64,000 bases of DNA from Rhodococcus jostii RHA1 (GTDB lineage Bacteria; Actinomycetota; Actinomycetes; Mycobacteriales; Mycobacteriaceae), in NCBI RefSeq assembly GCF_000014565.1, contig NC_008268.1, forward strand, positions 6,142,501-6,206,500. Reading direction: 5' to 3'. The notes beneath the pieces were generated by a model. That model searched no databases, was not told the origin of the DNA, and saw nothing but the letters and a program-made list of their open reading frames with translations. Positions 1 to 64,000 of the stretch are shown here, in pieces. Numbering within the stretch: the stretch's first letter is position 1; each line of letters starts with the position of its first letter. The position numbers were made by a program, and so were the translations under genes.

Positions 1-1508
1 TCCTCGTGGGTGTGCACGACTCCGCCGTCGGGGAAGGCGACTCCGAGTTCGGTGAGGAGTTCGCGCGCGGCCCAGTATCCGGGCCGGAGTCCGTCCCGCG
101 GAACGGGCTCGGAGAGGGCGTGGTTCGACGGTTGCGGCGGTCGCAGGCGGGACAGCCCGGACAGGGCGCGGACCGCGGAGTCGACCGTGTCGAACACGGG
201 GACGCCGTGCCGCCACAACGCCTGTGCGGTGCTCGATTCCGGAGCCATGGTGTGGACGACGACGGGTTTGCCGGTCTCCGCGGACGCCCGGCCGATCCGT
301 TCGGCCACGGCCGCTTCGTGTTCGGCGAGAGTGGGAGCGTCCCGCGCGTAGCAGCCGAAATACCCGGTGAGCACCACGGCGTCCGACTCGTCGGCACGGA
401 GGAGACGGCCGACGACGCTCGCGTAACTTCCCAGATCTTGCTCGCCCGCCCCGGCGAGGTCCACCGGGTTGTTGCTGGCTGCACCGGCCGGCAGTTGCAG
501 GGCAACGGATTCGGCGAGCGCCGGGGAGAAGTCGGGAACGGTCAATGCGCTCGCGCTCGTCACGTCCGCGGCGATCGCGCACTGCCCGCCGCTGTCGCCG
601 ACGATGGCGACGCGGTTGCCGGCAGGAACGGTGGTGGAGAGGAATGCCCGGGCGACGGTGATCAACTCGTCGGGGCTGCTCACGCGGAGCACTCCCGCTG
701 CGCGGCACGCGGCGTCGACGACGTCTAGGGCAGAGGTGAGCGAGCCCGTGTGGGAACGCGCCAGACGCGTGCTCGCGGCGCTGGCGCCGACCGTCAGCAG
801 CAGGGTCGGTCGTCCGGTGTCGCGCAGGGCGCGCAACGTCCGGAACAGGGATTCACCGTCGCTGAAGCTTTCGAGGTACAGGGCGATCACGCGCGTCGGG
901 TCGTGGCCGCCGAGCTCGGCGAGCAGTTCGGCGGCGGTGACGTCGGACTGGTTACCGATGGAGACGAACCGGGAGACGCCCACACCGTGCCGGGCGCCGA
1001 GCGCGGCGAGTTCGGAGCCGAGTTGCCCGCTCTGCGAGATGATCGCGAGCGGCCCGGGTGTGAACCGTCCCCATGCCAGCGAGAGGTCGGTGGCGCTGTC
1101 GTAGATGCCGAGACTGTTGGTGCCGACGAGTCGCGCTCCGGCACTGCGGATCCGGGCCGCGAGTTCGGCTTCGCCGGGGACGCCCGCGGTGACGCCGAGG
1201 AATCCGCGGACGCCGAGTGTGAGGGCCTCGTCCACCACGTCCGAGACGAACGGCGCCGGCACGCAGAGCGCCACGAGGTCGGGGACCTCGGGGAGGGCAG
1301 ACAGGTTCGGGTGGCACGGGTGTTCGAGGAGGGTGTCGGTTCTCCTGTTGACCAGATGAACTCGGCGGCGGTGTTCGCCCATCAGGGCGCCGCTCGCCAG
1401 CCAGTAACCCCACTTCGCGGGATCGGCGGAGGCGCCGACGACGGCTACCGAGGCAGGGTCGGAGAAGGCGCTCAGGTGTGTGACGGACTCGGCCACCACA
1501 GTGGTCAT
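1..1508 (-). CDS. NDP-forming acyl-CoA synthetase (acetate–CoA ligase, ADP-forming type), 3' end cut by window edge
   Basis: The reading frame starts at an ATG at 1508, preceded by a good ribosome site (GAGGAGAG), and runs off the left edge after about 502 codons. Residues about 15–135 form a CoA-binding Rossmann domain (VAVVGAS near residue 22). Residues about 150–300 are succinyl-CoA-ligase-like and include an ARSHTGS segment whose histidine (about residue 253) matches the phosphorylated histidine of this family. The last visible residues (ARELLTELGVAFP) look like the start of the ATP-grasp domain, so most of that domain lies outside the window. The family makes acyl-CoA from a carboxylic acid, ATP and CoA, or the reverse. 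It is transcribed divergently from an amino-acid/polyamine-type permease and shares a pair of similar sites with it, suggesting uptake and activation of one substrate. The substrate cannot be read from sequence. Confidence 0.88.
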   Translation of the reverse strand, partial: MTTVVAESVTHLSAFSDPASVAVVGASADPAKWGYWLASGALMGEHRRRVHLVNRRTDTLLEHPCHPNLSALPEVPDLVALCVPAPFVSDVVDEALTLGVRGFLGVTAGVPGEAELAARIRSAGARLVGTNSLGIYDSATDLSLAWGRFTPGPLAIISQSGQLGSELAALGARHGVGVSRFVSIGNQSDVTAAELLAELGGHDPTRVIALYLESFSDGESLFRTLRALRDTGRPTLLLTVGASAASTRLARSHTGSLTSALDVVDAACRAAGVLRVSSPDELITVARAFLSTTVPAGNRVAIVGDSGGQCAIAADVTSASALTVPDFSPALAESVALQLPAGAASNNPVDLAGAGEQDLGSYASVVGRLLRADESDAVVLTGYFGCYARDAPTLAEHEAAVAERIGRASAETGKPVVVHTMAPESSTAQALWRHGVPVFDTVDSAVRALSGLSRLRPPQPSNHALSEPVPRDGLRPGYWAARELLTELGVAFPDGGVVHTHE

Positions 1509-1749
1509 AGGGGACTCTCCTCGATCTCGTGTTGCTGTCGATCGGAAAATAGATAACTGGCGCATCAGTCAATTTAGATTGTGGCGGCACTCACAGGGGC
1601 TGTCAACCCACTCGTCGCGGTCGCGGCGGGTGCCGCTCGGGAGGCGATGCGCTCTTGACATCGAGTGTGATCGCCCTCACGATGATTCATAACTGGCCCA
1701 CCAGCCAACTATTCGACACCCTCTGTCCTGTCATCCGCGAGGAGCGTTC
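1509..1749. promoter_or_regulatory. Divergent promoter region with two copies of a ~23-bp partly palindromic motif
   Basis: This 241-bp gap separates the acyl-CoA synthetase from the permease. It holds two related sites in the same orientation, at 1553–1575 and 1689–1711. They agree at 18 of 23 positions (ATAACTGGC, then CA, CAG, CAA). Each has a small inverted repeat: ACTG-N6-CAGT in the first and CTGG-N4-CCAG in the second. One copy lies near each gene, as expected if one repressor or activator controls both. The regulator is unknown; the nearest is the TetR gene at 3262–3840. No clear -35/-10 pair was identified. Confidence 0.5.
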
Positions 1750-3237
1750 ATGAAGACTGTGCACGATGGATCGACCACGGAGGACACGATGATGTCCTCG
1801 GCGGAAAGCACCGACGCCGAGGCACAGCTGCCGCGCGGAATCCTCCCGACGTGGGCAGTGTTCGGAGTGTCGCTCGGCATCCTGGCGCCCGCATCCACGC
1901 TGGCCCTCGCGATCGGTGTCGTCGTCACGATCGCAGGCAACCTCAGCTGGATCACCTGGGCCGTGACCTCGGTGCTGGTCCTCGGGTTCGCCGGGGGCAT
2001 CGGCTGGCTGGCCAAACGCTTCACCACCACCGGCGGAACGTACGGACTCGCGGCTCGCGCGGCAGGCAAGCCGGCCGGATTCTTCGTGATGGTCACCCAC
2101 CTCGCGTCGTCACTCGTCGCGGGACCCGCGTGCGTGATCGGCTCGGCGATCTACCTCGACGCATTCCTCCAGAAGGTGGGTCTGCCTGCGAGCACGTGGA
2201 CGCTCGGCATCTGCGCCGGGGCCGTCGCAGTCGCCGTGACCGCCCTGAACCTTCGTGAAGTGAAGCTGTCCGCGAAGCTGCTGCTGGTGATCGAATTCTT
2301 CACGGTGGCAGTGATCGTCGTGCTCCTGATCGTGGTTCTCGCGAATTCGGACACCGGTCCGATCGACAGTAGGCAGTTCGACTTCCACGGCTTCAGTGCC
2401 ACAGCGATTCTCGCGACCGCGGGCTTCTCCGTGTTCTCCCTCGCCGGATTCGACCACGCCGCCACCTTGGGGCGGGAGGCGCGTCATCCCAAGCGGGCCA
2501 TCAGCTTCGCCGTCGTCGGGTCGGTCCTGGCCTGCGGGGTGCTCTACATCGTCGCCACCTACATCATCGTGCTCGGCTTCCGCGGGGTGCCGATCGACAA
2601 CATGAACGCACCCCTCGACACCCTCGCCGAGCACAACGGCGTCGGGTGGCTCGGCTACCTGATCGACATCGGTGTCGCCATCAGCTTCTTCGGATCCACG
2701 CTCGGAGTCATGGCAGGCACCAGCCGGACCGTGTACACCCTGGCCCGCGACGGTCTGCTGCCCGCTCGCCTCGGCAAGGTCAGTGCCCGCCACGGCACCC
2801 CCGTCGGTGCGGTGACGACCCTCGGCGTCATCTACCTCGTGGCCGGGCTCCTCGGCGTGGTGGTGACGGCGGCGGAGACGTCGTACGGCCTGCTCGGGAC
2901 GTACGCCGGCTACATGCTGATCGCCGCCTACGGACTCACCGCACTGGCGGCCGGCTATTGCGCGGTCCGGTCGCGGTCGCTGCGCCTGGGCATCGGACTC
3001 GCAACCGTCCTCGCCGCGATCGGGTCCGTGCTCGTCTACTGGTACAGCTTCAACCCGTTCCCGTCCGGGGCGCGGGGCGTGGTCGCGTGGATCTTCTTCG
3101 CGACCGTGCTCGGCTACATCGCCCTGTACTGCTACCTGCGGCTCCGCAAGCCGCTCGTCTTCGCGCGGATCGGTGAGTCCGACCGGAAGACAACCCTCGA
3201 AGTCGATGCCGACGAGCAGGCGGGCGCGGTGCGCTGA
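1750..3237 (+). CDS. APC-superfamily amino acid/amine permease
   Basis: This 495-residue integral membrane protein has about twelve hydrophobic segments, the size and pattern of the amino acid–polyamine–organocation superfamily. The first helix carries the family-type small-residue run (GVSLGILAPAS near residues 38–48). A segment near residues 225–250 (FSLAGFDHAATLGREARHPKRAI) resembles the conserved helix 6/loop region (F.GFE....EE..nP.r..P). It probably couples uptake of an amino acid, amine or similar compound to proton movement at the cytoplasmic membrane. The ATG start follows AGGAG at good spacing. The divergent acyl-CoA synthetase hints that the imported compound feeds an acyl-CoA route. 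The gene ends 24 bp from a convergent TetR gene. The substrate is not determined. Confidence 0.85.
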   Translation: MKTVHDGSTTEDTMMSSAESTDAEAQLPRGILPTWAVFGVSLGILAPASTLALAIGVVVTIAGNLSWITWAVTSVLVLGFAGGIGWLAKRFTTTGGTYGLAARAAGKPAGFFVMVTHLASSLVAGPACVIGSAIYLDAFLQKVGLPASTWTLGICAGAVAVAVTALNLREVKLSAKLLLVIEFFTVAVIVVLLIVVLANSDTGPIDSRQFDFHGFSATAILATAGFSVFSLAGFDHAATLGREARHPKRAISFAVVGSVLACGVLYIVATYIIVLGFRGVPIDNMNAPLDTLAEHNGVGWLGYLIDIGVAISFFGSTLGVMAGTSRTVYTLARDGLLPARLGKVSARHGTPVGAVTTLGVIYLVAGLLGVVVTAAETSYGLLGTYAGYMLIAAYGLTALAAGYCAVRSRSLRLGIGLATVLAAIGSVLVYWYSFNPFPSGARGVVAWIFFATVLGYIALYCYLRLRKPLVFARIGESDRKTTLEVDADEQAGAVR

Positions 3238-3241
3238 CGGT

Positions 3242-3261
3242 CACCTCCCCGGTGGCAGGTG
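3242..3261. terminator. Possible short bidirectional hairpin between convergent genes
   Basis: CACCT and AGGTG form a 5-bp stem over ten bases in the 24-bp gap between the permease stop and the TetR stop. No U-tract follows on either strand. The position suits a shared terminator, but the stem is short. Confidence 0.25.
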
Positions 3262-3840
3262 TCAGGCGCATCCGGAGTCGTGCTCGGCGAGTGCCGGTGC
3301 GACGAACTGCTCGAGCATCGTGCGTTCGTCGGTGTCGTCGACGCCAGGGACGGTGAGCAGGGAGACGATGATCCGGACGAGCCACCGTGCCTTCCGGGAC
3401 GTCTCCTCGCCGGAGAACCCCGCCTGCCCCAGGAAGGCGGAGCCCAGCGATTCGATGACGTCCGACGAGTGCGCGATCTGCGCGGCGAGGCCGGAGTCGC
3501 CGAGCTGGAACCAGGCGGCCAGAGTCGGGTCGGCGCGCACCAGCCGGATCGCGGCCAGCATCGCCTCCACGATCACATCCTTCGGATCACCGGCCGCGGA
3601 CACCTCCTCCGCGACCAGCGCGCCGATGCGCCGGGCCTCGCGGTGAACGAACGCCAGCTGCAGCGACTGCCTGCTGTCGAAGTAGCGGTACAACGTGGCC
3701 CGGGAACATCCGGCCGCCCGGGCGACCTCGGCCATCCCGACGGCCGCGATGCCGTTCTCGACATACAGCTGGGCCGCGACGTCGAGGATCCGCTCGGCGG
3801 CGAGGCGGGGGCGTTCGTCCCGCATCCAGTCGGCGGTCAT
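3262..3840 (-). CDS. TetR-family regulator, second gene of the P450 operon
   Basis: A 192-residue TetR-type repressor. Residues about 15–62 form the DNA-binding domain, with a helix-turn-helix around MAEVARAAGCSRATLYRYF. The remainder is a helical ligand domain typical in length for the family. Its ATG overlaps the P450 stop (ATGA), so the two genes are transcribed and probably translated together. The likely arrangement is feedback control: the operon promoter carries a 20-bp inverted repeat at 5071–5090, a good size for a TetR dimer. The inducing ligand is probably the P450 substrate or a related molecule; this is inferred from context only. Confidence 0.85.
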   Translation of the reverse strand: MTADWMRDERPRLAAERILDVAAQLYVENGIAAVGMAEVARAAGCSRATLYRYFDSRQSLQLAFVHREARRIGALVAEEVSAAGDPKDVIVEAMLAAIRLVRADPTLAAWFQLGDSGLAAQIAHSSDVIESLGSAFLGQAGFSGEETSRKARWLVRIIVSLLTVPGVDDTDERTMLEQFVAPALAEHDSGCA

Positions 3841-5057
3841 GCTTCACGCACCCGGAACGGGACGCTCGTCGGGCGGCGCACGTAATTGCCGTCCGCATAG
3901 ACGACGGCGTCGATGTCGACGGTGAAATCGGGGCAGCGCGCCAGCAGTTCCTCGAGCGCGATCCGCGCCTGCATCCGTGCCGCGGCCGCACCGAGGCAGT
4001 GGTGGGCCCCATGGCTGAAGGTGAGGATCTGCTTCGGACTGCGACGCACGTCCAGGACCTCGGCATCCGGTCCGAACCGGCGCGGATCGCGGTTAGCGGA
4101 GCCGTACAGCAGGAGTACCTTCCGTCCCTCGGGAACGACGGTGCCTTCGATCTCGACGTCGCGGGTCACCGTGCGAGCGAGGCCCTGGACGGGGGCGGTG
4201 AGCCGGAGCAATTCCTCGACGGCGTCACGAACGAGCTCCGGATGTTCGATCAGGTCGCGTCGCTGATCCCGGTGCTCGGTGAGCAACTGGACTGCGCCGC
4301 CGAGCATCCCGGTGGTGGTGTCGTTGCCGCCGGTGACCATCGTGAACGCGAAACCGAGGATGGATAGCAGCCCGGTGATGTCGCCGTCGGCTCCCATCCC
4401 GCCCGCGACGAGGTGCGAGATCGTGTCGTCTCCGGGGTCGGTGCGCCGCCGCTCGATCAGTCCGGTGAAGTAGCCCATCAGTTCGGTGACCGCACCCGTC
4501 GCCTGCAGCGTGTCGCCCTGCGCATTGGCCGCGACGATGGCCTCGGTCCACCCGTCGAACTGCGCCCGGTCCTCGTCGGGGACACCGAGGTAGTGGGCAA
4601 CGACCATGCTCGGCAGCGGCTTGAACAGTTCCTTCACCACATCGCCCGCACCTGCCTCCCGCAGTCGTTCGATGCGCTCCACCACGAACGCCCGGACGTT
4701 CGGCTCGACGGCGGTGACCTGCCGTGGGGTGAATCCCTTCGACACGAGACGGCGGAACGCGGTGTGGTCGGGCGGGTCGAGCATCACCAGCGGCGGATTG
4801 TCCTGCAGGCCGATCTTCTCCAGCTCGCCGTATGTCGTGGTGAGGCCGGCGGCGGAGGAGAACGTCTCGGGGTCCCGGGCCGCCGCGTAGACGTCGGCGT
4901 GCCGGGACAACACCCAGTAGTCGTTGCCGGGTGCGTCCTCGGGGACGACGTGATGGACGGGGTCGTGGTCGCGCAGGCCTGCGTACATCTGCCACGGGGC
5001 ACGCCACGACTGTCCGGACCTCGGTACGAACGAAACGCTCGACACATGTGCGGTCAT
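3837..5057 (-). CDS. Cytochrome P450 monooxygenase
   Basis: A soluble bacterial P450 of 406 residues from the ATG at 5057. The I-helix oxygen-activation motif GGNDTT is at 243–248, the K-helix ExxR at 282–285, and the haem-ligand loop FSHGAHHCLG at 347–356 with the cysteine at 354. It needs ferredoxin and reductase partners; neither is nearby. A start nine codons upstream (ATG at 5084) is possible, but that codon lies inside the operator palindrome and upstream of the -10 hexamer. From 5057 the transcript would be leaderless, since the -10 ends six bases before the ATG. The stop overlaps the start of the downstream TetR gene. Substrate is unknown; the family often acts on terpenoids, steroids or fatty acids. 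Confidence 0.92.
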   Translation of the reverse strand: MTAHVSSVSFVPRSGQSWRAPWQMYAGLRDHDPVHHVVPEDAPGNDYWVLSRHADVYAAARDPETFSSAAGLTTTYGELEKIGLQDNPPLVMLDPPDHTAFRRLVSKGFTPRQVTAVEPNVRAFVVERIERLREAGAGDVVKELFKPLPSMVVAHYLGVPDEDRAQFDGWTEAIVAANAQGDTLQATGAVTELMGYFTGLIERRRTDPGDDTISHLVAGGMGADGDITGLLSILGFAFTMVTGGNDTTTGMLGGAVQLLTEHRDQRRDLIEHPELVRDAVEELLRLTAPVQGLARTVTRDVEIEGTVVPEGRKVLLLYGSANRDPRRFGPDAEVLDVRRSPKQILTFSHGAHHCLGAAAARMQARIALEELLARCPDFTVDIDAVVYADGNYVRRPTSVPFRVREA

Positions 5058-5063
5058 GTATCG

Positions 5064-5092
5064 ATAGTGAGACACATTGCCCATTGTGTCAA
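5064..5092 (-). promoter_or_regulatory. P450–TetR promoter with operator filling the spacer
   Basis: Read on the minus strand, a perfect -35 TTGACA (5087–5092) is followed by a 17-bp spacer and a -10 CACTAT (5064–5069). The 20-bp inverted repeat at 5071–5090 (outer arms GACACA and TGTGTC, eight of ten arm positions paired) fills the spacer and overlaps the -35. A protein bound there would block RNA polymerase. The predicted transcription start falls at the ATG at 5057. Confidence 0.6.
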
Positions 5093-5111
5093 TGGTGCGG
5101 ATGCGGCCTCT

Positions 5112-5498
5112 CTAGCCGAACAGGGCGAACGCCACGACAGCGAGGATCAGGACGAGTACCGGTGTGAGGATGAGCAGCAACCCGAACAGTCCGGGATTCT
5201 TCACCGGCCGATGGTCGATCGCGCCCTTGCTGAAACTGCTGAACGGCGACGCGTAGTACACCGGGGGAGCCGGGTGGTACCGGTTGTCGACGGTGATCTG
5301 CGCCCTGCCCTGCTCCCAGATCCACGGGACCGAGATCTGGATGTGGTGCACGCCCGGCGGTGCCGGAATTTCGTTGTGTCCCCATCGAAGCGGCACGGGA
5401 TGGCCGTTGATGCGGGCATTAGGGGTCACCAGCATCGGGCCCATCGGCGGCTTCTTCGCGTCGATGACGAGCGCGGTGGGTGAGGAGGCGGGCTGCAT
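5112..5498 (-). CDS. Small conserved protein with C-terminal membrane anchor
   Basis: From the ATG at 5498 this encodes 128 residues. The first two thirds are polar and beta-like, with several Pro and Trp residues (for example ISVPWIWEQGRAQITVD). The last 25 residues are one strongly hydrophobic helix (LLLILTPVLVLILAVVAFALFG), so the protein is probably tail-anchored with its bulk in the cytoplasm. The frame extends upstream to 5633, but that part has low-complexity Arg/Pro/Ser composition typical of non-coding high-GC DNA. No ribosome site is obvious. I recognise no function. It is likely a lineage-conserved hypothetical. Confidence 0.6.
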   Translation of the reverse strand: MQPASSPTALVIDAKKPPMGPMLVTPNARINGHPVPLRWGHNEIPAPPGVHHIQISVPWIWEQGRAQITVDNRYHPAPPVYYASPFSSFSKGAIDHRPVKNPGLFGLLLILTPVLVLILAVVAFALFG

Positions 5499-5541
5499 GA
5501 AGGGCGAGAGTATCACCCGGACGCAGCCCGAAAAGTACGGC

Positions 5542-6216
5542 CTACTGGCCGGCCGCGATCCGGGCCTTCTCCAGCGCCGCGAGGGTGCGGAGCACGGTGG
5601 CACGCTGCTTCTCGAGGTCGCTGATTCGAGCACGCGCGGCGAGGCCGGCGGGCTCGCCGATCAGGTTCATCTGGGCGTCGATGGCCGAGAGCTGATCGAG
5701 CAGGCCCGTGACGCGCGATTCGAGTGCGGCGACGTCGACGGCATCGGTGCGCACCGGTGCCACCGGCGGGGTGGCCGACGTGCGGGACGCACTCGGGCGG
5801 GTCGACGCGGAGGCCGACGACGTTCCGGAATGAGCGGTGCTGCGCGGCTCCGACACCACACTGGCCGCCCGGGGGCGCAGGGCCTTGCGGACGGCCGCCG
5901 GGTCCGGGAGTTCCGCAAGCTTCATCTCGTTGAGTTCGCGGCGGGCGTCGCGGGCGTTGACCCGGTGCTCACGCTCTTCGTCGTCGTCCGACTGCAATGT
6001 TCCGCCGAGCGGCCGCAGACCGTACATGCCCAGGAAGCGGCGGGCCTCGTCGATGACCGATTCCTTCTCGCGGCAAGTGCCACAGCGAGGTTCGTTACGG
6101 AACATCTCGACGGCGTTGTCGTCTCCGCACCACACGCACGCCCCCGGCGACCAACGCCGGACGTTTCGAATTGCAGCGATATCGATAGGGCCGGAGAGAG
6201 TCTGCGCGTCGATCAC
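5542..6216 (-). CDS. Hypothetical zinc-ribbon protein with C-terminal coiled coil
   Basis: From a GTG at 6216 the product is about 224 residues. Residues 27–48 hold two CxxC pairs (CVWC and CGTC) about 14 residues apart, a likely four-cysteine zinc site. The middle is Ser/Ala/Thr/Pro-rich and probably disordered. The last about 70 residues are Leu/Ala/Glu heptads (DVAALESRVTGLLDQL and following), a predicted coiled coil. The open frame continues to 6345, but the extra N-terminus is atypical and holds rare TTA and CTA codons. A TACTGT hexamer eight bases before the GTG would fit a leaderless start. Function unknown; zinc ribbon plus coiled coil suggests a nucleic-acid- or protein-binding role. 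Confidence 0.55.
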   Translation of the reverse strand: MIDAQTLSGPIDIAAIRNVRRWSPGACVWCGDDNAVEMFRNEPRCGTCREKESVIDEARRFLGMYGLRPLGGTLQSDDDEEREHRVNARDARRELNEMKLAELPDPAAVRKALRPRAASVVSEPRSTAHSGTSSASASTRPSASRTSATPPVAPVRTDAVDVAALESRVTGLLDQLSAIDAQMNLIGEPAGLAARARISDLEKQRATVLRTLAALEKARIAAGQ

Positions 6217-6369
6217 GACGAGCCACAGTAGGGGATTTCGGGCGTGCGGGTCACATCGCCGTAAGTACGACCTGCGGTTCTGCGCCCGAGCGTGACGAAG
6301 ATCATGCCGAGGCGCGCAAACTGCTCCGCAAACGCTGTGTGCCACACGTGTTTTCCCGACCGGTAAGTT

Positions 6370-7005
6370 TCATTCTCCGGCACCGATGACGGTGGTCAGC
6401 CACTCGACGAGCGGCCGCATCGAACGCCAGGCGATGCGCACTTCGTCAGCGGCGCGGGGAGTTTCGATCCAGTCGGGGGAGAGGTAGCTCCGGCTGGCCG
6501 TGAGCGACCTGTGACGCATCAGGTCCAGCCGCGGGTGGTCCTCGGCGACGCCGCGAGGACGGGTCTTGAGTGTGTCGCCGCCGATCTCGAATCCCGACGA
6601 CCGGACCTTCTTCACGAGCCGGACGAGTTCGCGGCCCTTGCGGTCGTCGTCGACGGCGTCACGGAAACGCCCGACCTGGAGCGGGGTATGCGAATAGAAG
6701 CCGCCCGCGACGAACAGTCCGGCGGCATCGATCTGCACGTAGTAGCCCACGCCGGGACGGGTCTCGACGAATCCGCCCTGATGGGTCTTGTAGGGCGTCT
6801 TGTCCTTCGAGAACCGGACATCGCGGTAGGGGCGAAACACCTTGCCCGCGCCGAACTCCGATTCGAGTTCCGCGAGCAGGGCGGTCATGGGTGCGCGCAC
6901 GGAGTCGTCGTAGACGGATTTGTGCGCGGTCCAGAAGCTCTTGCTGTTGTCTGCCTCGAGGTCCTCGTAGAAGTCGAGAGCAGCGGTGGGGATCCCGGTG
7001 AACAC
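6370..7005 (-). CDS. DUF2461 family protein (TIGR02453 type)
   Basis: A 211-residue soluble protein that matches the DUF2461 pattern throughout: an N-terminal FYEDLEADNSKSFW segment, a central RDVRFSKDKTPYKTH segment near residues 62–76, and an aromatic-rich C-terminus. Members are typically 210–230 residues, so this one is complete. The biochemical role of the family is not established. It starts with GTG and has no Shine–Dalgarno sequence; a TAGCCT hexamer six bases upstream would suit leaderless expression. The long hairpin at 7018–7067 lies just upstream and probably isolates it from prs transcription. Confidence 0.8.
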   Translation of the reverse strand: MFTGIPTAALDFYEDLEADNSKSFWTAHKSVYDDSVRAPMTALLAELESEFGAGKVFRPYRDVRFSKDKTPYKTHQGGFVETRPGVGYYVQIDAAGLFVAGGFYSHTPLQVGRFRDAVDDDRKGRELVRLVKKVRSSGFEIGGDTLKTRPRGVAEDHPRLDLMRHRSLTASRSYLSPDWIETPRAADEVRIAWRSMRPLVEWLTTVIGAGE

Positions 7006-7017
7006 AGGGAAAGGCTA

Positions 7018-7067
7018 CGCCTGTGAGTGGTTGGCGAGTCTCTGGACTCGTCAACCACTCACAGGCG
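7018..7067. terminator. Very long perfect-stem hairpin downstream of prs
   Basis: A 50-bp inverted repeat: a 16-bp outer stem (7018–7033 with 7052–7067), one mismatch, then a 6-bp inner stem and a TCTG loop. It begins nine bases after the prs stop. There is no U-tract, which is common for actinobacterial hairpin terminators. It most likely ends the glmU–prs transcript. Because the next gene starts 13 bases beyond the hairpin, it might also affect that gene. Confidence 0.75.
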
Positions 7068-7075
7068 CGGAGCTC

Positions 7076-8056
7076 CTAGGCGTTGCCGTTGAACAGCGAC
7101 GTGACCGAGCCGTTCTCGAAAACTTCCTTGATGGTGCGAGCAAGCAGCGGCGCGATGGACAGCACCGTGAGGGTCGGGAACTTCTTCGACTCGTCGATCG
7201 GGAGCGTGTTGGTGACGATGACTTCCTTGGCACCACACGCGGCGAGACGCTCGGCCGCCGGATCGGACAGGACACCGTGGGTGGCGGCGATGATCACGTC
7301 GCCCGCGCCGGCCTCCTTGAGGATCTTCACGGCGCCGGCGATGGTTCCACCGGTGTCGATCATGTCGTCGATCAGGATGCAGGTGTGGCCTTCGACGTCA
7401 CCGACGACGCGGTTGGACTTCACCTGGTTGGGCACCAGCGGGTCGCGCGTCTTGTGGATGAATGCCAGCGGCGCGCCACCGAGGGTGTCGGCCCACTTCT
7501 CGGCGACCCGGACGCGACCGGAGTCGGGGGAGACGACGGCGATGTTGTCGGTGCCGTAGTTGCCGCGGATGTACTCGGCGAGCTGACCCTGGGCGTGCAT
7601 GTGGTCGACGGGGCCGTCGAAGAAGCCCTGGATCTGGTCGGTGTGGAGATCGACCGTGATGATGCGGTCGGCGCCTGCCGTCTTGAGGAGGTCGGCGATC
7701 AGGCGAGCCGAGATGGGCTCACGGCCGCGGTGCTTCTTGTCCTGGCGTGCGTACGGGTAGAACGGCAGGATCGCGGTGATGCGCTTGGCCGATCCGCGCT
7801 TGAGCGCGTCGATCATGATCAGCTGTTCCATCACCCACGTGTTCAGCGGGGCCGGGTGGCTCTGCAGCACGAAGGCGTCGGAGCCGCGGACCGACTCCTC
7901 GAAACGGACGAAGATCTCGCCGTTCGCGAAGTCACGGGCAGTCTGCGGGGTGACCCGCACGTCGAGTTCCTTTGCTACCTGTTCGGCCAGCTCCGGATGC
8001 GCGCGACCAGAAAAAAGCATGAGGTTCTTCTGGTTGTCGATCCAATTCGCGGTCAC
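7076..8056 (-). CDS. prs: Ribose-phosphate pyrophosphokinase (PRPP synthetase)
   Basis: A 326-residue enzyme that transfers pyrophosphate from ATP to ribose 5-phosphate. PRPP feeds purine, pyrimidine, histidine, tryptophan and NAD synthesis and, in mycolic-acid bacteria, decaprenyl-phosphoryl arabinose for the cell wall. Visible landmarks are the ATP-binding region [18 protein letters not shown] (about 99–116), the [12 protein letters not shown] segment (135–146) and the PRPP-binding loop [12 protein letters not shown] (227–238). The GTG start overlaps the glmU stop (GTGA), so the two are translationally coupled, the usual actinobacterial arrangement. Confidence 0.97.
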
Positions 8057-9555
8057 TGCTCTATGCCATCCTTTAAATCTTGCTTCTCGGTTTCGTGCAG
8101 ATCTGAACTGTGGTGCAGTCCCGCGGCGGCTGCCGCCTCGGCGGCGGCGGTACCGGGGCGATTTCGTTGCACCCAGCCGTCAATATTGCGCTGCTTCCCG
8201 CCGGAGACCGCGAGTGCCCCCGGTGGAACGTCGAAACGCAGCACCGTGCCGGCGCCGGTGTAAGCACCGTCACCGACCTGTACCGGAGCGACGAACATGG
8301 TGTCCGATCCGGTCCGGACGTGTGACCCCACCACCGTACGGCTCTTGGCGACGCCGTCGTAATTGACGAACACGCTCGACGCACCGATGTTGCTGTACTC
8401 GCCGATCGTGGCGTCGCCCACGTAGGTCAGGTGAGGAACTTTGGTGTGCGCCCCGATGTCGGCGTTCTTCGTCTCGACGAAGGCGCCGAGCTTGCCGGAC
8501 GCACCGAGGACGGTGCCGGGACGCAGGTAGGAGAACGGCCCGACGGTGGCGCCCGCGCCGATCGTCGATTCCGAGCCGTGGGTACGCACCACGCTGGCGC
8601 CTTCGCCGACCGTCACGTCGGTGAGGGTGGTGTCGGGACCGATCACGGCGTCCTCGCCGACGGCGGTGGTGCCGAGCAGTTGCACTCCCGGATGGATGGT
8701 GACGTCGCGAGCGAGTGTGACGCCGACGTCGATCCAGGTGGTCGACGGATCGACGACGGTGACCCCGGCCCGCATCCAGTTCTCGACGGTGCGGCGATTG
8801 AGTTCGGCAGCCAGCCTCGACAGCTGGACGCGATCGTTGGCGCCTGCGACCTTCGCGGAGTCGGCCAGGTGGGCGGCGAAAACGGGTGCGCCGGCCTCGC
8901 GGGCGATCTTGACGACGTCGGTCAGGTACAGCTCGCCCTGCGCGTTGTTCGCATTGAGCTGCCCGAGCGCGGAGCGCAGGAACTCGGCGTCGAACGCGTA
9001 CACGCCGGCGTTGACCTCGGTGATGGCCGCCTGCTCCTCGGTGGCGTCGGCCTCTTCCACGATCTCGGCGATCTCACCGTCGTGGGGCAGTCTGACGATC
9101 CGCCCGTAGCCGCGGGGCTCGGGAGCGGTGAACGTCAGCACGGTGACCGCCGAGGGGGTCGGCTCGCTGTGGTGCTCGTCGACGAGAGCGTGCAGGGTGC
9201 GGCCGTCGAGCAGCGGGACGTCCGCGGCGGTGACCAGCACGGTCCCGCGGAAGTCGGCGGGCAGGGCGGACAGGCCGCATTCGACGGCGTGTCCGGTGCC
9301 GTTCTGCTCGTCCTGGACGGCGATCGCGATCGGGCGGCCCAGTTCGGCCTCGAGGGCGCTGACGGCGACCCCGACGCGTTCCTTGTCGTGCCCGACGACG
9401 GTGACGAGGTGCGTCGGATCGACCTCGGCGGCGGCGTACAGGGAGTGCGCCAGCATCGTGCGTCCGCCCAGAGTGTGCAACACCTTGGGGGTCTTCGACC
9501 GCATCCGAGTTCCCGCGCCGGCGGCGAGGACGACCACGGCGGTCTGCACTGGCAT
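8053..9555 (-). CDS. glmU: Bifunctional GlmU: GlcNAc-1-P uridyltransferase / GlcN-1-P acetyltransferase
   Basis: A 500-residue cytoplasmic enzyme that makes UDP-N-acetylglucosamine, the precursor of peptidoglycan and of the rhamnosyl-GlcNAc linker. The N-terminal uridyltransferase domain opens with [15 protein letters not shown] (10–24). The C-terminal half is a left-handed beta-helix of hexapeptide repeats ending near [31 protein letters not shown] sequence, the acetyltransferase site. The ATG at 9555 has a strong AGAGGGAG ribosome site; the frame is open further upstream, but that stretch overlaps tRNA-Gln. Length agrees with the roughly 495-residue mycobacterial enzyme. It lies between tRNA-Gln and prs. 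Confidence 0.97.
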
Positions 9556-9630
9556 GAAGCTCCCTCTGAGTCGTTCCGCTCTTGCTGTTCTCGACAGCTC
9601 CACCTGCAGGAATGTGCTCCGCAGGCTCCG

Positions 9631-9701
9631 CTCCGCCGCCAGGACTCGAACCTGAACTATCTGAACCAAAATCAGAGGTGCTGCCATTACACTACGGCGG
9701 A
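9631..9701 (-). tRNA. tRNA-Gln (anticodon TTG)
   Basis: The reverse strand folds as a tRNA. The acceptor stem is TCCGCCG/CGGCGGA. The anticodon stem TCTGA/TCAGA closes a TTTTGGT loop with anticodon TTG. The T arm reads CAGGTTCGAGTCCTG, and the discriminator base is G. CCA is not encoded. It sits immediately upstream of glmU on the same strand, a position it also has in related actinobacteria. Confidence 0.95.
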
Positions 9702-9885
9702 TTGCCACGCACACGGGGTGTCGCGCCCGTTTGCGCGAGAGAATCCTCGCATGCCGACCCGCCGCCCGTCGAACCGCTGCGGAAATTTGTCTCGATCGTC
9801 CCGATAGAGTGGGTGCTACCTGCAGTGTTTCCGCGCTGCCCGCGGCACTTCGTCGTCGCGAGTGTCAGGAAAGGAAGGTGCCTCG

Positions 9886-10554
9886 GTGCCCCGACCCACG
9901 GAGTTGGACGCGACCCCCGAGAGGGCGGTCCGCACCCGGATGACCGGTACGCAACGGCGGGAGCAGTTGATCGAGATCGGCCGTGCCCTGTTTGCCGAGC
10001 GAGGGTACGAGGCGACGTCGATCGAGGAGATCGCACAGCGGGCCCACGTCTCCAAGCCTGTCGTCTACGAACACTTCGGCGGCAAGGAGGGCCTCTATGC
10101 CGTCGTCGTGGATCGGGAGATGTCGCGACTGCTGGAGATGGTGACGTCCTCGCTGAAGCAGAATCGCTCCCGGGTCCGGGTCGAGCGGGTGGCGCTTGCG
10201 CTGCTCACCTATGTGGAGGAGCACACCGACGGGTTCCGCATCCTCGTCCGCGACTCTCCGGTGGCGGCACCGGACGGTACGTACTCGAGCCTGCTGAACG
10301 AGGCCATCGGTCAGGTCGGGCACATCCTGGCCGGCGACTTCTCGCGGCGTGGTTTCAATCCCGATCTGGCCCTGCTGTACGCGCAGGCGCTGGTCGGGAT
10401 GGTGTCCACCACCGCCACGTGGTGGCTGGACGAGCGGACGCCGCCGAAGGAGGTCGTCGCCGCGCATCTCGTCAACCTGTGCTGGAACGGGTTGACCAAT
10501 CTCGAGGCGGATCCGCAGCTGGGCACCGATCGGCCCCGTACGACACCTCAGTGA
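9886..10554 (+). CDS. TetR-family regulator of the conserved glmU–mfd neighbourhood (Rv1019-like)
   Basis: A 222-residue TetR protein. The DNA-binding helix-turn-helix (SIEEIAQRAHVSKPVVYEHF) lies around residues 41–60, followed by a helical ligand domain. The GTG at 9886 is chosen because AAGGAAGG sits seven bases upstream; a GTG at 9862 has no such site. In mycobacteria the gene between glmU and mfd is a TetR regulator, so this is probably the orthologue. That makes it the last syntenic gene before the roughly 36-kb insertion. Its ligand and targets are unknown here. It is transcribed divergently from tRNA-Gln/glmU. Confidence 0.88.
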   Translation: MPRPTELDATPERAVRTRMTGTQRREQLIEIGRALFAERGYEATSIEEIAQRAHVSKPVVYEHFGGKEGLYAVVVDREMSRLLEMVTSSLKQNRSRVRVERVALALLTYVEEHTDGFRILVRDSPVAAPDGTYSSLLNEAIGQVGHILAGDFSRRGFNPDLALLYAQALVGMVSTTATWWLDERTPPKEVVAAHLVNLCWNGLTNLEADPQLGTDRPRTTPQ

Positions 10555-10668
10555 ACGTGTTCTCGTTTCCCGACTCGCGGTTCAACTTCACTAGGGCTGC
10601 GCCTGTCAAGTGCTAGGGTTCGCTGGAGTTTGCGCGCCCCGTCGGGGGGGTTGTTCGGGAGGCAGTCG

Positions 10669-11310
10669 ATGGCGAGACAGGTTCGAGCAGAGGTAACTCG
10701 GGCGTCGGTCCTCATGGCGGCGGCCGACGTATTCTTACGTCTCGGTTACGCCAACGCGGGTCTCAACGAAATCATCGAGCAGTCCGGTGTGACCAAAGGT
10801 GCGTTGTACTTCCACTTCAGTTCCAAGGACGACCTGGCGCGCGGCGTCATCGACGAGGGGCAGATCCGTCTGACCGCCGGAATGACGTCCGTCAGCGACG
10901 GGCCGACGCCGGCTCTGGAAGCGCTCGTCGCCCTGTCCTACGTGGCGATCGAGGCGGCGAGTTCCGATCCGATCGTCGCGGCCATGCTGCGACTGCAGCA
11001 CGAGATCGGCGACTACCAGGGGACGCACGGCAACGTGGTGGCCTCATGGCAGCAGGGCTTCGAGCGACTCGTCGCACGTGCGGTCGAGGAGGGCGACATC
11101 CTCACGGAAGACGACGTCTCCGCGGGAACTCTGTCCACGTTCCTGCTCGGGTCGCTGCTCGGTGCCCACGTGGTCGCGACCGCGACCGGCGCCTTCGACG
11201 ATCTTCCGCGTCGCATGGAACGGGTCTGGTACTTCATTCTTCCCGGACTGGTCGAGCCGTCGAAGCTCGTGTACTTCCGCCAGTTCGCCTCGCGGCGCTT
11301 GCTGCGCTGA
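10669..11310 (+). CDS. TetR-family regulator, gamma-butyrolactone receptor type (ScbR/ArpA-like)
   Basis: A 213-residue repressor-type protein. The N-terminus (MARQVRAEVTRASVLMAAADVF) and recognition segment (EIIEQSGVTKGALYFHFSSKDDLARGVID, residues about 33–61) are characteristic of the Streptomyces butyrolactone receptors ScbR, ArpA and CprB. The ATG at 10669 has a GGGAGG ribosome site; an earlier in-frame start would add a low-complexity leader. The family releases DNA when a gamma-butyrolactone-type signal binds. No AfsA-type synthase gene lies in the window. It heads the polysaccharide block and is convergent with the aminotransferase gene, so it may control polysaccharide genes in response to cell density; that is inference. 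Confidence 0.78.
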   Translation: MARQVRAEVTRASVLMAAADVFLRLGYANAGLNEIIEQSGVTKGALYFHFSSKDDLARGVIDEGQIRLTAGMTSVSDGPTPALEALVALSYVAIEAASSDPIVAAMLRLQHEIGDYQGTHGNVVASWQQGFERLVARAVEEGDILTEDDVSAGTLSTFLLGSLLGAHVVATATGAFDDLPRRMERVWYFILPGLVEPSKLVYFRQFASRRLLR

Positions 11311-11331
11311 GCGATCCCTGCGGCTGCACGA

Positions 11332-12696
11332 TCAGTCCGATGTATCGGTCCGGCGGGGTGCCGCATAACGGCGCAGAGCAGGGGCGACGGGGCGGCCACG
11401 GAGAAATCCGGCCACGCCACCGGATTCGATTGCCCTACTGTAGATTTCGAGAGCGCGATGGATCACTTCCAGAGTGAGGTCGACGTCGGCCGAGCGGTGC
11501 GCCGCAGACGTGACAAACGATTGGCACAGAACGCCACCTGACAAGAGTTCTTGCAGGAAGAGCGTCCGGAATTCCTGTGATGGCTGATAGTTCAGGTCAC
11601 GCGTGACGAAAATCAGGCATGAAGGCCGGCCTATCACCTGGACGTAATCCGCAATCCCCATATCTGCAGCGGTTGCGCCGACTCCTTCGGCGATGCGCCT
11701 GCCGGACTGCTCCATGCGCGAAATCGGATCCTCGGTGGCGTAGGCGTGTACGACTGCGCGGAAAGCCGCGAGCGCTCCGCACTCGGGTCCGTGGGTCGTG
11801 GACAGGAGGAAGACCCGGTCGTGGTCCGTGTTCAGCCCGCCGAACTCCATGTACTCGCGTTTGCCCGCCAGGGCTGAAATCGGGAAGCCGTTACCCATCG
11901 CCTTACCCCAGCACGACAAGTCGGGTGTGACCGCGTACTCCGTTTGTGCGCCGCCTTGTGACCATCGGAATCCTGTGATCATCTCGTCGAAGATGAGAAG
12001 GGCTCCGCGCTCGTCGCAGAGCGACCGAACGGCGTCGAGGTATCCGGGTGTCGGCTCAGCTGTAGCGGTGGCTGCCTCCATGACAACACAGGCCACCCGG
12101 TGTGGATTCTCGTCGAACACCGAGACAAGTGAATTGAGGTCATTGAATCGGAAGCTGCGTGTCTTGGCGGCGACATCGGAGGGAACACCGCTGTTCATTG
12201 CGGTTGTGCCGATGAACCAGTCGTCCACGGAGAAGAACGGTTGATTGCAGACCGCCACCAGCTCGCGTCCCGTCACAGCTCGGGCGAGGCGGACCGCCGC
12301 AGTGGTGGCGTCGGACCCGTTCTTGGCAAACTTCACCATGTCTGCACCGGGAACGAGTTGGAGAAAGTCCTCGGCCGCGTGCAATTCGAGTTCCGTCGGA
12401 CGGCTGAAGTTCGTACCACGGGAGATGGCCGCACACACGGCGTCGACCACGGGGGCGTACCCGTGTCCCAGTGTCACGGACCGGAGACCCATGCCGTATT
12501 CGACGAAACTGTTCCCGTCCACATCCCATACGCGGGCTCCCTTCCCGCCGACAAGTACCGGCGCCATGTAATCCGGGTACTGGTCGGGACCGCGCGCATA
12601 GGTATGCGCTCCGCCCGGCACAAGTTTGTTCAGCCGTGCCTGCAGCTCGTTCGAGCGAGAAAAGGAGCGACTGACCGCGTCGTCCTCGAGGGGCAT
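11332..12696 (-). CDS. Class III PLP-dependent aminotransferase, glutamate-1-semialdehyde-mutase-like
   Basis: 454 residues from the ATG at 12696, which has GGAGG five bases upstream; two earlier in-frame ATGs lack such a site. Family landmarks are present: NGSDAT (126–131), the PLP-ring aspartate in FDEMITGFRW (D237) and the Schiff-base lysine in SCWGKAMGNGFP (K265). HemL itself is normally in the haem pathway, but its relatives in polysaccharide and antibiotic loci transaminate other substrates. Its position divergent from a polysaccharide pyruvyltransferase suggests an amino-sugar or small-substituent precursor for this polysaccharide. A haem role is less likely in this setting, but cannot be excluded without checking for another hemL. 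Confidence 0.8.
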   Translation of the reverse strand: MPLEDDAVSRSFSRSNELQARLNKLVPGGAHTYARGPDQYPDYMAPVLVGGKGARVWDVDGNSFVEYGMGLRSVTLGHGYAPVVDAVCAAISRGTNFSRPTELELHAAEDFLQLVPGADMVKFAKNGSDATTAAVRLARAVTGRELVAVCNQPFFSVDDWFIGTTAMNSGVPSDVAAKTRSFRFNDLNSLVSVFDENPHRVACVVMEAATATAEPTPGYLDAVRSLCDERGALLIFDEMITGFRWSQGGAQTEYAVTPDLSCWGKAMGNGFPISALAGKREYMEFGGLNTDHDRVFLLSTTHGPECGALAAFRAVVHAYATEDPISRMEQSGRRIAEGVGATAADMGIADYVQVIGRPSCLIFVTRDLNYQPSQEFRTLFLQELLSGGVLCQSFVTSAAHRSADVDLTLEVIHRALEIYSRAIESGGVAGFLRGRPVAPALRRYAAPRRTDTSD

Positions 12697-12958
12697 GGCG
12701 ACCTCCATGGCTCGGAGATGCATCGCGACGCAATTGTGTCACCTGGTCGGTCGACTGTTGTGCTGAACGGGAGAAACCGGTCGACGACACGCCGGATGTG
12801 GATGTCGAGGTCGGGGAGCGGACCGTGGTGTGGAGGAAAGGGTTGCGGTATCGTCGAATCGACCTCTACCTGTCCCTTTCGGACTGGGCTGACATAGTGT
12901 GCTACCCGCTCGGGGGTCGCTGCCGTCCTCTCGCGAATGAGTGTCCGAAGGGGCCGAT
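12697..12958. promoter_or_regulatory. Divergent intergenic region, aminotransferase / pyruvyltransferase
   Basis: 262 bp with no credible gene. It must carry the promoters for both flanking genes. A GAAGGGG ribosome site lies five bases before the ATG at 12959, and GGAGG precedes the ATG at 12696. I see no convincing -35/-10 pair or strong palindrome. Confidence 0.4.
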
Positions 12959-14383
12959 ATGGAGAATCGCGAGTCCCGCGCAACGCCGACCGGCGGATCG
13001 AGCATCCGTGTTCTTCTGGAAAACGGCGAGTACTGGCTGAACAACAAGGGTGACCTGGCGATTCTCAACGTCACGGTGCGCAGGATTGCAGAGCGATGGC
13101 CCAACGCCACAATCGGTGTCCTCACCAGCAGATCGTCGCTGTTGAAGGCCTATGAGCCGAACGCGGAGCCGATTCGGTATCAGCAAGGCGGCGATTGGCC
13201 GAGACGGCGTGGTTGGGGAGGGCTGGCCGGCCGTTTCGGTCCCGAGGCGGCGGGACCCTTCCTCGAGGGGTGGGAAGCCGCGGCGGCCGCACCCGCGTCT
13301 CTCGTGCGGCGGGCACGTCGGGTCGTCCTTCGCGGGAGCGGGGGTAAAGGTACGAACGGTGAGTCCGGCGCGATGACAACGAATTCGGAACGGTTGCTAC
13401 TGAGTCGTGACGGTGGGCGGCTGCCGAATGCCATCGACGGCGCATCTTTGGTGCTCGCGATCGGCGGTGGGTACCTTACCGATATCGATCGGTTCCAGAC
13501 CGAGCGCACACTCGATTTACTCGAGTATGCAACGAATCATCGAATCCCTACCGCGATGGTCGGGCAGGGGATAGGCCCGATTCACGATCCCGCGCTGCTG
13601 GAACAGGCCGCTCGAGTGCTTCCGCAGGTCGATTTCATCGCGCTTCGCGAAGGACGGCGGGGCCCTGAACTATTGCATTCTCTCGGTGTTCCGGCCGAAC
13701 GTGTCGTAGTTACCGGTGACGACGCGGTGGAACTCGGTTACTCGACTCGGCGCGGGGACCTCGGCACGGACATCGGCGTGTGTCTCAGAGTTGCGGATTA
13801 CTCTCCGGTCGGAGCCGAGGTGCAGGAAGTGTTGGGTCGCGTCGTTCGGGACGTGGCCGCCGAATCCGGTGCTCGACTGGTTCCGCTGATCGTGTCCGAG
13901 TACGACGCCGAAGACCGTCGCTCGACGATGCCACTCCTCACCGGGTTCCCCGCCGTTGTACCGCCCCTAGGTCGTTTCGCCAGTGCGCAATCACTCTCGC
14001 GGCGGATCGCCCGATGCCGGATAATCGTCACGGGTGCTTACCACGTAGCGGTCTTCGCCCTGTCTCAAGGAATTCCTGTTGTCGGGCTGTCGACCTCACG
14101 GTATTACAACGACAAGTTCGAGGGCTTGGCCGCGATGTTCGAAGCCGGAGTCGAGTTGGTAAGGCTCGACGGGGAAGAGGTCGACGACCGACTTCGCTGC
14201 GCGATGCGCAGCACATGGTCGCGCGCTCCGGAACTGAGGGCTGGATTGCTGGGTCGGGCGGTAAGCCAGATCGAAGCGAGCAGAGCCGCTTTCGACCGTG
14301 CCGCGCAGCTTGTCAAGGGTGACATCACGACGCGGTCGAATTCGAATCCCGGGCCGACTTGGCCGCCCACATCGTCGACGTGA
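12959..14383 (+). CDS. Polysaccharide pyruvyltransferase family protein
   Basis: 474 residues. The N-terminus has the family start (NNKGDLAILNVTVRRI, about residues 28–43). A glycine-rich LAIGGGYLTD motif follows mid-protein, and the C-terminal VTGAYHVAVFALSQGIPVVGLSTSRYYNDKFEGL segment is the donor-binding part (typical H.......G.P........K). The family usually moves pyruvate from phosphoenolpyruvate onto a sugar as a ketal, adding negative charge to surface polysaccharide; some members act as sulfotransferase-like or other glycan-modifying enzymes. A basic, glycine-rich insert near residues 75–135 is unusual. The last about 20 codons overlap the 3' end of the convergent acetyltransferase gene. 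Confidence 0.82.
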   Translation: MENRESRATPTGGSSIRVLLENGEYWLNNKGDLAILNVTVRRIAERWPNATIGVLTSRSSLLKAYEPNAEPIRYQQGGDWPRRRGWGGLAGRFGPEAAGPFLEGWEAAAAAPASLVRRARRVVLRGSGGKGTNGESGAMTTNSERLLLSRDGGRLPNAIDGASLVLAIGGGYLTDIDRFQTERTLDLLEYATNHRIPTAMVGQGIGPIHDPALLEQAARVLPQVDFIALREGRRGPELLHSLGVPAERVVVTGDDAVELGYSTRRGDLGTDIGVCLRVADYSPVGAEVQEVLGRVVRDVAAESGARLVPLIVSEYDAEDRRSTMPLLTGFPAVVPPLGRFASAQSLSRRIARCRIIVTGAYHVAVFALSQGIPVVGLSTSRYYNDKFEGLAAMFEAGVELVRLDGEEVDDRLRCAMRSTWSRAPELRAGLLGRAVSQIEASRAAFDRAAQLVKGDITTRSNSNPGPTWPPTSST

Positions 14384-15023
14384 TTGCCCACAGGTCGTGA
14401 TCCTTGCGTCGACCGCCGACGTCGAGATAACTCGTCATCGTGCCCTCTCGCTGCATCCCGACCTGTCGTACGAGCCGGGTGGCAGGCTGGTTGTCGACGC
14501 ATACCGGAGCAGTGACCCGGCGCAATCCGAGTATGTCGAACACATACTGCGCGAGGAGGTTCGCAGCTGCCAGCGCGATGCCCTGTCCTGCGAGAGTGGA
14601 ATCGATCCACACGCCGACCTCTGCGCTCTGCGCTCCACAGTCGATGTGCTCGACGTTGAACTGACCGGCGAATCGGCCTTCAACCTCTATTACCAGCGGC
14701 AATGCGCGGCCTGCGCGGGCCTCCTTGCGCATGTGTAGAAGTTCGTCTATCCAGGCGCCCTCGGTGTGGCGCCGAGACCAGGATTTCGAAGACGACACCC
14801 AGAACGGCTCGATCAGATGCTGATCCCGTATCCGCAGGGTTTGCCACGCCGAGGCGTCCGAAAGCCTGGGCGAGCGAAGAGCAACGCGATGCTCGGCAGC
14901 CATCACAGGGCCAAGCCGGATTCCAGCGCTGGGTACACGGTGCGATCCGATCCGATGCCTGAGGGGCCTCGAATAAAGCTTGCCAGCCGCGACGAGGACC
15001 ACCAATGATCGTGGAGGCTTCAT
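14325..15023 (-). CDS. GNAT-family N-acetyltransferase (RimJ/RimL-like)
   Basis: 232 residues from the ATG at 15023, which follows GAGGTGAAA. Residues about 55–215 resemble the RimJ/RimL branch: LRSPRLSDASAW near the start, EVGVWIDSTLAGQGIALAAANLLAQY as the acetyl-CoA pyrophosphate loop region, and a DNQPATRLVRQVGMQREG segment typical of the C-terminal strand. In this locus it could acetylate a sugar amine or a protein; there is no direct evidence. Its 3' end overlaps the convergent pyruvyltransferase gene by 59 bp. Confidence 0.78.
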   Translation of the reverse strand: MKPPRSLVVLVAAGKLYSRPLRHRIGSHRVPSAGIRLGPVMAAEHRVALRSPRLSDASAWQTLRIRDQHLIEPFWVSSSKSWSRRHTEGAWIDELLHMRKEARAGRALPLVIEVEGRFAGQFNVEHIDCGAQSAEVGVWIDSTLAGQGIALAAANLLAQYVFDILGLRRVTAPVCVDNQPATRLVRQVGMQREGTMTSYLDVGGRRKDHDLWAITSTMWAAKSARDSNSTAS

Positions 15024-15268
15024 GCTTTCACCTCTGGCCAGCAAGCCTGACTGAAGCAGTCGATCTGCCACGCCAGACGACGACGGTGGAGAGCTTGGAG
15101 TAAGCCTACCCGAACCGAGGTCCCGAAAACATGGGGGACGGCAGAGAAGGCGAACCTGGATAGGTGTCGCGACCTGCAGGAATGCGACTTTCGCTGAAGC
15201 CGGGCTGGTATTGTCGGCGGTGTTGGTCGACGGGTCGCCCGCGCAGATCCGAAAGGAAGGTGTGTAGC

Positions 15269-15313
15269 GTGACTCCCTCCGCCGCAGGCAACGCCCGACG
15301 GGATTCTCGATGA
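15269..15313 (+). CDS. Possible 14-codon leader peptide coupled to the downstream glycosyltransferase
   Basis: A GTG at 15269 lies eight bases after a perfect GGAAGG site and opens a 14-codon frame (VTPSAAGNARRDSR). Its TGA overlaps the ATG of the glycosyltransferase gene (ATGA at 15310–15313). The glycosyltransferase start itself has no ribosome site, so ribosomes finishing this leader probably reinitiate there. The arrangement is clear; whether the peptide matters is unknown. Confidence 0.45.
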   Translation: MTPSAAGNARRDSR

Positions 15314-16422
15314 CCTCTCCCCGCGTCGCGCTCGTTCATGAGCGATTTACCGAAGTCGCCGGTTCGGAGCATGTTGTCGAACAATTGTCAGCACAATGGC
15401 CGGATGCGCGCGTGCATGTGCCGATCGCGCGTCCGACGGGGATCCCCTCGGGACTGCGGAGGGCGCCGGAGACCACTTGGCTCAATCAGTTGTATCGACT
15501 CGGTGGTGAGCGGTCCTATGCGCCACTGATGCCGTTGATGCCGAATGCCTTCCGACGAATGGATATCGGAAATGCTGCCGCGGTGATCATCAGTCATCAC
15601 GCATTTGCGACCCAAGCCGTTTTCGCGACTTCCGCCGCCACAATCGCCTATGTGCACAGCCCGGCCCGCTGGGCATGGGACAAATCACTCCGTGAGGGTG
15701 AAGCAGGCGGGAGAGCGGGCGCTGCCGCATTGATGATGCTCGCGTCGACAGCGCGACGTGCCGAGCTTGCTGCGGCTCCGTTGTTGAATCAATTGGTGGC
15801 GAATTCGACGACCGTTGCGCAGCGCATCAAACAGTGGTGGGGCCGCGATGCGGTTGTGGTTCATCCGCCTGTCGACACCGATGCATTCACGCCTGACCCC
15901 GCTACCCGCCGCGATAATTTCTTCTTGGTCGCAGGGCGCCTCGTGCCCTACAAGAGGCCCGACCTGGCAATTCTCGCCGCGAACGCCGCGGGGGTGCCCC
16001 TCGTGGTTACGGGGGACGGCCGCAGCCTCGAGTATTGCCGCAGTATTGCGGGTCCCACGGTTGTCTTCCTGGGGCATGTATCGCATGCGCAGCTGTTAGA
16101 GCTGCTGCGCCGAACTCGTGCGCTACTCATGCCTGGCGTAGAAGATTTCGGAATAGTCCCGGTGGAGGCCATGGCCTGCGGAACGCCGGTGATTGCGCTC
16201 GGCAGAGGTGGTGCAGTCGACAGCGTGGTGCCGCATGTTACGGGCCAATTCGTCTCCGGCGTTCTCGACGAAGAGATAGTGGCTGGTTTCGTGACCTCGA
16301 TGCGCGCGTTCGACGGCTCGATCTATGACGCGGCTGCAATCCGTCAACACGCCGAGCTGTTTTCTCGTAGCATCTTTCGGCGCAGAATGCAGCAAGTTGT
16401 CGATGGCGTGCTGGCATTGTGA
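15310..16422 (+). CDS. GT4-type glycosyltransferase
   Basis: 370 residues with the GT-B architecture of family 4. An N-terminal acceptor domain (ALVHERFTEVAGSEHVVEQL) is followed by a nucleotide-sugar domain beginning near VAGRLVPYKRPDLAI (207–221). The EX7E motif is at E278–E286 (EDFGIVPVE), followed by ACGTPVIALGRGG. Such enzymes act at the inner face of the membrane, adding a sugar from a nucleotide donor to the lipid-linked repeat unit. The sugar specificity is not predictable. It lacks its own ribosome site and appears coupled to a short leader ORF. Confidence 0.88.
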   Translation: MTSPRVALVHERFTEVAGSEHVVEQLSAQWPDARVHVPIARPTGIPSGLRRAPETTWLNQLYRLGGERSYAPLMPLMPNAFRRMDIGNAAAVIISHHAFATQAVFATSAATIAYVHSPARWAWDKSLREGEAGGRAGAAALMMLASTARRAELAAAPLLNQLVANSTTVAQRIKQWWGRDAVVVHPPVDTDAFTPDPATRRDNFFLVAGRLVPYKRPDLAILAANAAGVPLVVTGDGRSLEYCRSIAGPTVVFLGHVSHAQLLELLRRTRALLMPGVEDFGIVPVEAMACGTPVIALGRGGAVDSVVPHVTGQFVSGVLDEEIVAGFVTSMRAFDGSIYDAAAIRQHAELFSRSIFRRRMQQVVDGVLAL

Positions 16423-16446
16423 CCGAGTTACACCGTGATTGGTATT

Positions 16447-17064
16447 TCAACACCCTCGATCGGTGAAGGCATTGAGGTATCCGGCGGATTGGCGGATGTA
16501 CATTCCTGCCCAGAAGGGCAGCCCGGACGGGGTAGGGCTTGCGACCATTGTCACTTCGCCGTCGAAGCACTTTTCGACGATGTACCTCGCCCGAGAGATG
16601 TGGGGCGTGAATGTCACGACGATGATGTGATGCCACCCTTGCTGGGCGGCGCGGCGCCCAATCTCCTGGGCTTCTCCCTTTGTCGTCCACGGATCGGGCT
16701 CGAAGCAACTCACCACGAAGTCGAAGTGGCTATGGCAGTACTTGTCCATCGTCCTGTCGCCACTCCCGACGGAGTTCGAGATGACGAGTTGTGGTGCGTA
16801 TCCGCGCTCGGCCAATTCGACGCCGATGTCGAAACGCTCGTACGGAGTCCCACCGAGAACCACAATGGCATCCGCTGTTCTCAACGGGTCGATCTGCGGA
16901 CGTACGTAGACAGGCCAGCCCGCCGCCGTAATCGCGGCAGCAGTGGTGAAGAGGATGATGATCATCCAGAGTGCACGCTTGAACAGGGCCGGTGCCTTTG
17001 GAGAATGCGCACATTCAGGTTGTCGGCCCGACCGTGATTCGGGGTCGCGAGGCGAGCGGCGCAT
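16447..17064 (-). CDS. YdcF/ElyC/SanA-like DUF218 membrane protein
   Basis: 205 residues. Residues about 30–50 are a single N-terminal membrane helix (LWMIIILFTTAAAITAAGW). The rest is a DUF218 domain beginning ADAIVVLGGTPYERFDIGVELAERGYAP, with the conserved TKGEAQEIGRRAAQQGWHHIIVVT segment. The domain is probably outside the membrane. DUF218 proteins such as SanA and ElyC are linked to envelope polysaccharide and undecaprenyl-lipid homeostasis, which suits this location. The gene follows the beta-helix lipoprotein gene by two bases and is the last gene of the operon descending from the flippase region. Confidence 0.8.
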   Translation of the reverse strand: MRRSPRDPESRSGRQPECAHSPKAPALFKRALWMIIILFTTAAAITAAGWPVYVRPQIDPLRTADAIVVLGGTPYERFDIGVELAERGYAPQLVISNSVGSGDRTMDKYCHSHFDFVVSCFEPDPWTTKGEAQEIGRRAAQQGWHHIIVVTFTPHISRARYIVEKCFDGEVTMVASPTPSGLPFWAGMYIRQSAGYLNAFTDRGC

Positions 17065-17066
17065 GC

Positions 17067-18431
17067 CTAGCCAGTCGGTCGGCGCCTACCGAGCGGGGCG
17101 GTCTTCACGCTGCCATCGGTCGAGACCGTCAGTCTCCAGTAGTTGTCGGCCGAATCCTTCAGCACGACTCCACTGTCGGCTCGGTCGACGAGCCACTCTC
17201 CGGTCGGCAGAACCGCGGAAAGTACTTCACCATCGGGGGATTGCGCCTGCAGGAGGTCAGCACTGTCAATGCCTGCGCGAGTAATCACGGTTCCTACGAA
17301 GGTAACTCCACTTACCTGCCCGCGACCAGTCACGCTCCACCCTTCAGGAAACGATTTCGGATCGATGTCGGAAGTTGTGCTGGAGAGCAGATTGACAGCG
17401 GTGCCGTCCGGACACCCCTCGGGATCGACGCGGACTTCGATTGCCGGGCGCTGGATATCCGAATCGAACTGGACGTTGGCAAGGTAGGGCTGTCGGCAAT
17501 ACACCATGTCCATACACACCGAGCGTGCTGCGACCTTGCAGTTGACCAGGCCGAACTGTGCAGGCCCACCACGATCGCGATTCCCGATCGACAGGGCGAT
17601 GTCGGCGCCCTCGAACCATACATTTGTCAACCACCAATCGTTTGCCGCTCCGTCGATCAACACGTGCTTGTCCGTAGTGTTCGGATCGGTGTCGGATACG
17701 AATTCGACGTTGACCATTGACAGCCCGGCACTATGATCATTTCCCGTCCCCAGGACTCCGACGTAATTGCTCGTAAACTTCGAGGAGGTGACGTAGTTCT
17801 GAATGCATCTGGTCGTGAGCCCGATTCCGAAGTTGTTGACATCGCAATTGATGAACGCAGTGCCACCCGTGTTCTGGTCGAGTATGACCCCTCGCTGCTG
17901 TGCAAACTCGGGATAGTTGCTACTGACGTGTCCGCCGCGGAATACGACGGAATCGAACGAGCATCTGAAGCATTCGGACAGGGACACCGCCGCGCCGGTT
18001 GCGCCGGTCACGTAGATCCCCAGGCGCTTGAAACTCACCCGATGCTTTCCTCGAAGTGTGATCAATGGTCCGTCCCCGGCGTAACCGATGGTCGTGACGT
18101 CGCTGCCGTCCCCGATGACAGCGGCGTAGTCGGGCAGGTCAGGCCATGCAGTGACGCGGTAAGCACCGGCGGGCAGGTAGAGAACCAGGGGGCCCTCGCC
18201 GACCGCACAAGCGGTGGCGATCGCCGTCGTGTCGTCGGCCTTGCCATCGCCGACAGCCCCGAAATCCCGGACGTTGCGCGCGGAGGGGACATCGGAGACG
18301 TGTGGCGAGGTGAACTCGACAGTCGGTTCCTCGGCTGATGACGTACACGCGGCAGCCGCCAGTGGTAGTGCTGCAGCGACACCCAGTGAACGAGCCAGCA
18401 ACCGCCGCCGATTCAGGACATCGTCTGTCAC
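17067..18431 (-). CDS. Tat-exported beta-helix lipoprotein (pectate-lyase-3 superfamily)
   Basis: 454 residues from the GTG at 18431, which overlaps the preceding stop (GTGA). The N-terminus reads NRRRLLARSLGVAAALPLAAAAC, a twin-arginine-like signal ending in a lipobox with Cys at about 29, so it is probably a folded-exported, lipid-anchored extracytoplasmic protein. The mature part opens with NVRDFGAVGDGKADDTTAI (53–71), the signature of the Pectate_lyase_3 / phage tailspike fold, and continues as a repetitive right-handed beta-helix. It may bind, cleave or modify the polysaccharide made by this locus. Catalytic residues could not be assigned. It lies directly downstream of the Wzz-like gene. 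Confidence 0.82.
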   Translation of the reverse strand: MTDDVLNRRRLLARSLGVAAALPLAAAACTSSAEEPTVEFTSPHVSDVPSARNVRDFGAVGDGKADDTTAIATACAVGEGPLVLYLPAGAYRVTAWPDLPDYAAVIGDGSDVTTIGYAGDGPLITLRGKHRVSFKRLGIYVTGATGAAVSLSECFRCSFDSVVFRGGHVSSNYPEFAQQRGVILDQNTGGTAFINCDVNNFGIGLTTRCIQNYVTSSKFTSNYVGVLGTGNDHSAGLSMVNVEFVSDTDPNTTDKHVLIDGAANDWWLTNVWFEGADIALSIGNRDRGGPAQFGLVNCKVAARSVCMDMVYCRQPYLANVQFDSDIQRPAIEVRVDPEGCPDGTAVNLLSSTTSDIDPKSFPEGWSVTGRGQVSGVTFVGTVITRAGIDSADLLQAQSPDGEVLSAVLPTGEWLVDRADSGVVLKDSADNYWRLTVSTDGSVKTAPLGRRRPTG

Positions 18432-19831
18432 CGGTCCGCCTCGAGTGTGTCTGCCGTTGCATCGAGGACGATCGCGGGTTCCTCCTTCTGCGGTTCCGTG
18501 CCGGTGTTCCATGTTCGGATTGGTCCGCTGTTCTGCCGGCGGAAGATCTTGCGGAGCCAGTTGGCGTGCTTCTTCGATATTGCTACGGCTCCGATCAGCC
18601 GGGATCCACCTTGATCGAACGTCGCCAGTGCGCCGAGTACCTGCGGCGACGTGGATCTTCCCATTTCGACGACAGCGACTGTGCCGTCGCAACGCCCGGA
18701 GAGCGTCAATGCGTCGGCGGCAGATCCGACCGGGGCGGCGTCGATGACGACGTAGTCGAAGTCGAAACGGAGTGCGGATACGATCTGGGTGAGGCGCTCG
18801 GATGCGAGCAGATCACTGGTTCGATCGTCGACAGATCCGATGGCCAGCACGCTGATCCCGGAGTCAGCGCATGTAGACAACTCGTCGACGGGGGACGAAG
18901 TCGTGCGCAGGAGGTCTGCGAGGCCCGAGTCGGACACGGGAAGATGGTTGGAGATGCCACCTCCCGTGGTATCGGCATCGATCAACACGACCCGCCGACC
19001 GCTGTCTGCGAATGCCTTCGCGAGCATGACCGAGACATCCGGTTGTGAACGTGCCGAGAGACTTGTGAGCAACACTGTCATCCCGCTGTCGCCACCACCC
19101 GCCTGGATCAATCGAGTGCGCAGTCGCCGAGCCTCCCCGATGGCACCGGGTTCCCCGACATCGAGAATGGCGAGAACGGGGATCGGCAGAATTTCACCGA
19201 GCTCATGCGATGTCCGGATCGTGCGGTCCATGCGGTCCTTCACAAGCGCCGCCAGACAACCGAGCGCCAATCCGGCGAGCAGGCCGATACCGAGCAGCCG
19301 CCGCGAGTTGGGTCCATTGATCGCGACGGGATCTGTGGCCGGATCGACGACCGAAACTCTTGCAGCAGGAGCCGCGTCGGTCTGGATGGTCTCCAATTCG
19401 TCTACCAGTCTTCGAAACTGAGCTACCACGGCGTCGGTCAACATGACGGCACCCTCGGCCGTCGAATCGGTGACCGTGACGTCCAGCAGCGCGGTGGCCG
19501 GGGGGAATGAGGCCGAGATCTTGCCCTGCAGCTCGCCGGCAGACATCGGCAACCCGAGTTGGTCGACGACGCGTTGAGCGACGTTGGAACTCGCGGCGAG
19601 GTTTACGTATGACGTCACTCGCTGCTGGGCGGCTAGACCACCCTGGTAGACGTCGTTCACCGACGTTCCGGTTGCCATCGTCACATACAGTCGGCTGGTC
19701 GATTGATATGTGGTCGGTTGCATGGAGCTGTAGCCGACGGCGCCCGCCACACAGAGAATTGTGATCGCCGAGATGAGAATCCAGCGGCGGCGAGCTATGT
19801 GCAAATAATCGATCAATCGCATGTCCTTCAA
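18428..19831 (-). CDS. Wzz/Wzc-like chain-length protein with degenerate tyrosine-kinase domain
   Basis: 467 residues. An N-terminal Wzz domain is bounded by two membrane helices (about 18–36 and 179–197), followed by a cytoplasmic P-loop-type domain, the architecture of BY-kinases that regulate polysaccharide polymerisation. The Walker A' strand VVLIDAD (281–287) and a Walker B-like VVIDAAP (361–367) remain. The Walker A loop, normally ending GKS or GKT, reads TSLSARSQPDVSV (256–268) and has no GK[ST]. The C-terminus has no tyrosine after residue 360, so the usual autophosphorylated Tyr cluster is missing. It is probably a chain-length scaffold rather than an active kinase. Its ATG overlaps the polymerase stop. 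Confidence 0.85.
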   Translation of the reverse strand: MKDMRLIDYLHIARRRWILISAITILCVAGAVGYSSMQPTTYQSTSRLYVTMATGTSVNDVYQGGLAAQQRVTSYVNLAASSNVAQRVVDQLGLPMSAGELQGKISASFPPATALLDVTVTDSTAEGAVMLTDAVVAQFRRLVDELETIQTDAAPAARVSVVDPATDPVAINGPNSRRLLGIGLLAGLALGCLAALVKDRMDRTIRTSHELGEILPIPVLAILDVGEPGAIGEARRLRTRLIQAGGGDSGMTVLLTSLSARSQPDVSVMLAKAFADSGRRVVLIDADTTGGGISNHLPVSDSGLADLLRTTSSPVDELSTCADSGISVLAIGSVDDRTSDLLASERLTQIVSALRFDFDYVVIDAAPVGSAADALTLSGRCDGTVAVVEMGRSTSPQVLGALATFDQGGSRLIGAVAISKKHANWLRKIFRRQNSGPIRTWNTGTEPQKEEPAIVLDATADTLEADR

Positions 19832-21501
19832 CCTTTCGACCCCGCCGCGTCGACGAGTGTGTGTGGCGGCTCTTGCGGGTTCTGTTTCGACGACGCTTCA
19901 GTGCGCCTTCGGTATTCTCCGGCGAGCAGGTAGACAATCCAGACGAGAATGGCCACCTGAAGTGACTTTCCGAGGAGGTCGATTCTGCCCAGAATTCCCC
20001 GCTCGAAGGAGACGGGAGCTTCGCGCGTTCTCGGTGGACCGACCGTGGAGGGCGGGGTGATCGCCGACTGCGCGGGCCGGGCGATCGGCGAGATCGGCAG
20101 GCCAGTCCAATCTTTCGACCCCGCCGCGTCGACGAGTGCGTGTGGCGGTTTCTGCGGCTTCCGTTTCGACGAGGCTTCAGTGCGCCTTCGGTACTCTCCG
20201 ACGAGCAGATAGACAATCCAGACCAGAATGGCCACCTGAAGTGACTTTCCGATGAGTTCCATGCTGCCCAGAATTCCTCGCTCGAAGAAGACGGGTACCT
20301 CGATCAGCATGAGACCCATAGAGATCGGAATGATGTGCCGTGAATGCAGCGCACGTACACCCGCCAGCACCAGTACGAAGGTGAAGACCACGCCGAGGAC
20401 GACTCCGGGATACCCGCCGACTACGAAACCCTCGTTGATGTTTCCCTCTGCCAGTGAGACGGACACCCTGGTCATGTCGACAGACGACCCGCGAACTTCG
20501 ATTGCCCACGCGGTCCCGGACTGGAACTTCGCGGTCCCGAGGAGCTGTTCCGGCACCATGCTGATGAGCGCATGGTGTGCGACGTCCGACAAGGTGAGCC
20601 AAGGCCGTCCGCCGAGGTAGTAGCTGTCCGTCGCAGCCTCGAGGAGATCGAATCTGCGCAGGATGCTGAGGAATGGCTGCATGGCTACGGGATAGTTCGC
20701 ATCAAGCATCTCGGACTGTGCTCGCGCGAGAGCGGAAGCCTTGATGGCCTGCAACCAGCCGAACGCGGCTATTCCCAGAACCGAGATCGCCGCGATCGCG
20801 GCGACCTTGACCCTGGACCATCCGGTGAGAGCGAAGCGCACCGCAATCGCGAGCGCGGCGCCCATGATCGGTGTCTTCGATTCGATTGCGACGGTCCACA
20901 TCAACTCCATGACGGTCAGCGCACCGATCACCGCGAGAGCAACTCTGCGATTGGCCGGTCGGTAGAAGACGATCAACCCCAGGGCACCGATTACCGCCAT
21001 CAGCGTCACGAAGCTGAGTAGCGGGTTCGGGCTTTGTGTTTGGCCCGCGGAGGCGGTGGAACCTGCTGCGTACGATACAACTCGCCCGAGAACACCGATT
21101 GCGTAGATGGTCCACAGTGTGGGAATCAGATTCCCGTCGTCGGCGGATCGCACGGAATTCCTTGCGGCACGGTCACGTCCTGCGCGATGCCGGCTCCAGA
21201 CCGCGTAGGCCACAACGACGATCGCGTACACCCACAGGCCGAACGCAACGGGCCGCAGCACCATCGCGATCCCGTGGTCGTAGCCGATTGTGACCAGTCG
21301 TGGATCGGCGATGCTGTCACCGAACCGTGGTTGAGGTCGCACCCATAGGAGGACCATCGGACGCGCAACGTAGGACAGGCTCCAGTACGCCGCCTGCGCG
21401 ACGAGGAAGACGCGTGCGATACCGTGAACGTACGCAGCGGCGACGACTATTGTCGCCAGTGCGCCTATGACGAGCAGTATCTCGAAGTCGGGGTTGCTCA
21501 T
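19828..21501 (-). CDS. Wzy-like polysaccharide polymerase / O-antigen ligase-type membrane protein with duplicated C-terminus
   Basis: 557 residues with about ten to twelve hydrophobic segments and a large polar loop near residues 255–365, the layout of Wzy polymerases. Sequence conservation in this class is weak, so the call rests on topology and locus. The C-terminus is duplicated: residues about 402–464 (VPVFFERGILG… to DAAGSK) reappear at 495–557 with a 93-residue period, adding a second copy of the last membrane helix (SLQVAILVWIVYLL). This changes the predicted number of membrane crossings. The gene lies between the CgeB-like glycosyltransferase (24-bp gap) and the Wzz-like protein (4-bp overlap). 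Confidence 0.75.
   Translation of the reverse strand: MSNPDFEILLVIGALATIVVAAAYVHGIARVFLVAQAAYWSLSYVARPMVLLWVRPQPRFGDSIADPRLVTIGYDHGIAMVLRPVAFGLWVYAIVVVAYAVWSRHRAGRDRAARNSVRSADDGNLIPTLWTIYAIGVLGRVVSYAAGSTASAGQTQSPNPLLSFVTLMAVIGALGLIVFYRPANRRVALAVIGALTVMELMWTVAIESKTPIMGAALAIAVRFALTGWSRVKVAAIAAISVLGIAAFGWLQAIKASALARAQSEMLDANYPVAMQPFLSILRRFDLLEAATDSYYLGGRPWLTLSDVAHHALISMVPEQLLGTAKFQSGTAWAIEVRGSSVDMTRVSVSLAEGNINEGFVVGGYPGVVLGVVFTFVLVLAGVRALHSRHIIPISMGLMLIEVPVFFERGILGSMELIGKSLQVAILVWIVYLLVGEYRRRTEASSKRKPQKPPHALVDAAGSKDWTGLPISPIARPAQSAITPPSTVGPPRTREAPVSFERGILGRIDLLGKSLQVAILVWIVYLLAGEYRRRTEASSKQNPQEPPHTLVDAAGSKG
19833..20295. repeat. Recent in-frame tandem duplication in the polymerase gene (279-bp period)
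   Basis: The segment starting at 19833 recurs at 20112. Over about 183 bp (19834–20016 against 20113–20295) I count about 17 differences, near 91% identity. The offset is 279 bp, exactly 93 codons, so the frame is kept. About 95 bp between the copies has no second copy. Confidence 0.9.
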
Positions 21502-21525
21502 AATTCGCGTTCCGATACTCGATGG

Positions 21526-22530
21526 TCAGCAGATTTCATCGACGATCTCTCGGGCACGATCCACATATCTGTGCCTACCCTCCACGATCCGCCGGAAACC
21601 CGACTCTGCAATCTTCTCTGCCTGCCCGGGACTCATCACGCACCATTCCAGGATCTCGTCCAACTCGTTCTCGTTCGAAAACAGGAGACATTCCGTGCCC
21701 TCCTCCAGAAGTTCCGCATGTTCGCTCGTCCTCTCGCCCACGAAGAGTCCGCCGGACGCGGGCACTTCAAAAGTTCTGCAGGTATGTGTGTCCCGGTTGT
21801 CGGAGTTGAGCAGAACGAGGTTCGCCGTCACGGACGCGATTTCCGAGGCGAAATGCTCTCCGTACACCGGACCCGCGACTTCGGCACTGGTGACCCGCAA
21901 CTCGGGCACACGGCACCAGCCGGGCCCGCGAACGAGCAAATTCTTGCCGTACTTTCGTGCCAGTGAGATCAAGCGATCGCGACGGTCGGGACGGCAGGCT
22001 CCGATGAAGCCGACGACGTATCGTCGGGAGTCTCGTCGTGCCGAGAGGTGGTGCCACGCAGGGTCATATGCGCTGAGCACGAACTTGACGGCGCGCGCAC
22101 CACGTTCGAGTAGCTCAGGGACGTTGTGGCGCTTGGTCGTGACGACGAGGTCCCATTCGCTCTCCAGTTCCAGGTAGCCGGGCGATGTGTTGTAGGGGTT
22201 GGAGGTGTCGTCGGGGCTGTAGTGAACATGGAACTGCGCCGGGACGTCGAGGAGACGCCGTTGGTCGAGGAAGACGGCCTTGAATCCGAACACCATGTCG
22301 GGTTTGAATTCGGCAGCGATGGCATCGATGCGCGATTGAACGGCTTCGATACTCCAGCGCGCCCGCCGGTGAGTGGCCTTCGCGTAGATCCACGGGGGTG
22401 ACATCCGCGGAGGAAGTGACACCGACGTCGAGTCGACGACGACAACGTCGTGTCCCGCCTGCCGGAACCCGTTGGCGAGCGATCGAGCGTTGCTTCCGAC
22501 CCAGTCGTCGCCGACATACAGGATCTTCAT
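21526..22530 (-). CDS. CgeB-like glycosyltransferase
   Basis: 334 residues from the ATG at 22530, which has AAGGAG upstream and overlaps the flippase stop (ATGA). The start MKILYVGDDWVGSNARSLANGF and the C-terminal FEVPASGGLFVGERTSEHAELLEEGTECLLF are typical of the CgeB / YkvP-type GT-B proteins (DUF3880 plus Glyco_trans_1_2), where the latter segment is the donor-binding half. The open frame extends far upstream, but over the flippase gene, and that part is not credible. Probable role: adding one sugar of the repeat unit. Specificity unknown. Confidence 0.82.
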   Translation of the reverse strand: MKILYVGDDWVGSNARSLANGFRQAGHDVVVVDSTSVSLPPRMSPPWIYAKATHRRARWSIEAVQSRIDAIAAEFKPDMVFGFKAVFLDQRRLLDVPAQFHVHYSPDDTSNPYNTSPGYLELESEWDLVVTTKRHNVPELLERGARAVKFVLSAYDPAWHHLSARRDSRRYVVGFIGACRPDRRDRLISLARKYGKNLLVRGPGWCRVPELRVTSAEVAGPVYGEHFASEIASVTANLVLLNSDNRDTHTCRTFEVPASGGLFVGERTSEHAELLEEGTECLLFSNENELDEILEWCVMSPGQAEKIAESGFRRIVEGRHRYVDRAREIVDEIC

Positions 22531-23816
22531 AGCCGATTCTCCTTGTGAACCAGCGCGACCTCTGTGGCGGTGCCGCCGGCATTGCGTTCTTTTCGCTCGC
22601 GACCGGCGAGTCGCCGCATCCGGACGACGTACCACAGCGCCACGGAGAACTCGCAGCACAATGTGCCGTAGACGAGGGCCCACACCGATTGTGTCAGTGC
22701 AGCGACGAGTAGTGACGCGGCTGCGACGAAGGTTCCGATGGTTGCGCCGATCAAGACGCCGCTCGTGTCCTGCTTGACGGGTAGGACCGCGGTGGTGACA
22801 AATGACGTCAAGGCGGTCGCGGGCAGTATGAGCACCTCGACTCGCAGGAGCGGAATGGCCTCGGAAAAATCGCTTCCGAAGACGAGGTTGATCAGGGCCG
22901 GCGCCGCAATCCATACCGCGACCGTCGCAACTCCGGCCGCGCAAAGACATACGATAAGCGCCTGGGTTGCGCGTCGCCAGAACTGATCGTCGGTGCTGTG
23001 GCGGGCCATGCGTGGCAGTAGCGCAAAGCCTATTGGATCGAGCAAGGACTGTATGGCTCGCACCAGCCGATCTCCGGCAGAATACAGGCCGATGGACACC
23101 GCGTCGAGCACCGAGGAGTACACCGCAACAGCGCCCTGCCCGTAGCTTGCTACGAGCAGACGTGAGGTGAGGACGGGTGCTCCCATTCGGAGAATTGTCG
23201 TCACCTCGCGTGGACGACATGGGCGGCCGAACTTCTTGAGAGAGTCCCTCCAGGTCAGTGCGACGGTCAGTGTGGACGACACGAGTAAGCAGAGGATGGC
23301 GACAGAGGGATGGGGCAGGCGCGGGAGCAACGACATCAGGAGTGCGAGGTACGCGATTCGGCCGACGCCCTGATATGCCATCGACGCTCCGAATCGGCCT
23401 TGCCCTATGAGAACCCAGTCTTCGGAGATGGACCAGAAGCCGCCGGCGAACAACCCGAGCAGAATCATGTGAAGGTGGATATCGACGCCGTAGACGAGGC
23501 TGGCGAGTAAGGCGGCACCTATGGTCCCGAGAATTGCCGCACGGATTACGAGATAGTTTCCGCGGAGCTGATTGATGTCTGCGCTGTGGACCATCGCGGC
23601 GAGAAACTGGGTGATCCCGAGATCGACGAGCAGGGATCCGATGAAGTAGGAAGACATTCCGATCGCGAGAAGCCCGAGTCCTTCGGTTCCGAGAACTCGC
23701 GCTATCAACGGAAGCGTTACCACCGTGATCACATACTGGCCGTACTTCCCGAAGCTCACGAAAGCGATGTCACGCACGACAGTGACGATGTGGTTTTCTC
23801 GTCGGTCGTCAGCCAT
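22527..23816 (-). CDS. Wzx-type lipid-linked oligosaccharide flippase
   Basis: 429 residues with about twelve hydrophobic segments and the N-terminal pattern of the polysaccharide-transporter (MATE/MOP) superfamily (VRDIAFVSFGKYGQYVITVVTLPLIARVLGTEGLGLLAIG). It would move undecaprenyl-linked repeat units across the membrane for polymerisation by the downstream Wzy-like protein. Its start overlaps the end of a GT4 gene and its end overlaps the CgeB-like gene. Together these form a continuous minus-strand operon from 26105 to about 16447. Confidence 0.88.
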   Translation of the reverse strand: MADDRRENHIVTVVRDIAFVSFGKYGQYVITVVTLPLIARVLGTEGLGLLAIGMSSYFIGSLLVDLGITQFLAAMVHSADINQLRGNYLVIRAAILGTIGAALLASLVYGVDIHLHMILLGLFAGGFWSISEDWVLIGQGRFGASMAYQGVGRIAYLALLMSLLPRLPHPSVAILCLLVSSTLTVALTWRDSLKKFGRPCRPREVTTILRMGAPVLTSRLLVASYGQGAVAVYSSVLDAVSIGLYSAGDRLVRAIQSLLDPIGFALLPRMARHSTDDQFWRRATQALIVCLCAAGVATVAVWIAAPALINLVFGSDFSEAIPLLRVEVLILPATALTSFVTTAVLPVKQDTSGVLIGATIGTFVAAASLLVAALTQSVWALVYGTLCCEFSVALWYVVRMRRLAGRERKERNAGGTATEVALVHKENRL

Positions 23817-24990
23817 GCGCTGCTCGCTTACGTTCCGGCGTGGCAGACACGGTGTCGAGAAATGACGCTATATCGCGAGCGGACTCGGCAATATCGAAAT
23901 AAGTTGCGCGTCGTCGGCCCGCTGCCGAAAGACGTCGACGAAGCTCACGATCGCCGATCAATGTATTCAGCGCCGCTGTCAGTTGCTCCTGATCACCGCC
24001 GTCGACGAGTAACCCGTTGATCCCCGACTCGACGATCTCGGTCGGGCCGCCTGGGCCCGAGGCGATTACCGCGCAGCCCGCGTTCATCCCCTCCACAACG
24101 ACCTGACCGAACGGTTCCGGGATGACGGAACAGTGCACCAGAATGTCTGCATGCCGCATGTAGGCGTCAGGGTGGTCGACGTGTCCCGTAAAGATCACTG
24201 GAAGGTCGAGTTCGTGTCCGAGACGCTCCAGGCTTTCACGAAAAGCTTCCTCGCCGAAGAATGTCCCTCCGACGAGATAGACGCACTGAGGTCGAACAGT
24301 CGTATCGGCCAGCGCGCGCAGGAAAACGTCCTGCCCTTTCCAGGGCGTCAAGCGCCCAACGGCGACGACAACAGTTTCGGATGGGCGACGTTGGCTCACG
24401 TGATCGGGAAGCCTGCTCGGTTCGACGCCGGGGTAGGCGACGAGCGTTGCCCTGTGCCAGGCGAACAGCGTACTCATCGTCGATCTGCTGTTGGCGATGT
24501 AGCCTCGGCTGAACACCCAGCCGAGCCCGCGAACTACGCTGGCGAGGAGACCCCCGAAGTATTCGGCGGATATCCGGTCGTGCACCTGCCATACAAGTGG
24601 GATCCCGGCGCGTCGCGCAGCGACTGCGCCGATGACCAATGCCTTGGTACTTTCTGCGACGAGAACTGTCGCCCCTGTCGCCCTCGCGGTCGCACCGGCC
24701 GACCATCCGATCTTGGCGAGTCCGAAGAATCCCAGGATCAGTCGGCGCAAGCTCCTGCTTCGGACGGTCACGGCGCGGCTGTCGAAAGTGTTTGGCAAAA
24801 TGATGGTTTCCAGACCGGCCTCGCGCATGCGATCGACGACTGGCCCGCCCTGAGCACAGGCCACCGAGACATCGACGCGTCGCCCCGTGTCGCCTGATCC
24901 GTTGTCGCGAAGAGCGATTGCCAATCGAAGTGTCGCCAACTCGGCACCAGAGGGTGCGGCTGTGTGTGTGATGAACAGGGCCTTGGTCAT
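23809..24990 (-). CDS. GT4-type glycosyltransferase
   Basis: 393 residues from the ATG at 24990, which overlaps the stop of the preceding gene (ATGA). The start is MTKALFITHTAAPSGAELATLRLAIAL, typical of GT-B enzymes (GGAE-like glycine loop). The C-terminal domain has VAVGRLTPWKGQDVFLRAL and the EX7E motif in PEPFGQVVVEGMNAGCAVIAS. It probably adds a sugar from a nucleotide donor to the growing lipid-linked unit at the inner membrane face. The gene overlaps the flippase gene by eight bases. Confidence 0.9.
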   Translation of the reverse strand: MTKALFITHTAAPSGAELATLRLAIALRDNGSGDTGRRVDVSVACAQGGPVVDRMREAGLETIILPNTFDSRAVTVRSRSLRRLILGFFGLAKIGWSAGATARATGATVLVAESTKALVIGAVAARRAGIPLVWQVHDRISAEYFGGLLASVVRGLGWVFSRGYIANSRSTMSTLFAWHRATLVAYPGVEPSRLPDHVSQRRPSETVVVAVGRLTPWKGQDVFLRALADTTVRPQCVYLVGGTFFGEEAFRESLERLGHELDLPVIFTGHVDHPDAYMRHADILVHCSVIPEPFGQVVVEGMNAGCAVIASGPGGPTEIVESGINGLLVDGGDQEQLTAALNTLIGDRELRRRLSAAGRRRATYFDIAESARDIASFLDTVSATPERKRAAHG

Positions 24991-26105
24991 GAGACCAGTT
25001 CCTCGTACATCGAGATGTGTTGCTGCGAGGCGGCGTCCCAGGAGAACGATTCGGCGTGAGTGCGACACTGCCCGGGACCGGGCATGTGTCCGTCCAGAGC
25101 CCGGACGATGCGCTCTCCGAGCGCATCGGCGTCGCCGGGGGGAACGATCAAGGAAGGGTCGAGTTCCTGCACGGAGTCAGGTAATCCGCCGCACTCGGTC
25201 ACGATCGGGGCGCGCCCGGCGGCCAGGGATTCCAGCGCAATGAGCCCGAACCCTTCCAACGCAACGGATGGCACGACGGTCAGAGCCGCCTGCCCGTACA
25301 ACTGAGCCAGTCGTCCGTCGGTGGCAGTTCCCTCGAATGTGATCGAGTCCAGGTAGCCAGCCTCGGCAGCTTGTCCTCGGAGGGCCGATTCTTCGGTACC
25401 TGTACCGACTATCACCAGGCGGGCGTCGGGATGGGCAGCGATGACGGCTCGCCACGACCGGAGCAGAACATGGATACCCATCCTCCGCTCGAGGCGTCGA
25501 ACACAGAGGATGGTGCATGACGCCGAGGGAGAGTCCGATGGGCGAAAGCGGGCGAGATCGACACCAGGAGGAATAACCCTGATCTTGCGTTCCGGAACCC
25601 GATAGCACTCGACGAGCAGATTCCGGAAGTGCTTGGACAGCACGACGAAGCGGTCTGCGCCGGCGTAGCGGAGCCGTTCGATCCAGTACTTCGACCGCGC
25701 AGTGATCTCACTGGCCCCAACGATGCGACTTTCGGCTGCCCAGGGCCCGTGAAAGTGGACAACGAGGGGATGTTTGCCATGCGCGCCGATCGCCGAGCGC
25801 CCATATAGGCAGAAATGGCGGTCGATGACCGCGTCCGGCGGTAGAGCGCTGGTGTCGCGAAAAGCGGTATATGCGCGGCGCAGTGTCGATGCACCGACCG
25901 GGCCCCACGAATGCCCGCCCTGTTCGGGCTTACCGAACGCTGCAGCGGAAACATCGACGCCCGGGCGTTCATTCAGTGTGGAATACAGGTCGGTGAAGTA
26001 TCGGTTCAATCCACCATGTCCCGACGTGAACCACTCCGCCCCCGTCATATGGAGCCGCAGAGACCGAGTGTTGTCGAGTTGTGGACTACCCACCGTAAAG
26101 TTCAT
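24987..26105 (-). CDS. GT4-type glycosyltransferase, first gene of the flippase/polymerase operon
   Basis: 372 residues, GT-B fold. An N-terminal SGHGGLNRYFTDLYSTL glycine-rich acceptor loop is followed by a donor domain with CVRRLERRMGIHVLLRSW and an EX7E motif in LEGFGLIALESLAAGRAPIVTECGG. The first ATG (26105) and a second at 26048 both lack a clear ribosome site, so the exact start is uncertain. It is divergent from the GT2 gene at 26348; the 242-bp gap between them carries AT-rich stretches (around 26160–26180) but no promoter I can place with confidence. Confidence 0.88.
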   Translation of the reverse strand: MNFTVGSPQLDNTRSLRLHMTGAEWFTSGHGGLNRYFTDLYSTLNERPGVDVSAAAFGKPEQGGHSWGPVGASTLRRAYTAFRDTSALPPDAVIDRHFCLYGRSAIGAHGKHPLVVHFHGPWAAESRIVGASEITARSKYWIERLRYAGADRFVVLSKHFRNLLVECYRVPERKIRVIPPGVDLARFRPSDSPSASCTILCVRRLERRMGIHVLLRSWRAVIAAHPDARLVIVGTGTEESALRGQAAEAGYLDSITFEGTATDGRLAQLYGQAALTVVPSVALEGFGLIALESLAAGRAPIVTECGGLPDSVQELDPSLIVPPGDADALGERIVRALDGHMPGPGQCRTHAESFSWDAASQQHISMYEELVS

Positions 26106-26347
26106 GTCGCGCCGGCTGTCGTTGCTATTGCGCTGTCACGCCGGTCCATTCGGTACCGGATTACTAAACTCTACATTGCTGTGCACGGACGCGCGATGTC
26201 GTTGCCGGACTTTCGCAATGCTCGTTCGGCCCGATGTCTCGAGCCGCTCCGCGTGATAGAATCGAAGGCAGTCCTGTCACCAGGAAGCATTGGTGCACAA
26301 CGAGATCATGATTGTCGCTCGCGTCGAGGGTTTGGTGGAGAATAGCG

Positions 26348-27196
26348 ATGGCTGCTGCCACGGTTTCCGTCTGCGTTCCGGCATACAACGCCGCCAGCAC
26401 TCTCGAAGAGACGGTGCGATCGGTCCTCGACCAGGACGTCGAAATCGATCTGGTAATTCTCGACAATGCGAGCGAAGACGCCACACAATCTATTGCGCGC
26501 TCGTTCAGCGACCCACGGGTGCGAGTCTTTTGCAACGACGTAGTTCTGCCGATCGGCGCCAACTGGAACAGGGTAGTGGGATTCTCGACCGGCCGATTGG
26601 TGAAGGTCGTCTGTGCGGACGATGTCCTGATGCCCGGATCGCTCGAAATGCAAATTCGTGTAATGGACGATCCGGCAATAGCTCTCAGCTCCGCCAAGTT
26701 CGACGTGATCGACGAGGGTGGGGCGCTGCGTGAGTCGCGATTGGGGATTCCCGGCTTGGAGGGGCTCCATACTCCGCGCACTCTGATGAGGACAATTGTC
26801 CGACGAGGGCCGGCCGACTTCGGACCGACAGCGGCCGCGATGTTCAGGCGAGAGCATTTTGATCGTGTGGGCGGATTCCGCGGTGATCTCGTTTTCCCCA
26901 TGGACGTTGATCTGTTCGCGCGAGTGACAGCCTTCGGGATGTTCTTCGGGATGTCCGAGCTCGTGGCTGCGTGGCGGGACTCCACGTTCAACATGTGCAG
27001 TCGGACATCGACGGTCAGCAAGTTGTCGGATATGCTTCGCTTCCATCACCGAATTGCTCGTGACTATCCCGAGTTCGTCTGTCCTGCAGATGTTCTTGCT
27101 GGTGATATGCGGCTGATGAGAGCGGCGGTTCAGCGGCTCGCCGTGCGATCCCGCACCGTTGTGGCGCGAAGGACTCGGTTGCAAGTCGACTGCTGA
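26348..27196 (+). CDS. GT2-type glycosyltransferase
   Basis: 282 residues from the ATG at 26348, with GGTGGAG upstream. It has the family-2 A-fold signature: VSVCVPAYNAASTLEETVRSVLDQ at the N-terminus, ILDNASEDATQS as the first Asp site, and CADDVLMPGSL as the DXD-like metal site. A central FRREHFDRVGGFRGDLVFPMDVDLFARVTAFG segment is the acceptor side. It lacks membrane helices, so it acts at the cytoplasmic face. It is the only plus-strand glycosyltransferase in this part of the locus and is convergent with the initiating transferase gene. Confidence 0.88.
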   Translation: MAAATVSVCVPAYNAASTLEETVRSVLDQDVEIDLVILDNASEDATQSIARSFSDPRVRVFCNDVVLPIGANWNRVVGFSTGRLVKVVCADDVLMPGSLEMQIRVMDDPAIALSSAKFDVIDEGGALRESRLGIPGLEGLHTPRTLMRTIVRRGPADFGPTAAAMFRREHFDRVGGFRGDLVFPMDVDLFARVTAFGMFFGMSELVAAWRDSTFNMCSRTSTVSKLSDMLRFHHRIARDYPEFVCPADVLAGDMRLMRAAVQRLAVRSRTVVARRTRLQVDC

Positions 27197-27279
27197 GTCG
27201 CCCTGGGTGCCGTAGCCATGGGTGCCGTACTGTGTGCCCACTTTCCGGCGGAATTTCGCCATTGCACATCTGTCGCTGG

Positions 27280-28728
27280 CTACTTTCCTCCGAGTTTGAT
27301 CACCGCCACTGCCGTCAGGAGTAGTACCTTGACATCGAACCACATGCTCCAATTCTCGATGTAGTAGTTGTCGAAGCGGGTGCGATTCCCGATCGACGTG
27401 TCGCCGCGTAGGCCGTTGACTGCGGCCCATCCCGTTATTCCCGTCGGTACGCGGTGGCGCGCTGCATAATTGGGAACCGTGGCCCGGAACTTGTCGACGA
27501 AGTGGGGACGTTCAGGCCTCGGACCGACGAGTGTCATGTCTCCCCGAATTACATTCCACAGTTGCGGCAATTCGTCGAGCGAGGTCGCTCGTAGGATCCG
27601 ACCGAGGCGCCCGATCCTGGCGTCATGTGCAATGCACCAGTGGGTAGCGGATTCGTGGTCGCTTGCCGGGTTCATTGTTCGGAACTTGAGAAGTTCGAAT
27701 ATCCGGTCGTCCAAGCCGACTCGCTTCTGTCTGAACAACACCGGTGCCGATCGGTCCGAAAAATACACCGCGACGGCGATCGCGAGAAGTGTCGGGGCCA
27801 ACGCTACAAGCATCGCCGCGCTGAGGACTCGGCCCATCCATAACTTCACCCGCCACAGGAACGATCGGTGTGCCGCTCGCCGAAACTTCTTCAGTGGGAC
27901 GGCACCGATGTGTTCCATGTCGCCGGTGACCGCCGTGAGCTCCCACAGTCGGGGAACTGCGAATATTTCGCAGTCGATGCGGTCGCATTCACGCAACGCG
28001 TGGATGATCGCGCCGTCGACGGCGTGGGGAAAGGCGAGTACCGCCGTGTCGATGTGGTGGGTCGTAAGGTACTCACACAGGTTCCCTCGCAGTGGGGTGA
28101 TCGGTACGTTCCCATTGTGCGCGGTCTCGGCGAGTAGGGAGTCGTCGAGAAGTCCGATCAACTGCAGTCCACATGACGGCTCAGCGACCATACTGTTCGC
28201 CAGTATCTTCGCGACAGGTCCTCCACCGATGATCACCGTTCGACGACCACCGCGGAGCCTCCGTCTGAAGTAGCGTTCGACCGCGTTGGTGGCGTTGCGG
28301 GACAGTACGAGGGCAAAGAGGGTTACTGCTGCCAGCTTGACGGCGCCCACCAATGTGCCGTTCGGGGTCAAGATCACTGCCGTGCCCATTGCTGCCAGTG
28401 TGCTTGCGAGTGCAAGTCGGGGCAGGGTGTCGAGTACTGAGAGCGTCAGGTGGGGGTGGTACGCACCTGTGAGCGCCAGGATCGCCACAATTATCGCTGC
28501 GAACTGCGCGGGACGATCGATCCGTGTCACTGAACAGACGATCGACAGCACGATGAAGTCGGTCGCGATCGGTAACAGGTAGGTTCGTGCACGCTTGCTC
28601 GACAAGGGTCGGCTGGGAGCCGGCAGCGAATCCGGAACGATGTCTGCGGAGTGGCGGACCGCGCGCGTCAGGGTAGGTCGTGGATACAAGGGTCCGATTC
28701 GCAATATCCGACGGGTGCTGGTGGTCAT
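27280..28728 (-). CDS. Initiating polyprenyl-phosphate sugar phosphotransferase (WcaJ/WbaP type)
   Basis: 482 residues: four to five N-terminal membrane helices, a central CoA-binding-like domain (RRTVIIGGGPVAKILANSM, 162–180), another membrane helix near 300–322 and the bacterial sugar transferase domain. Core motifs are KFRTM (348–352), TSLDELPQLWNV (382–393) and VGPRPERP (401–408). This class transfers hexose 1-phosphate from a UDP-sugar to undecaprenyl phosphate, the first committed step of a Wzx/Wzy polysaccharide. Its ATG overlaps the stop of the C-methyltransferase-like gene. Confidence 0.93.
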   Translation of the reverse strand: MTTSTRRILRIGPLYPRPTLTRAVRHSADIVPDSLPAPSRPLSSKRARTYLLPIATDFIVLSIVCSVTRIDRPAQFAAIIVAILALTGAYHPHLTLSVLDTLPRLALASTLAAMGTAVILTPNGTLVGAVKLAAVTLFALVLSRNATNAVERYFRRRLRGGRRTVIIGGGPVAKILANSMVAEPSCGLQLIGLLDDSLLAETAHNGNVPITPLRGNLCEYLTTHHIDTAVLAFPHAVDGAIIHALRECDRIDCEIFAVPRLWELTAVTGDMEHIGAVPLKKFRRAAHRSFLWRVKLWMGRVLSAAMLVALAPTLLAIAVAVYFSDRSAPVLFRQKRVGLDDRIFELLKFRTMNPASDHESATHWCIAHDARIGRLGRILRATSLDELPQLWNVIRGDMTLVGPRPERPHFVDKFRATVPNYAARHRVPTGITGWAAVNGLRGDTSIGNRTRFDNYYIENWSMWFDVKVLLLTAVAVIKLGGK

Positions 28729-29963
28729 GGCTGTACTTCATCTCGGTTGCTGGCGGTTGAACGCGAATCGAGCAGGCCGTCTCGGGCCATCTGCGTGCCC
28801 GCGTATGTATCAGGGTGTCTCGGCGCCGGGTGCTCCCGACTCCGAGGTCCGACGAGCGCTGGAGCCGGGACGCGTTGCGTCTCAGATGGCAGGACCCACC
28901 GTCCGGAGAGTTCCGGATAGCGCTGCGACACTTCGGGAAGTAGATCCGGCAGCGTGAGCGCAACCTTGTCCGGCTGAGCGCGAAGTAGTTGCTCAGGCGA
29001 AATGATCGGCACATCGGTGCCGGGCATTCGCCGCCCTTGTTTGGCGGTGGATGCGTCGGCTACGGCCGCGACAAGGCCTCGGTCGACGCCCGCGTGGGCG
29101 AACAGTGGTACGGCCCGAGATGCGGCGCCATAGGCAAACACTCGACAATGCCGCTGTGACATCGCTGTCAGCCAGTCGCGAAAGGCTGTCGCATTCGTGT
29201 CCGCGGCGAGTTGCAAGGATTGCACGGTGACGGGGTTCGTGACTCCGATCATGCGCTCATCGGCGAGTATGCGATGAACACGGGGTGTCGGGGGTGCGCA
29301 CGGCGAACGGCGTGCGGCGGCCAAGACCGTGCCGCCATAGAGGTCGAAGACCCAGGCGTGTGTGAGGTGTAGTCCTTCGTCGGTCAGTAACCGGCGCAGT
29401 GAGGTCAAGGAATAGTATGCGAAATGACCGTGCCGGAGTGCCGTCCACTGCTGATGCTTCACAATCGTAGTGAGAGAATGAAATTGGATGAGCAGGGTGC
29501 CGTCTGGGTCGAGTGCCGCTGCCCGCGCCGACAAGGCCACCCGCTGGTCGGGTTCGTGCATCATCCCGAAGCAATCGATCACCACAGAGGCTGTCCGGCG
29601 GTCTGTCGCGACACGGAACCCCCGCGAGGTGAGCAGTGGTAACCATGTTCCGCCGTGTGGGCTGCCGAACTCGGTGACGGTGTCGCCCGTGAGGTATCCG
29701 GCATCGGCGACGGCACGGACAGCTGTGCATGCTTGCGTTCTCAAAGCCTCTGGTTCGACGCCACGTGGCTCCTCCGGAACGGTGTCGTCGTCGACGAGCT
29801 GAGCAAGGCCGCACTCTCGACACAACGCCATTGTCAGGCGGTGCGCCGATTCGGCCGCGGTGATCGGACTACCGACAGGAGGGAAGAAGTCGGCCGCGGG
29901 CATCGAACCGAGATCGAGTACCCGATCGAACACGGCAACCCCACAGCCCCGACAGGCCATCAT
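28725..29963 (-). CDS. NDP-sugar C-methyltransferase-like protein with altered active site
   Basis: 412 residues with the three-part layout of sugar C-methyltransferases (TylC3/TcaB9 type): an N-terminal four-Cys zinc site (CRGC at 4–7 and CREC at 48–51), a central SAM domain and a C-terminal Rossmann-like domain (FAYGAASRAVPLFAHAG). The SAM loop is VTEFGSPHGGT (96–106), where the usual form is close to VEIGSNDGY. The catalytic YHEH motif of the family reads RHGH (177–180). Both changes suggest altered or lost methylation, in contrast with the paralogue at 33083–34342. It is the first gene before the initiating transferase and starts 62 bp from the divergent epimerase. Confidence 0.78.
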   Translation of the reverse strand: MMACRGCGVAVFDRVLDLGSMPAADFFPPVGSPITAAESAHRLTMALCRECGLAQLVDDDTVPEEPRGVEPEALRTQACTAVRAVADAGYLTGDTVTEFGSPHGGTWLPLLTSRGFRVATDRRTASVVIDCFGMMHEPDQRVALSARAAALDPDGTLLIQFHSLTTIVKHQQWTALRHGHFAYYSLTSLRRLLTDEGLHLTHAWVFDLYGGTVLAAARRSPCAPPTPRVHRILADERMIGVTNPVTVQSLQLAADTNATAFRDWLTAMSQRHCRVFAYGAASRAVPLFAHAGVDRGLVAAVADASTAKQGRRMPGTDVPIISPEQLLRAQPDKVALTLPDLLPEVSQRYPELSGRWVLPSETQRVPAPALVGPRSREHPAPRHPDTYAGTQMARDGLLDSRSTASNRDEVQP

Positions 29964-30025
29964 GTCGGAACCTCGGTGCGATGGAATCGGTGACCGACCC
30001 GGCCCTTGTGCGCAAGAATTGCAGC

Positions 30026-30580
30026 GTGCATGTTGAAACCACCGAATTGACGGATGTCCGGGTATTCCGGCCCGTGCCCTATCGCGACGACAGAGGTCTC
30101 TTCACGCGTACGTTCGAGGCCGGCCAGTTCGATGAACATATGAGCGAGACCGGAATTCTGGCCGCTGATTTCCTGCAGGATTCGCAGTCCCGGTCGTGGC
30201 GCGGCGTGGTGCGGGGCATGCATGGACGCGCAAATCCCGGTGAGGCGAAACTTGTCCGGTGTGCTCATGGCGCAATTTACGACGTCCTGGTCGATATCCG
30301 CAGGGGGTCGCCGACGTTCGGGCAGAAGGAGGCATTCCGACTCGACGACGTGGACTTCGCGCATCTTTATGTCCCGCCCGGATTCCTGCACGGATTCCAG
30401 GCACTCACCGAGGTCGCGGATGTGTGCTATCGAATCGATCGTGAGCACGATCCGACGGCTGACATCGCGGTGGCCCACGACGACCCGTCTCTTGCGATAA
30501 CGTGGCCGCTTCCGGTCTCGCTGATCAGTGACCGCGACGCCGCGGCGGGGAGTTGGACGGCCTTGCTCGAACGGTTGTGA
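30026..30580 (+). CDS. dTDP-4-dehydrorhamnose 3,5-epimerase-like protein (RmlC family)
   Basis: 184 residues from the GTG at 30026. An in-frame ATG at 29981 would add 15 residues, but family members normally begin just before the segment seen here (TELTDVRVFRPVPYRDDRGLF). The cupin core has RGVVRGMHGRANPGEAKLVRC, then VDIRRGSPTFGQ and a YVPPGFLHGFQALTE segment, all typical of RmlC. It would epimerise carbons 3 and/or 5 of a 4-keto-6-deoxy nucleotide sugar. With the C-methyltransferases and reductase-like epimerase nearby, it points to a branched deoxysugar. No 4,6-dehydratase gene lies in the window. Confidence 0.87.
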   Translation: MHVETTELTDVRVFRPVPYRDDRGLFTRTFEAGQFDEHMSETGILAADFLQDSQSRSWRGVVRGMHGRANPGEAKLVRCAHGAIYDVLVDIRRGSPTFGQKEAFRLDDVDFAHLYVPPGFLHGFQALTEVADVCYRIDREHDPTADIAVAHDDPSLAITWPLPVSLISDRDAAAGSWTALLERL

Positions 30581-30599
30581 TGGTTTCTGGGAGTTCGCG

Positions 30600-31640
30600 T
30601 CATTCATGGCCGGCCCCAACTCGCTGGAACCGCAGGGACTCATCGAGTTCACCGGCGCGCTCGAGTTGCTGAAGATGGGCGAGTCGGGTGAAGCGCTGCG
30701 TGAAGAGCACGTCCGTGAGGCCCCAGCGGGTACACCGGTCGTACAATTCGGCCGCTCCGTCGACGATGCTCCATCGCGGCACGAAGTCTTCGAATGCCGT
30801 GCGGATGGCCGAGAAGTCGACGCGGTAGGACCGCGGGTCCGCGCCGGTCTCTCCCGTAATCAGCACTTGTGAGCCGGGGACCGCCGCGGCGGCGGCCTCG
30901 GCGATCTGTGCCACCGTCACATTGTTGGTCTCGGTCCCGACGTTATAGGCGGCGCAGTGGATCCGATCGACCGGCGCGGTGAGTGCACACGCGAACGCGG
31001 TGGCGATGTCCTGGGCATGTACCAGCGGGCGCCACGGCGTGCCGTCCGACGAGACTCGCACTGTGCCCGTCAGCATCGCGATACCGACCAGGTTGTTGAG
31101 GACGATGTCGGCGCGGAGCCGGGGGGAGAATCCGAAGGCGGTCGCGTTGCGCAGGAAAACCGGAGAGAACCCGGAGTCGGCGAGTTCGGCTACGTCTTCC
31201 TCGACGCGCACCTTGCTCTCGGCGTATGGCGTGAGTGGACGCAGTGGTGCGGACTCCGTCACCAACTCGTTACCGGCCGAACCGTATACGGAGCATGTCG
31301 AGGCATACAAAAATCGCCGCACACCGGCTTGCTTCGCCAGGCGAGCCAGCCGGACGGACGCGCGATGGTTGATTTCGTACGTGATGTCCGGCGCGAGAGA
31401 CCCCAGCGGGTCGTTCGACAGGGCAGCGAGGTGAATTACGGCATCGAAGCCGCACAGATGCTGCTCTGTCACGTCCCGCAGGTCTACCCGGAAAGAGGGA
31501 GGGTCGGCGGGTGCAGGACCGAGTACGCATCCGGCGAAGAGTCCGGAATCGAGACCCACGACGTCGTGCCCGCGCGTCTGCAATACCGGAACCATGACCG
31601 AGCCCAGGTATCCCTGGTGGCCGGTAAGGAGCACTCGCAT
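30600..31640 (-). CDS. NAD-dependent nucleotide-sugar epimerase/reductase (extended SDR)
   Basis: 346 residues from the ATG at 31640, preceded by GGAAGGA. The dinucleotide-binding loop is TGHQGYLGS (6–14), the active-site Ser lies in YASTCSVYG (near 114) and the YxxxK pair is Y139/K143 (PYAESK). This matches extended short-chain dehydrogenases that epimerise or reduce 4-keto nucleotide sugars. As the last gene of the minus-strand operon from 34342, it probably performs the final 4-keto reduction or epimerisation of the sugar built by its neighbours. The exact reaction is not readable. Confidence 0.87.
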
Positions 31641-31641
31641 G

Positions 31642-32292
31642 TCAGGTCCTTCCGAATCGGATGGTTGCCTTTTCGAGGACGAACGCCTCCGCGTGGGGTT
31701 GTCTGCACTGCACACCCCGCAGCCGTGACAGCCCGAGGAAGGAGTCTTCGTCGAACCAATCGTGGTTGGTTTGGGAGGGGTAGTGCTTCAGCAGTATCCG
31801 CGCCTTTTCCGTCGCCACAGCGCGGGTGAGCGGGTGGTAGATCGACGGCCGAGGTGTGTCGGTTTCCCACTTGAGGATTTCGTACCCCAGGATCAGGTGG
31901 TCACGGAACACCGTCGGAACCAGCTCCGCCAACATACGGTGGTCCTGGTGTGCGTCGGCTCGGTGCGGAGCGAATACCACATCGGGATGACAATCGCGCC
32001 CGAACGCCTCGACTGCCTTCTTGATCGGCTCCCAATATGCCGGTGCGTACCCGTCCGGAACGTCGAGAACCGTGAGCTCGAGGTCGGCGGCGGGACACAA
32101 TGCCGCCAACGCATGACGCTCCTCTATTTCGCGCCGGGCGTCGGCGCCGGCCAGCACGAGCGCCCGGACGCGAAGGCCGGGAGTGCTGGAAGCAACTGTG
32201 AGAAGGGTGCCTCCGAGCCCGATCGCAACGTCGTCACAGTGCGCACCGAGCACCGCTACTTCGCGCAGCCCTCGTGTGTCGAGGCTGATCAT
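31642..32292 (-). CDS. PIG-L/LmbE-family zinc deacetylase
   Basis: 216 residues from the ATG at 32292, which overlaps the stop of the nucleotidyltransferase gene (TGATG). The zinc motif AHCDDV (17–22) corresponds to the usual AHPDDE; the second site is in DAHQDHRML. The His and Asp zinc ligands and the general-base Asp are kept, while Pro and Glu are changed. The family removes acetyl groups from N-acetylated sugars such as GlcNAc conjugates. In this operon it may expose an amine on the deoxysugar. It is followed one base later by the epimerase gene. Confidence 0.85.
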
Positions 32293-33086
32293 CACGCGCT
32301 GTGTGCGGGCTGCGACGGCTCCCACACCATCCACGGATGGATGCCTTGCGAGTAGTTCGAATCGAGTTCGGCGCGCTCCTTGAAGGTGTCCGCCGGCTTC
32401 CAGAATCCCTCATGGCGATACCCGAACAAGCGGCCTTCACCGGCAAGGCGTTCACACACATCAGCCACGAGATCGCCGCCAGGGGGAAGAAGATCGAAGA
32501 TCTCCCGGCTGAGGACGAAGTATCCGCCGTTCTCCCAGATGGGCAGCCGGCTGACCGGGATGATCTCCTTGACTTCGCCATTCTCGGCCACGTTGACGCA
32601 GTGGAACGAGGACTGGGGCGTGACGACGAGCATGGATGCAGCCGCGCCCGACTCGTGGAACTTCGTGATGACATCGTCGAGGGGGGCGTCGGTGAGTACG
32701 TCTGCATAGTTCGCGAGAAAGTACTCGTCTTCGCCGAGGTGCCGTCGAACACGTCGCAGACGCTCGCCGATCGCGGACTCCAGACCAGTATCGACGAACG
32801 TGATCGACCAGTCGCTGATGTCGGAGTTCAGCAGCTCGATCTTGCTCGCGCGCAAAACGAAGTCGTTGGATTCCGCTTCGCGGTAGTCGAGGAAGTAGTC
32901 TTTGATGGCCTCCGCACCGTACCCGAGGCACAGAATGAACTCCGTGTGGCCGAAATGAGCGTAGTAGTGCATGACATGCCATAGCAGCGGACGTGGTCCG
33001 ACCATCTGCATGGGTTTCGGGATCACGTCGTTGTGGTCGTTGCGCATGCGTAGGCCGTATCCGCCGCAGAACAGGACAACTTTCAT
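32292..33086 (-). CDS. Sugar-1-phosphate nucleotidyltransferase, glucose-1-phosphate cytidylyltransferase-like (RfbF type)
   Basis: 264 residues from the ATG at 33086, which has AAGGAGG upstream and overlaps the methyltransferase stop (ATGA). The nucleotide loop is FCGGYGLRMR (6–15), followed by PKPMQMVGPRPLLWHVMHYY, FILCLGYGAEAIKDYF and FVDTGLESAIGERLRR, an order typical of RfbF. CDP-glucose is the entry point to CDP-linked 3,6-dideoxy sugars and branched sugars such as yersiniose. The usual partner, a CDP-glucose 4,6-dehydratase (RfbG), is not in the window. An RmlA-type dTDP specificity is less likely. Confidence 0.85.
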   Translation of the reverse strand: MKVVLFCGGYGLRMRNDHNDVIPKPMQMVGPRPLLWHVMHYYAHFGHTEFILCLGYGAEAIKDYFLDYREAESNDFVLRASKIELLNSDISDWSITFVDTGLESAIGERLRRVRRHLGEDEYFLANYADVLTDAPLDDVITKFHESGAAASMLVVTPQSSFHCVNVAENGEVKEIIPVSRLPIWENGGYFVLSREIFDLLPPGGDLVADVCERLAGEGRLFGYRHEGFWKPADTFKERAELDSNYSQGIHPWMVWEPSQPAHSA

Positions 33087-34342
33087 GTCGTGAGCCTCCT
33101 TGCCACGCTCTCGGGTTGGAATGTCGCTCTGTGCAGGGAGGGGAGCGGGTACACGAGCTCTCCGCCCCACTCGGTGATGTAGTGCAGTTGTTCGGTCAGC
33201 TCCGTCTCGAGGTTCCACGGCAGCGCGAGGACGACGTCCGGCCGATCCTTCTCGATCTGCCGGGGATCGAGAATCGGGATCCGGGTGCCCGGCGTGTACC
33301 GGCCGTGCTTGTACGGATTACGGTCGACCGTGTATTCGAGTAGGTCGGGGCGAATTCCGCAGTAGTTCAGCAGGGTGTTTCCCTTGCCGGGAGCGCCGTA
33401 GCCGACGACGGTCCTGTTCTGGGCTCGGCAGTCGAGGAGGAACCCGAGCAGTTCTTGTCGAGCAACTCTCGCCTGAGTTTCGAGTCGGCTGTATCCGTCG
33501 ACGGTGTGCAGTCCGGCGTCTTCTTCCGCCTTCAATACGTCGGTGACGCGCGGGGTGGGCACCTCGCCGGCAGTGCCGGGACGTGCCCAGATCCGGATCG
33601 AGCCGCCGTGTGTCTCCAGAAGTTCCACATCGACGACCGAGAGGCCGGCCGTGGCAAGCGCACGCATGGCGGAGAGGAGCGTGTAGTACTGAAAGTGCTC
33701 GTGATAGACCGTGTCGAATTGCCCGAGGACGATCAGATTCAGGGCGTGGTGCACCTCGATACTCAGCTGGCCGTCGTCGGCGACGAGGGTACGCAGCGCG
33801 CGAGTGAACCCGCGGAGGTCGGGGATGTGCGCATACACGTTGTTCGCAACCACGAGGTCTGCCGGACCGTGCTCGGCGCGGATGTCGGCGGCGAGTTCCT
33901 CGTCGAGAAATGCGGTGAGAGTGGGAACACCTCGTTCACGTGCGGCCGCGCCGACGTTGTGCGACGGTTCGATTCCGACGCAGCGGATCCCGGCGTCGAC
34001 CGCGTGCTGCAGCAGGTAACCGTCATTACTCGCGACCTCGACGATCAATGATCTCGAGTCGAGGCCGAGCCGCGTCACCGAGGAGCCGACGAACTGCCGT
34101 GCGTGTTCCACCCATGAATCCGAGTAGGAGGAGTAGTAGGCATAGTCGGTGAAAGTGTCCTCCGGGGAGATCAGGGCCGGAACCTGAAGTAGGAGGCAGT
34201 CCTCGCAGATGCGCAGGTGCAGCGGATAGTTCGTCTCGGGGGCGTCCAGGCCTTGCTCGGTCAAGAAGAGCTCGCACGGCGGCGTCGCCCCCAGATCCAG
34301 GACGCTTCGCAAGCGATCGGAGTCGCACAGTCGGCAGCGCAC
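33083..34342 (-). CDS. NDP-sugar C-methyltransferase (TylC3/TcaB9 type)
   Basis: 419 residues, first gene of the minus-strand deoxysugar operon. The zinc site is CRLC (3–6) with CEDC (46–49). The SAM loop VEVASNDGYLL (101–111) and catalytic motif YHEH (213–216) are intact. The C-terminal domain carries GYGAPGKGNTLLNYCGI. These enzymes add a methyl group to carbon 3 of a 4-keto nucleotide sugar to give branched sugars. The GTG start at 34342 follows GAGGGGAG. With the cytidylyltransferase, deacetylase and epimerase downstream, it indicates a C-methylated deoxysugar in the polysaccharide. Confidence 0.9.
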   Translation of the reverse strand: MRCRLCDSDRLRSVLDLGATPPCELFLTEQGLDAPETNYPLHLRICEDCLLLQVPALISPEDTFTDYAYYSSYSDSWVEHARQFVGSSVTRLGLDSRSLIVEVASNDGYLLQHAVDAGIRCVGIEPSHNVGAAARERGVPTLTAFLDEELAADIRAEHGPADLVVANNVYAHIPDLRGFTRALRTLVADDGQLSIEVHHALNLIVLGQFDTVYHEHFQYYTLLSAMRALATAGLSVVDVELLETHGGSIRIWARPGTAGEVPTPRVTDVLKAEEDAGLHTVDGYSRLETQARVARQELLGFLLDCRAQNRTVVGYGAPGKGNTLLNYCGIRPDLLEYTVDRNPYKHGRYTPGTRIPILDPRQIEKDRPDVVLALPWNLETELTEQLHYITEWGGELVYPLPSLHRATFQPESVARRLTT

Positions 34343-34691
34343 GGGCAGTCTCCCCTCGTCATCGAGACCTGGAGGTCGCTCTGTGTGTTAGTTGCGTCAC
34401 ACCCAAGGTCTCGATCCGTCCAATAAACCACACTCCAAGTCGTCTTGCAAGGCCTGAAACCAACTTCAAGTATGTTAATCCTCGGGAATAATGGCTGGTT
34501 GCCCTTTTGTTTGACGTCTCGCGGAGACTTGATCAAATAAGTGATGACTTAGCCATGTAGGTTTTTCGCGACTAAGGACGCAGACCGCGGATCCTGGACG
34601 AGGTATGGTGATATCTCGTCCTCCGAATTAAAGGCGGGCGAGCAATAATTGCCATTGAAGCCAATGTGCCGATGACATCGGAGGGTGCCCG
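34343..34691. promoter_or_regulatory. Divergent AT-rich regulatory region with promoter, 5' hairpin and a 24-bp palindrome
   Basis: 349 bp without a gene. For the minus-strand operon, a candidate promoter is TTGCAA (34445–34450), a 17-bp spacer and TTTATT (34422–34427). The transcript would then start near 34415, at a 10-bp perfect inverted repeat (ATCGAGACCT at 34361–34370, AGGTCTCGAT at 34406–34415) that ends just before the ribosome site. For the plus-strand genes, a 24-bp palindrome at 34597–34620 (nine of ten arm positions paired, GACGAG…CTCGTC, 4-bp centre) lies about 70 bp before the start at 34692. A small GTCTC/GAGAC repeat is near 34516. Confidence 0.5.
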
Positions 34692-35144
34692 ATGCCGTTC
34701 GTCATAGTCGAACGCGAAGAGACACTGGTCGCCGGACTGGCCGTCCGCAGTCCGAAGAGGGCGCTGGGAAAAGCGCGCGACAAGGACCTCGAAAAGACGT
34801 GGTCGACCCTTCTCGCGCAAAACGTGGACAGGCCGTTGGCTTCTGCGTATGTCGACCACGCTCCCGAGATCAACTCGTATTACACGCAAATCGTGGGCTA
34901 CGAGTGCTCTTCGATCGATCAGGTCGGACGCGGGCATCTGGTATCGCGGATTCCTGCGGGGACCTATGCGAAGTTCTCCTCCGTGGGAACCTTCCCCGAC
35001 CTCTTCGACGCGCTCTGGGGGCAGATTCGTGATGCGGAGGAATCGCGGCAGATTCAACGCTCCTACACCGGTGACTTCGAGTTCTACCCGCACGCCTTCG
35101 GGATCGATTTGTATGTGGCGATAGTGCCACCCGCCACGAGGTAG
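34692..35144 (+). CDS. GyrI-like / AraC effector-binding domain protein
   Basis: 150 residues. The fold pattern (MPFVIVEREETLVAGLAVRSPKR at the start, then a mid-protein SYYTQIVGYECSSIDQVG and IPAGTYAKFSSVGTF) matches stand-alone effector-binding proteins of the GyrI/SHS2 type, which bind small hydrophobic or cationic ligands or bind protein partners. The RIPAGTYAKF segment is the family's characteristic P-x-G-x-Y-A-x-F element. A paralogue follows eight bases after its stop, so they form a two-gene operon. A 24-bp palindrome lies upstream. No DNA-binding domain is present, so it is likely a ligand sink or anti-regulator. Confidence 0.8.
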   Translation: MPFVIVEREETLVAGLAVRSPKRALGKARDKDLEKTWSTLLAQNVDRPLASAYVDHAPEINSYYTQIVGYECSSIDQVGRGHLVSRIPAGTYAKFSSVGTFPDLFDALWGQIRDAEESRQIQRSYTGDFEFYPHAFGIDLYVAIVPPATR

Positions 35145-35152
35145 GGGCCACA

Positions 35153-35578
35153 ATGAGTTTCGAGATCGTCAAGCGTGAGTCCGCCGACTTCGGCGGGCTG
35201 GTTCTGCCGCGCATGGAGCTGGGTTCGTCGGCGCACGCGAGCGATCTGATGAAGTTCACTCGGGAGCGCGTCCAGCAGCGTGGTGTCGAGGAACTGACCA
35301 CCGTTTACGTCGCCGTCCCGGATCTGGGGTGGACCGCGGTGATCGGATACCGGTGCATCGATGTCGGTCATCTCGAGATCGGTGACGTGCTGGTGCGTGT
35401 CCCGGCCGGCTTTTTCGCCAAGTTCACACCTGACGGGCGGTCATCCGACCCGATCGAAGACGTGTGGATTCAGGCCGAGCTGGCTGAGAAGGAAGGGCGC
35501 ATCGAGCGCGCCTACGCGGAGGAGATCGAGGTCTTCCGCGCGCCGAACAGCGTTGAGCTGTTCATTTCCCTCGCCTAA
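35153..35578 (+). CDS. GyrI-like / AraC effector-binding domain protein, paralogue
   Basis: 141 residues, clearly related to the preceding gene (shared start pattern F-x-IV-x-RE, then TVYVAVPDLGWTAVIGYRC and RVPAGFFAKFTPDG). It keeps the P-A-G-x-x-A-K-F element. Tandem paralogues suggest a heteromeric or ligand-diversified pair. Function is unknown beyond the domain assignment. Confidence 0.78.
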   Translation: MSFEIVKRESADFGGLVLPRMELGSSAHASDLMKFTRERVQQRGVEELTTVYVAVPDLGWTAVIGYRCIDVGHLEIGDVLVRVPAGFFAKFTPDGRSSDPIEDVWIQAELAEKEGRIERAYAEEIEVFRAPNSVELFISLA

Positions 35579-35771
35579 TTCCGGGTCGCCAATTACCGAC
35601 CTGAAGTTTGTTTTTGGGCCCATTCATGGCATCACAGGTGACAAATCTGGTGTAAACGCGGAAAATAGGTAGCCGCGGGGCTGTGACCGGGTTCGTCTGT
35701 CCAGTTCTTGGGGTCTTTACGTAACCCGTGAGTCCCCGGAATTGCCGCACCGACGCCCGATGGGAATACCA

Positions 35772-36548
35772 ATGTCTGTTGAACAGCTGACGAATCCGCA
35801 GATAGACGTCTGGTCGACGGAGACCATACTCGATCGAACTCTGAGTGTGTGGGATCCGCGGTCGGAGTGTCGCTTCGTCGTCGCCCGGCCCTCCGACGAG
35901 CCGACGCTCTGGGAAGAGTATCTCGAGGGAGCACTCGCCGGCTATCGCAAGTACGGCGCCGAGAAGGCGCTCGAGTACCAGCGGATTCAGGCCGGCGACA
36001 CCACCGCACTGTTCTTCGTCGCCATCGCACCGGACGGTTCGGTCGCAGCCGGCGTCCGCGCCCAGGGTCCGTATCTTGTCGCTGATCAGGCGCATGCGAT
36101 CACGGAATGGGGAACAGATCCCGGAGCTCCCGCCGTCCGCCGGATGATCGAGGACCGGCTTCCGTTCGGTGTCGTGGAAGCGAAGGGCGCGTGGGTGGCG
36201 GACACGGCCGCCAGGCGGGGTGAACTCGTCGGCGCATTGGGTCGCATAGCCACCTTCTCGATGGATCTGCTCGACGTCCAGTTCATGCTTGCGACCGCCG
36301 CATCCCACGTCCTGGACACGTGGCGAACCACCGGTGGCGTGGTGGCCGACCACATTGCTCCCGTGCCCTATCCGGATGACCGCTACGAGACGCGGCTGAT
36401 GTGGTGGGATCGGAGTAGGCGCAGGGGCCGCGCCGAATCCATGCAGCTGGCCCAACTGTTACTCACGACGTCCCGACCGACGCCGTCGGCAGGCATCGCG
36501 ACGGGGACGGGAGGAAACGTCGTCCGGCCGATGCGGAGCGTCTCGTGA
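35772..36548 (+). CDS. Conserved protein of the moeY/GGDEF-EAL cluster (Rv1356c-like position), function unknown
   Basis: 258 residues from the ATG at 35772; in-frame starts at 35742 (TTG) and 35760 exist, and the ribosome site is weak for all. The sequence is soluble, with an alternation of strands and helices reminiscent of acyltransferase (GNAT-like) folds: DPRSECRFVVARPSDEPTLWEEYLEGALAGYRKYG, then TTALFFVAIAPDGSVAAGVRAQGPY. I cannot assign a family. Its stop overlaps the GTG of the ThiF–nitroreductase gene (GTGA), and the GGDEF–EAL gene follows, the same order as mycobacterial Rv1356c–Rv1355c–Rv1354c, so the three probably work together. Confidence 0.7.
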   Translation: MSVEQLTNPQIDVWSTETILDRTLSVWDPRSECRFVVARPSDEPTLWEEYLEGALAGYRKYGAEKALEYQRIQAGDTTALFFVAIAPDGSVAAGVRAQGPYLVADQAHAITEWGTDPGAPAVRRMIEDRLPFGVVEAKGAWVADTAARRGELVGALGRIATFSMDLLDVQFMLATAASHVLDTWRTTGGVVADHIAPVPYPDDRYETRLMWWDRSRRRGRAESMQLAQLLLTTSRPTPSAGIATGTGGNVVRPMRSVS

Positions 36549-38674
36549 ACGAATCCCGCGGTGACTACACCGCCCTGCTGCTCGACGAGGACCACTCCGA
36601 GGACGCGGCGGTACTCGACCGCCTCCGCCGCGACCCCGCGGTGGTCTTCGTCGACCGGCTCGGCCAACAGATCGACAGCCTCCGTTCTCTCGTGCCCACA
36701 CCGGGACCCGGCGTGCTGGACGAGACTCCGGTGTGGGCGTACTACTCGTGGCGACGGACCGTGGTGCGTCTGCTCGGCCCCGCATCGTTCCGGCTGCTGC
36801 GGCTGGACCGGAATCGGAACAAGATCACCGCGCAGGAACAGGAACGCCTCAGAGACGTGACCGTGGGGATCGTCGGTCTGAGCGTCGGTCACGCGGTCGC
36901 GTTGGCTCTCACGCTGGAAGGTGCGTGTGGCGGTCTGCGGCTCGCGGACTTCGACACCCTCGAACTGTCCAACCTGAACCGGGTTCCCGGAACGGTTCTC
37001 GATCTCGGTGTGAACAAGTCCGTGGTCGCTGCCCGCCGTATCGCGGAGATCGACCCTTACGTCACGGTGACGTTGTGGGAGGACGGTCTCGACGTCGGGT
37101 CGGTGGCCGAATTCCTGGACGGCACGGACGTGGTGATCGACGAATGCGATTCCCTGGACGTGAAGGTATCCCTGCGGCGGGAGGCCCGCCGCAGGGGATT
37201 GCCGGTGCTGATGGCGACCAGTGACCGGGGGTTGCTGGACGTCGAGCGATACGACCTCGAACCCGATCGGCCCGTCTTCCACGGAGTGATCGGCGACGTC
37301 GACGTGGAGTCGCTGGCGGGGCTCGGCTCGCGGGACAAGATTCCGCTCGTCCTTCGGATTCTCGACGCCGGACAGCTGTCGGCGACGATGGCGGCGTCGT
37401 TGGTGGAGGTGGACGAAACCATCTCCACGTGGCCTCAGCTCGGGGGCGAGGTGCTGCTCGGCGGTGCGCAGGTCGCGGCGGCGGTGCGGCGCATCGGGCT
37501 CGGACAGCCGCTCGCATCGGGTCGGTGCCGCATGGATCTGGACGAGCGTCTCGATTCCCTCGCCGATCCACCGCCACCGCACGACCTGCCGGAGGAGCCC
37601 GAAGATCGTGCGGTGCCCGCAGCAGTCTCGGACGACGCCGTCGACGCCGTCGTGCATGCCGCGTCCCGCGCGCCGTCCGGCGGCAACGTCCAGCCGTGGA
37701 CGATCGCGGCGGACAACACGAGGCTGACCATTTCAGTGGCCCCTGAGTACACGACGGCCATGGACGTCGGTTACCGCGGCAGTTGTGTCGCGGTCGGCGC
37801 CGCGCTGCACAACGCCCGGATCGCCGCGTCGGCCGCCGGACTGCTCGGCGCCGTGACGGTCCACGACGGCGATGCCGGACTTCCCGCCGCCACGATGACG
37901 TTCGGCAGCGGGAACGACCGGGAACTCACCGACCGCTACGAACACATGCTCGACCGGACCACCAACCGCAGGCTGGGCGTGCCCCAGCCGTTGGACGACA
38001 CGCAGGCGGGACTTCTCGCGGAGGCGGTCTCGCGCGAGGGCGCACGCCTCTGCCTGGTGACCGACCGGGACGACATCTCGACGATCGGCGCCATTCTGGC
38101 GGAGTCGGACCGAATCCGATTCCTCACGCCGACCCTGCACCGCGAGATGATCGGCGAGTTGCGGTGGCCGCCGCTGGATTCGGTCGAGACCGGCATCGAC
38201 GTTCGTGCACTGGAACTCGATTCGGCGGAACTGTCGACCCTCGCGCTGCTGCGGAGACCCGAGGTAATGGAACGACTCGGCGCACTGGACGAGGGACGCG
38301 CGCTGGGCAAGTCCACCGCGGACCGTGTGGCGTCGAGCTCGGCTGTCGCGGTCGTCGCCATACCGGGCAGCACCCCTCGGGACTACGTGCGCGGCGGTGA
38401 GGCGACCGAGAGCGTGTGGATCCACGCCCAGGCGCTCGGGCTCGCCGTCCAGCCGATTTCACCTGTGTTTCTCTACGGTGTGGAAAGTGCGGAACTCGAA
38501 CAAGTCTCACCACGGTATGCGGCACCATTGGAGAGGCTGCGGGAGGAACTGTTCGACGTCGTCGGTGCGAAGGCGGGTGAAGCGCTCGCCATGGTGTTAC
38601 GGCTCAGCCATGCGCCGGGCCCGTCGGTTCGGAGCGAGCGGCTCGCCGACCGGGTTCGCAGGCGGATATCGTAA
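36545..38674 (+). CDS. moeY: ThiF/E1-like domain fused to nitroreductase domain (MoeY/Rv1355c-like)
   Basis: 709 residues, close to the roughly 715-residue mycobacterial protein. Residues about 95–260 are a ThiF/MoeB/E1 adenylating domain with ADFDTLELSNLNR (134–146), the family signature. The nucleotide loop reads GIVGLSVGHAVAL (108–120), less glycine-rich than usual. From about residue 355 a nitroreductase-like FMN domain begins (AASRAPSGGNVQPWTIAADN). The N-terminal 90 residues are unassigned. Despite the name, no MoaD-like substrate is nearby, so a molybdopterin role is doubtful. The fusion suggests activation of a C-terminal carboxylate coupled to flavin redox chemistry. Overlapping starts and stops tie it to its upstream neighbour. 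Confidence 0.85.
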   Translation: MNESRGDYTALLLDEDHSEDAAVLDRLRRDPAVVFVDRLGQQIDSLRSLVPTPGPGVLDETPVWAYYSWRRTVVRLLGPASFRLLRLDRNRNKITAQEQERLRDVTVGIVGLSVGHAVALALTLEGACGGLRLADFDTLELSNLNRVPGTVLDLGVNKSVVAARRIAEIDPYVTVTLWEDGLDVGSVAEFLDGTDVVIDECDSLDVKVSLRREARRRGLPVLMATSDRGLLDVERYDLEPDRPVFHGVIGDVDVESLAGLGSRDKIPLVLRILDAGQLSATMAASLVEVDETISTWPQLGGEVLLGGAQVAAAVRRIGLGQPLASGRCRMDLDERLDSLADPPPPHDLPEEPEDRAVPAAVSDDAVDAVVHAASRAPSGGNVQPWTIAADNTRLTISVAPEYTTAMDVGYRGSCVAVGAALHNARIAASAAGLLGAVTVHDGDAGLPAATMTFGSGNDRELTDRYEHMLDRTTNRRLGVPQPLDDTQAGLLAEAVSREGARLCLVTDRDDISTIGAILAESDRIRFLTPTLHREMIGELRWPPLDSVETGIDVRALELDSAELSTLALLRRPEVMERLGALDEGRALGKSTADRVASSSAVAVVAIPGSTPRDYVRGGEATESVWIHAQALGLAVQPISPVFLYGVESAELEQVSPRYAAPLERLREELFDVVGAKAGEALAMVLRLSHAPGPSVRSERLADRVRRRIS

Positions 38675-38688
38675 GGACAGGAGGGCCC

Positions 38689-40533
38689 GTGAACACCGAG
38701 AAGCAAACCGAAAAGCTCGAGACCCTGGTGACGACCGTGGCGTCCCGGCTCACGCCTGTCGATGCGGTCTCGTTCAAGCCCGTGGCCACCCGCGTGTTGC
38801 AGGATCTCGTGGAGCACTTCGAGGTCGACACCAGCTTCCTCCGGTTCACAGACCACGAGATCGCGGCGACGGTCCTGGTCGCGGAATACCCGCTCCGGCC
38901 CTTCATCCCAGACCCCGACCCGCTCGGCATCGTCTACTTCAAGGACGCCGACTCGACGTTCGCCCAGATCGAGCACCAGAAGGAAGTGGCCATCTTCCGG
39001 CCGGAGGTGTCCGGTCCGGATTACAACGAGCGGGTTCGCGAGGCGTCCGGGGTGCCGCAGGTGTCGCTCGCAGCCGTTCCGCTGCTGTCCGGTGACACGA
39101 CGACGGGCACGCTCGGATTCATCAAGTTCGGCGACCGCGACTGGACGCCGCCGGAGCTCGACGTCCTCAAGGCGATCGCCGCCCTGCTCGCCCAGGTTCA
39201 GGCGCGCATCGTCGTCGAGGAGCAGTTGCGCTACTCGGCCGACCACGATTCCCTCACCGGTCTCAGCAACCGGCGCGCGCTCTACCACCACCTGGACACT
39301 CGTCTCGCCGAGTCCGAAGCCGGGCCGGTCGCGATCCTGTTCCTCGACCTGGACCGGTTGAAGCCTCTCAACGACTTCTTCGGTCACGGAGCCGGTGACG
39401 GATTCATCTCGACGATCGCGGACCGGCTCAGATCGACCAGCCAGACCGACGACCTCGTTTCCCGGCTGGGCGGCGATGAATTCGTGCTCGTGCTCGGCGG
39501 ATCGGTGGGGCTGGAGGAGGCGGAGGTGCGGGCGCAGCACATCCGCGACGTCGTGACCGAGCGGGTGCGTCTCGGCCGCGAGGTGGTCAGCCGCAGCGTC
39601 AGTATCGGCGTCGCGGTCGGAATTCCGGGCAAGGCCACCACCAGTTCGCTCCTCAGCCAGGCCGACCAGGCCGTCATGGTCGCGAAGACCAAGGGTGGGA
39701 ACGCGATCAGCGTCTTCACCGACGAGATGCAGGAGGAGAGCGAGAAACGCAACATGATCGAGCTCAGTCTGCGTGCGGCCATCGCGGACGAGTCGCTGTT
39801 CCTCGAGTACCAGCCCGAGGTCGATTTGCGGACCGGCCGGATCATCGGGGTGGAGGCCCTGGTGCGGTGGAATCACCCGCTGCTCGGGTTGCTGCAGCCG
39901 GCGTCGTTCATCGACGTCGCCGAGGCGACGAATGTTGCGGGGGAGCTCGGGCGCTGGGTGATCCGGAAGGCCTGCCGGCAGTGGGCCGACTGGCGGTCGC
40001 AGGTGCCCGAGCTGGATCTGGATCTTCGCGTCAACGTCTCGCCGGGGCAGTTGGCCGGTCTGGATTTTCTCGACGTCGTCGCGAACGCGTTGACGGAATT
40101 CGACCTTCGGAAGGGCGCGCTGTGCCTGGAGATCACCGAGAACGCAGTGCTCAGTGATCTGACCTGGACGCGTGAAGCGCTCGAAGGTTTGCACGCGATG
40201 GACGTGGAGGTCGCGATCGACGACTTCGGCACCGGGTTCAGCTCCCTCAGCCACCTCAAGGCGCTGCCGGTGGGGACGCTGAAGATCGACAAAGGTTTCG
40301 TGATGAACCTGGATACCAACCCCGAGGATCGGGCGATCGTGAAGTCCATCATCGGTCTCGCCGAATCGTTCGGCCTGGAGCTGGTCGCGGAGGGCGTCGA
40401 GAACGTCGAGTCGGCCCGGCAACTCCTCGACATGGGATGCCATCGGGCGCAGGGCTTCCTGTTCAGCCGGCCGGTCTCGGCGGAGAAGATCGGTAAGTTG
40501 CTGGCGGCCGGAGCCATCGAGGTCGGGCTGTAG
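38689..40533 (+). CDS. GAF–GGDEF–EAL cyclic-di-GMP synthase/phosphodiesterase (Rv1354c-like)
   Basis: 614 residues, no membrane helices: an N-terminal GAF-like sensor (about 20–175), a GGDEF domain with intact GGDEF at 261–265, and an EAL domain with EAL at 389–391. EAL catalytic elements are all visible: RVNVSPGQL, LEITENAV, IDDFGTGFSSL, LKIDKGFV and AEGVENVE. Both activities are therefore possible in one protein. The inhibitory RxxD I-site before GGDEF is absent (QTDD at 252–255), so product feedback is not expected there. The GTG start has GGAGGG upstream. Placed between two polysaccharide-related regions, it may tune exopolysaccharide through cyclic-di-GMP. Confidence 0.95.
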   Translation: MNTEKQTEKLETLVTTVASRLTPVDAVSFKPVATRVLQDLVEHFEVDTSFLRFTDHEIAATVLVAEYPLRPFIPDPDPLGIVYFKDADSTFAQIEHQKEVAIFRPEVSGPDYNERVREASGVPQVSLAAVPLLSGDTTTGTLGFIKFGDRDWTPPELDVLKAIAALLAQVQARIVVEEQLRYSADHDSLTGLSNRRALYHHLDTRLAESEAGPVAILFLDLDRLKPLNDFFGHGAGDGFISTIADRLRSTSQTDDLVSRLGGDEFVLVLGGSVGLEEAEVRAQHIRDVVTERVRLGREVVSRSVSIGVAVGIPGKATTSSLLSQADQAVMVAKTKGGNAISVFTDEMQEESEKRNMIELSLRAAIADESLFLEYQPEVDLRTGRIIGVEALVRWNHPLLGLLQPASFIDVAEATNVAGELGRWVIRKACRQWADWRSQVPELDLDLRVNVSPGQLAGLDFLDVVANALTEFDLRKGALCLEITENAVLSDLTWTREALEGLHAMDVEVAIDDFGTGFSSLSHLKALPVGTLKIDKGFVMNLDTNPEDRAIVKSIIGLAESFGLELVAEGVENVESARQLLDMGCHRAQGFLFSRPVSAEKIGKLLAAGAIEVGL

Positions 40534-40644
40534 CTCGACTACCAGCCCGGTGCGTCGGTGAGTTCCAGACGAGTCGCGTGCGTCGGAGTTGCTGCTTGAT
40601 CGCGTTGCCAGGACAGCGTTACAGACCCAGGGTATGTTTATGCC

Positions 40645-40689
40645 CACACCGCAGTACCTCTTGTCTTGAATTGCCGGTGTGCGGTAACT
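40645..40689 (+). promoter_or_regulatory. Candidate promoter and inverted repeat before the carrier-protein operon
   Basis: A TTGTCT/GTAACT pair (40661–40666 and 40684–40689) has a 17-bp spacer. It is flanked by an inverted repeat, CACACCG (40645–40651) and CGGTGTG (40675–40681). It lies about 60 bp before the ATG at 40752 in an otherwise empty 218-bp gap. A second small repeat, AGTCGC…GCGACT, lies near 40712. Confidence 0.35.
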
Positions 40690-40751
40690 TCTCGAAGGGT
40701 TTGCTGGAGAGTCGCTGAGGGCGACTGTCGAAGACTGGAGCAGGGGGATCG

Positions 40752-41189
40752 ATGTCTGGTGGTTCTGTCTTGTCGATCCCCGAATCCCGTATCGGGTGCG
40801 ACGTGATGACGGTCGGGCACGTGCGAAGCAGCGTCGAGCGGTTCGGCGACCGCTACCTGACGAGAATCTTCACACCCCACGAACTGGAAACCTGCGAAGG
40901 ACCTGCGCGGGCCCAACGGCTGGCCGCCCGGTTCGCGGCCAAGGAGGCCGTGGTCAAGGTGTTGCGACCCGGGGACGTCGCCTTGCCGTGGCAGTCCATC
41001 GAGATCCGGCGCGAGAGCTGGGGCGGATGCGGAGTGCGCCTGTCCGGCAACGCATCGGACCTCGCCGAGCGGCAGGGGCTCGGTGGATTCGACGTTTCGA
41101 TCTCGCACGAGGCCGACGTCGCGATCGCGATGGTCACCGCGTCCCGGCTCGGCACCCCACCCCATCACCAAGGAGAACGCCACCCATGA
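40752..41189 (+). CDS. Holo-ACP synthase-like 4'-phosphopantetheinyl transferase (AcpS type)
   Basis: 145 residues. It has the two AcpS signatures: IGCDVMTVGHVRSSVERFG near residues 14–32 (normally GTDI…R) with the metal-binding Asp, and ARFAAKEAVVKVL near residues 59–71. It would transfer the phosphopantetheine arm of CoA to a carrier-protein serine, very probably the carrier protein encoded next, whose ATG overlaps its stop (ATGA). Fatty-acid-synthase AcpS is normally encoded elsewhere in actinobacteria, so this appears dedicated to the operon. The C-terminal tail is basic and His-rich. Confidence 0.88.
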   Translation: MSGGSVLSIPESRIGCDVMTVGHVRSSVERFGDRYLTRIFTPHELETCEGPARAQRLAARFAAKEAVVKVLRPGDVALPWQSIEIRRESWGGCGVRLSGNASDLAERQGLGGFDVSISHEADVAIAMVTASRLGTPPHHQGERHP

Positions 41190-41428
41190 GCGAGCAGACC
41201 ATCCGCAAGGTTCTCGGCGACCACGCCCGGCTGTCCGTCGATGCCGCGAGCATCGCCGTCGGCGCCGATCTCTACGAACTGGGTTTGACGTCGCACGCGA
41301 GCGTCAACGTCATGCTGGCGCTGGAGGATTCGTTCGACGTCGAGTTCCCCGACGAGCTGCTGCGCAAGAGCACGTTCGCGAGTGTGGATTCCATTCGGGG
41401 CGCACTCGTCGAACTCGGAGTGGCATGA
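41186..41428 (+). CDS. Acyl (aminoacyl) carrier protein
   Basis: 80 residues, the normal size of a free-standing carrier protein. The phosphopantetheine site is DLYELGLTSHASVNVML with Ser36 in GLTS; the usual form is D-S-L, and the T-S-H-A variant is what I recall from carrier proteins that partner amino acid:[carrier protein] ligases. Overlaps join it to the phosphopantetheinyl transferase upstream and the flavoprotein downstream. The likely cargo is a single amino acid attached by the ligase at 42630–43580. Confidence 0.9.
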   Translation: MSEQTIRKVLGDHARLSVDAASIAVGADLYELGLTSHASVNVMLALEDSFDVEFPDELLRKSTFASVDSIRGALVELGVA

Positions 41429-42633
41429 GCATCGCCCTGGGGAGCGACACCGGGATCGAGTCCGCGCAGTCGTGGGGACCGGCGGCGCGAGCCGAGAGGG
41501 TCGTGGCCGAGGTGGCTGCGCGCTGGGCCGTCGACGTCGATCGGGACGCGCGTTTTCCGCAGGAAGCGATCGACGCGCTCCGGGACCAGCGGTTGCTCTC
41601 GTGTGCCGTTCCCCCGGAACTGGGTGGCGAAGGCGCGACGCTTCGCGAACTGTGCACGATCGCCCGGACCCTCGGGCGCCACTGCGCCGCGACGGCGATG
41701 GTGTTCGCGATGCACCAGACCCAGATCCTCTCGCTCGTACGACATCCGGGTGGCGACGGCGTTTCCGGCGTCCTGCGTGACGTGGTCGCCGGGCAGTTCC
41801 TGCTGGCATCGGCCACGACGGAACTGGGCATCGGGGGCGACGTCCGGCGCAGCACGTGCGCGGTGGAGCAGTCCGGCGGGGTGGTGACGCTGGTCAAGAA
41901 TGCCCCCGTGATCTCCTACGGCGAGTACGCCGACGCGATCCTCGCGACCGCGCGGCGCACCCCCGACAGCCCGCCGAGCGACCAGGTGCTCGTCGTCTGC
42001 CGGCGTGCCGACGTGACGCTCGAGCGCACCGGTGACTGGAACACGCTGGGACTGCGCGGAACCTGCAGTCCCGGATTCGTGCTGCGTGCCACCACGACAC
42101 CCGATCTCGTCGTCGCCGATCCCTATGCGGAGATCTCGGCGGCGACGATGCTCCCGGTGTCGCACTCGGTGTGGTCGGCCGTGTGGCTCGGCATCGCCGA
42201 CGCGGCGGTGGAGAAGGCGCGGCGGTGCGTGCGAGCGGCCGCGCGTAAGCAGCCGGGCGTGGCCTCGCCCGCGGCATCGCGTCTCGCCGAGGCGGCCGCT
42301 GTGCACCAGCAGTTCTCGGACATCGTGTTCGCGGCGGCCCGCCGGTTCGACGACGCCGATGCGGCGCCCCCCGGTTCGCCGGAGGCCGAAATCGCGGGTG
42401 GAGTGGGCTATTCGCTGGCGATGAACAACCTGAAGGTGACGGCGTCGACGCTGGTTGTCGACCTGGTCGGCAGAGCCCTGCTGATCTGCGGGATCGCCGG
42501 CTACCGGGAAGACACGGAGTACTCGCTCGGCCGGCACCTGCGCGATGCGCACGGAGCGGCCGTCATGGTCAACAACGATCGAATCATGGCTAACTCGGCG
42601 CAGATGGCCACGGCATACCGGGGGACGATATGA
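41425..42633 (+). CDS. Acyl-CoA dehydrogenase-like flavoprotein
   Basis: 402 residues with the acyl-CoA dehydrogenase fold order: a helical N-domain (RDQRLLSCAVPPELGGEGATLRELC), the middle strand domain (LASATTELGIGGDVRRSTCAVE; the usual A-x-TE-x-xxG element is kept) and a C-terminal helical domain. The middle domain is the FAD-binding part. The operon suggests it oxidises a carrier-bound amino acid or acyl group rather than acyl-CoA, as seen with flavoproteins in peptide-antibiotic pathways; that is inference. The catalytic base could not be identified. Its ATG overlaps the carrier-protein stop. Confidence 0.85.
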   Translation: MSIALGSDTGIESAQSWGPAARAERVVAEVAARWAVDVDRDARFPQEAIDALRDQRLLSCAVPPELGGEGATLRELCTIARTLGRHCAATAMVFAMHQTQILSLVRHPGGDGVSGVLRDVVAGQFLLASATTELGIGGDVRRSTCAVEQSGGVVTLVKNAPVISYGEYADAILATARRTPDSPPSDQVLVVCRRADVTLERTGDWNTLGLRGTCSPGFVLRATTTPDLVVADPYAEISAATMLPVSHSVWSAVWLGIADAAVEKARRCVRAAARKQPGVASPAASRLAEAAAVHQQFSDIVFAAARRFDDADAAPPGSPEAEIAGGVGYSLAMNNLKVTASTLVVDLVGRALLICGIAGYREDTEYSLGRHLRDAHGAAVMVNNDRIMANSAQMATAYRGTI

Positions 42634-43580
42634 GTACGGATACAGCAGTGGAACGGGAAGAGACGAGCGAACTCGAGCGGGCCCGGCGTGCCTTCCGGGC
42701 GGAACTGCTGGACGCCGGACTCCTGGTGGACACGTCCGTCGCCGGCCTATACGGACGGTCGGGGTTGTTCGAGGACATCGTCGACGGCATCGACGCGGTC
42801 GTGCGAGCAGCAGGGCCGGGCGCGTCCGCTGCCCGATTCCGGTTTCCTCCGGTGTTCCCGCGCACCAGTTTCGAGCGCACCGACTACATCGCGTCGTTCC
42901 CCAACCTGACCGGGGCGATCAACACGTTCACCGGCACCAACGCCGAGCACGCCCAACTGCTGGCGGCGCGAGCCGACGGTGAGAGCTGGGACAAGTGGCT
43001 CGAACCGACCGATACGGTGCTGGTGTCGGCGGCGTGCCACCCCGCGTACCCGATGTTCACGGGTGTGTTGCCGGACGGCGGTGCGCTGCTCGACGTGTAC
43101 GGCTACTGCTTCCGGCACGAGCCGGCGTTCGATCCCGCCCGCATGCAGGCGTTCCGGATGCACGAGTTCGTGCAGATCGGCACGGCGGACCAGGCCGCGA
43201 CCCACCGTGATTCGTGGATCGAGCGCGGGCTCGAGGTGCTGTCCGACCTGTGGCTGGACGCCACGCCGGTGGTCGCCAATGACCCGTTCTTCGGCAGGGT
43301 CGGACGCATGCTCGCCGCCAACCAGCGCGAGGAGAACCTCAAGACCGAGCTCACGGTGCGCCTGTACGGCGATCTCGACGAGGGGACCGCCGTCGTCTCG
43401 TGCAACTGCCATCAGGACCACTTCGGTGTCACGTTCGACATCGCCACCGCGGACGGCGGCGTCGCCCACAGTGCGTGCGTGGGATTCGGGATGGAACGCA
43501 TCGCGCTCGCGATGCTGCGGACCCACGGCATGGACCCGTCGCGCTGGCCGAGTGCGGTGAAATCCCGGATGTCGCTGTGA
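42630..43580 (+). CDS. Amino acid:[carrier protein] ligase, truncated seryl-tRNA-synthetase-like
   Basis: 316 residues of class II aminoacyl-tRNA synthetase catalytic core without the tRNA-binding arm. Motif 2 is FRHE (161–164), motif 3 is GFGMERIAL (286–294). The three zinc ligands of atypical SerRS are present as C136 (SAACHP), E179 (MHEF) and C283 (SACVGF). Proteins with this exact layout in Bradyrhizobium and Agrobacterium activate glycine or alanine and load it on a small carrier protein instead of tRNA (Mocibob and colleagues). The carrier protein lies two genes upstream. Overlapping ATGA/TGATG junctions bind it to its neighbours. Amino acid specificity is not predicted. Confidence 0.9.
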   Translation: MSTDTAVEREETSELERARRAFRAELLDAGLLVDTSVAGLYGRSGLFEDIVDGIDAVVRAAGPGASAARFRFPPVFPRTSFERTDYIASFPNLTGAINTFTGTNAEHAQLLAARADGESWDKWLEPTDTVLVSAACHPAYPMFTGVLPDGGALLDVYGYCFRHEPAFDPARMQAFRMHEFVQIGTADQAATHRDSWIERGLEVLSDLWLDATPVVANDPFFGRVGRMLAANQREENLKTELTVRLYGDLDEGTAVVSCNCHQDHFGVTFDIATADGGVAHSACVGFGMERIALAMLRTHGMDPSRWPSAVKSRMSL

Positions 43581-44542
43581 TGTCCCGGCTGATCGACATC
43601 TCGCCGGACGGATACGAGCCGCACTCCATCCACTCCGACGAGCGGACGTGGACCGAGACCAACTGCTACCTCGACCTGTGGGTGGAGGTGCTCCACTCGC
43701 TCGGGCTCGATCCGGTGCCCGCCGCCGCGTGCGCGTTCGGCGCCCGGTTCGACGGATCACAGTGGACGTTCCTGAAGTTCAAGCCGGAGGATCTGTTCGC
43801 GCTGTACGGGATCGACGTGGGGGAGATGAACGTCTGGCGCCGGGTCCTCGACCACGTCGAGGACAACCTCGCTGCGGGAATGCTGTCGACCGTCGAGGTG
43901 GATGCGCACTGGCTCCCGGACACGGTGGGCACCGGGTACCGCGAGAGTCACACCAAGACGACGATCGTCGCGAACTACATCGACCGGGAGGCCGGTGCGC
44001 TCGAGTATTTCCACAACAGCGGGTATCACCGGTTGGCCGGTGACGACTTTCGCGGGTTGTTCGGGCTCGACGTCGCCGGGTCGGTGACCTTCACCCCCTA
44101 CGTGGAGCAGGTCCGGTTCGACGGGGACCCGGGGTACCGTCCGGCGCGCTTCGAGGCGGTGCTGCGTCATCATCTCGCCACCCGGCCGGACGGGAATCCG
44201 GTGCGCGAACTCGGCGAACGAGTGGTCGCCGACGTGCCCTGGATCCGCGACGCCGGCATCGACACGTTCCACCTGTGGACGTTCGGGGTGTTGCGGCAGT
44301 GCGGTGCCACCGCGGAACTGGCCGCCGACGTCTGCGAGTACCTCGAGCGCAACGGGTTCGCGGGGGCAGCGGCGTTCGCGCCGGGCTTCCGGGCGGTGGC
44401 GCAGGGCGCGAAGAGCGTGCAGTTCCAGATGGCGCGGGCCGCTCGCGGACGCAGTGTCGACCCGTCGGCGCAACTCGACGGCATGGCCGAGGCGTGGGAA
44501 CGGTCGGTGGGTGGCGTGGCGCGAATGGTCGGACGCGCGTAA
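43580..44542 (+). CDS. DUF1839 family protein, possible cysteine-dependent aminoacyl transferase
   Basis: 320 residues from the ATG at 43580, overlapping the ligase stop (TGATG). It matches DUF1839 over its length. The N-terminal TETNCYLDLWVEVLHSLG places a conserved-looking Cys at 29, and a later ESHTKTTIVANYIDREAGALEYFH places His at 124 and Asp at 136. That spacing recalls papain-like/C39-type folds and the BtrH acyltransferase, which takes an acyl group from a carrier protein. I infer that it may move the amino acid from the carrier protein to an acceptor. The family has no established function. The stop overlaps the next ATG (TAATG). Confidence 0.72.
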   Translation: MSRLIDISPDGYEPHSIHSDERTWTETNCYLDLWVEVLHSLGLDPVPAAACAFGARFDGSQWTFLKFKPEDLFALYGIDVGEMNVWRRVLDHVEDNLAAGMLSTVEVDAHWLPDTVGTGYRESHTKTTIVANYIDREAGALEYFHNSGYHRLAGDDFRGLFGLDVAGSVTFTPYVEQVRFDGDPGYRPARFEAVLRHHLATRPDGNPVRELGERVVADVPWIRDAGIDTFHLWTFGVLRQCGATAELAADVCEYLERNGFAGAAAFAPGFRAVAQGAKSVQFQMARAARGRSVDPSAQLDGMAEAWERSVGGVARMVGRA

Positions 44543-46947
44543 TGGATCTTCTCGCCGGCGCGCGGTGGCGTTGCGTGGCAACGGAACCGGGCTCGGTCAC
44601 CGATCCGTCGGGCCTGGCTTGTGTGCCGGGTCCGTGGTATCCCGCGCAGGTGCCGGGTACCGCGGCAGGCGCGATCCGGGCGACCCACGGCGTTGCGGCG
44701 GCGCGGGCGACGAAGACCGATGCGGTGGACTGGTGGTTCGTCACCGACGTGTCCGGCGGCGGCCCGGGGCCGTGGCGGCTCGAGTTCGACGGCCTCGCCT
44801 CGCACGCGCAGGTGTGGGCCGGCGAGGACCTCGTCCTGTCTTCGGAGTCGATGTTCGTGCCTGCCTCGGTCGAACTCGCCTCCCGCCCCGGCACGGTCAC
44901 GCTGGCGATCCGGTTTCCGTCGCTCGATGCCGCGCTCCGCCGCCGGCGGCCACGCGGACGCTGGCGGTCGTCGCTGGTGAGCGCGCAGGGCCTGCGCTGG
45001 GTTCGCACGAGCCTGCTCGGCCGCGCCCCGGTCTTCGGTGGTGTGCCGGCCCCGGTGGGTCCGTGGCGGGCGGTGCGACTGCGCGACCGCGCCGCGCCTG
45101 TCCTGTCGGACCGTCACGTGGTCACCGCCGTCGAGGACTGCACGGGCGTGCTGGACCTCGCCGTGCGTGTGCATCGTTCGGCCGGAGCTGCCCCCGTCGT
45201 GCGGCTCGGCGACCTCACCGTGGACGCGGAAATCGTGGACTTTGGGCGGGGCGCGCAGGAGATCCGCGCCCACGTGCGCGTCCCCGACGTCCGGTTGTGG
45301 TGGCCCCACACCCACGGCGCCCCCGCGACGTATCCGCTGAGCATCGTCCTGGGGGAGCACGTCGTCGACCTGGGTGCGGTCGGATTCCGCACGGTGCGCG
45401 CGGCGTGCGGCGACGGCGGATTCCGGCTGTCGGTCAACGGCGTCGACGTGTACTGCCGCGGCGCCGTCTGGACGCCCGTGGATCCGGTGGGGCTGGGCGG
45501 CCGGGATCAGGCTCGGGCCACCCTCGAGCGGGTGGTCGAGGCCGGCCTGAACATGGTCCGCGTGCCGGGCACGACGGTGTACGAGGACGCCGCGTTCTGG
45601 GACGACTGTGCCGAACTCGGTGTCATGGTGTGGCAGGACGTCATGCTGTCGACGTTCGACCCGCCCGACGACCAGCCGTTCCTGGACCTGCTGACCGCCG
45701 AGGTCGAGTCGGTGCTGCGGCCGCTGTCCGGGAACCCCGCGCTCACCATGTTCAGTGGAGGCAGCGAGACCGAACAGCAACCGGCGATGCTCGGACTTCC
45801 GTGGTCGCACATGACGGCGGTGCACGACGTGATTCCGGCGGTGGTCGGTCGGACGGCGCCGGGGTTGGTGCGGGTGTCGTCGTCACCGACCTCGCCGCCG
45901 GGCGACGACGCGCTCGCGACCCATGTGGGGACGGGTATCGCGCACTACTTCGGGGTCGGGGGATATCGGCTTCCGCTGTCCGACGTCCGCCAGGCCCGGG
46001 TGCGGTTCGCCGCCGAATGCCTCGCGTTCTCGATCCCCCCGTCGGACGCGGCGATCGAGGCCGAATTCGGCAGCCTCGCGGTCGCGGGCCACCACCCACG
46101 GTGGAAGGCGGCCGTGCCGCGGGACAACGGGGCCCCCTGGGACTTCGAGGACGTCCGCGATCACTACGTGCGGACGCTGTTCGGCGAGGAGCCGTCGACG
46201 GTCCGGTGGAGCGACCCCCAGCGGTACCTCGCCCTCGGCCGGGCCGCCGTCTGCGAGGCGTTCGCGGCGACACTGGGATACTGGCGGCGGCCCGATTCGG
46301 GATGCGACGGCGCGCTGGTGCTCGCGCTCCGCGACCTCGAACCCGGCGCCGGGTGGGGGCTGCTCGACTCCGACGGCAGGCCGAAGGCGCCGTGGTTCGT
46401 GATGCGGCGGATGTCGCTGCCGGTCGCAGTCCTCCTCGCCGAGGACGGATTGGACGGCCTGCGGATCGACGCGGTCAACGACTCCGACCACGAGGTCGTG
46501 GGGGAGTTGCGGGTGCAGGTGCACACCCGCACGGGTGCCCGGGCGTTCGACGTCACCGAACCGGTGACCGTCGCCGCGCACGCGGCCCGCCGGTGGTCGC
46601 TCGACACGGTGCTCGGGCGTTTCACCGACGCGACCCACGTCTACCGCTTCGGTCCCCGCGGCTACGAGAGCGTGACCGTCCTTCTGTCGAGTGAGGACGG
46701 TGTCGTCGCCGAGTCCGTTCACCTCGTCGGCGGACCGGCGCGCGCCCTCGAACGGACCGTCGGCCTGACGGCGGTGGCGCGGCAGACGGCGTCCGGCGAC
46801 TGGGTCGTCGACGTCGGTACCGACGGCGCTGCGCAGTACGTCCACCTCGAACTCCGCGGCTTCGAACCGGAGGACTCCTGGTTCCATCTGCCGCCGGGCG
46901 GAGCACGGACGTGCCGGTGCGCAGGACCGGGACAGCGGACGCGGTGA
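44542..46947 (+). CDS. GH2-family glycoside hydrolase, beta-mannosidase-like, probable C-terminal frameshift
   Basis: 801 residues with no signal peptide, so cytoplasmic. Domain order is the GH2 one: N-terminal jelly-roll, Ig-like domain, TIM barrel ([19 protein letters not shown] near 294–312; [15 protein letters not shown]) and C-terminal beta domains. The acid/base Glu is E409 in FSGGSE; the second Glu is E492 in [10 protein letters not shown]. Usual motifs are GNNE or GGNE and SEFG, so both sites are divergent but keep Glu. It closes the carrier-protein operon with a TAATG overlap. The reading frame ends in a Cys/Arg-rich tail, and the natural C-terminus seems to continue in another frame. 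Confidence 0.82.
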
Positions 46948-47009
46948 CCGGGCACGTGCGGGCGCTGAACTCGATGACCGTCGCACCGGTCGTGCAGGCC
47001 TCCACCTGA
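46911..47009 (+). pseudogene. Apparent out-of-frame C-terminal tail of the GH2 gene
   Basis: From 46911 the frame one base back from the annotated one reads [20 protein letters not shown] and ends at a TGA at 47007. This looks like the expected end of a beta-mannosidase ([11 protein letters not shown]), while the annotated frame ends [12 protein letters not shown] single missing G near 46911 would restore the longer product with 30-odd more residues. Confidence 0.5.
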
Positions 47010-47128
47010 TACGGACCCCGGTCCGTCCGTGTGCGATATCGACTAGGCTGGCTCAGTCCGCAACTGGCCGCTCGTCCCGGCCCGAGCTGTTCGCCGGCAG
47101 TTCGTCATCACTGCTCAGGAGTGCGTCG

Positions 47129-50100
47129 TTGTCTTCCCCGCTCATCGCTGCCGAGCCCTCGTCCGACACCCCGCTCGCCGGTCTGGCGAAGATCGCGCTG
47201 GGCGACGCAGTCATCGCGCAGGTGACCGAGGCTCTCGGACGCCATCACCTCGACATCGTCGCGCCCGGACCCGCCCGGCCGTTCGTGGCCGCGGCCCTCG
47301 CCGAGCGCACCCATCTGCTGCTGGTCACCGCGACCGGCCGCGAGGCCGACGACCTCACCGCCGAACTGCGGGAGATGATCGGCGACGCCGTCGCGCAGTT
47401 CCCGTCGTGGGAGACGCTGCCGCACGAACGGCTGTCGCCGAGCGCCGACACGGTCGGTCGCCGGGTGGAGGTGCTCCGCAGACTCGCGCGGCCGGACGAC
47501 CGCTCGTACGGGGCGCCGCTCCAGGTCATCGTCACCACCGTCCGGTCGCTGGTGCAGCCCATGGCGCCGGGACTCGGTGAGATCGAACCCGTCACGCTGC
47601 GCGTGGGCGTCGAGCACGACTTCGACGGGCTGATCCAGCGGCTCGTCGAAATGGCGTACACGCGCGTCGACATGGTGGGCAAGCGCGGCGAGTTCGCCGT
47701 CCGCGGCGGCATCCTGGACCTGTTCTCGCCCACCGCGGATCATCCCGTGCGCGTCGAGTTCTGGGGCGACGAGGTCACCGAACTGCGCGCGTTCTCCGTC
47801 GCGGACCAGAGGTCGCTGCCCGAACTCGACATCGACGCGGTGATCGCCCCGCCGTGCCGCGAACTGCTCCTCACCGAGGACGTCCGCGACCGGGCCGCGC
47901 AGCTCGCGGTCGACAACCAGGCCGACGCCGCGCTCGTCGAGATGCTCGACAAGATGTCGGCCGGCATCCCGGTGGAAGGCATGGAGGCACTGCTGCCCGT
48001 GCTGCGGCCGGGGCAACTGCAGTTGCTCACCGACGTGCTGCCCGAGAGCGCACACGTGCTGCTGTGCGATCCGGAGAAGATCCGGACGCGCGCCACCGAC
48101 CTGGTGCGCACCGGTCAGGAGTTCCTCGAGGCGTCGTGGACGGCGGCCTCGATCGGCGGCGCCGCCCCGCTCGACACCTCGGTGCTGAGGGGTGACGGAA
48201 TCGATCTCGGCGCCTCCGCCTACCGCTCGCTCAGCCAGGTCCGTGAATCCGCGGAGGCCAGGGGCCTGCCGTGGTGGACGCTGAGCCCGCTCGCGTCGGG
48301 CAACGGCGAGGAACTGGAGCTGGCGGTCACGCCGGCACCGCAGGTCCGTGGGTCCGACGACCTGCTGTCGGAACTGTTCGTGAGTCTGCGCGCCCACGTC
48401 ACCACCGGCGGGCGCGCCGTCATCGTGGTCGCGGGCGCCGGCACCGCGCATCGCGTGCTCGAGCGTCTGCGCGAGGCCGAGGTGCCCGCGGCTGAACTCG
48501 CGCCCGGCACCGAGCCCCCGCGGGGCCAGGTCGGGGTGCTGCGCGGTTCGCTCCACGACGGCCTGGTCTTCCCCGGCGACGACTCCACTGCCGGACTCGT
48601 CATCGTCACGGAGGCCGATCTCACCGGCAACCGGGTGGCCGCGGTCGGCGACGGCAAGAGGCTGCCGGCGAAGCGCCGCAACCAGGTGGACCCGCTGGCC
48701 CTGACCGCCGGGGACATGGTGGTGCACGACCAGCACGGCATCGGACGATTCGTCGAGATGGTCGAACGCACCATCGGCGGCGCCCGCCGCGAGTACCTGG
48801 TGATCGAGTACGCCGCCAGCAAGCGCGGACACCCGGGCGACCGTCTGTTCGTTCCGATGGAGTCGCTCGACCAGTTGTCGCGGTACGTCGGCGGCGAGTT
48901 GCCCGCGCTCAGCAAGCTCGGCGGTTCCGACTGGGCCAACACCAAACGCAAGGCGCGCAAGGCGGTTCGTGAGATCGCCGGTGAGCTCGTCCAGCTGTAC
49001 GCGGCGCGGCAGGCCGCACCCGGACATGCGTTCGGCCCGGACACCCCGTGGCAGAAGGAGATGGAGGACGCGTTCGCGTTCACCGAGACCCACGACCAGC
49101 TGACGGTCATCAGCGAGGTCAAGGCCGACATGGAGAAGGCGGTCCCGATGGACCGCGTCGTCATCGGGGACGTCGGCTACGGCAAGACCGAGATCGCGGT
49201 GCGGGCGGCGTTCAAGGCGGTGCAGGACGGCAAGCAGGTGGCCGTCCTGGTGCCGACGACGCTGCTCGCTCAGCAGCACCTGCAGACGTTCACCGAGCGC
49301 ATGGCCGCGTTCCCGGTGACGGTGCGCGGGCTCTCCCGCTTCACGGATGCGGGAGACTCCAAGGAGACCATCGCCGGCATGGCCGACGGCGAGATCGACG
49401 TCGTGGTCGGCACGCACCGGCTGCTGCAGACCGGGATCCGGTGGAAGGACCTGGGCCTCGTCATCGTCGACGAGGAACAGCGCTTCGGTGTGGAACACAA
49501 GGAGCACATCAAGGCCCTGCGCACCCACGTGGACGTTCTCACGATGTCGGCCACGCCGATCCCGCGAACGCTGGAGATGAGCATGGCGGGCATCCGCGAG
49601 ATGTCCACGATCCTCACGCCGCCGGAGGAACGGCACCCCATCCTCACCTACGTCGGCGCGTACGCCGACAAGCAGGTGGCGGCGGCCATCCGACGGGAAC
49701 TGCTCCGCGACGGGCAGGTGTTCTACGTCCACAACCGGGTCAGCTCGATCGACAAGTCGGCCCAGCGGATCCGCGAACTCGTCCCCGAGGCGCGGGTCGT
49801 GGTGGCACACGGGCAGATGAACGAGGACACCCTGGAACGGACCGTGCAGGGCTTCTGGGAACGCGACTACGACGTGCTGGTGTGTACCACCATCATCGAG
49901 ACGGGTCTCGACATCTCCAACGCCAACACGCTCATCGTCGAACGCGCCGATTCCCTCGGCCTGTCGCAGCTGCACCAGTTGCGCGGGCGCGTCGGGCGGA
50001 GCCGGGAACGCGGCTACGCGTACTTCCTGTACCCGCCGGAGAAGCCGCTCACCGAGACTGCCTACGACCGCCTCGCGACCATCTCACAGAACTCCGACCT

Positions 50101-50776
50101 CGGTGCCGGCATGGCGGTCGCGATGAAGGACCTCGAGATCCGCGGCGCCGGAAACGTGCTGGGCGCCGAGCAGTCCGGTCACGTCGCGGGTGTCGGGTTC
50201 GACCTGTACGTGCGGCTGGTAGGGGAGGCGGTCGAGGCGTTCCGGGCGGCGGCCGACGGCAGGCCGATCACGACGGAGGACGCCCCGAAGGAGGTCCGTA
50301 TCGACCTGCCCGTCGACGCGCACATCCCTCCCGACTACGTCACCAGCGACCGCCTCCGGCTCGAGGGCTACCGCAAGCTCGCGGCGGCCACCGAACTCGA
50401 CGGCATCACGGCCGTGGTCGACGAACTCGCCGACCGGTACGGACCGCTGCCCGAAGAGGTCCGCCGACTGGTCTCGGTGGCCAAGCTGCGCCTGCTGGCC
50501 CGCGAGTACGGACTCGAGGAGATCGCCGTGGTCGGGACGCAGCTGAAGATCGCACCGATGGCCCTGCCCGACTCGAAGCAGTTGCGCCTCAAGCGGATCT
50601 ACCCGAGCGCCCAGTACCGTGCCACCACCGGAATGGTGCAGCTGCCGCTGCCCCGGGCGGGGTCGGGCGGAATCGGCGCGGAGCGGGTGCGTGACGTGGA
50701 GTTGTTGCAGTACATCGCCGACTTCGTGGTCGCGCTGGACGGCAAGGCCGCCGGGTCCGTGGTGATGGAGGCCTGA
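47129..50776 (+). CDS. mfd: Transcription-repair coupling factor
   Basis: 1215 residues. Mfd removes RNA polymerase stalled at DNA damage and recruits UvrA. Order of domains: UvrB-like N-terminal modules ([18 protein letters not shown]), RNA-polymerase-interacting domain ([17 protein letters not shown]), RecG-like translocase with Walker [10 protein letters not shown] (about 677–685), DEEQRFGV (about 780) and SATPIPRT, then a C-terminal TRCF domain. A TTG at 47129 is the likely start, with AGGAG seven bases upstream; no better in-frame ATG or GTG is near. In mycobacteria mfd directly follows the TetR gene found here at 9886. Confidence 0.97.
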
Positions 50777-50780
50777 CCCG

Positions 50781-51647
50781 ATGACGGTGGTCCTGCTCGA
50801 CCCGTTGCGGCCGACGACGATCCCGATGGAGGCCGTCGGGGTGGTCGGTGACGGGGTGGAGTTCACCGACGAGGTACCCCAGGGCGTGCGGACCCTGCTG
50901 ACCGAAGCACCCGGGGCCGCCGTCCTCGTCAGTACCGACCCCGACCACCCCACCGTGCGCGAGTGGGTCGCATCGGGGTCACGCGTCATCGCGGCACCGA
51001 AGGTCCCGGGCGACAACCTCGTCGAGGCCGCCGAGGTGATGGACCGACTGTGGAGTTACGGCGGCTGGGAAGTGACGCAGACGCACCGCACCCTGTCGCA
51101 CTACCTCGTCGAGGAGACGTACGAGGTTCTCGACGCGATCGAGTCGTCCGAACGCGCTGACCTGCGTGAAGAACTCGGAGACCTGCTGCTGCAGGTCCTG
51201 TTCCACTCACGCATCGCCTCGGCGTCGGGCCATTTCGACGTCGACGACGTGGCCGCGACCCTGGTGGCCAAACTCGTCCACCGCAGTCCCCACCTCGGGG
51301 AGGACGTCGTCGGACCGATCGACATCGCGGAGCAGGAACGGGCATGGGAGATCCGGAAGGCGGCGGAGAAGGCGCGGAGTTCCTGCCTCGACGGCGTCGC
51401 GATGAGTCAGCCCGCGGCGTCCCTCGCGGCGAAGGTGATCGCCCGCGCGAGCAAGGCCGGCCTGCCGCCGGAGCTCGTGCCCGTGGAGATCGAGTCCGGT
51501 CTGGTAGCCGAGGCGGAAGCCGAGACGAGACTCCGGGCTGCGACGCACGCGTTCATCACCCGGATCCGGGCAGCCGAGAATGGGGCGCGTGCACAGGGCA
51601 AGTCCGCGCTCGGAGCAGCGGACTGGGCGTGTCACTGGCCGTCGTGA
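50781..51647 (+). CDS. mazG: Nucleoside triphosphate pyrophosphohydrolase MazG
   Basis: 288 residues, starting four bases after the mfd stop. The catalytic MazG core is in residues about 110–210: EETYEVLDAIES and REELGDLLLQVLFHSRIA hold the EExxE and ExxD metal ligands, followed by HFDVDDVAATLVAKLVHRSPH. The N-terminal 100 residues are an extra domain also seen in the actinobacterial protein. It hydrolyses NTPs, including oxidised ones, to NMP and pyrophosphate. Coupling to mfd is conserved in actinobacteria. After this gene the expected lpqU and eno do not appear. Confidence 0.93.
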   Translation: MTVVLLDPLRPTTIPMEAVGVVGDGVEFTDEVPQGVRTLLTEAPGAAVLVSTDPDHPTVREWVASGSRVIAAPKVPGDNLVEAAEVMDRLWSYGGWEVTQTHRTLSHYLVEETYEVLDAIESSERADLREELGDLLLQVLFHSRIASASGHFDVDDVAATLVAKLVHRSPHLGEDVVGPIDIAEQERAWEIRKAAEKARSSCLDGVAMSQPAASLAAKVIARASKAGLPPELVPVEIESGLVAEAEAETRLRAATHAFITRIRAAENGARAQGKSALGAADWACHWPS

Positions 51648-51774
51648 GAACGACCGGTCCGCGCGACCGCTCCGGTTTGCCGAAATGTAACTGAGTTGTA
51701 AGTCACTCCGCGTTAACTGGTGCACAAGAAACAAACTTGAGATAGGTTTATCCCTGCAAAGAAGACTGATAGTC

Positions 51775-51792
51775 GAAAACATTGATGTTTTC
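51775..51792. promoter_or_regulatory. Perfect 18-bp palindrome upstream of the second polysaccharide operon
   Basis: The 289-bp gap after mazG has no gene. It contains GAAAACAT (51775–51782), two bases, then ATGTTTTC (51785–51792), a perfect inverted repeat in otherwise GC-rich DNA, about 145 bp before the GT2 start. An AT-rich stretch with TTGAGA near 51738 precedes it. This is a likely operator for the operon from 51937 onward, or a short hairpin. Confidence 0.45.
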
Positions 51793-51936
51793 TGAACTGC
51801 GGGGGTTCGAACGGTCTCTGCTTCCTTTGCACGCTGCACGTGGTGAGGACATCACTCCAGACACGGGGTGGTCAGTGCTCGCATGGGACGACTGTGATGC
51901 TGCCGGGCCATTCGCCCGACGAGGAAAGACGGACAA

Positions 51937-52782
51937 ATGAGCCTCTACACGCCTGATCGCCTGGAACCCTCCGACGGTACCGACGTCGTGGGCGTCGACC
52001 AACGCAAAGGCGAAGATAACGGTCGCAACGACGGGGACGGGTCGCAGCGGCCGACGGTCACGGTCGTCGTGCCTGCCATGAACGAAGCCAAGAACCTCCC
52101 GCACGTTGCCGCGCGGATGCCGGCCGACATCGACGAGATCGTCTTCGTCGACGGACATTCCGTCGACGACACGGTCGAGGTGGCCAGGAGTCTCTGGCCC
52201 GACGCCACGGTCGTGACACAAAGCCGAAAAGGCAAGGGCAATGCCTTGGCCTGCGGTTTCCTCGCCTCCACGTCGGACATCATCGTCATGATCGACGCCG
52301 ACGGATCCACGGACCCGGCCGAGATCCCGCTGTTCGTCGGGGCACTCGTGGCAGGCGCGGACTTCGCGAAGGGAACGCGCTTCGCCGCCGGCGGCGGAAG
52401 CTCGGACATCACGTTCAGCAGGAAGCTCGGAAACAAGGCGTTGAACGCAATCGTCAACCTCAAGTTCGGGGCGTCGTTCAGCGATTTGTGCTACGGCTAC
52501 AACGCATTCTGGCGTCACCACGTCCCGGTGATGGCGCTGCCATCGGTCGACGCGACAGAGGCGCAGTGGGGCGACGGCTTCGAGATCGAGACGCTCATCA
52601 ACGTGCGAGTCGCCAACGCGGGTCTGAAGATCACCGAGGTCCCGAGTTTCGAACAGGACCGCATCCACGGCGAGAGCAATCTCAACGCGGTACGTGACGG
52701 GCTCCGGGTGCTGCGCACCATCAGGAGCGAACAGCGCACCCCCGCAGCGGACGTGTCCCCGGCCCCCGTCTCGCGAGGCTGA
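51937..52782 (+). CDS. GT2-type glycosyltransferase (dolichyl-phosphate-mannose synthase-like)
   Basis: 281 residues. After a polar N-terminal 40 residues comes the GT-A core: VTVVVPAMNEAKNLPHVAARM, IVFVDGHSVDDTVEVA, the DXD site IVMIDADGSTDPAEI, and KGTRFAAGGGSSDITFSRKLGN. This is the polyprenyl-phosphate-sugar synthase or initiating-GT2 subtype. It has no membrane helix. As first gene of the second polysaccharide operon, it may make a lipid-linked sugar donor or start the chain on a lipid. The ATG follows a GAGGAAAGACGGAC stretch. Confidence 0.88.
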   Translation: MSLYTPDRLEPSDGTDVVGVDQRKGEDNGRNDGDGSQRPTVTVVVPAMNEAKNLPHVAARMPADIDEIVFVDGHSVDDTVEVARSLWPDATVVTQSRKGKGNALACGFLASTSDIIVMIDADGSTDPAEIPLFVGALVAGADFAKGTRFAAGGGSSDITFSRKLGNKALNAIVNLKFGASFSDLCYGYNAFWRHHVPVMALPSVDATEAQWGDGFEIETLINVRVANAGLKITEVPSFEQDRIHGESNLNAVRDGLRVLRTIRSEQRTPAADVSPAPVSRG

Positions 52783-52788
52783 GCAACC

Positions 52789-53739
52789 ATGACGGTGTCC
52801 ACCCTCGTGTCCTGCTCCGTCGTGATCTGCGCCTACACCACCGAACGGTGGACCGACCTGTGCGCCGCAGTCGACTCGGTGCTCACCCAGAACGTGCCCG
52901 TGCTCGAGGTGCTGGTGGTGATCGACCACTCCGAGGAACTGTTCTCGCGTGCCGAACGGCACTTCGCCGGGCAGACCCGGGTGACCGTGCTGCGTAACTC
53001 CGGGTCGAAGGGGCTCTCCGGAGCCCGCAACACGGGCGTGCGCGCGGCCCGCGGTGACGTGATCGCGTTCCTCGACGACGATGCGCGCGCCGAACCCGAC
53101 TGGTATCGCGTGTCCGCCGCCCACTATTCCGACCCCGACGTGCTCGGCGTGGGGGGATTCGCCAGTCCCGTGTGGCCCGCGGACCGCCCCGTGTGGATGC
53201 CCGCCGAGTTCGACTGGGTGGTCGGCTGCAGCTACGTCGGCCAGCCGACACGTATCGAGCCGGTGCGGAACTTCATCGGCTGCAACATGTCTCTGCGGCG
53301 CACGGTGTTCGACGCCGTCGACGGGTTCAGCGACGGGATCGGCCGGGTCGGGAAGACACCGGTCGGGTGCGAGGAGACCGAACTCTGCATCCGGATCCGC
53401 GCCCACCAGCCCTGTGCGCAGCTGCTGTTCGACCCCGCGATGAGGGTGGCGCACCGCGTCTGCGACGACCGCACCACGTTCCGCTACTTCCTCTCGCGCT
53501 GCTTCCACGAGGGCGTGTCGAAAGCCCTGGTCGCCGATCTCGTCGGGGCCGGCGACGCGCTCAGCAGCGAGCGGGCGTACACCGCACGCGTTCTCCCGCG
53601 AGCTGTCGTCACGGGGATCGCATCCCCGCGGCACGGCGGGCTGGCCCGGGCCGGTGCCGTGGTCGCGGGGCTCACGGCGACCACTGCCGGCTACGTCCGC
53701 GGTCTCGTCGGTCTGCGATCGAAGCGGGTGACGGCATGA
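52789..53739 (+). CDS. GT2-type glycosyltransferase
   Basis: 316 residues. The GT-A core begins SVVICAYTTERWTDLCAAVDSVL, with VIDHSEELFSRA as the first acidic site, GLSGARNTGVRAARGDVIAFLDDDARAEPDW as the DXD region and an ETELCIRIRAH acceptor motif (ED/ET-x-L type). A weak hydrophobic stretch is near the C-terminus. The stop overlaps the next ATG (ATGA at 53736–53739). Sugar specificity unknown. Confidence 0.88.
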   Translation: MTVSTLVSCSVVICAYTTERWTDLCAAVDSVLTQNVPVLEVLVVIDHSEELFSRAERHFAGQTRVTVLRNSGSKGLSGARNTGVRAARGDVIAFLDDDARAEPDWYRVSAAHYSDPDVLGVGGFASPVWPADRPVWMPAEFDWVVGCSYVGQPTRIEPVRNFIGCNMSLRRTVFDAVDGFSDGIGRVGKTPVGCEETELCIRIRAHQPCAQLLFDPAMRVAHRVCDDRTTFRYFLSRCFHEGVSKALVADLVGAGDALSSERAYTARVLPRAVVTGIASPRHGGLARAGAVVAGLTATTAGYVRGLVGLRSKRVTA

Positions 53740-55046
53740 CCGGAACACTCGATCGCCGGATCGACCTCGTGCCTGCTCTCGTGAGCGATCACGCGCCGAC
53801 GTGGGACGGGGCCGTCTGGGTCGGCGAACTACGCGGACCCGTGCAAGACGACACCGAATACCGGCTGGAGCGCGCCGAGGGGTATCGGCGTGCCCGGCTG
53901 CTCGTGCGAGAAGACCGCACCCTGCTGGGATTCGTCGAGATGGACATCGAGGACGGCCGACTCGAGGCCGGTGCACTGCAGCGTGCACTGGACGGGCTGC
54001 TGCCGGAAGCGGTGGCCGAAAGCATCGCCACCACCGACGCATCCGGCCCCTCCGTCACCGTGGTGGTCTGCACCCGGGATCGGGTCGACAGCCTGAAGGT
54101 CGCCCTCGAATCGATCCTGTCGCTCGACCATTCCGACTACGAGGTGATCGTGGTCGACAACGCATCCCGCACCGATGCCACGCGGCGGTACGTCGCCGAA
54201 CTCGGTGACCCCCGTGTGCGCGTCGTGACCGAGCCCCGCCCGGGCCTGTCCCGGGCGCGCAATGCGGGCGTTCGCGCGGCGAACACGGAGATCGTCGCGT
54301 TCACCGACGACGACGTCGTCGTCGACCCGCACTGGCTCACCGAACTCGTCGCCGGCTTCGGCGCCGGGAAGGCAGTGGGGTGCGTGTGCGGAATCGTCCC
54401 GAGCGGGGAGATCCGCACACCCGCGCAGGCGTACTTCGATCAGCGGGTGGGATGGGCGAGTTCCTGTGTCCCACGGTTGTTCGACCTCGCGCACCCACCC
54501 GCCGACGTGCCGCTCTTCCCGTTCCAGGTAGGCGTCTACGGGACCGGTGCGAATTTCGCGGTCGATCGGCAGGCCGTGTTCGCGCTGGGGGGTTTCGACG
54601 AGGCGCTCGGGGCGGGAGCCCCCACCGACGGTGGCGAAGACCTCGACATGTTCTTCCGTGTGCTGCACTCCGGGCGGCAGCTGGCGTACCGGCCCGGGGC
54701 GGTCGTGTGGCATCGGCACCGGGCGGACAACGAGGCGCTCGCCGTCCAGGCGCGCGGCTACGGCCTCGGGCTCGGCGCGTGGCTGGCGAAGATCGCCGTC
54801 GACCCCCGCACCGCCTGGCTCGCAGTGCGCATCGCCGTGCGGCAGGCGCCGGCGTTTCTTCGTCTGTCGCGGAAGATGTCCCGCGTCGCCACCCCTCCGG
54901 ACGGTCTCGCCGACGACCTTCCCGTGGGGATCGGGGCCACCGAACTGCGGTCCATCGCGCGTGGCCCGCTCGCCTATCTGAAGGCCCGCGTGGAGGGCCG
55001 GGATCCGGCGCCGATGAGAGGGATGACCCATGAGCGCCCATCCTGA
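53736..55046 (+). CDS. GT2-type glycosyltransferase with extra N-terminal domain
   Basis: 436 residues. Residues about 1–105 are an additional domain without a clear match (TEYRLERAEGYRRARLLVRED and on). The GT-A core follows: VTVVVCTRDRVDSLKVALESIL, VVDNASRTDATRR, ARNAGVRAANTEIVAFTDDDVVVDPHWL and GGEDLDMFFRVLHSGRQLAYRP (the ED-containing acceptor motif). The same N-extended layout is seen in mycobacterial-type GT2 proteins in polysaccharide loci. It overlaps the next gene by 17 bases, so expression is coupled. Confidence 0.86.
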   Translation: MTGTLDRRIDLVPALVSDHAPTWDGAVWVGELRGPVQDDTEYRLERAEGYRRARLLVREDRTLLGFVEMDIEDGRLEAGALQRALDGLLPEAVAESIATTDASGPSVTVVVCTRDRVDSLKVALESILSLDHSDYEVIVVDNASRTDATRRYVAELGDPRVRVVTEPRPGLSRARNAGVRAANTEIVAFTDDDVVVDPHWLTELVAGFGAGKAVGCVCGIVPSGEIRTPAQAYFDQRVGWASSCVPRLFDLAHPPADVPLFPFQVGVYGTGANFAVDRQAVFALGGFDEALGAGAPTDGGEDLDMFFRVLHSGRQLAYRPGAVVWHRHRADNEALAVQARGYGLGLGAWLAKIAVDPRTAWLAVRIAVRQAPAFLRLSRKMSRVATPPDGLADDLPVGIGATELRSIARGPLAYLKARVEGRDPAPMRGMTHERPS

Positions 55047-56805
55047 TCTCGCCGGCCGCACCGACCGCACCCGGTTCGCCACCTGGTTCGGACCGGCGGA
55101 CGCGCCGCTGTTCGGCGTCGTCGACCTTCCTGTCGACGGCCGCTGCCGCGGTGCCGTCGTCCTGTGCCCGCCGATCGGCAAGGAACAGGTCGACTCGTAT
55201 CGCGGAATGGTGTACCTCGCCCAGCAATTGCGGGCTCGGGGGCTTCTGGTGTTGCGGTTCGACTACCGCGGCACCGGTGACTCGCCGGGCGCCCAGGACG
55301 AGTCCGACGCGGTCGCGGGGTGGCTCGACAGCATCCGGACGGCCGTCGACTTCGTGCGCAGCTGCGGCATCACCGACATCGGGCTGGTCGGCCTCCGGGT
55401 CGGCGCCCTGCTCGCCGCGCAGGTCGCCGTGACGTGCGGTCCGGTGCGGGCGGTGACCCTGTGGGATCCGGTGGTGCGCGGCCGCGCCTACCTGCGCAAG
55501 CAGACTGCGCTCCACCAGCTGGTGGTCGGTCCCGAGGACGCGGACGATCCGCGGGTCACCCTCATCGGTGCGGTGCTCGCACCGGCCGCGGCTACGGCCC
55601 TGTCGGCGATGAGTCTGCGAGCCGCCACTCCGCCGCCGGGCGCGAAGGTTCTGATGGCGTTGCGGGACAGCGAGGTCGATTCCGTCGGGATGCGTGAGGC
55701 CGTCGCGGCCTGGAACGCCGAGCACTTCACGGTTCACGACTACGAATCGTTTCTCGAGCCGGCGGACTTCGTGGTCCGGCTCCCGTTCGGCGACATCGAC
55801 CGGATCGCCGACTGGATGTCCGCGTCCTTCGGCAACCACCACACCGGTGCCACACTCGATCTCCGCGCCACCGCCGTCGTGGATCGGACCGTCGACGGCA
55901 GGCAGGTCATCGAGACTCTGGGCTTCGAGGGAGCGTCCGAACTCTTCACGATCCGCACGTCCGTCGCGACCGAGCGGGACGCGGCGCACACCCCTGCGGC
56001 GCCGACGGTGATCTTCCACGGCACCGCCGGCGAGCACCGCGTCGGGCCCGTCCGGCTGTGGGCCGAGACTGCCCGCGAACTCGCGGCCCACGGGATCGTC
56101 AGCGTTCGCTTCGATCGCCGCGGCACCGGTGACACCGGCACGGTGCAGCACGGCGAATCCACCACCATCTATACGGACGAATCCCGGGACGACGCCGTCG
56201 ACATCATCTCCGTCAGCGGTGCGCAGCCCGAATCGGCTGTGCTCGTGGGCATGTGTTCGGGGGCGTGGAACTCGAGTTACGCCGCCCTCCGGCGTCCGGT
56301 CCGGGCGGTGGTCCTGGTCAACATGGCGGACTGGACCATTACCCGTAAAGCCTTCGTGAAGCAGTCGACGATGGACGCCGGCCAGGGTTCCCTGACGGGT
56401 GCCGCGCTCGCGCTACTCCACCGGTACGCGGCGACGTCGAAAAAGTACCTGCGGGTGTGGATGCCGTACCGCGGCTGGTTGTGGCTGGGCCGGGCCGGGT
56501 TGCTGCAGGTGCCGGAGGTCATGCTCGCTCCGCTGAACGACCGTGGCGTGCACACCACCGTCCTCCTCTCACCGATCGACTACGCCGCATTCGTCGAGAA
56601 CCAGGGAGAACGCAGCCTTCGCCGGCTCCGGCGCGCCGGCTGGAACGGACGCCTGGTGACGTACCCGTCCGGCGATCACTCGCTGTACAGCACCGCCCTG
56701 CGGGACAGGGTCCTGCGGGACGTCCTCGCCACCGCGCTCGGTGAATTGACCGTGGACAGCGTCGACGACGCCCGTGACGATTCCCGGCCGGAATTGGTCG
56801 GGTAA
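55030..56805 (+). CDS. Tandem alpha/beta-hydrolase protein with non-serine nucleophile elbows
   Basis: 591 residues made of two alpha/beta-hydrolase domains. Each has an oxyanion/strand segment typical of the family: VLCPPIGKEQVDSYRGM with RFDYRGTGDSPG in domain 1, and VIFHGTAGEHRVGPV with RFDRRGTGDTG in domain 2. The nucleophile elbow normally reads GxSxG. Here it is GLRVG (121–125) in domain 1 and GMCSG (407–411, C409) in domain 2. Domain 1 is probably non-catalytic, and domain 2 could be a cysteine hydrolase or acyltransferase. In this operon it may act on acyl groups of the polysaccharide or on a carrier. The start has AGAGGG upstream. Confidence 0.83.
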   Translation: MSAHPDLAGRTDRTRFATWFGPADAPLFGVVDLPVDGRCRGAVVLCPPIGKEQVDSYRGMVYLAQQLRARGLLVLRFDYRGTGDSPGAQDESDAVAGWLDSIRTAVDFVRSCGITDIGLVGLRVGALLAAQVAVTCGPVRAVTLWDPVVRGRAYLRKQTALHQLVVGPEDADDPRVTLIGAVLAPAAATALSAMSLRAATPPPGAKVLMALRDSEVDSVGMREAVAAWNAEHFTVHDYESFLEPADFVVRLPFGDIDRIADWMSASFGNHHTGATLDLRATAVVDRTVDGRQVIETLGFEGASELFTIRTSVATERDAAHTPAAPTVIFHGTAGEHRVGPVRLWAETARELAAHGIVSVRFDRRGTGDTGTVQHGESTTIYTDESRDDAVDIISVSGAQPESAVLVGMCSGAWNSSYAALRRPVRAVVLVNMADWTITRKAFVKQSTMDAGQGSLTGAALALLHRYAATSKKYLRVWMPYRGWLWLGRAGLLQVPEVMLAPLNDRGVHTTVLLSPIDYAAFVENQGERSLRRLRRAGWNGRLVTYPSGDHSLYSTALRDRVLRDVLATALGELTVDSVDDARDDSRPELVG

Positions 56806-56807
56806 TC

Positions 56808-58181
56808 ATGGGATCCCCGACAGCGACGCAGTCGCACCTACGCGCGAAGCACCGTGCCGAGCAGGCACCGCGATCCGCGGGGCGGAATCTGCAGCTCAAC
56901 TCGATGGCACTGATGCTGTCGAGTGTCGTCACCGGTGTACTCGGCCTCACCTTCTGGGGTGCGGCCGCGCGATTGTTCCCCGCCGATCAGGTGGGCGTGG
57001 CGTCCGCACTCATCTCGACGGCGATCATGCTGTCGACGCTGTCGAATCTCAGCCTGGGCTCGATGTTCGAGCGCTTCCTCCCCGTGGCGGGCCACCGCGC
57101 GGGACCGTTGCTGGTCAAGGGTTTCGCCGCGGTGGCCACGCTGGCCTTCGTGTCGGCCGTCGGGCTCATCGTCCTCGGTCCGCGGGACACGCTGTTCGAG
57201 AACAACCTGGAAATCGCGATCTATCCGGTGTTCGTCGTCGTGCTCGCGCTCTTCGCCCTGCAGGACCAGACCGTCTCCGGGCTGGGCGTGGCCCGCTGGG
57301 CGGCGTCGAAGAACGTCTTCCACGCGCTGGCCAAACTCCTCGCGGTCGTGGTGCTCGCGGCGTCGGGGTCGGCGCTCGCCATCGTCGCGTCCTGGGGGGT
57401 CACCGCGGCGATCGCCGTTGCGGTCGTGTTGACGTCGATGGGCCTGCGCATTCGGTCCGACCCTCGGTACCGGCAGGTACCCGCGCTGCCGTCCAACAAG
57501 GAACTCGGTGTGTACTTCGGCTCCTCGTACGGCATTTCGGCGCTGGGGGCCATCGCCCCGCTCGTCGTCCCGCTGATCGTCGTCACCCGGGTCGGCACCG
57601 CGGCGAACGCCTACTTCGCAGTGACGTGGTCGATCGTCAGCGCCCTCTACATCATGGTGAACCTCATGGTGGGTCCGTTCGTCGCCGAGGCCGCCGCGCA
57701 TCCGGACAAGATCGTCAGCCTGTCCCGCCGGTTCGTTCGCACCATTGCCGCGGTCGCGGTGGTAGGCGGATTCGGGCTGGCCTTCGTCGCGCCGGCGGCG
57801 CTCGGATTCATCGGCGACGAATACCGGGCGCAAGGAACTCCTCTGCTCCATCTCGCCGCGGTATTCGTGCCTCTCACGGTCATCGGCGCCGTCTACGACG
57901 GTCTCGCGCGGGTGTACCGCCGGCTGACCCTCGCCGTCGTCACCCAGTGCCTGGCCACGGTGGTCATCATCGTCGGCAGCCTGGTCTTCAGCGCGTCGGT
58001 CGGCGTCGCGGGGGTGGGCTGGGCGTATCTCGCCGCGGAGACGCTCACCGCCGTGATCCTCGCCGGACCGCTCATCTCCTGGCTCCGCCGACTCCAGAAC
58101 CGCTCCAAGTGGGAGCGGTGGCTGGCGAAGAAGAGCGTGAACCAGCAACCGATGTGGCAGGTGTCCGATGTCGACGCATAG
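56808..58181 (+). CDS. MOP-superfamily polysaccharide flippase (Wzx/MurJ-like)
   Basis: 457 residues with about fourteen hydrophobic segments. The first helices read LMLSSVVTGVLGLTFWGAAARLFPADQVGVASALIS, the pattern of polysaccharide flippases. It would export lipid-linked glycan of the second locus and is distinct from the flippase at 22527. The last stretch (WERWLAKKSVNQQ) is cytoplasmic. It overlaps the next gene by 14 bases. Confidence 0.86.
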   Translation: MGSPTATQSHLRAKHRAEQAPRSAGRNLQLNSMALMLSSVVTGVLGLTFWGAAARLFPADQVGVASALISTAIMLSTLSNLSLGSMFERFLPVAGHRAGPLLVKGFAAVATLAFVSAVGLIVLGPRDTLFENNLEIAIYPVFVVVLALFALQDQTVSGLGVARWAASKNVFHALAKLLAVVVLAASGSALAIVASWGVTAAIAVAVVLTSMGLRIRSDPRYRQVPALPSNKELGVYFGSSYGISALGAIAPLVVPLIVVTRVGTAANAYFAVTWSIVSALYIMVNLMVGPFVAEAAAHPDKIVSLSRRFVRTIAAVAVVGGFGLAFVAPAALGFIGDEYRAQGTPLLHLAAVFVPLTVIGAVYDGLARVYRRLTLAVVTQCLATVVIIVGSLVFSASVGVAGVGWAYLAAETLTAVILAGPLISWLRRLQNRSKWERWLAKKSVNQQPMWQVSDVDA

Positions 58182-59412
58182 AGCCAGTTCCCGCGACCTG
58201 ATGCGCAGCGGGAGCCGGATGATCACCGCGATCGGTCCTGTCCGACTGCCGAGCATCGGCGAGATCCGCGACACGCTGACGCAGCTCGCGCACGCGGGCG
58301 GACGGCACACCCCGATCGGCCTCGTCCCGACCACCGAGTCACGCCGGTGGCAGCACCGACCGCAGGACTTCCTCGGGCAGGTACGGGATCTCGGACCCTG
58401 TACCCGGGAGGAGGTGCCGCAGCTGCTGACCCGGCTGGCACGGTCGGGTGCGTCCGCGTACTCGCTGAACGTCGCGGTCGCGGGCGATTTCCTCCTGCTC
58501 GACATCTCCCACGGACTCGGCGACGGCAGGCTCGCGCTGTCTCTCGTCCGTGCCGTTGCCGGTGGACGCATGGGGACGCCGGTTCCGGAATGGGCGCGGA
58601 CACGCGACAGCGCTCTACCGCTCGCGTGCGCCCTGGTCCGGACCTTCGCGTCGTCCCCCACGCGTGTCGTGAGGCTCCTCGAATCCCGTCGCGCTGCCGC
58701 ACACGGTTCCGGATCCGCCGAGGTGGTCGTGCCGTGGCACGGCGCGCCCACCGCGGTCATCGCGTCGACAGCGTCGGACACCACCGCGGAACTGCGTCGC
58801 TGGCGGGATCGGGAAATGCCCCAGGCATCGGTGTCGTCGTTGCTGTTCGCGGCCGTCTCGCGCGCGATGCGCAGTCGTGGTCTGGCGATCGACGACGAGG
58901 TCGACGTCCTCTTCGACTGCCGCCGGTACCTCCCGGAGGCCGCGACGGTGAACGGCAATTTCGCTGCCCTGGTGCGGTTCTCACTGTCGGACCCGGGTGA
59001 TGCCGCCGAGATGAGTGCGGCGATCGCGCAGGCCACGGCGTCGGGCCGGCCGCTCGCCTCGCTCGCACTCAGCACCGCCACGTTCCGCAGGCGGGTGCGC
59101 ACCGGTGTTGCGCACGCGCGGGCCACTCACGTCGCCGCGGACCCCCGGGCGAGGCTCGTGTACTCCGACATGGGACAGGCCGCACTGCTGGCCGATCTCG
59201 ACTGGACCGACGGGCCCGGCCGGCGTCTCGTCACCGCGCTGAGCGAACCGGCCGACCCTGCGTCGATCGTCTTCACCGCGGTGCGCCACGGTCCCGACCT
59301 GGACGTGTCGGCGTCGCTGCACGACAACGTCTTCGACCCCGAACTCGTCCGCAGCGCCCTCGCGGACGCACTGTGCGACCCACTGTCTCTACTGTCTCGA
59401 AGGATCTTCTGA
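58168..59412 (+). CDS. Condensation-domain-like acyltransferase (HxxxDG)
   Basis: 414 residues. The catalytic motif DISHGLGDG places His at 115 and Asp at 119 with the following Gly, as in the condensation/PapA/wax-ester-synthase superfamily. A second-half segment (SVSSLLFAAVSRAMRSRGL, then VLFDCRRYLPEAATVNGNFAALV) matches the DFGWG-region half of the fold in position but not in motif. Such enzymes esterify hydroxyl groups with acyl thioesters. In this operon it probably acylates the exopolysaccharide or its lipid-linked unit. The acyl donor is unknown. Confidence 0.78.
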   Translation: MSTHRASSRDLMRSGSRMITAIGPVRLPSIGEIRDTLTQLAHAGGRHTPIGLVPTTESRRWQHRPQDFLGQVRDLGPCTREEVPQLLTRLARSGASAYSLNVAVAGDFLLLDISHGLGDGRLALSLVRAVAGGRMGTPVPEWARTRDSALPLACALVRTFASSPTRVVRLLESRRAAAHGSGSAEVVVPWHGAPTAVIASTASDTTAELRRWRDREMPQASVSSLLFAAVSRAMRSRGLAIDDEVDVLFDCRRYLPEAATVNGNFAALVRFSLSDPGDAAEMSAAIAQATASGRPLASLALSTATFRRRVRTGVAHARATHVAADPRARLVYSDMGQAALLADLDWTDGPGRRLVTALSEPADPASIVFTAVRHGPDLDVSASLHDNVFDPELVRSALADALCDPLSLLSRRIF

Positions 59413-59414
59413 CC

Positions 59415-60086
59415 ATGCCCTCACACGTCCTCGAGACCTCGAAGCGCGCTCCGCTGTACCTCACCGTTGCCGTACTGCAGTTCTTCGTCGTCGAATTCCT
59501 CGTCGCCGGCACGTGGCGCGGTCACTACAGCTACTCCGCCAACTTCGTCAGCGACCTCGGCGTCCCGTTCTGCGGCACGGACGGAAACGCGCCGTGCAGC
59601 AAGACATCCCTGCTGATGGACGCGTCGTTCGTGGTGACCGGACTGGCCTACCTGGTGGCCGCCGTCCTGTGGCACCGCATCGAACGGGTGCTGCCGCCGG
59701 CCCCCGTCGTCTTCCTGGTGGTGGCCGGGATCGGCGGAGTAGTGGTCGGTCTCGCGCCGTCGAACACGCATTGGGAAGTGCATTCGCTCGGCGCCACGCT
59801 CTTCCTGATCTTCGGCAGTCTCTTCACGCTCACGACGGCACTCACCGTCCGGCCTCAGATATCCGGACCGGCAACGTACGTCGCCCTCGCACTGGGGGTG
59901 CTCGGACTGGTGGGGTACTTCTGCTTCACCTACTCCTGGGACCTCGGTCTCGGCGTGGGTGGTATCGAACGGGTTGCGGCCTACTCGGCGATCCTCGGGT
60001 TCGTCGTGTGCGTCCACCTCGTGACACAGCTGCAGTCGGTCCGACGTTCGGCTGTCGGCCCGGTCGGAGACGGTGCCGGTGCATAG
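59415..60086 (+). CDS. DUF998 integral membrane protein
   Basis: 223 residues with about six hydrophobic helices and the DUF998 features: FVSDLGVPFCG after the first helix, VGLAPSNTHWEVHSLGATLFLIFGSLF, and a final VCVHLVTQL. It begins two bases after the acyltransferase stop and overlaps the GH16 start. DUF998 proteins have no settled function. Their presence in actinobacterial envelope loci suggests a membrane partner or transport accessory. Confidence 0.8.
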   Translation: MPSHVLETSKRAPLYLTVAVLQFFVVEFLVAGTWRGHYSYSANFVSDLGVPFCGTDGNAPCSKTSLLMDASFVVTGLAYLVAAVLWHRIERVLPPAPVVFLVVAGIGGVVVGLAPSNTHWEVHSLGATLFLIFGSLFTLTTALTVRPQISGPATYVALALGVLGLVGYFCFTYSWDLGLGVGGIERVAAYSAILGFVVCVHLVTQLQSVRRSAVGPVGDGAGA

Positions 60087-60915
60087 GCAGCTGAACCGTC
60101 CACGCAGGACCCGCGCCGTGTCCGCGGCGACGGTGTTCCTCGCGCTCGTCTGCATCGGCGCCACCGGGTGGTACGCGTCGAGCGATGTCGCCCAGGCATC
60201 GAGGAAGGGCGAGTCGGTGCTCATGTTCGACGATTTCGTCGGGCCCGCCGGAACCTCGCCCGACCCCCGCTACTGGGGACACGCGGTCGGGGGAGGCGGC
60301 TGGGGTAACGACGAGGCGCAGGTGTACACGGACGATCCCGCCAATTCCAGGCTCGACGGCGAGGGCAACCTCGTGATCGAAGCCCGTCCCGACGGATCGG
60401 GGTACACGTCCGCCCGGCTTGTCACCCTCGACCGCTTCGCATTCCAGTACGGACGGGCCGAGGCCCGCATCAAGCTGCCGAGCGGACAGGGCCTGCACCC
60501 GGCGTTCTGGTTGATGGGCACGGACGTCAACCGTGTGGGCTGGCCGCAGTCGGGGGAGATCGACGTGATCGAGACGATCAACGACGCGTCGTTCTATCAC
60601 AGTGCGCTGCACGGCCCGTCCGCGGACGGCACCCCGTGGGAGGTGAAAGCCGAAGGCAGCGGAAACATGTCGGACGATTTCCACGACTATTGGGTGGAGC
60701 GGTCGCCGGACCGGATCACGTTCGGCATCGACGACGCGGTGACGGGCGAGTTCTCGCGTGCCGACCTGGACCCGGGGCAGGAGTGGGTGTTCGACAAACC
60801 GTTCTCCCTGTTGCTGAATGTCGCCGTCGGTGGACGGTGGCCGGGCGACGTCGGAGCCGACACGACGTTTCCCGCGGCGATGCTCGTCGACTGGGTGAGG
60901 GTCACCGATGAGTGA
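60073..60915 (+). CDS. Glycoside hydrolase family 16, membrane-anchored or secreted
   Basis: 280 residues. The N-terminus has RRTR then a hydrophobic segment (AATVFLALVCIGATGWYA, about 18–35), a signal peptide or anchor. The catalytic motif is EIDVIE at 162–167, with nucleophile E162 and acid/base E167, in a beta-jelly-roll. GH16 enzymes cut beta-1,3/1,4-glucans or galactans, or transglycosylate. Start is GTG at 60073 or 60079. Within a polysaccharide operon it probably trims, releases or remodels the polymer outside the cell. A paralogue lies at 63072. Confidence 0.9.
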   Translation: MPVHRQLNRPRRTRAVSAATVFLALVCIGATGWYASSDVAQASRKGESVLMFDDFVGPAGTSPDPRYWGHAVGGGGWGNDEAQVYTDDPANSRLDGEGNLVIEARPDGSGYTSARLVTLDRFAFQYGRAEARIKLPSGQGLHPAFWLMGTDVNRVGWPQSGEIDVIETINDASFYHSALHGPSADGTPWEVKAEGSGNMSDDFHDYWVERSPDRITFGIDDAVTGEFSRADLDPGQEWVFDKPFSLLLNVAVGGRWPGDVGADTTFPAAMLVDWVRVTDE

Positions 60916-63016
60916 TCTCCTCACTGTGGAGCGCCTCGACACGAGGGCTCCGGAGCTGCCCCGGTACTACGACGTCGCCGCGCTGGCCTCGGCGGTCGCG
61001 GGACTGACGTCCCTGGCGCCGCTTCCGTCGTCGGTGAGTGCGGTGCTGCTGACGGTGTTCGTGTTGATCGGACCGGGGCTCGCGATCGTGACGTGGTTGC
61101 GGATACCGCTTGTCGCAGCCGTCGCGGCCGTCCCCGTTCTCGGGTTGTCCGTGGTGACTGCGGCCACGACCGTCCTGGCCTGGTTCTACCGATGGCCCGC
61201 GACGGGTCTGCTGCTGGTGATGGTCCTGGCCGTCGTTGCGTCCGCGCTGCGGCACCGCTGGCAGGACACCGGCGCCGAGCCGGTTCGCGCGGTGACCGTG
61301 CAGCAGATGTCGTTCCGTCTGTCGCAATGGTGGCACGCCGCCCGCCGGAACCGGCCGCTGATCCTCGTTGCCGTGGCCCTTGCCGCGTGGGTGGTGGTGC
61401 TCTTCGGTCTCGGCTCCACCGCGTATTCACAGTTCGGTCTGCTGTTCGTCGGAAGCGGTCCCGGCCTCGTGGTGTGCGCCCTGATGATCCTCGGCGCGTT
61501 CGTCTGGGCTCTTCGCGAGAGGGCTGTCGGGACCGCTGCCGTTGCCGTGCTCGGCGTGATCGCGGTGGAACGGCTCACCCCGACCCTCGTCACCGACGTT
61601 CCCATCTACGGGTGGACGTACAAGCACCTCGGCGTGGTCGACTACATCCAGCAGTTCCAGACTCTGCCGCCGAAGGGCGTCGACATCTACGGCGAGTGGC
61701 CGGGCTTCTTCACCGCATTCGCGTGGTTCGGCGACATCACGTCCGTGGACATGATGTCGATCGCCCACTGGTTCGCGCCGGTGATCCACGTACTGCTGGC
61801 CGTCGTGATCGCCGTGATCGCCCGGCTCCTCGGGTTCGGCATGCGGGTGGCACTGACGGCCGCGTTGGTGGCGGAACTCGCCAACTGGGTGGGGCAGGAC
61901 TACTTCTCGCCGCAGGCCGTCGCCCTCGTCATGGCACTGGGTGCGGTGGCCCTGCTCGTGGTGTCGACGGAGCACCGCTCCGCGGCGTACCTGTCGATCC
62001 TCGTGTTCGCAGCCCTGGTGCCCACCCATCAGCTGACCCCGTACTGGCTGTTCGGCGTGACGGTTGCATTGGCGGTGACGCGGAAGATCCGCCCGTGGTG
62101 GCTCCCCGTTCCCTACTTCGCGATCCTCGTCGCCTATCTCGTTCCCCGGCTGGACATCGTTGCACCGTACGGGCTGCTGTCCGGTTTCAACCCGGTCGAC
62201 AACGCCGCCAGCAACGTGACCGCCGTCGGCACGTTCGGGAAGATCTTCACCTCCGCCGTGTGCCGATCCCTGTCCGCGGGCATCGTCCTGCTCGCCGTGG
62301 TCTGCGCGATCCTCCTTTGGCGTCGCAAGCGTTCCGCCTGGGTCGGGACCGTCATGGCGTTCAGTTCGTTCGCGCTGCTGGCCGGTCAGAGCTACGGCGG
62401 TGAGGCGATCTTCCGGGTCTATCTCTACGCCGTGCCCGGGTGCGCGATTCTCATCGCGCCGATCCTCGTGGACGCTCTCACGATCAGGTTCCGGTCCGGA
62501 GTGCTTCGCCGAGTCGTCCCGGTCGGACTCGCGAGCGGACTGGCCTACGTGACGTTCGCGGGCCTGCAAGGCTATTTCGGGTTGTGGTCGCTCGTCATCG
62601 GATATCAGTCCCAGGTGACGTTCGCGGAGGACATCCTCGCGAACGAGAAGCCGCCGGCGACGGTCATGTCCCTCTATCCCGCCGGTCTTCCCACTCGGAT
62701 CAGCGCCGACTACATCAAGTTCGCCGTCGTCGACAAGGATTTCGATCAACCCTTGCTGGCCTTGCCCCCGGCCGTGCTGGAGGGCTTCCCCCGCGGCGGC
62801 CAGATCGAGATGCTCACCGCGGATGCGGCGGAACGCGACGGCGACACGTATCTCGTGTTCAACACGCAGGGCACTGCCGCCATCCGCTACTACGGTTATC
62901 TACCCGACGGATCCGTCGAGAACTTCGAGGACCAGATGCGGTCCAGCCCCGACTGGTCCGTGTACGCGCAGGACGACAACAGCACGATCTTCCGTTACAC
63001 GGGGCCGCGCCGGTAA
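60908..63016 (+). CDS. Large multi-spanning membrane protein, polymerase or GT-C-like
   Basis: 702 residues with about fourteen hydrophobic segments from residue 20 to about 560, then a roughly 140-residue C-terminal extracytoplasmic domain (LYPAGLPTRISADYIKF and following). Between helices, a DVPIYGWTYKHLGVVDYIQQ loop resembles GT-C acidic loops. The topology suits a polysaccharide polymerase (Wzy) or a polyprenyl-phosphate-dependent glycosyltransferase. I cannot choose between them. It overlaps the GH16 gene by eight bases and is followed by another GH16 gene, so the three likely make and process one glycan outside the membrane. Confidence 0.75.
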   Translation: MSDLLTVERLDTRAPELPRYYDVAALASAVAGLTSLAPLPSSVSAVLLTVFVLIGPGLAIVTWLRIPLVAAVAAVPVLGLSVVTAATTVLAWFYRWPATGLLLVMVLAVVASALRHRWQDTGAEPVRAVTVQQMSFRLSQWWHAARRNRPLILVAVALAAWVVVLFGLGSTAYSQFGLLFVGSGPGLVVCALMILGAFVWALRERAVGTAAVAVLGVIAVERLTPTLVTDVPIYGWTYKHLGVVDYIQQFQTLPPKGVDIYGEWPGFFTAFAWFGDITSVDMMSIAHWFAPVIHVLLAVVIAVIARLLGFGMRVALTAALVAELANWVGQDYFSPQAVALVMALGAVALLVVSTEHRSAAYLSILVFAALVPTHQLTPYWLFGVTVALAVTRKIRPWWLPVPYFAILVAYLVPRLDIVAPYGLLSGFNPVDNAASNVTAVGTFGKIFTSAVCRSLSAGIVLLAVVCAILLWRRKRSAWVGTVMAFSSFALLAGQSYGGEAIFRVYLYAVPGCAILIAPILVDALTIRFRSGVLRRVVPVGLASGLAYVTFAGLQGYFGLWSLVIGYQSQVTFAEDILANEKPPATVMSLYPAGLPTRISADYIKFAVVDKDFDQPLLALPPAVLEGFPRGGQIEMLTADAAERDGDTYLVFNTQGTAAIRYYGYLPDGSVENFEDQMRSSPDWSVYAQDDNSTIFRYTGPRR

Positions 63017-63071
63017 CGGCCACGTCGCGTATTCGGTCACGACCGGTCACGGCGACGCCTAGCATCGGCAC

Positions 63072-63911
63072 ATGCAGCGGACGCGCTCGGCCCTGTTCGA
63101 GATTGCGTTGACGTGCTCGGTGGCGCTGTGCGCGCTGTCCCTCACCCCGGTTGTTGCCGCCGCCGCGTCCGGCGGTGGAGGCCTCCGGACCGCCTACCCC
63201 GGATACGCCGTGATCGGCAGCGACGAATTCGACGGACCTGCAAACGCGGCACCCAATCCACTGTTCTGGGGCTACGACCTCGGAGGCGGTGGGTGGGGCA
63301 ACAACGAGAAGCAGGTGTACACCGACTCCCGCCAGAATTCGCGACTCGACGGCAACGGTCGTCTCGTCGTCGAGGCCCGCAGAAACGGTGGCGGGTTCAC
63401 GTCGGCGCGGCTCGTGACGCGTGGAAGGTTCGAATTCACGTACGGGGTGATCGAGGCCCGGATTCAGGTACCGTCCGGCCCGGGAATCCATCCCGCGTTC
63501 TGGACGCTCGGGAGCAACATCACCAGCGTCGGGTGGCCTGCCTGCGGGGAGATCGACATCCTCGAGGTGATCGGGGACGGTTCCCGATACCACGCGGGAG
63601 TGCACGGCCCGACCGTCGGCGGCGGGCACTGGGAACGCTCGACGAACGGCACGATCGGTGCGAACCTCAGCGCGGGTTTCCACGACTACGCCCTGATCAA
63701 AGCACCGGGCCGCATCTCGGTGGGCATCGACGGGAACATCGTCGGCACGGTCACCACCGCGGACCTGCGACCCGAGGAACGCTGGGTGTTCGACGCCCCG
63801 GCGTACCTGCTGTTCGATGTGGCCGTCGGCGGGAACTGGCCCGGCCCGGTCACGTCGTCGACACGCTTTCCCGCCACCATGCTGGTGGACTGGGTGAGGT
63901 TCTCCCAGTGA
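63072..63911 (+). CDS. Secreted glycoside hydrolase family 16
   Basis: 279 residues with a clear signal peptide (residues 1–about 31, ending VVAAAA). The mature part matches the enzyme at 60073: GYDLGGGGWGNNEKQVYTDSRQNSRLDG, and the catalytic motif EIDILE at 160–165 (E160 nucleophile, E165 acid/base). A TAGCAT hexamer six bases before the ATG fits leaderless expression, so it may have its own promoter in the 55-bp gap. A GGTCACG direct repeat lies at about 63036–63053. Likely role: cleavage or remodelling of exopolysaccharide outside the cell. Confidence 0.9.
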   Translation: MQRTRSALFEIALTCSVALCALSLTPVVAAAASGGGGLRTAYPGYAVIGSDEFDGPANAAPNPLFWGYDLGGGGWGNNEKQVYTDSRQNSRLDGNGRLVVEARRNGGGFTSARLVTRGRFEFTYGVIEARIQVPSGPGIHPAFWTLGSNITSVGWPACGEIDILEVIGDGSRYHAGVHGPTVGGGHWERSTNGTIGANLSAGFHDYALIKAPGRISVGIDGNIVGTVTTADLRPEERWVFDAPAYLLFDVAVGGNWPGPVTSSTRFPATMLVDWVRFSQ

Positions 63912-63955
63912 CGTCCGGGACGCGCGAGTTTCGGGTGTGAATAGAATCAGGTTCA

Positions 63956-64000
63956 TGGCCGTGTCGACCTCAGAGTGCCGCTGCGGTCATCCATTCGCCG
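63956..64000 (+). CDS. Possible start of a further gene, cut by the window edge
   Basis: An ATG at 63956 opens a frame to the window end: MAVSTSECRCGHPFA. The CxCGH pattern could be part of a zinc ribbon. A TAGAAT hexamer nine bases upstream could be a -10. Fifteen codons are too few to be confident. Confidence 0.3.

Follow-up and report, generated by a model that had tools for sequence, protein, structure and literature searches.

The window, a stretch of 64,000 nucleotides from Rhodococcus jostii RHA1, contains six overlapping genes at 40752-46947, which the present analysis confirms as real (Table 1). Glycan genes are situated on both sides of this operon, and the upstream glycan cluster includes a gene for a PIG-L de-N-acetylase. 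The next gene downstream of the operon is mfd, in the window as well as in close relatives; together with mazG it stands between the operon and the downstream glycan genes of the window. Among the latter, relatives of the tandem hydrolase recur near DUF1839 in several phyla, and a homologue of the membrane protein with 13 TM-like segments is found near DUF1839-GH2 in many Rhodococcoides-type loci. For the membrane protein with 11 TM-like segments, a candidate Wzx flippase, no Pfam match was obtained at E 0.01; it is read as a possible flippase because it adjoins the tandem hydrolase.

Table 1. Operon genes and downstream glycan-related genes (positions in the window).
Feature	Coordinates	Strand	Evidence or remark
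AcpS-type phosphopantetheinyl transferase (PPTase)	40752..41189	+	PF01648, E 7e-17; would activate the carrier protein
Aminoacyl carrier protein	41186..41428	+	PF00550, E 8e-07; NF005480, 106.7 bits (cut-off 72)
Acyl-CoA-dehydrogenase-fold flavoprotein	41425..42633	+	PF02771/PF00441; PDB profile search
Amino acid:[carrier protein] ligase, class-II SerRS-like	42630..43580	+	NF005479, 461.5 bits (cut-off 357)
DUF1839, predicted papain-fold aminoacyl-[carrier protein]:amine acyltransferase	43580..44542	+	Cys29, Thr127, His145
GH2 beta-mannosidase-like glycosidase	44542..46947	+	Catalytic-type Glu409 and Glu492
GT2 glycosyltransferase (extended glycan locus)	51937..52782	+	PF00535, E 1.1e-20
GT2 glycosyltransferase	52789..53739	+	PF00535, E 3e-23
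GT2 glycosyltransferase, MftF/EpsD-like	53736..55046	+	PF00535, E 1.2e-28 on longer ORF from 53172; TIGR03965, 145.6 bits, under cut-off 280; ATG at 53736 overlaps preceding gene
Tandem alpha/beta hydrolase	55030..56805	+	PF12146/PF12697; kin of exosortase-A-associated hydrolases 2 and 1 (TIGR03101, E 6e-25; TIGR03100, E 4e-20; both under cut-off)
Multi-pass membrane protein, 11 TM-like segments	56808..58181	+	Possible flippase by place beside tandem hydrolase
GH16 glycosidase, one N-terminal hydrophobic segment	60073..60915	+	PF00722, E 4e-19
Multi-pass membrane protein, 13 TM-like segments	60908..63016	+	
Second GH16-like glycosidase	63072..63911	+	NCBIfam EglC/ExoK/BglS glycanase models, under cut-off

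The phosphopantetheine serine of the carrier protein is Ser36 (GLTSHAS), which is kept in 89 of 89 sequences. The ligase belongs to the same family as the Bradyrhizobium and Agrobacterium ligases Bll0957 and Atu2573: it lies above the curated cut-off of NF005479 (PRK07080), and its family profile matches the Bll0957 structures with E-values of 1e-105 to 2e-109 (2.4e-109 for 4h2w, the Bradyrhizobium ligase). The proposal of the initial annotation that motifs 2 and 3 and the zinc ligands are retained is borne out at the level of sequence conservation. The residues R162, E164, R290, C136 and C283, which together with E179 we take to represent these motifs and ligands, are kept in 35 of 35 sequences, and E179 is found in 32 of the 35 with Asp in the remaining three. 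The assignment of Gly or Ala to individual Bradyrhizobium and Agrobacterium ligases is presumed here. Aminoacyl-carrier-protein ligases were described in 2010, as recounted in the available sections of PMC2922099, and loading of Gly and Ala by characterized ligases of this type is given in the available part of a 2022 review (PMC9437257). In the accessible sections of the literature searched, no product of these ligases was found. The neighbouring number to bll0957, bll0958, is annotated as an acyl-CoA dehydrogenase in a table of PMC10888616.

An acyl-CoA dehydrogenase fold is likewise matched by the flavoprotein of the operon, whose relatives contain PF02771 in 37 of 37 and PF00441 in 34 of 37 cases, with PF08028 detected in 16 of the 37. 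Against PDB profiles it scores up to 96.4 bits with dehydrogenases, compared with 77.8 bits for DnmZ and 68.5 bits for DszC, which stand for the flavin monooxygenases and nitrososynthases of this fold; neither these scores nor the PF08028 matches support assigning it as an oxygenase. The positions of the catalytic bases were located by PDB-profile alignments rather than on a structure, together with a motif spacing that, as we assume, equates residues 382 and 246 with MCAD Glu376 and IVD Glu254, respectively. In none of the 37 sequences is a catalytic glutamate present at either position; residue 382 is Val in 26 and Ile in 11, and residue 246 is Ser in 24 and Ala in 13. Absence of both canonical glutamates disfavours an ordinary alpha,beta-desaturating dehydrogenase, and the flavoprotein is predicted to modify the carrier-bound aminoacyl group.

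The structure model of DUF1839 (pLDDT 94.4) predicts a papain-type fold over the full length of the protein. CcbD, CtaG and an AziU2/U3 chain are its top structural matches, far above all others and the only ones at E ≤ 0.001; they are biosynthetic enzymes, with no protease among them. In celesticetin synthesis, CcbD joins a carrier-protein-bound amino acid to the amine of an amino sugar, forming an amide. Cys29, His145 and Thr/Ser127 are each conserved in 46 of 46 DUF1839 sequences and H124 in 44 of 46, suggesting a permuted triad Cys29-Thr/Ser127-His145 in which H124 is still a candidate. Asp108 is also invariant and pairs with an aspartate of the BtrH family in a weak profile alignment only. 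Sequence membership in BtrH_N was not found, the best E-value of this Pfam family being 0.059 in 2 of 46 members; an hhalign comparison with BtrH was weak (probability 0.7%, E 0.081), and sequence search yielded no credible DUF1839 relatives in the PDB. A survey of 2023 (PMC10318531) had, in its available part, already placed DUF1839 in the papain-like fold with the histidine in a permuted position, in the order Cys-Thr/Ser-His.

Fold and domain order of the last protein of the operon are those of a GH2 beta-mannosidase. E409 and E492, presumably acid/base and nucleophile as judged from motif position, are kept in 38 of 41 (two Gln, one Asp) and 39 of 41 relatives (one Gln, one Gly), respectively. 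No signal peptide is visible, and the protein is apparently cytoplasmic.

The initial annotation had named rare co-occurrence of the six genes, with incidental final genes, as a ground for refuting its reading; the genome samples gave the opposite outcome and favour a single functional unit to which DUF1839 and GH2 genuinely belong. Among 396 genomes of the actinobacterial phylum, DUF1839 is present in three (the window's own included), with ligase and GH2 at the DUF1839 locus in all three. In Pseudomonadota, 16 of 398 genomes bear DUF1839 (the sample's centre included), and in 16 of these 16 the carrier protein, flavoprotein, ligase, DUF1839 and GH2 lie together at one locus. These genome samples with their controls support the unit, attach both DUF1839 and GH2 to it, and rule out chance or incidental neighbours. 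The PPTase is an optional part: it occurs in 34 of 80 DUF1839 loci (the best 80 of 216 relatives confirmed in a scan of genome contigs) and in none of the 16 Pseudomonadota loci, which weakens the claim of a dedicated PPTase as a fixed member. Twelve Pseudomonadota loci have a ligase over the cut-off and lack DUF1839; at none of them is GH2 found near the ligase, nor does any show a polysaccharide match. The DUF1839 module thus represents a distinct, extended type.

Polysaccharide genes recur beside the DUF1839 module in different phyla. With queries that were picked after inspection from the window and from loci L081, L099 and L112, they were found near DUF1839 at 13 of the 16 Pseudomonadota loci (7 of 16 without the tandem-hydrolase query), a count that includes two Rhizobium-like loci, L159 and L161, resembling L099. 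The same queries matched none of 16 control regions. Among the best 80 of the 216 relatives, 71 loci gave matches, a figure that is partly circular since queries were drawn from these loci. Gene orders read from L080, L092 and L162 were artefacts of segment placement and are disregarded; the presence counts do not depend on them. A Pfam scan of neighbours covered 118 proteins from 13 of the 16 loci (L161, L163 and L164 were omitted because of their size, and L169 and L172 were each used without an end fragment), and its control comprised 120 proteins from 13 matching control regions (within a random 152 of 254), with the top 25 families only and single hits uncounted. In cluster 15, which comprises 13 neighbour proteins, 10 of 10 tested were PF02397 sugar-1-phosphate transferases. 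Both this cluster and the recurrence across phyla, set against the empty control and ligase-only loci, argue against a soluble small-molecule product, such as an aminoglycoside- or lincosamide-like amide, next to which the polysaccharide genes would be unrelated neighbours. Such a product appears unlikely, although the closest solved relatives of DUF1839 belong to small-molecule pathways, the housekeeping gene mfd directly follows the operon, and 3 of the 16 Pseudomonadota loci gave no match to the polysaccharide queries.

From the gene set, its linkage, the predicted folds, the active-site residues and the polysaccharide neighbourhood we infer the reactions, amino acid, acceptor, role of GH2 and product. 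The operon probably encodes a carrier-protein route which places an amino acid on a sugar of a surface glycan, and of the two outputs suggested by the initial annotation, an amino-acid-modified glycan or small molecule, the glycan is the best reading. The PPTase would add the phosphopantetheine arm to the carrier protein, and the SerRS-like ligase would use ATP to activate a small amino acid, which it would load as a thioester on this arm. The flavoprotein may then alter the tethered aminoacyl group; it would probably oxygenate or oxidise the end that bears the amino group instead of catalysing an ordinary alpha,beta-desaturation. DUF1839 would take the acyl group onto Cys29 and hand it on to an amine, in all likelihood that of an amino sugar, giving an amide as CcbD does. 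The apparently cytoplasmic GH2 protein could trim or release a mannoside-like sugar in beta linkage, either from the acceptor or from an intermediate that has been glycosylated. Assembly and export of the glycan would fall to the glycosyltransferases, the sugar-1-phosphate transferase, the flippase and the tandem hydrolase encoded nearby. The apparently permuted triad, the weak sequence links to BtrH_N, the Pseudomonadota loci devoid of polysaccharide matches, the interposed mfd and mazG, a cytoplasmic GH2 without evident substrate and the few GH2 relatives that lack one or other catalytic-type Glu suggest caution. A more specific version is tentative: the tRNA-synthetase relative, the carrier protein and the flavoprotein might make an oxidised (e.g. 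N-hydroxy or imino) aminoacyl group, which the permuted papain-fold enzyme would attach to a lipid-linked repeat unit at an amino sugar, and the flippase tied to the tandem hydrolase would flip this unit outward; in such a widespread, unrecognised system, nonribosomal-peptide chemistry would be applied to bacterial polysaccharides.

The exopolysaccharide of RHA1 is composed of Gal, Glc, Fuc and GlcA and has no amino sugar according to the available part of PMC12786566, so that the acceptor would be another glycan or a minor one. This composition could also point to an ester on a sugar hydroxyl, comparable to D-alanylation of teichoic acids, or to acylation of a lipid, as oxygen nucleophiles, too, can accept the acyl group from an enzyme-bound thioester. 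We consider this improbable, given that CcbD, the top structural match, acylates an amine, that Asp108 is invariant and weakly aligned with the BtrH-family aspartate, and that the PIG-L de-N-acetylase of the upstream cluster could yield a free amine. Least probable is a hydrolase or cell-wall glycan processor, e.g. a thioesterase freeing the modified amino acid; PMC10318531 suggests such a role with a remark on genomic context, and the papain-like fold would fit it. This reading is disfavoured since the biosynthetic nature of the structural neighbours, the linkage to an aminoacyl-carrier-protein module, which favours transfer, and the lack of any TM-like segment in DUF1839 all speak against it.

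A CcbD-type mechanism gives the central uncharacterized protein of the amino-acid-transfer route a concrete, testable job. If the route is correct, Rhodococcus, Rhizobium, Acidimicrobiia and other bacteria employ carrier-protein chemistry to decorate their surface glycans, with relevance to adhesion, symbiosis and new polymer chemistry; DUF1839 would become a usable amide-forming biocatalyst.

A precedent is the neighbourhood of Atu2574, which we infer to be a DUF1839 protein. It comprises a carrier protein, a redox enzyme, a paralogue of SerRS, an uncharacterized protein, a glycosidase and 'liposaccharide' genes, and for this set a note added in proof of 2010 predicted the same chemistry, in which the amine of a sugar at the cell surface is ligated to an amino acid; the available sections give no fold, active site or counts (PMC2922099). 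The pathway, termed undescribed in the initial annotation, is hence undescribed with respect to its product in the literature accessible to us, whereas its chemistry was predicted in 2010 and the papain-like fold assigned in 2023 (PMC10318531). New beyond PMC2922099 are the CcbD-type fold, the conserved permuted active site, the co-occurrence with controls, and the tandem hydrolase and flippase fusion. The ligase-only loci of the Bll0957/Atu2573 type differ in showing neither GH2 nor polysaccharide matches. Compared with the GH2 beta-mannosidases 5n6u and BtMan2A, to which it is 19-22% identical, the GH2 protein of the window is apparently cytoplasmic and sits inside a biosynthetic module. CtaG and AziU2/U3 (10-18% identity), which we take to act in the closthioamide and azinomycin pathways, respectively, share the fold, and we know of neither as an acylator of amino sugars. 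BtrH of butirosin synthesis, an acyl-ACP:aminoglycoside acyltransferase according to the available part of PMC10318531, follows the logic proposed for DUF1839, carrier-bound acyl group to aminoglycoside, although the sequence link is weak. The lincosamide amide synthases CcbD/LmbD operate in an antibiotic context with a different activating enzyme, whereas DUF1839, 16% identical to CcbD, is found in a glycan context and apparently replaces the Cys-His-Glu triad of CcbD by its permuted counterpart.

The initial annotation had described six genes joined by overlaps, and the start-stop overlaps read at the junctions as well as the families obtained from profile matches agree with this description (see table). 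The genome containing the window comprises 9,702,737 bases on four contigs, one of which accounts for 7,804,765 bases. The six closest Rhodococcus loci (L036-L041) retain the gene pair that immediately precedes the operon, which was not seen in the DNA examined around the other Rhodococcus copies.

Features of the operon, its surroundings and related loci (L numbers denote DNA stretches around individual loci)
Feature	Location	Strand	Remarks
Six-gene operon	window 40752-46947	+	in order: AcpS-type PPTase; carrier protein; acyl-CoA-dehydrogenase-fold flavoprotein; amino acid:[carrier protein] ligase; DUF1839; GH2-like enzyme; junctions: three ATGA, one TGATG, one TAATG
Rv1355c-family ThiF-nitroreductase fusion, then GAF-GGDEF-EAL protein	window 36545-40533		directly upstream of operon
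Polysaccharide cluster, Wzx/Wzz-type	window 16447-34342	mostly -	upstream of operon, at 16-34 kb of the window; lower third-position G+C; Wzz, PF01943 flippase, PF02397 sugar-1-phosphate transferase, RmlC, epimerase, PIG-L de-N-acetylase, C-methyltransferase
Genes downstream of mfd and mazG			three GT2 glycosyltransferases, tandem alpha/beta hydrolase (window 55030-56805), two large membrane proteins, two GH16-type enzymes
Rhizobium PF13440 polysaccharide flippase-hydrolase fusion	L099 14850-18158; L105 14851-18159
Second ligase-carrier protein-PPTase set	L026 5150-6721		lies roughly 7 kb away from that genome's five-gene set; mfd in between
Additional DUF1839 copies	L158 13277-14194; L157 133-1041		genomes already bearing the full module
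GH2 match in three pieces, separate frames	L163 10503-12960		same genome as L106; possibly a decaying or misread copy

In a sample of 396 genomes of the actinobacterial phylum, including the window's own, the ligase model matches ten genomes, four of them over the cut-off, and DUF1839 is present in three, among them the window's own. A second sample of 398 Pseudomonadota, centred on the DUF1839-bearing genome G418, contains 18 DUF1839 copies in 16 genomes. Rare co-occurrence had been named in the initial annotation as one of the points against its proposal; carrier protein, flavoprotein, ligase, DUF1839 and GH2 stand together at one locus in 3/3 actinobacterial and 16/16 Pseudomonadota DUF1839 genomes, counts which do not represent independent events because many loci come from related species. 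The remaining two Pseudomonadota copies are extras in such genomes. The five-gene layout is collinear in the window's genome and in G139 and consists of two convergent halves in G278. Ligase matches were obtained in 44 of the 398 Pseudomonadota at E<=0.001 and in 28 over the cut-off, and the latter include all 16 DUF1839 genomes. The other 12 combine ligase and flavoprotein throughout (12/12), and no match to DUF1839, GH2 or the tandem hydrolase was detected within the 15-20 kb examined around these ligase-only loci. DUF1839 and GH2 are also absent from eight ligase loci of six of the other seven ligase-positive actinobacterial genomes, a comparison that omits G393 with its marginal ligase match. 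Therefore, GH2 and DUF1839 accompany each other and not merely the ligase. In the twelve ligase-flavoprotein loci (L229-L240) the loading module is put to another, distinct use; GGDEF-EAL-like matches lie near seven of them.

An alignment of three DUF1839 sequences, used to scan a collection of species genomes, yielded 216 confirmed relatives, of which the best 80 were analysed. Hosts among these best 80 include Rhodococcus and relatives, Acidimicrobiia, Luteimicrobium, Flexivirga, Rhizobium, Pannonibacter and Rhizobacter, as well as MAGs labelled Myxococcales, Abditibacteriaceae and Acidobacteria. In the DNA examined at the same 80 loci, GH2 is present in 79 (the exception being L068), and in 76 no more than 300 bases separate it from DUF1839; all five genes occur in 59, and the PPTase in 34. 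DUF1839 and GH2 stand alone at 17 loci, and all 17 genomes have a ligase over the cut-off elsewhere, beside carrier protein and flavoprotein; a ligase over the cut-off was found in 23/23 genomes searched. Apart from missing parts, five arrangements can be distinguished: the collinear order, DUF1839-GH2 facing ligase-flavoprotein-carrier on the opposite strand, a divergent layout of ligase-flavoprotein and carrier-DUF1839-GH2-PPTase at L073, L089 and L094, and two further orders, one peculiar to L096 and one to L101.

Both profile and predicted model identify the GH2 enzyme as beta-mannosidase-like. Its catalytic-type glutamates are mostly retained (38/41 and 39/41 sequences), and a segment scan revealed no hydrophobic segment. 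For the flavoprotein, a PDB profile search gave dehydrogenases with up to 96.4 bits and the same-fold oxygenases DnmZ and DszC with 77.8 and 68.5 bits. The two known catalytic-glutamate positions, placed by PDB alignments and a motif spacing which we presume to apply, are occupied by V/I and S/A in all 37 flavoproteins. On a glycyl group, alpha,beta-desaturation is chemically impossible. Oxygenation or amine oxidation may tentatively be regarded as likelier, and the 2010 note in PMC2922099 likewise guessed monooxygenation.

We infer all reactions of the module, with predicted aminoacylation of a surface-glycan amino sugar as the working reading. A match to the tandem hydrolase (E<=1e-15) is found near DUF1839 at 35 of the best 80 of 216 loci, at 10/16 Pseudomonadota loci and in 0/16 control regions; when a score of 50 bits and the top rank within the frame are required, 28/80, 8/16 and 0/16 remain. 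Its gene can lie directly 3' of GH2 (e.g. L084, L090, L095, L097, L100). Each of the ten tandem hydrolases tested is similar to exosortase-A-associated hydrolases 1 and 2, with scores below the cut-off, and a 1103-residue Rhizobium protein unites PF13440 flippase and alpha/beta-hydrolase domains (2/2 tested). PF02397 enzymes, assigned in 10/10 tested out of 13 members of one gene cluster, occur near DUF1839 in Rhodococcus, Williamsia, Mycobacterium and Acidimicrobiia, several as the next gene. A fixed set of polysaccharide queries, picked after inspection and counted for any match at 50 bits, detected 71 of the best 80 of 216 loci (57 without the hydrolase) and 13/16 Pseudomonadota loci (7/16 without the hydrolase), and matched none of the 16 control regions or 12 ligase-only loci. 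Since the RHA1 exopolysaccharide is reported to be devoid of amino sugar in the accessible text of PMC12786566, the main exopolysaccharide is disfavoured as acceptor.

Within the literature searched, PMC10318531 (2023) was the sole paper found for DUF1839. The available part of PMC9437257, which reviewed paralogues of synthetases in 2022, lists ligases for Gly, Ala and Ser and gives no pathway or product for them, and the portions consulted of PMC11941606 and PMC10888616 mention ligase loci in expression data only. A product of the ligase module was absent from the literature searched, which is weak evidence of absence as most subscription journals lie outside it; mechanism and pathway frame were not found there either. 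Known already are the ligase module and the fold, and the function had been predicted: the 2010 note added in proof to PMC2922099, as far as its text was available, named Atu2574 and predicted that an amide bond is formed with a sugar of the cell surface.
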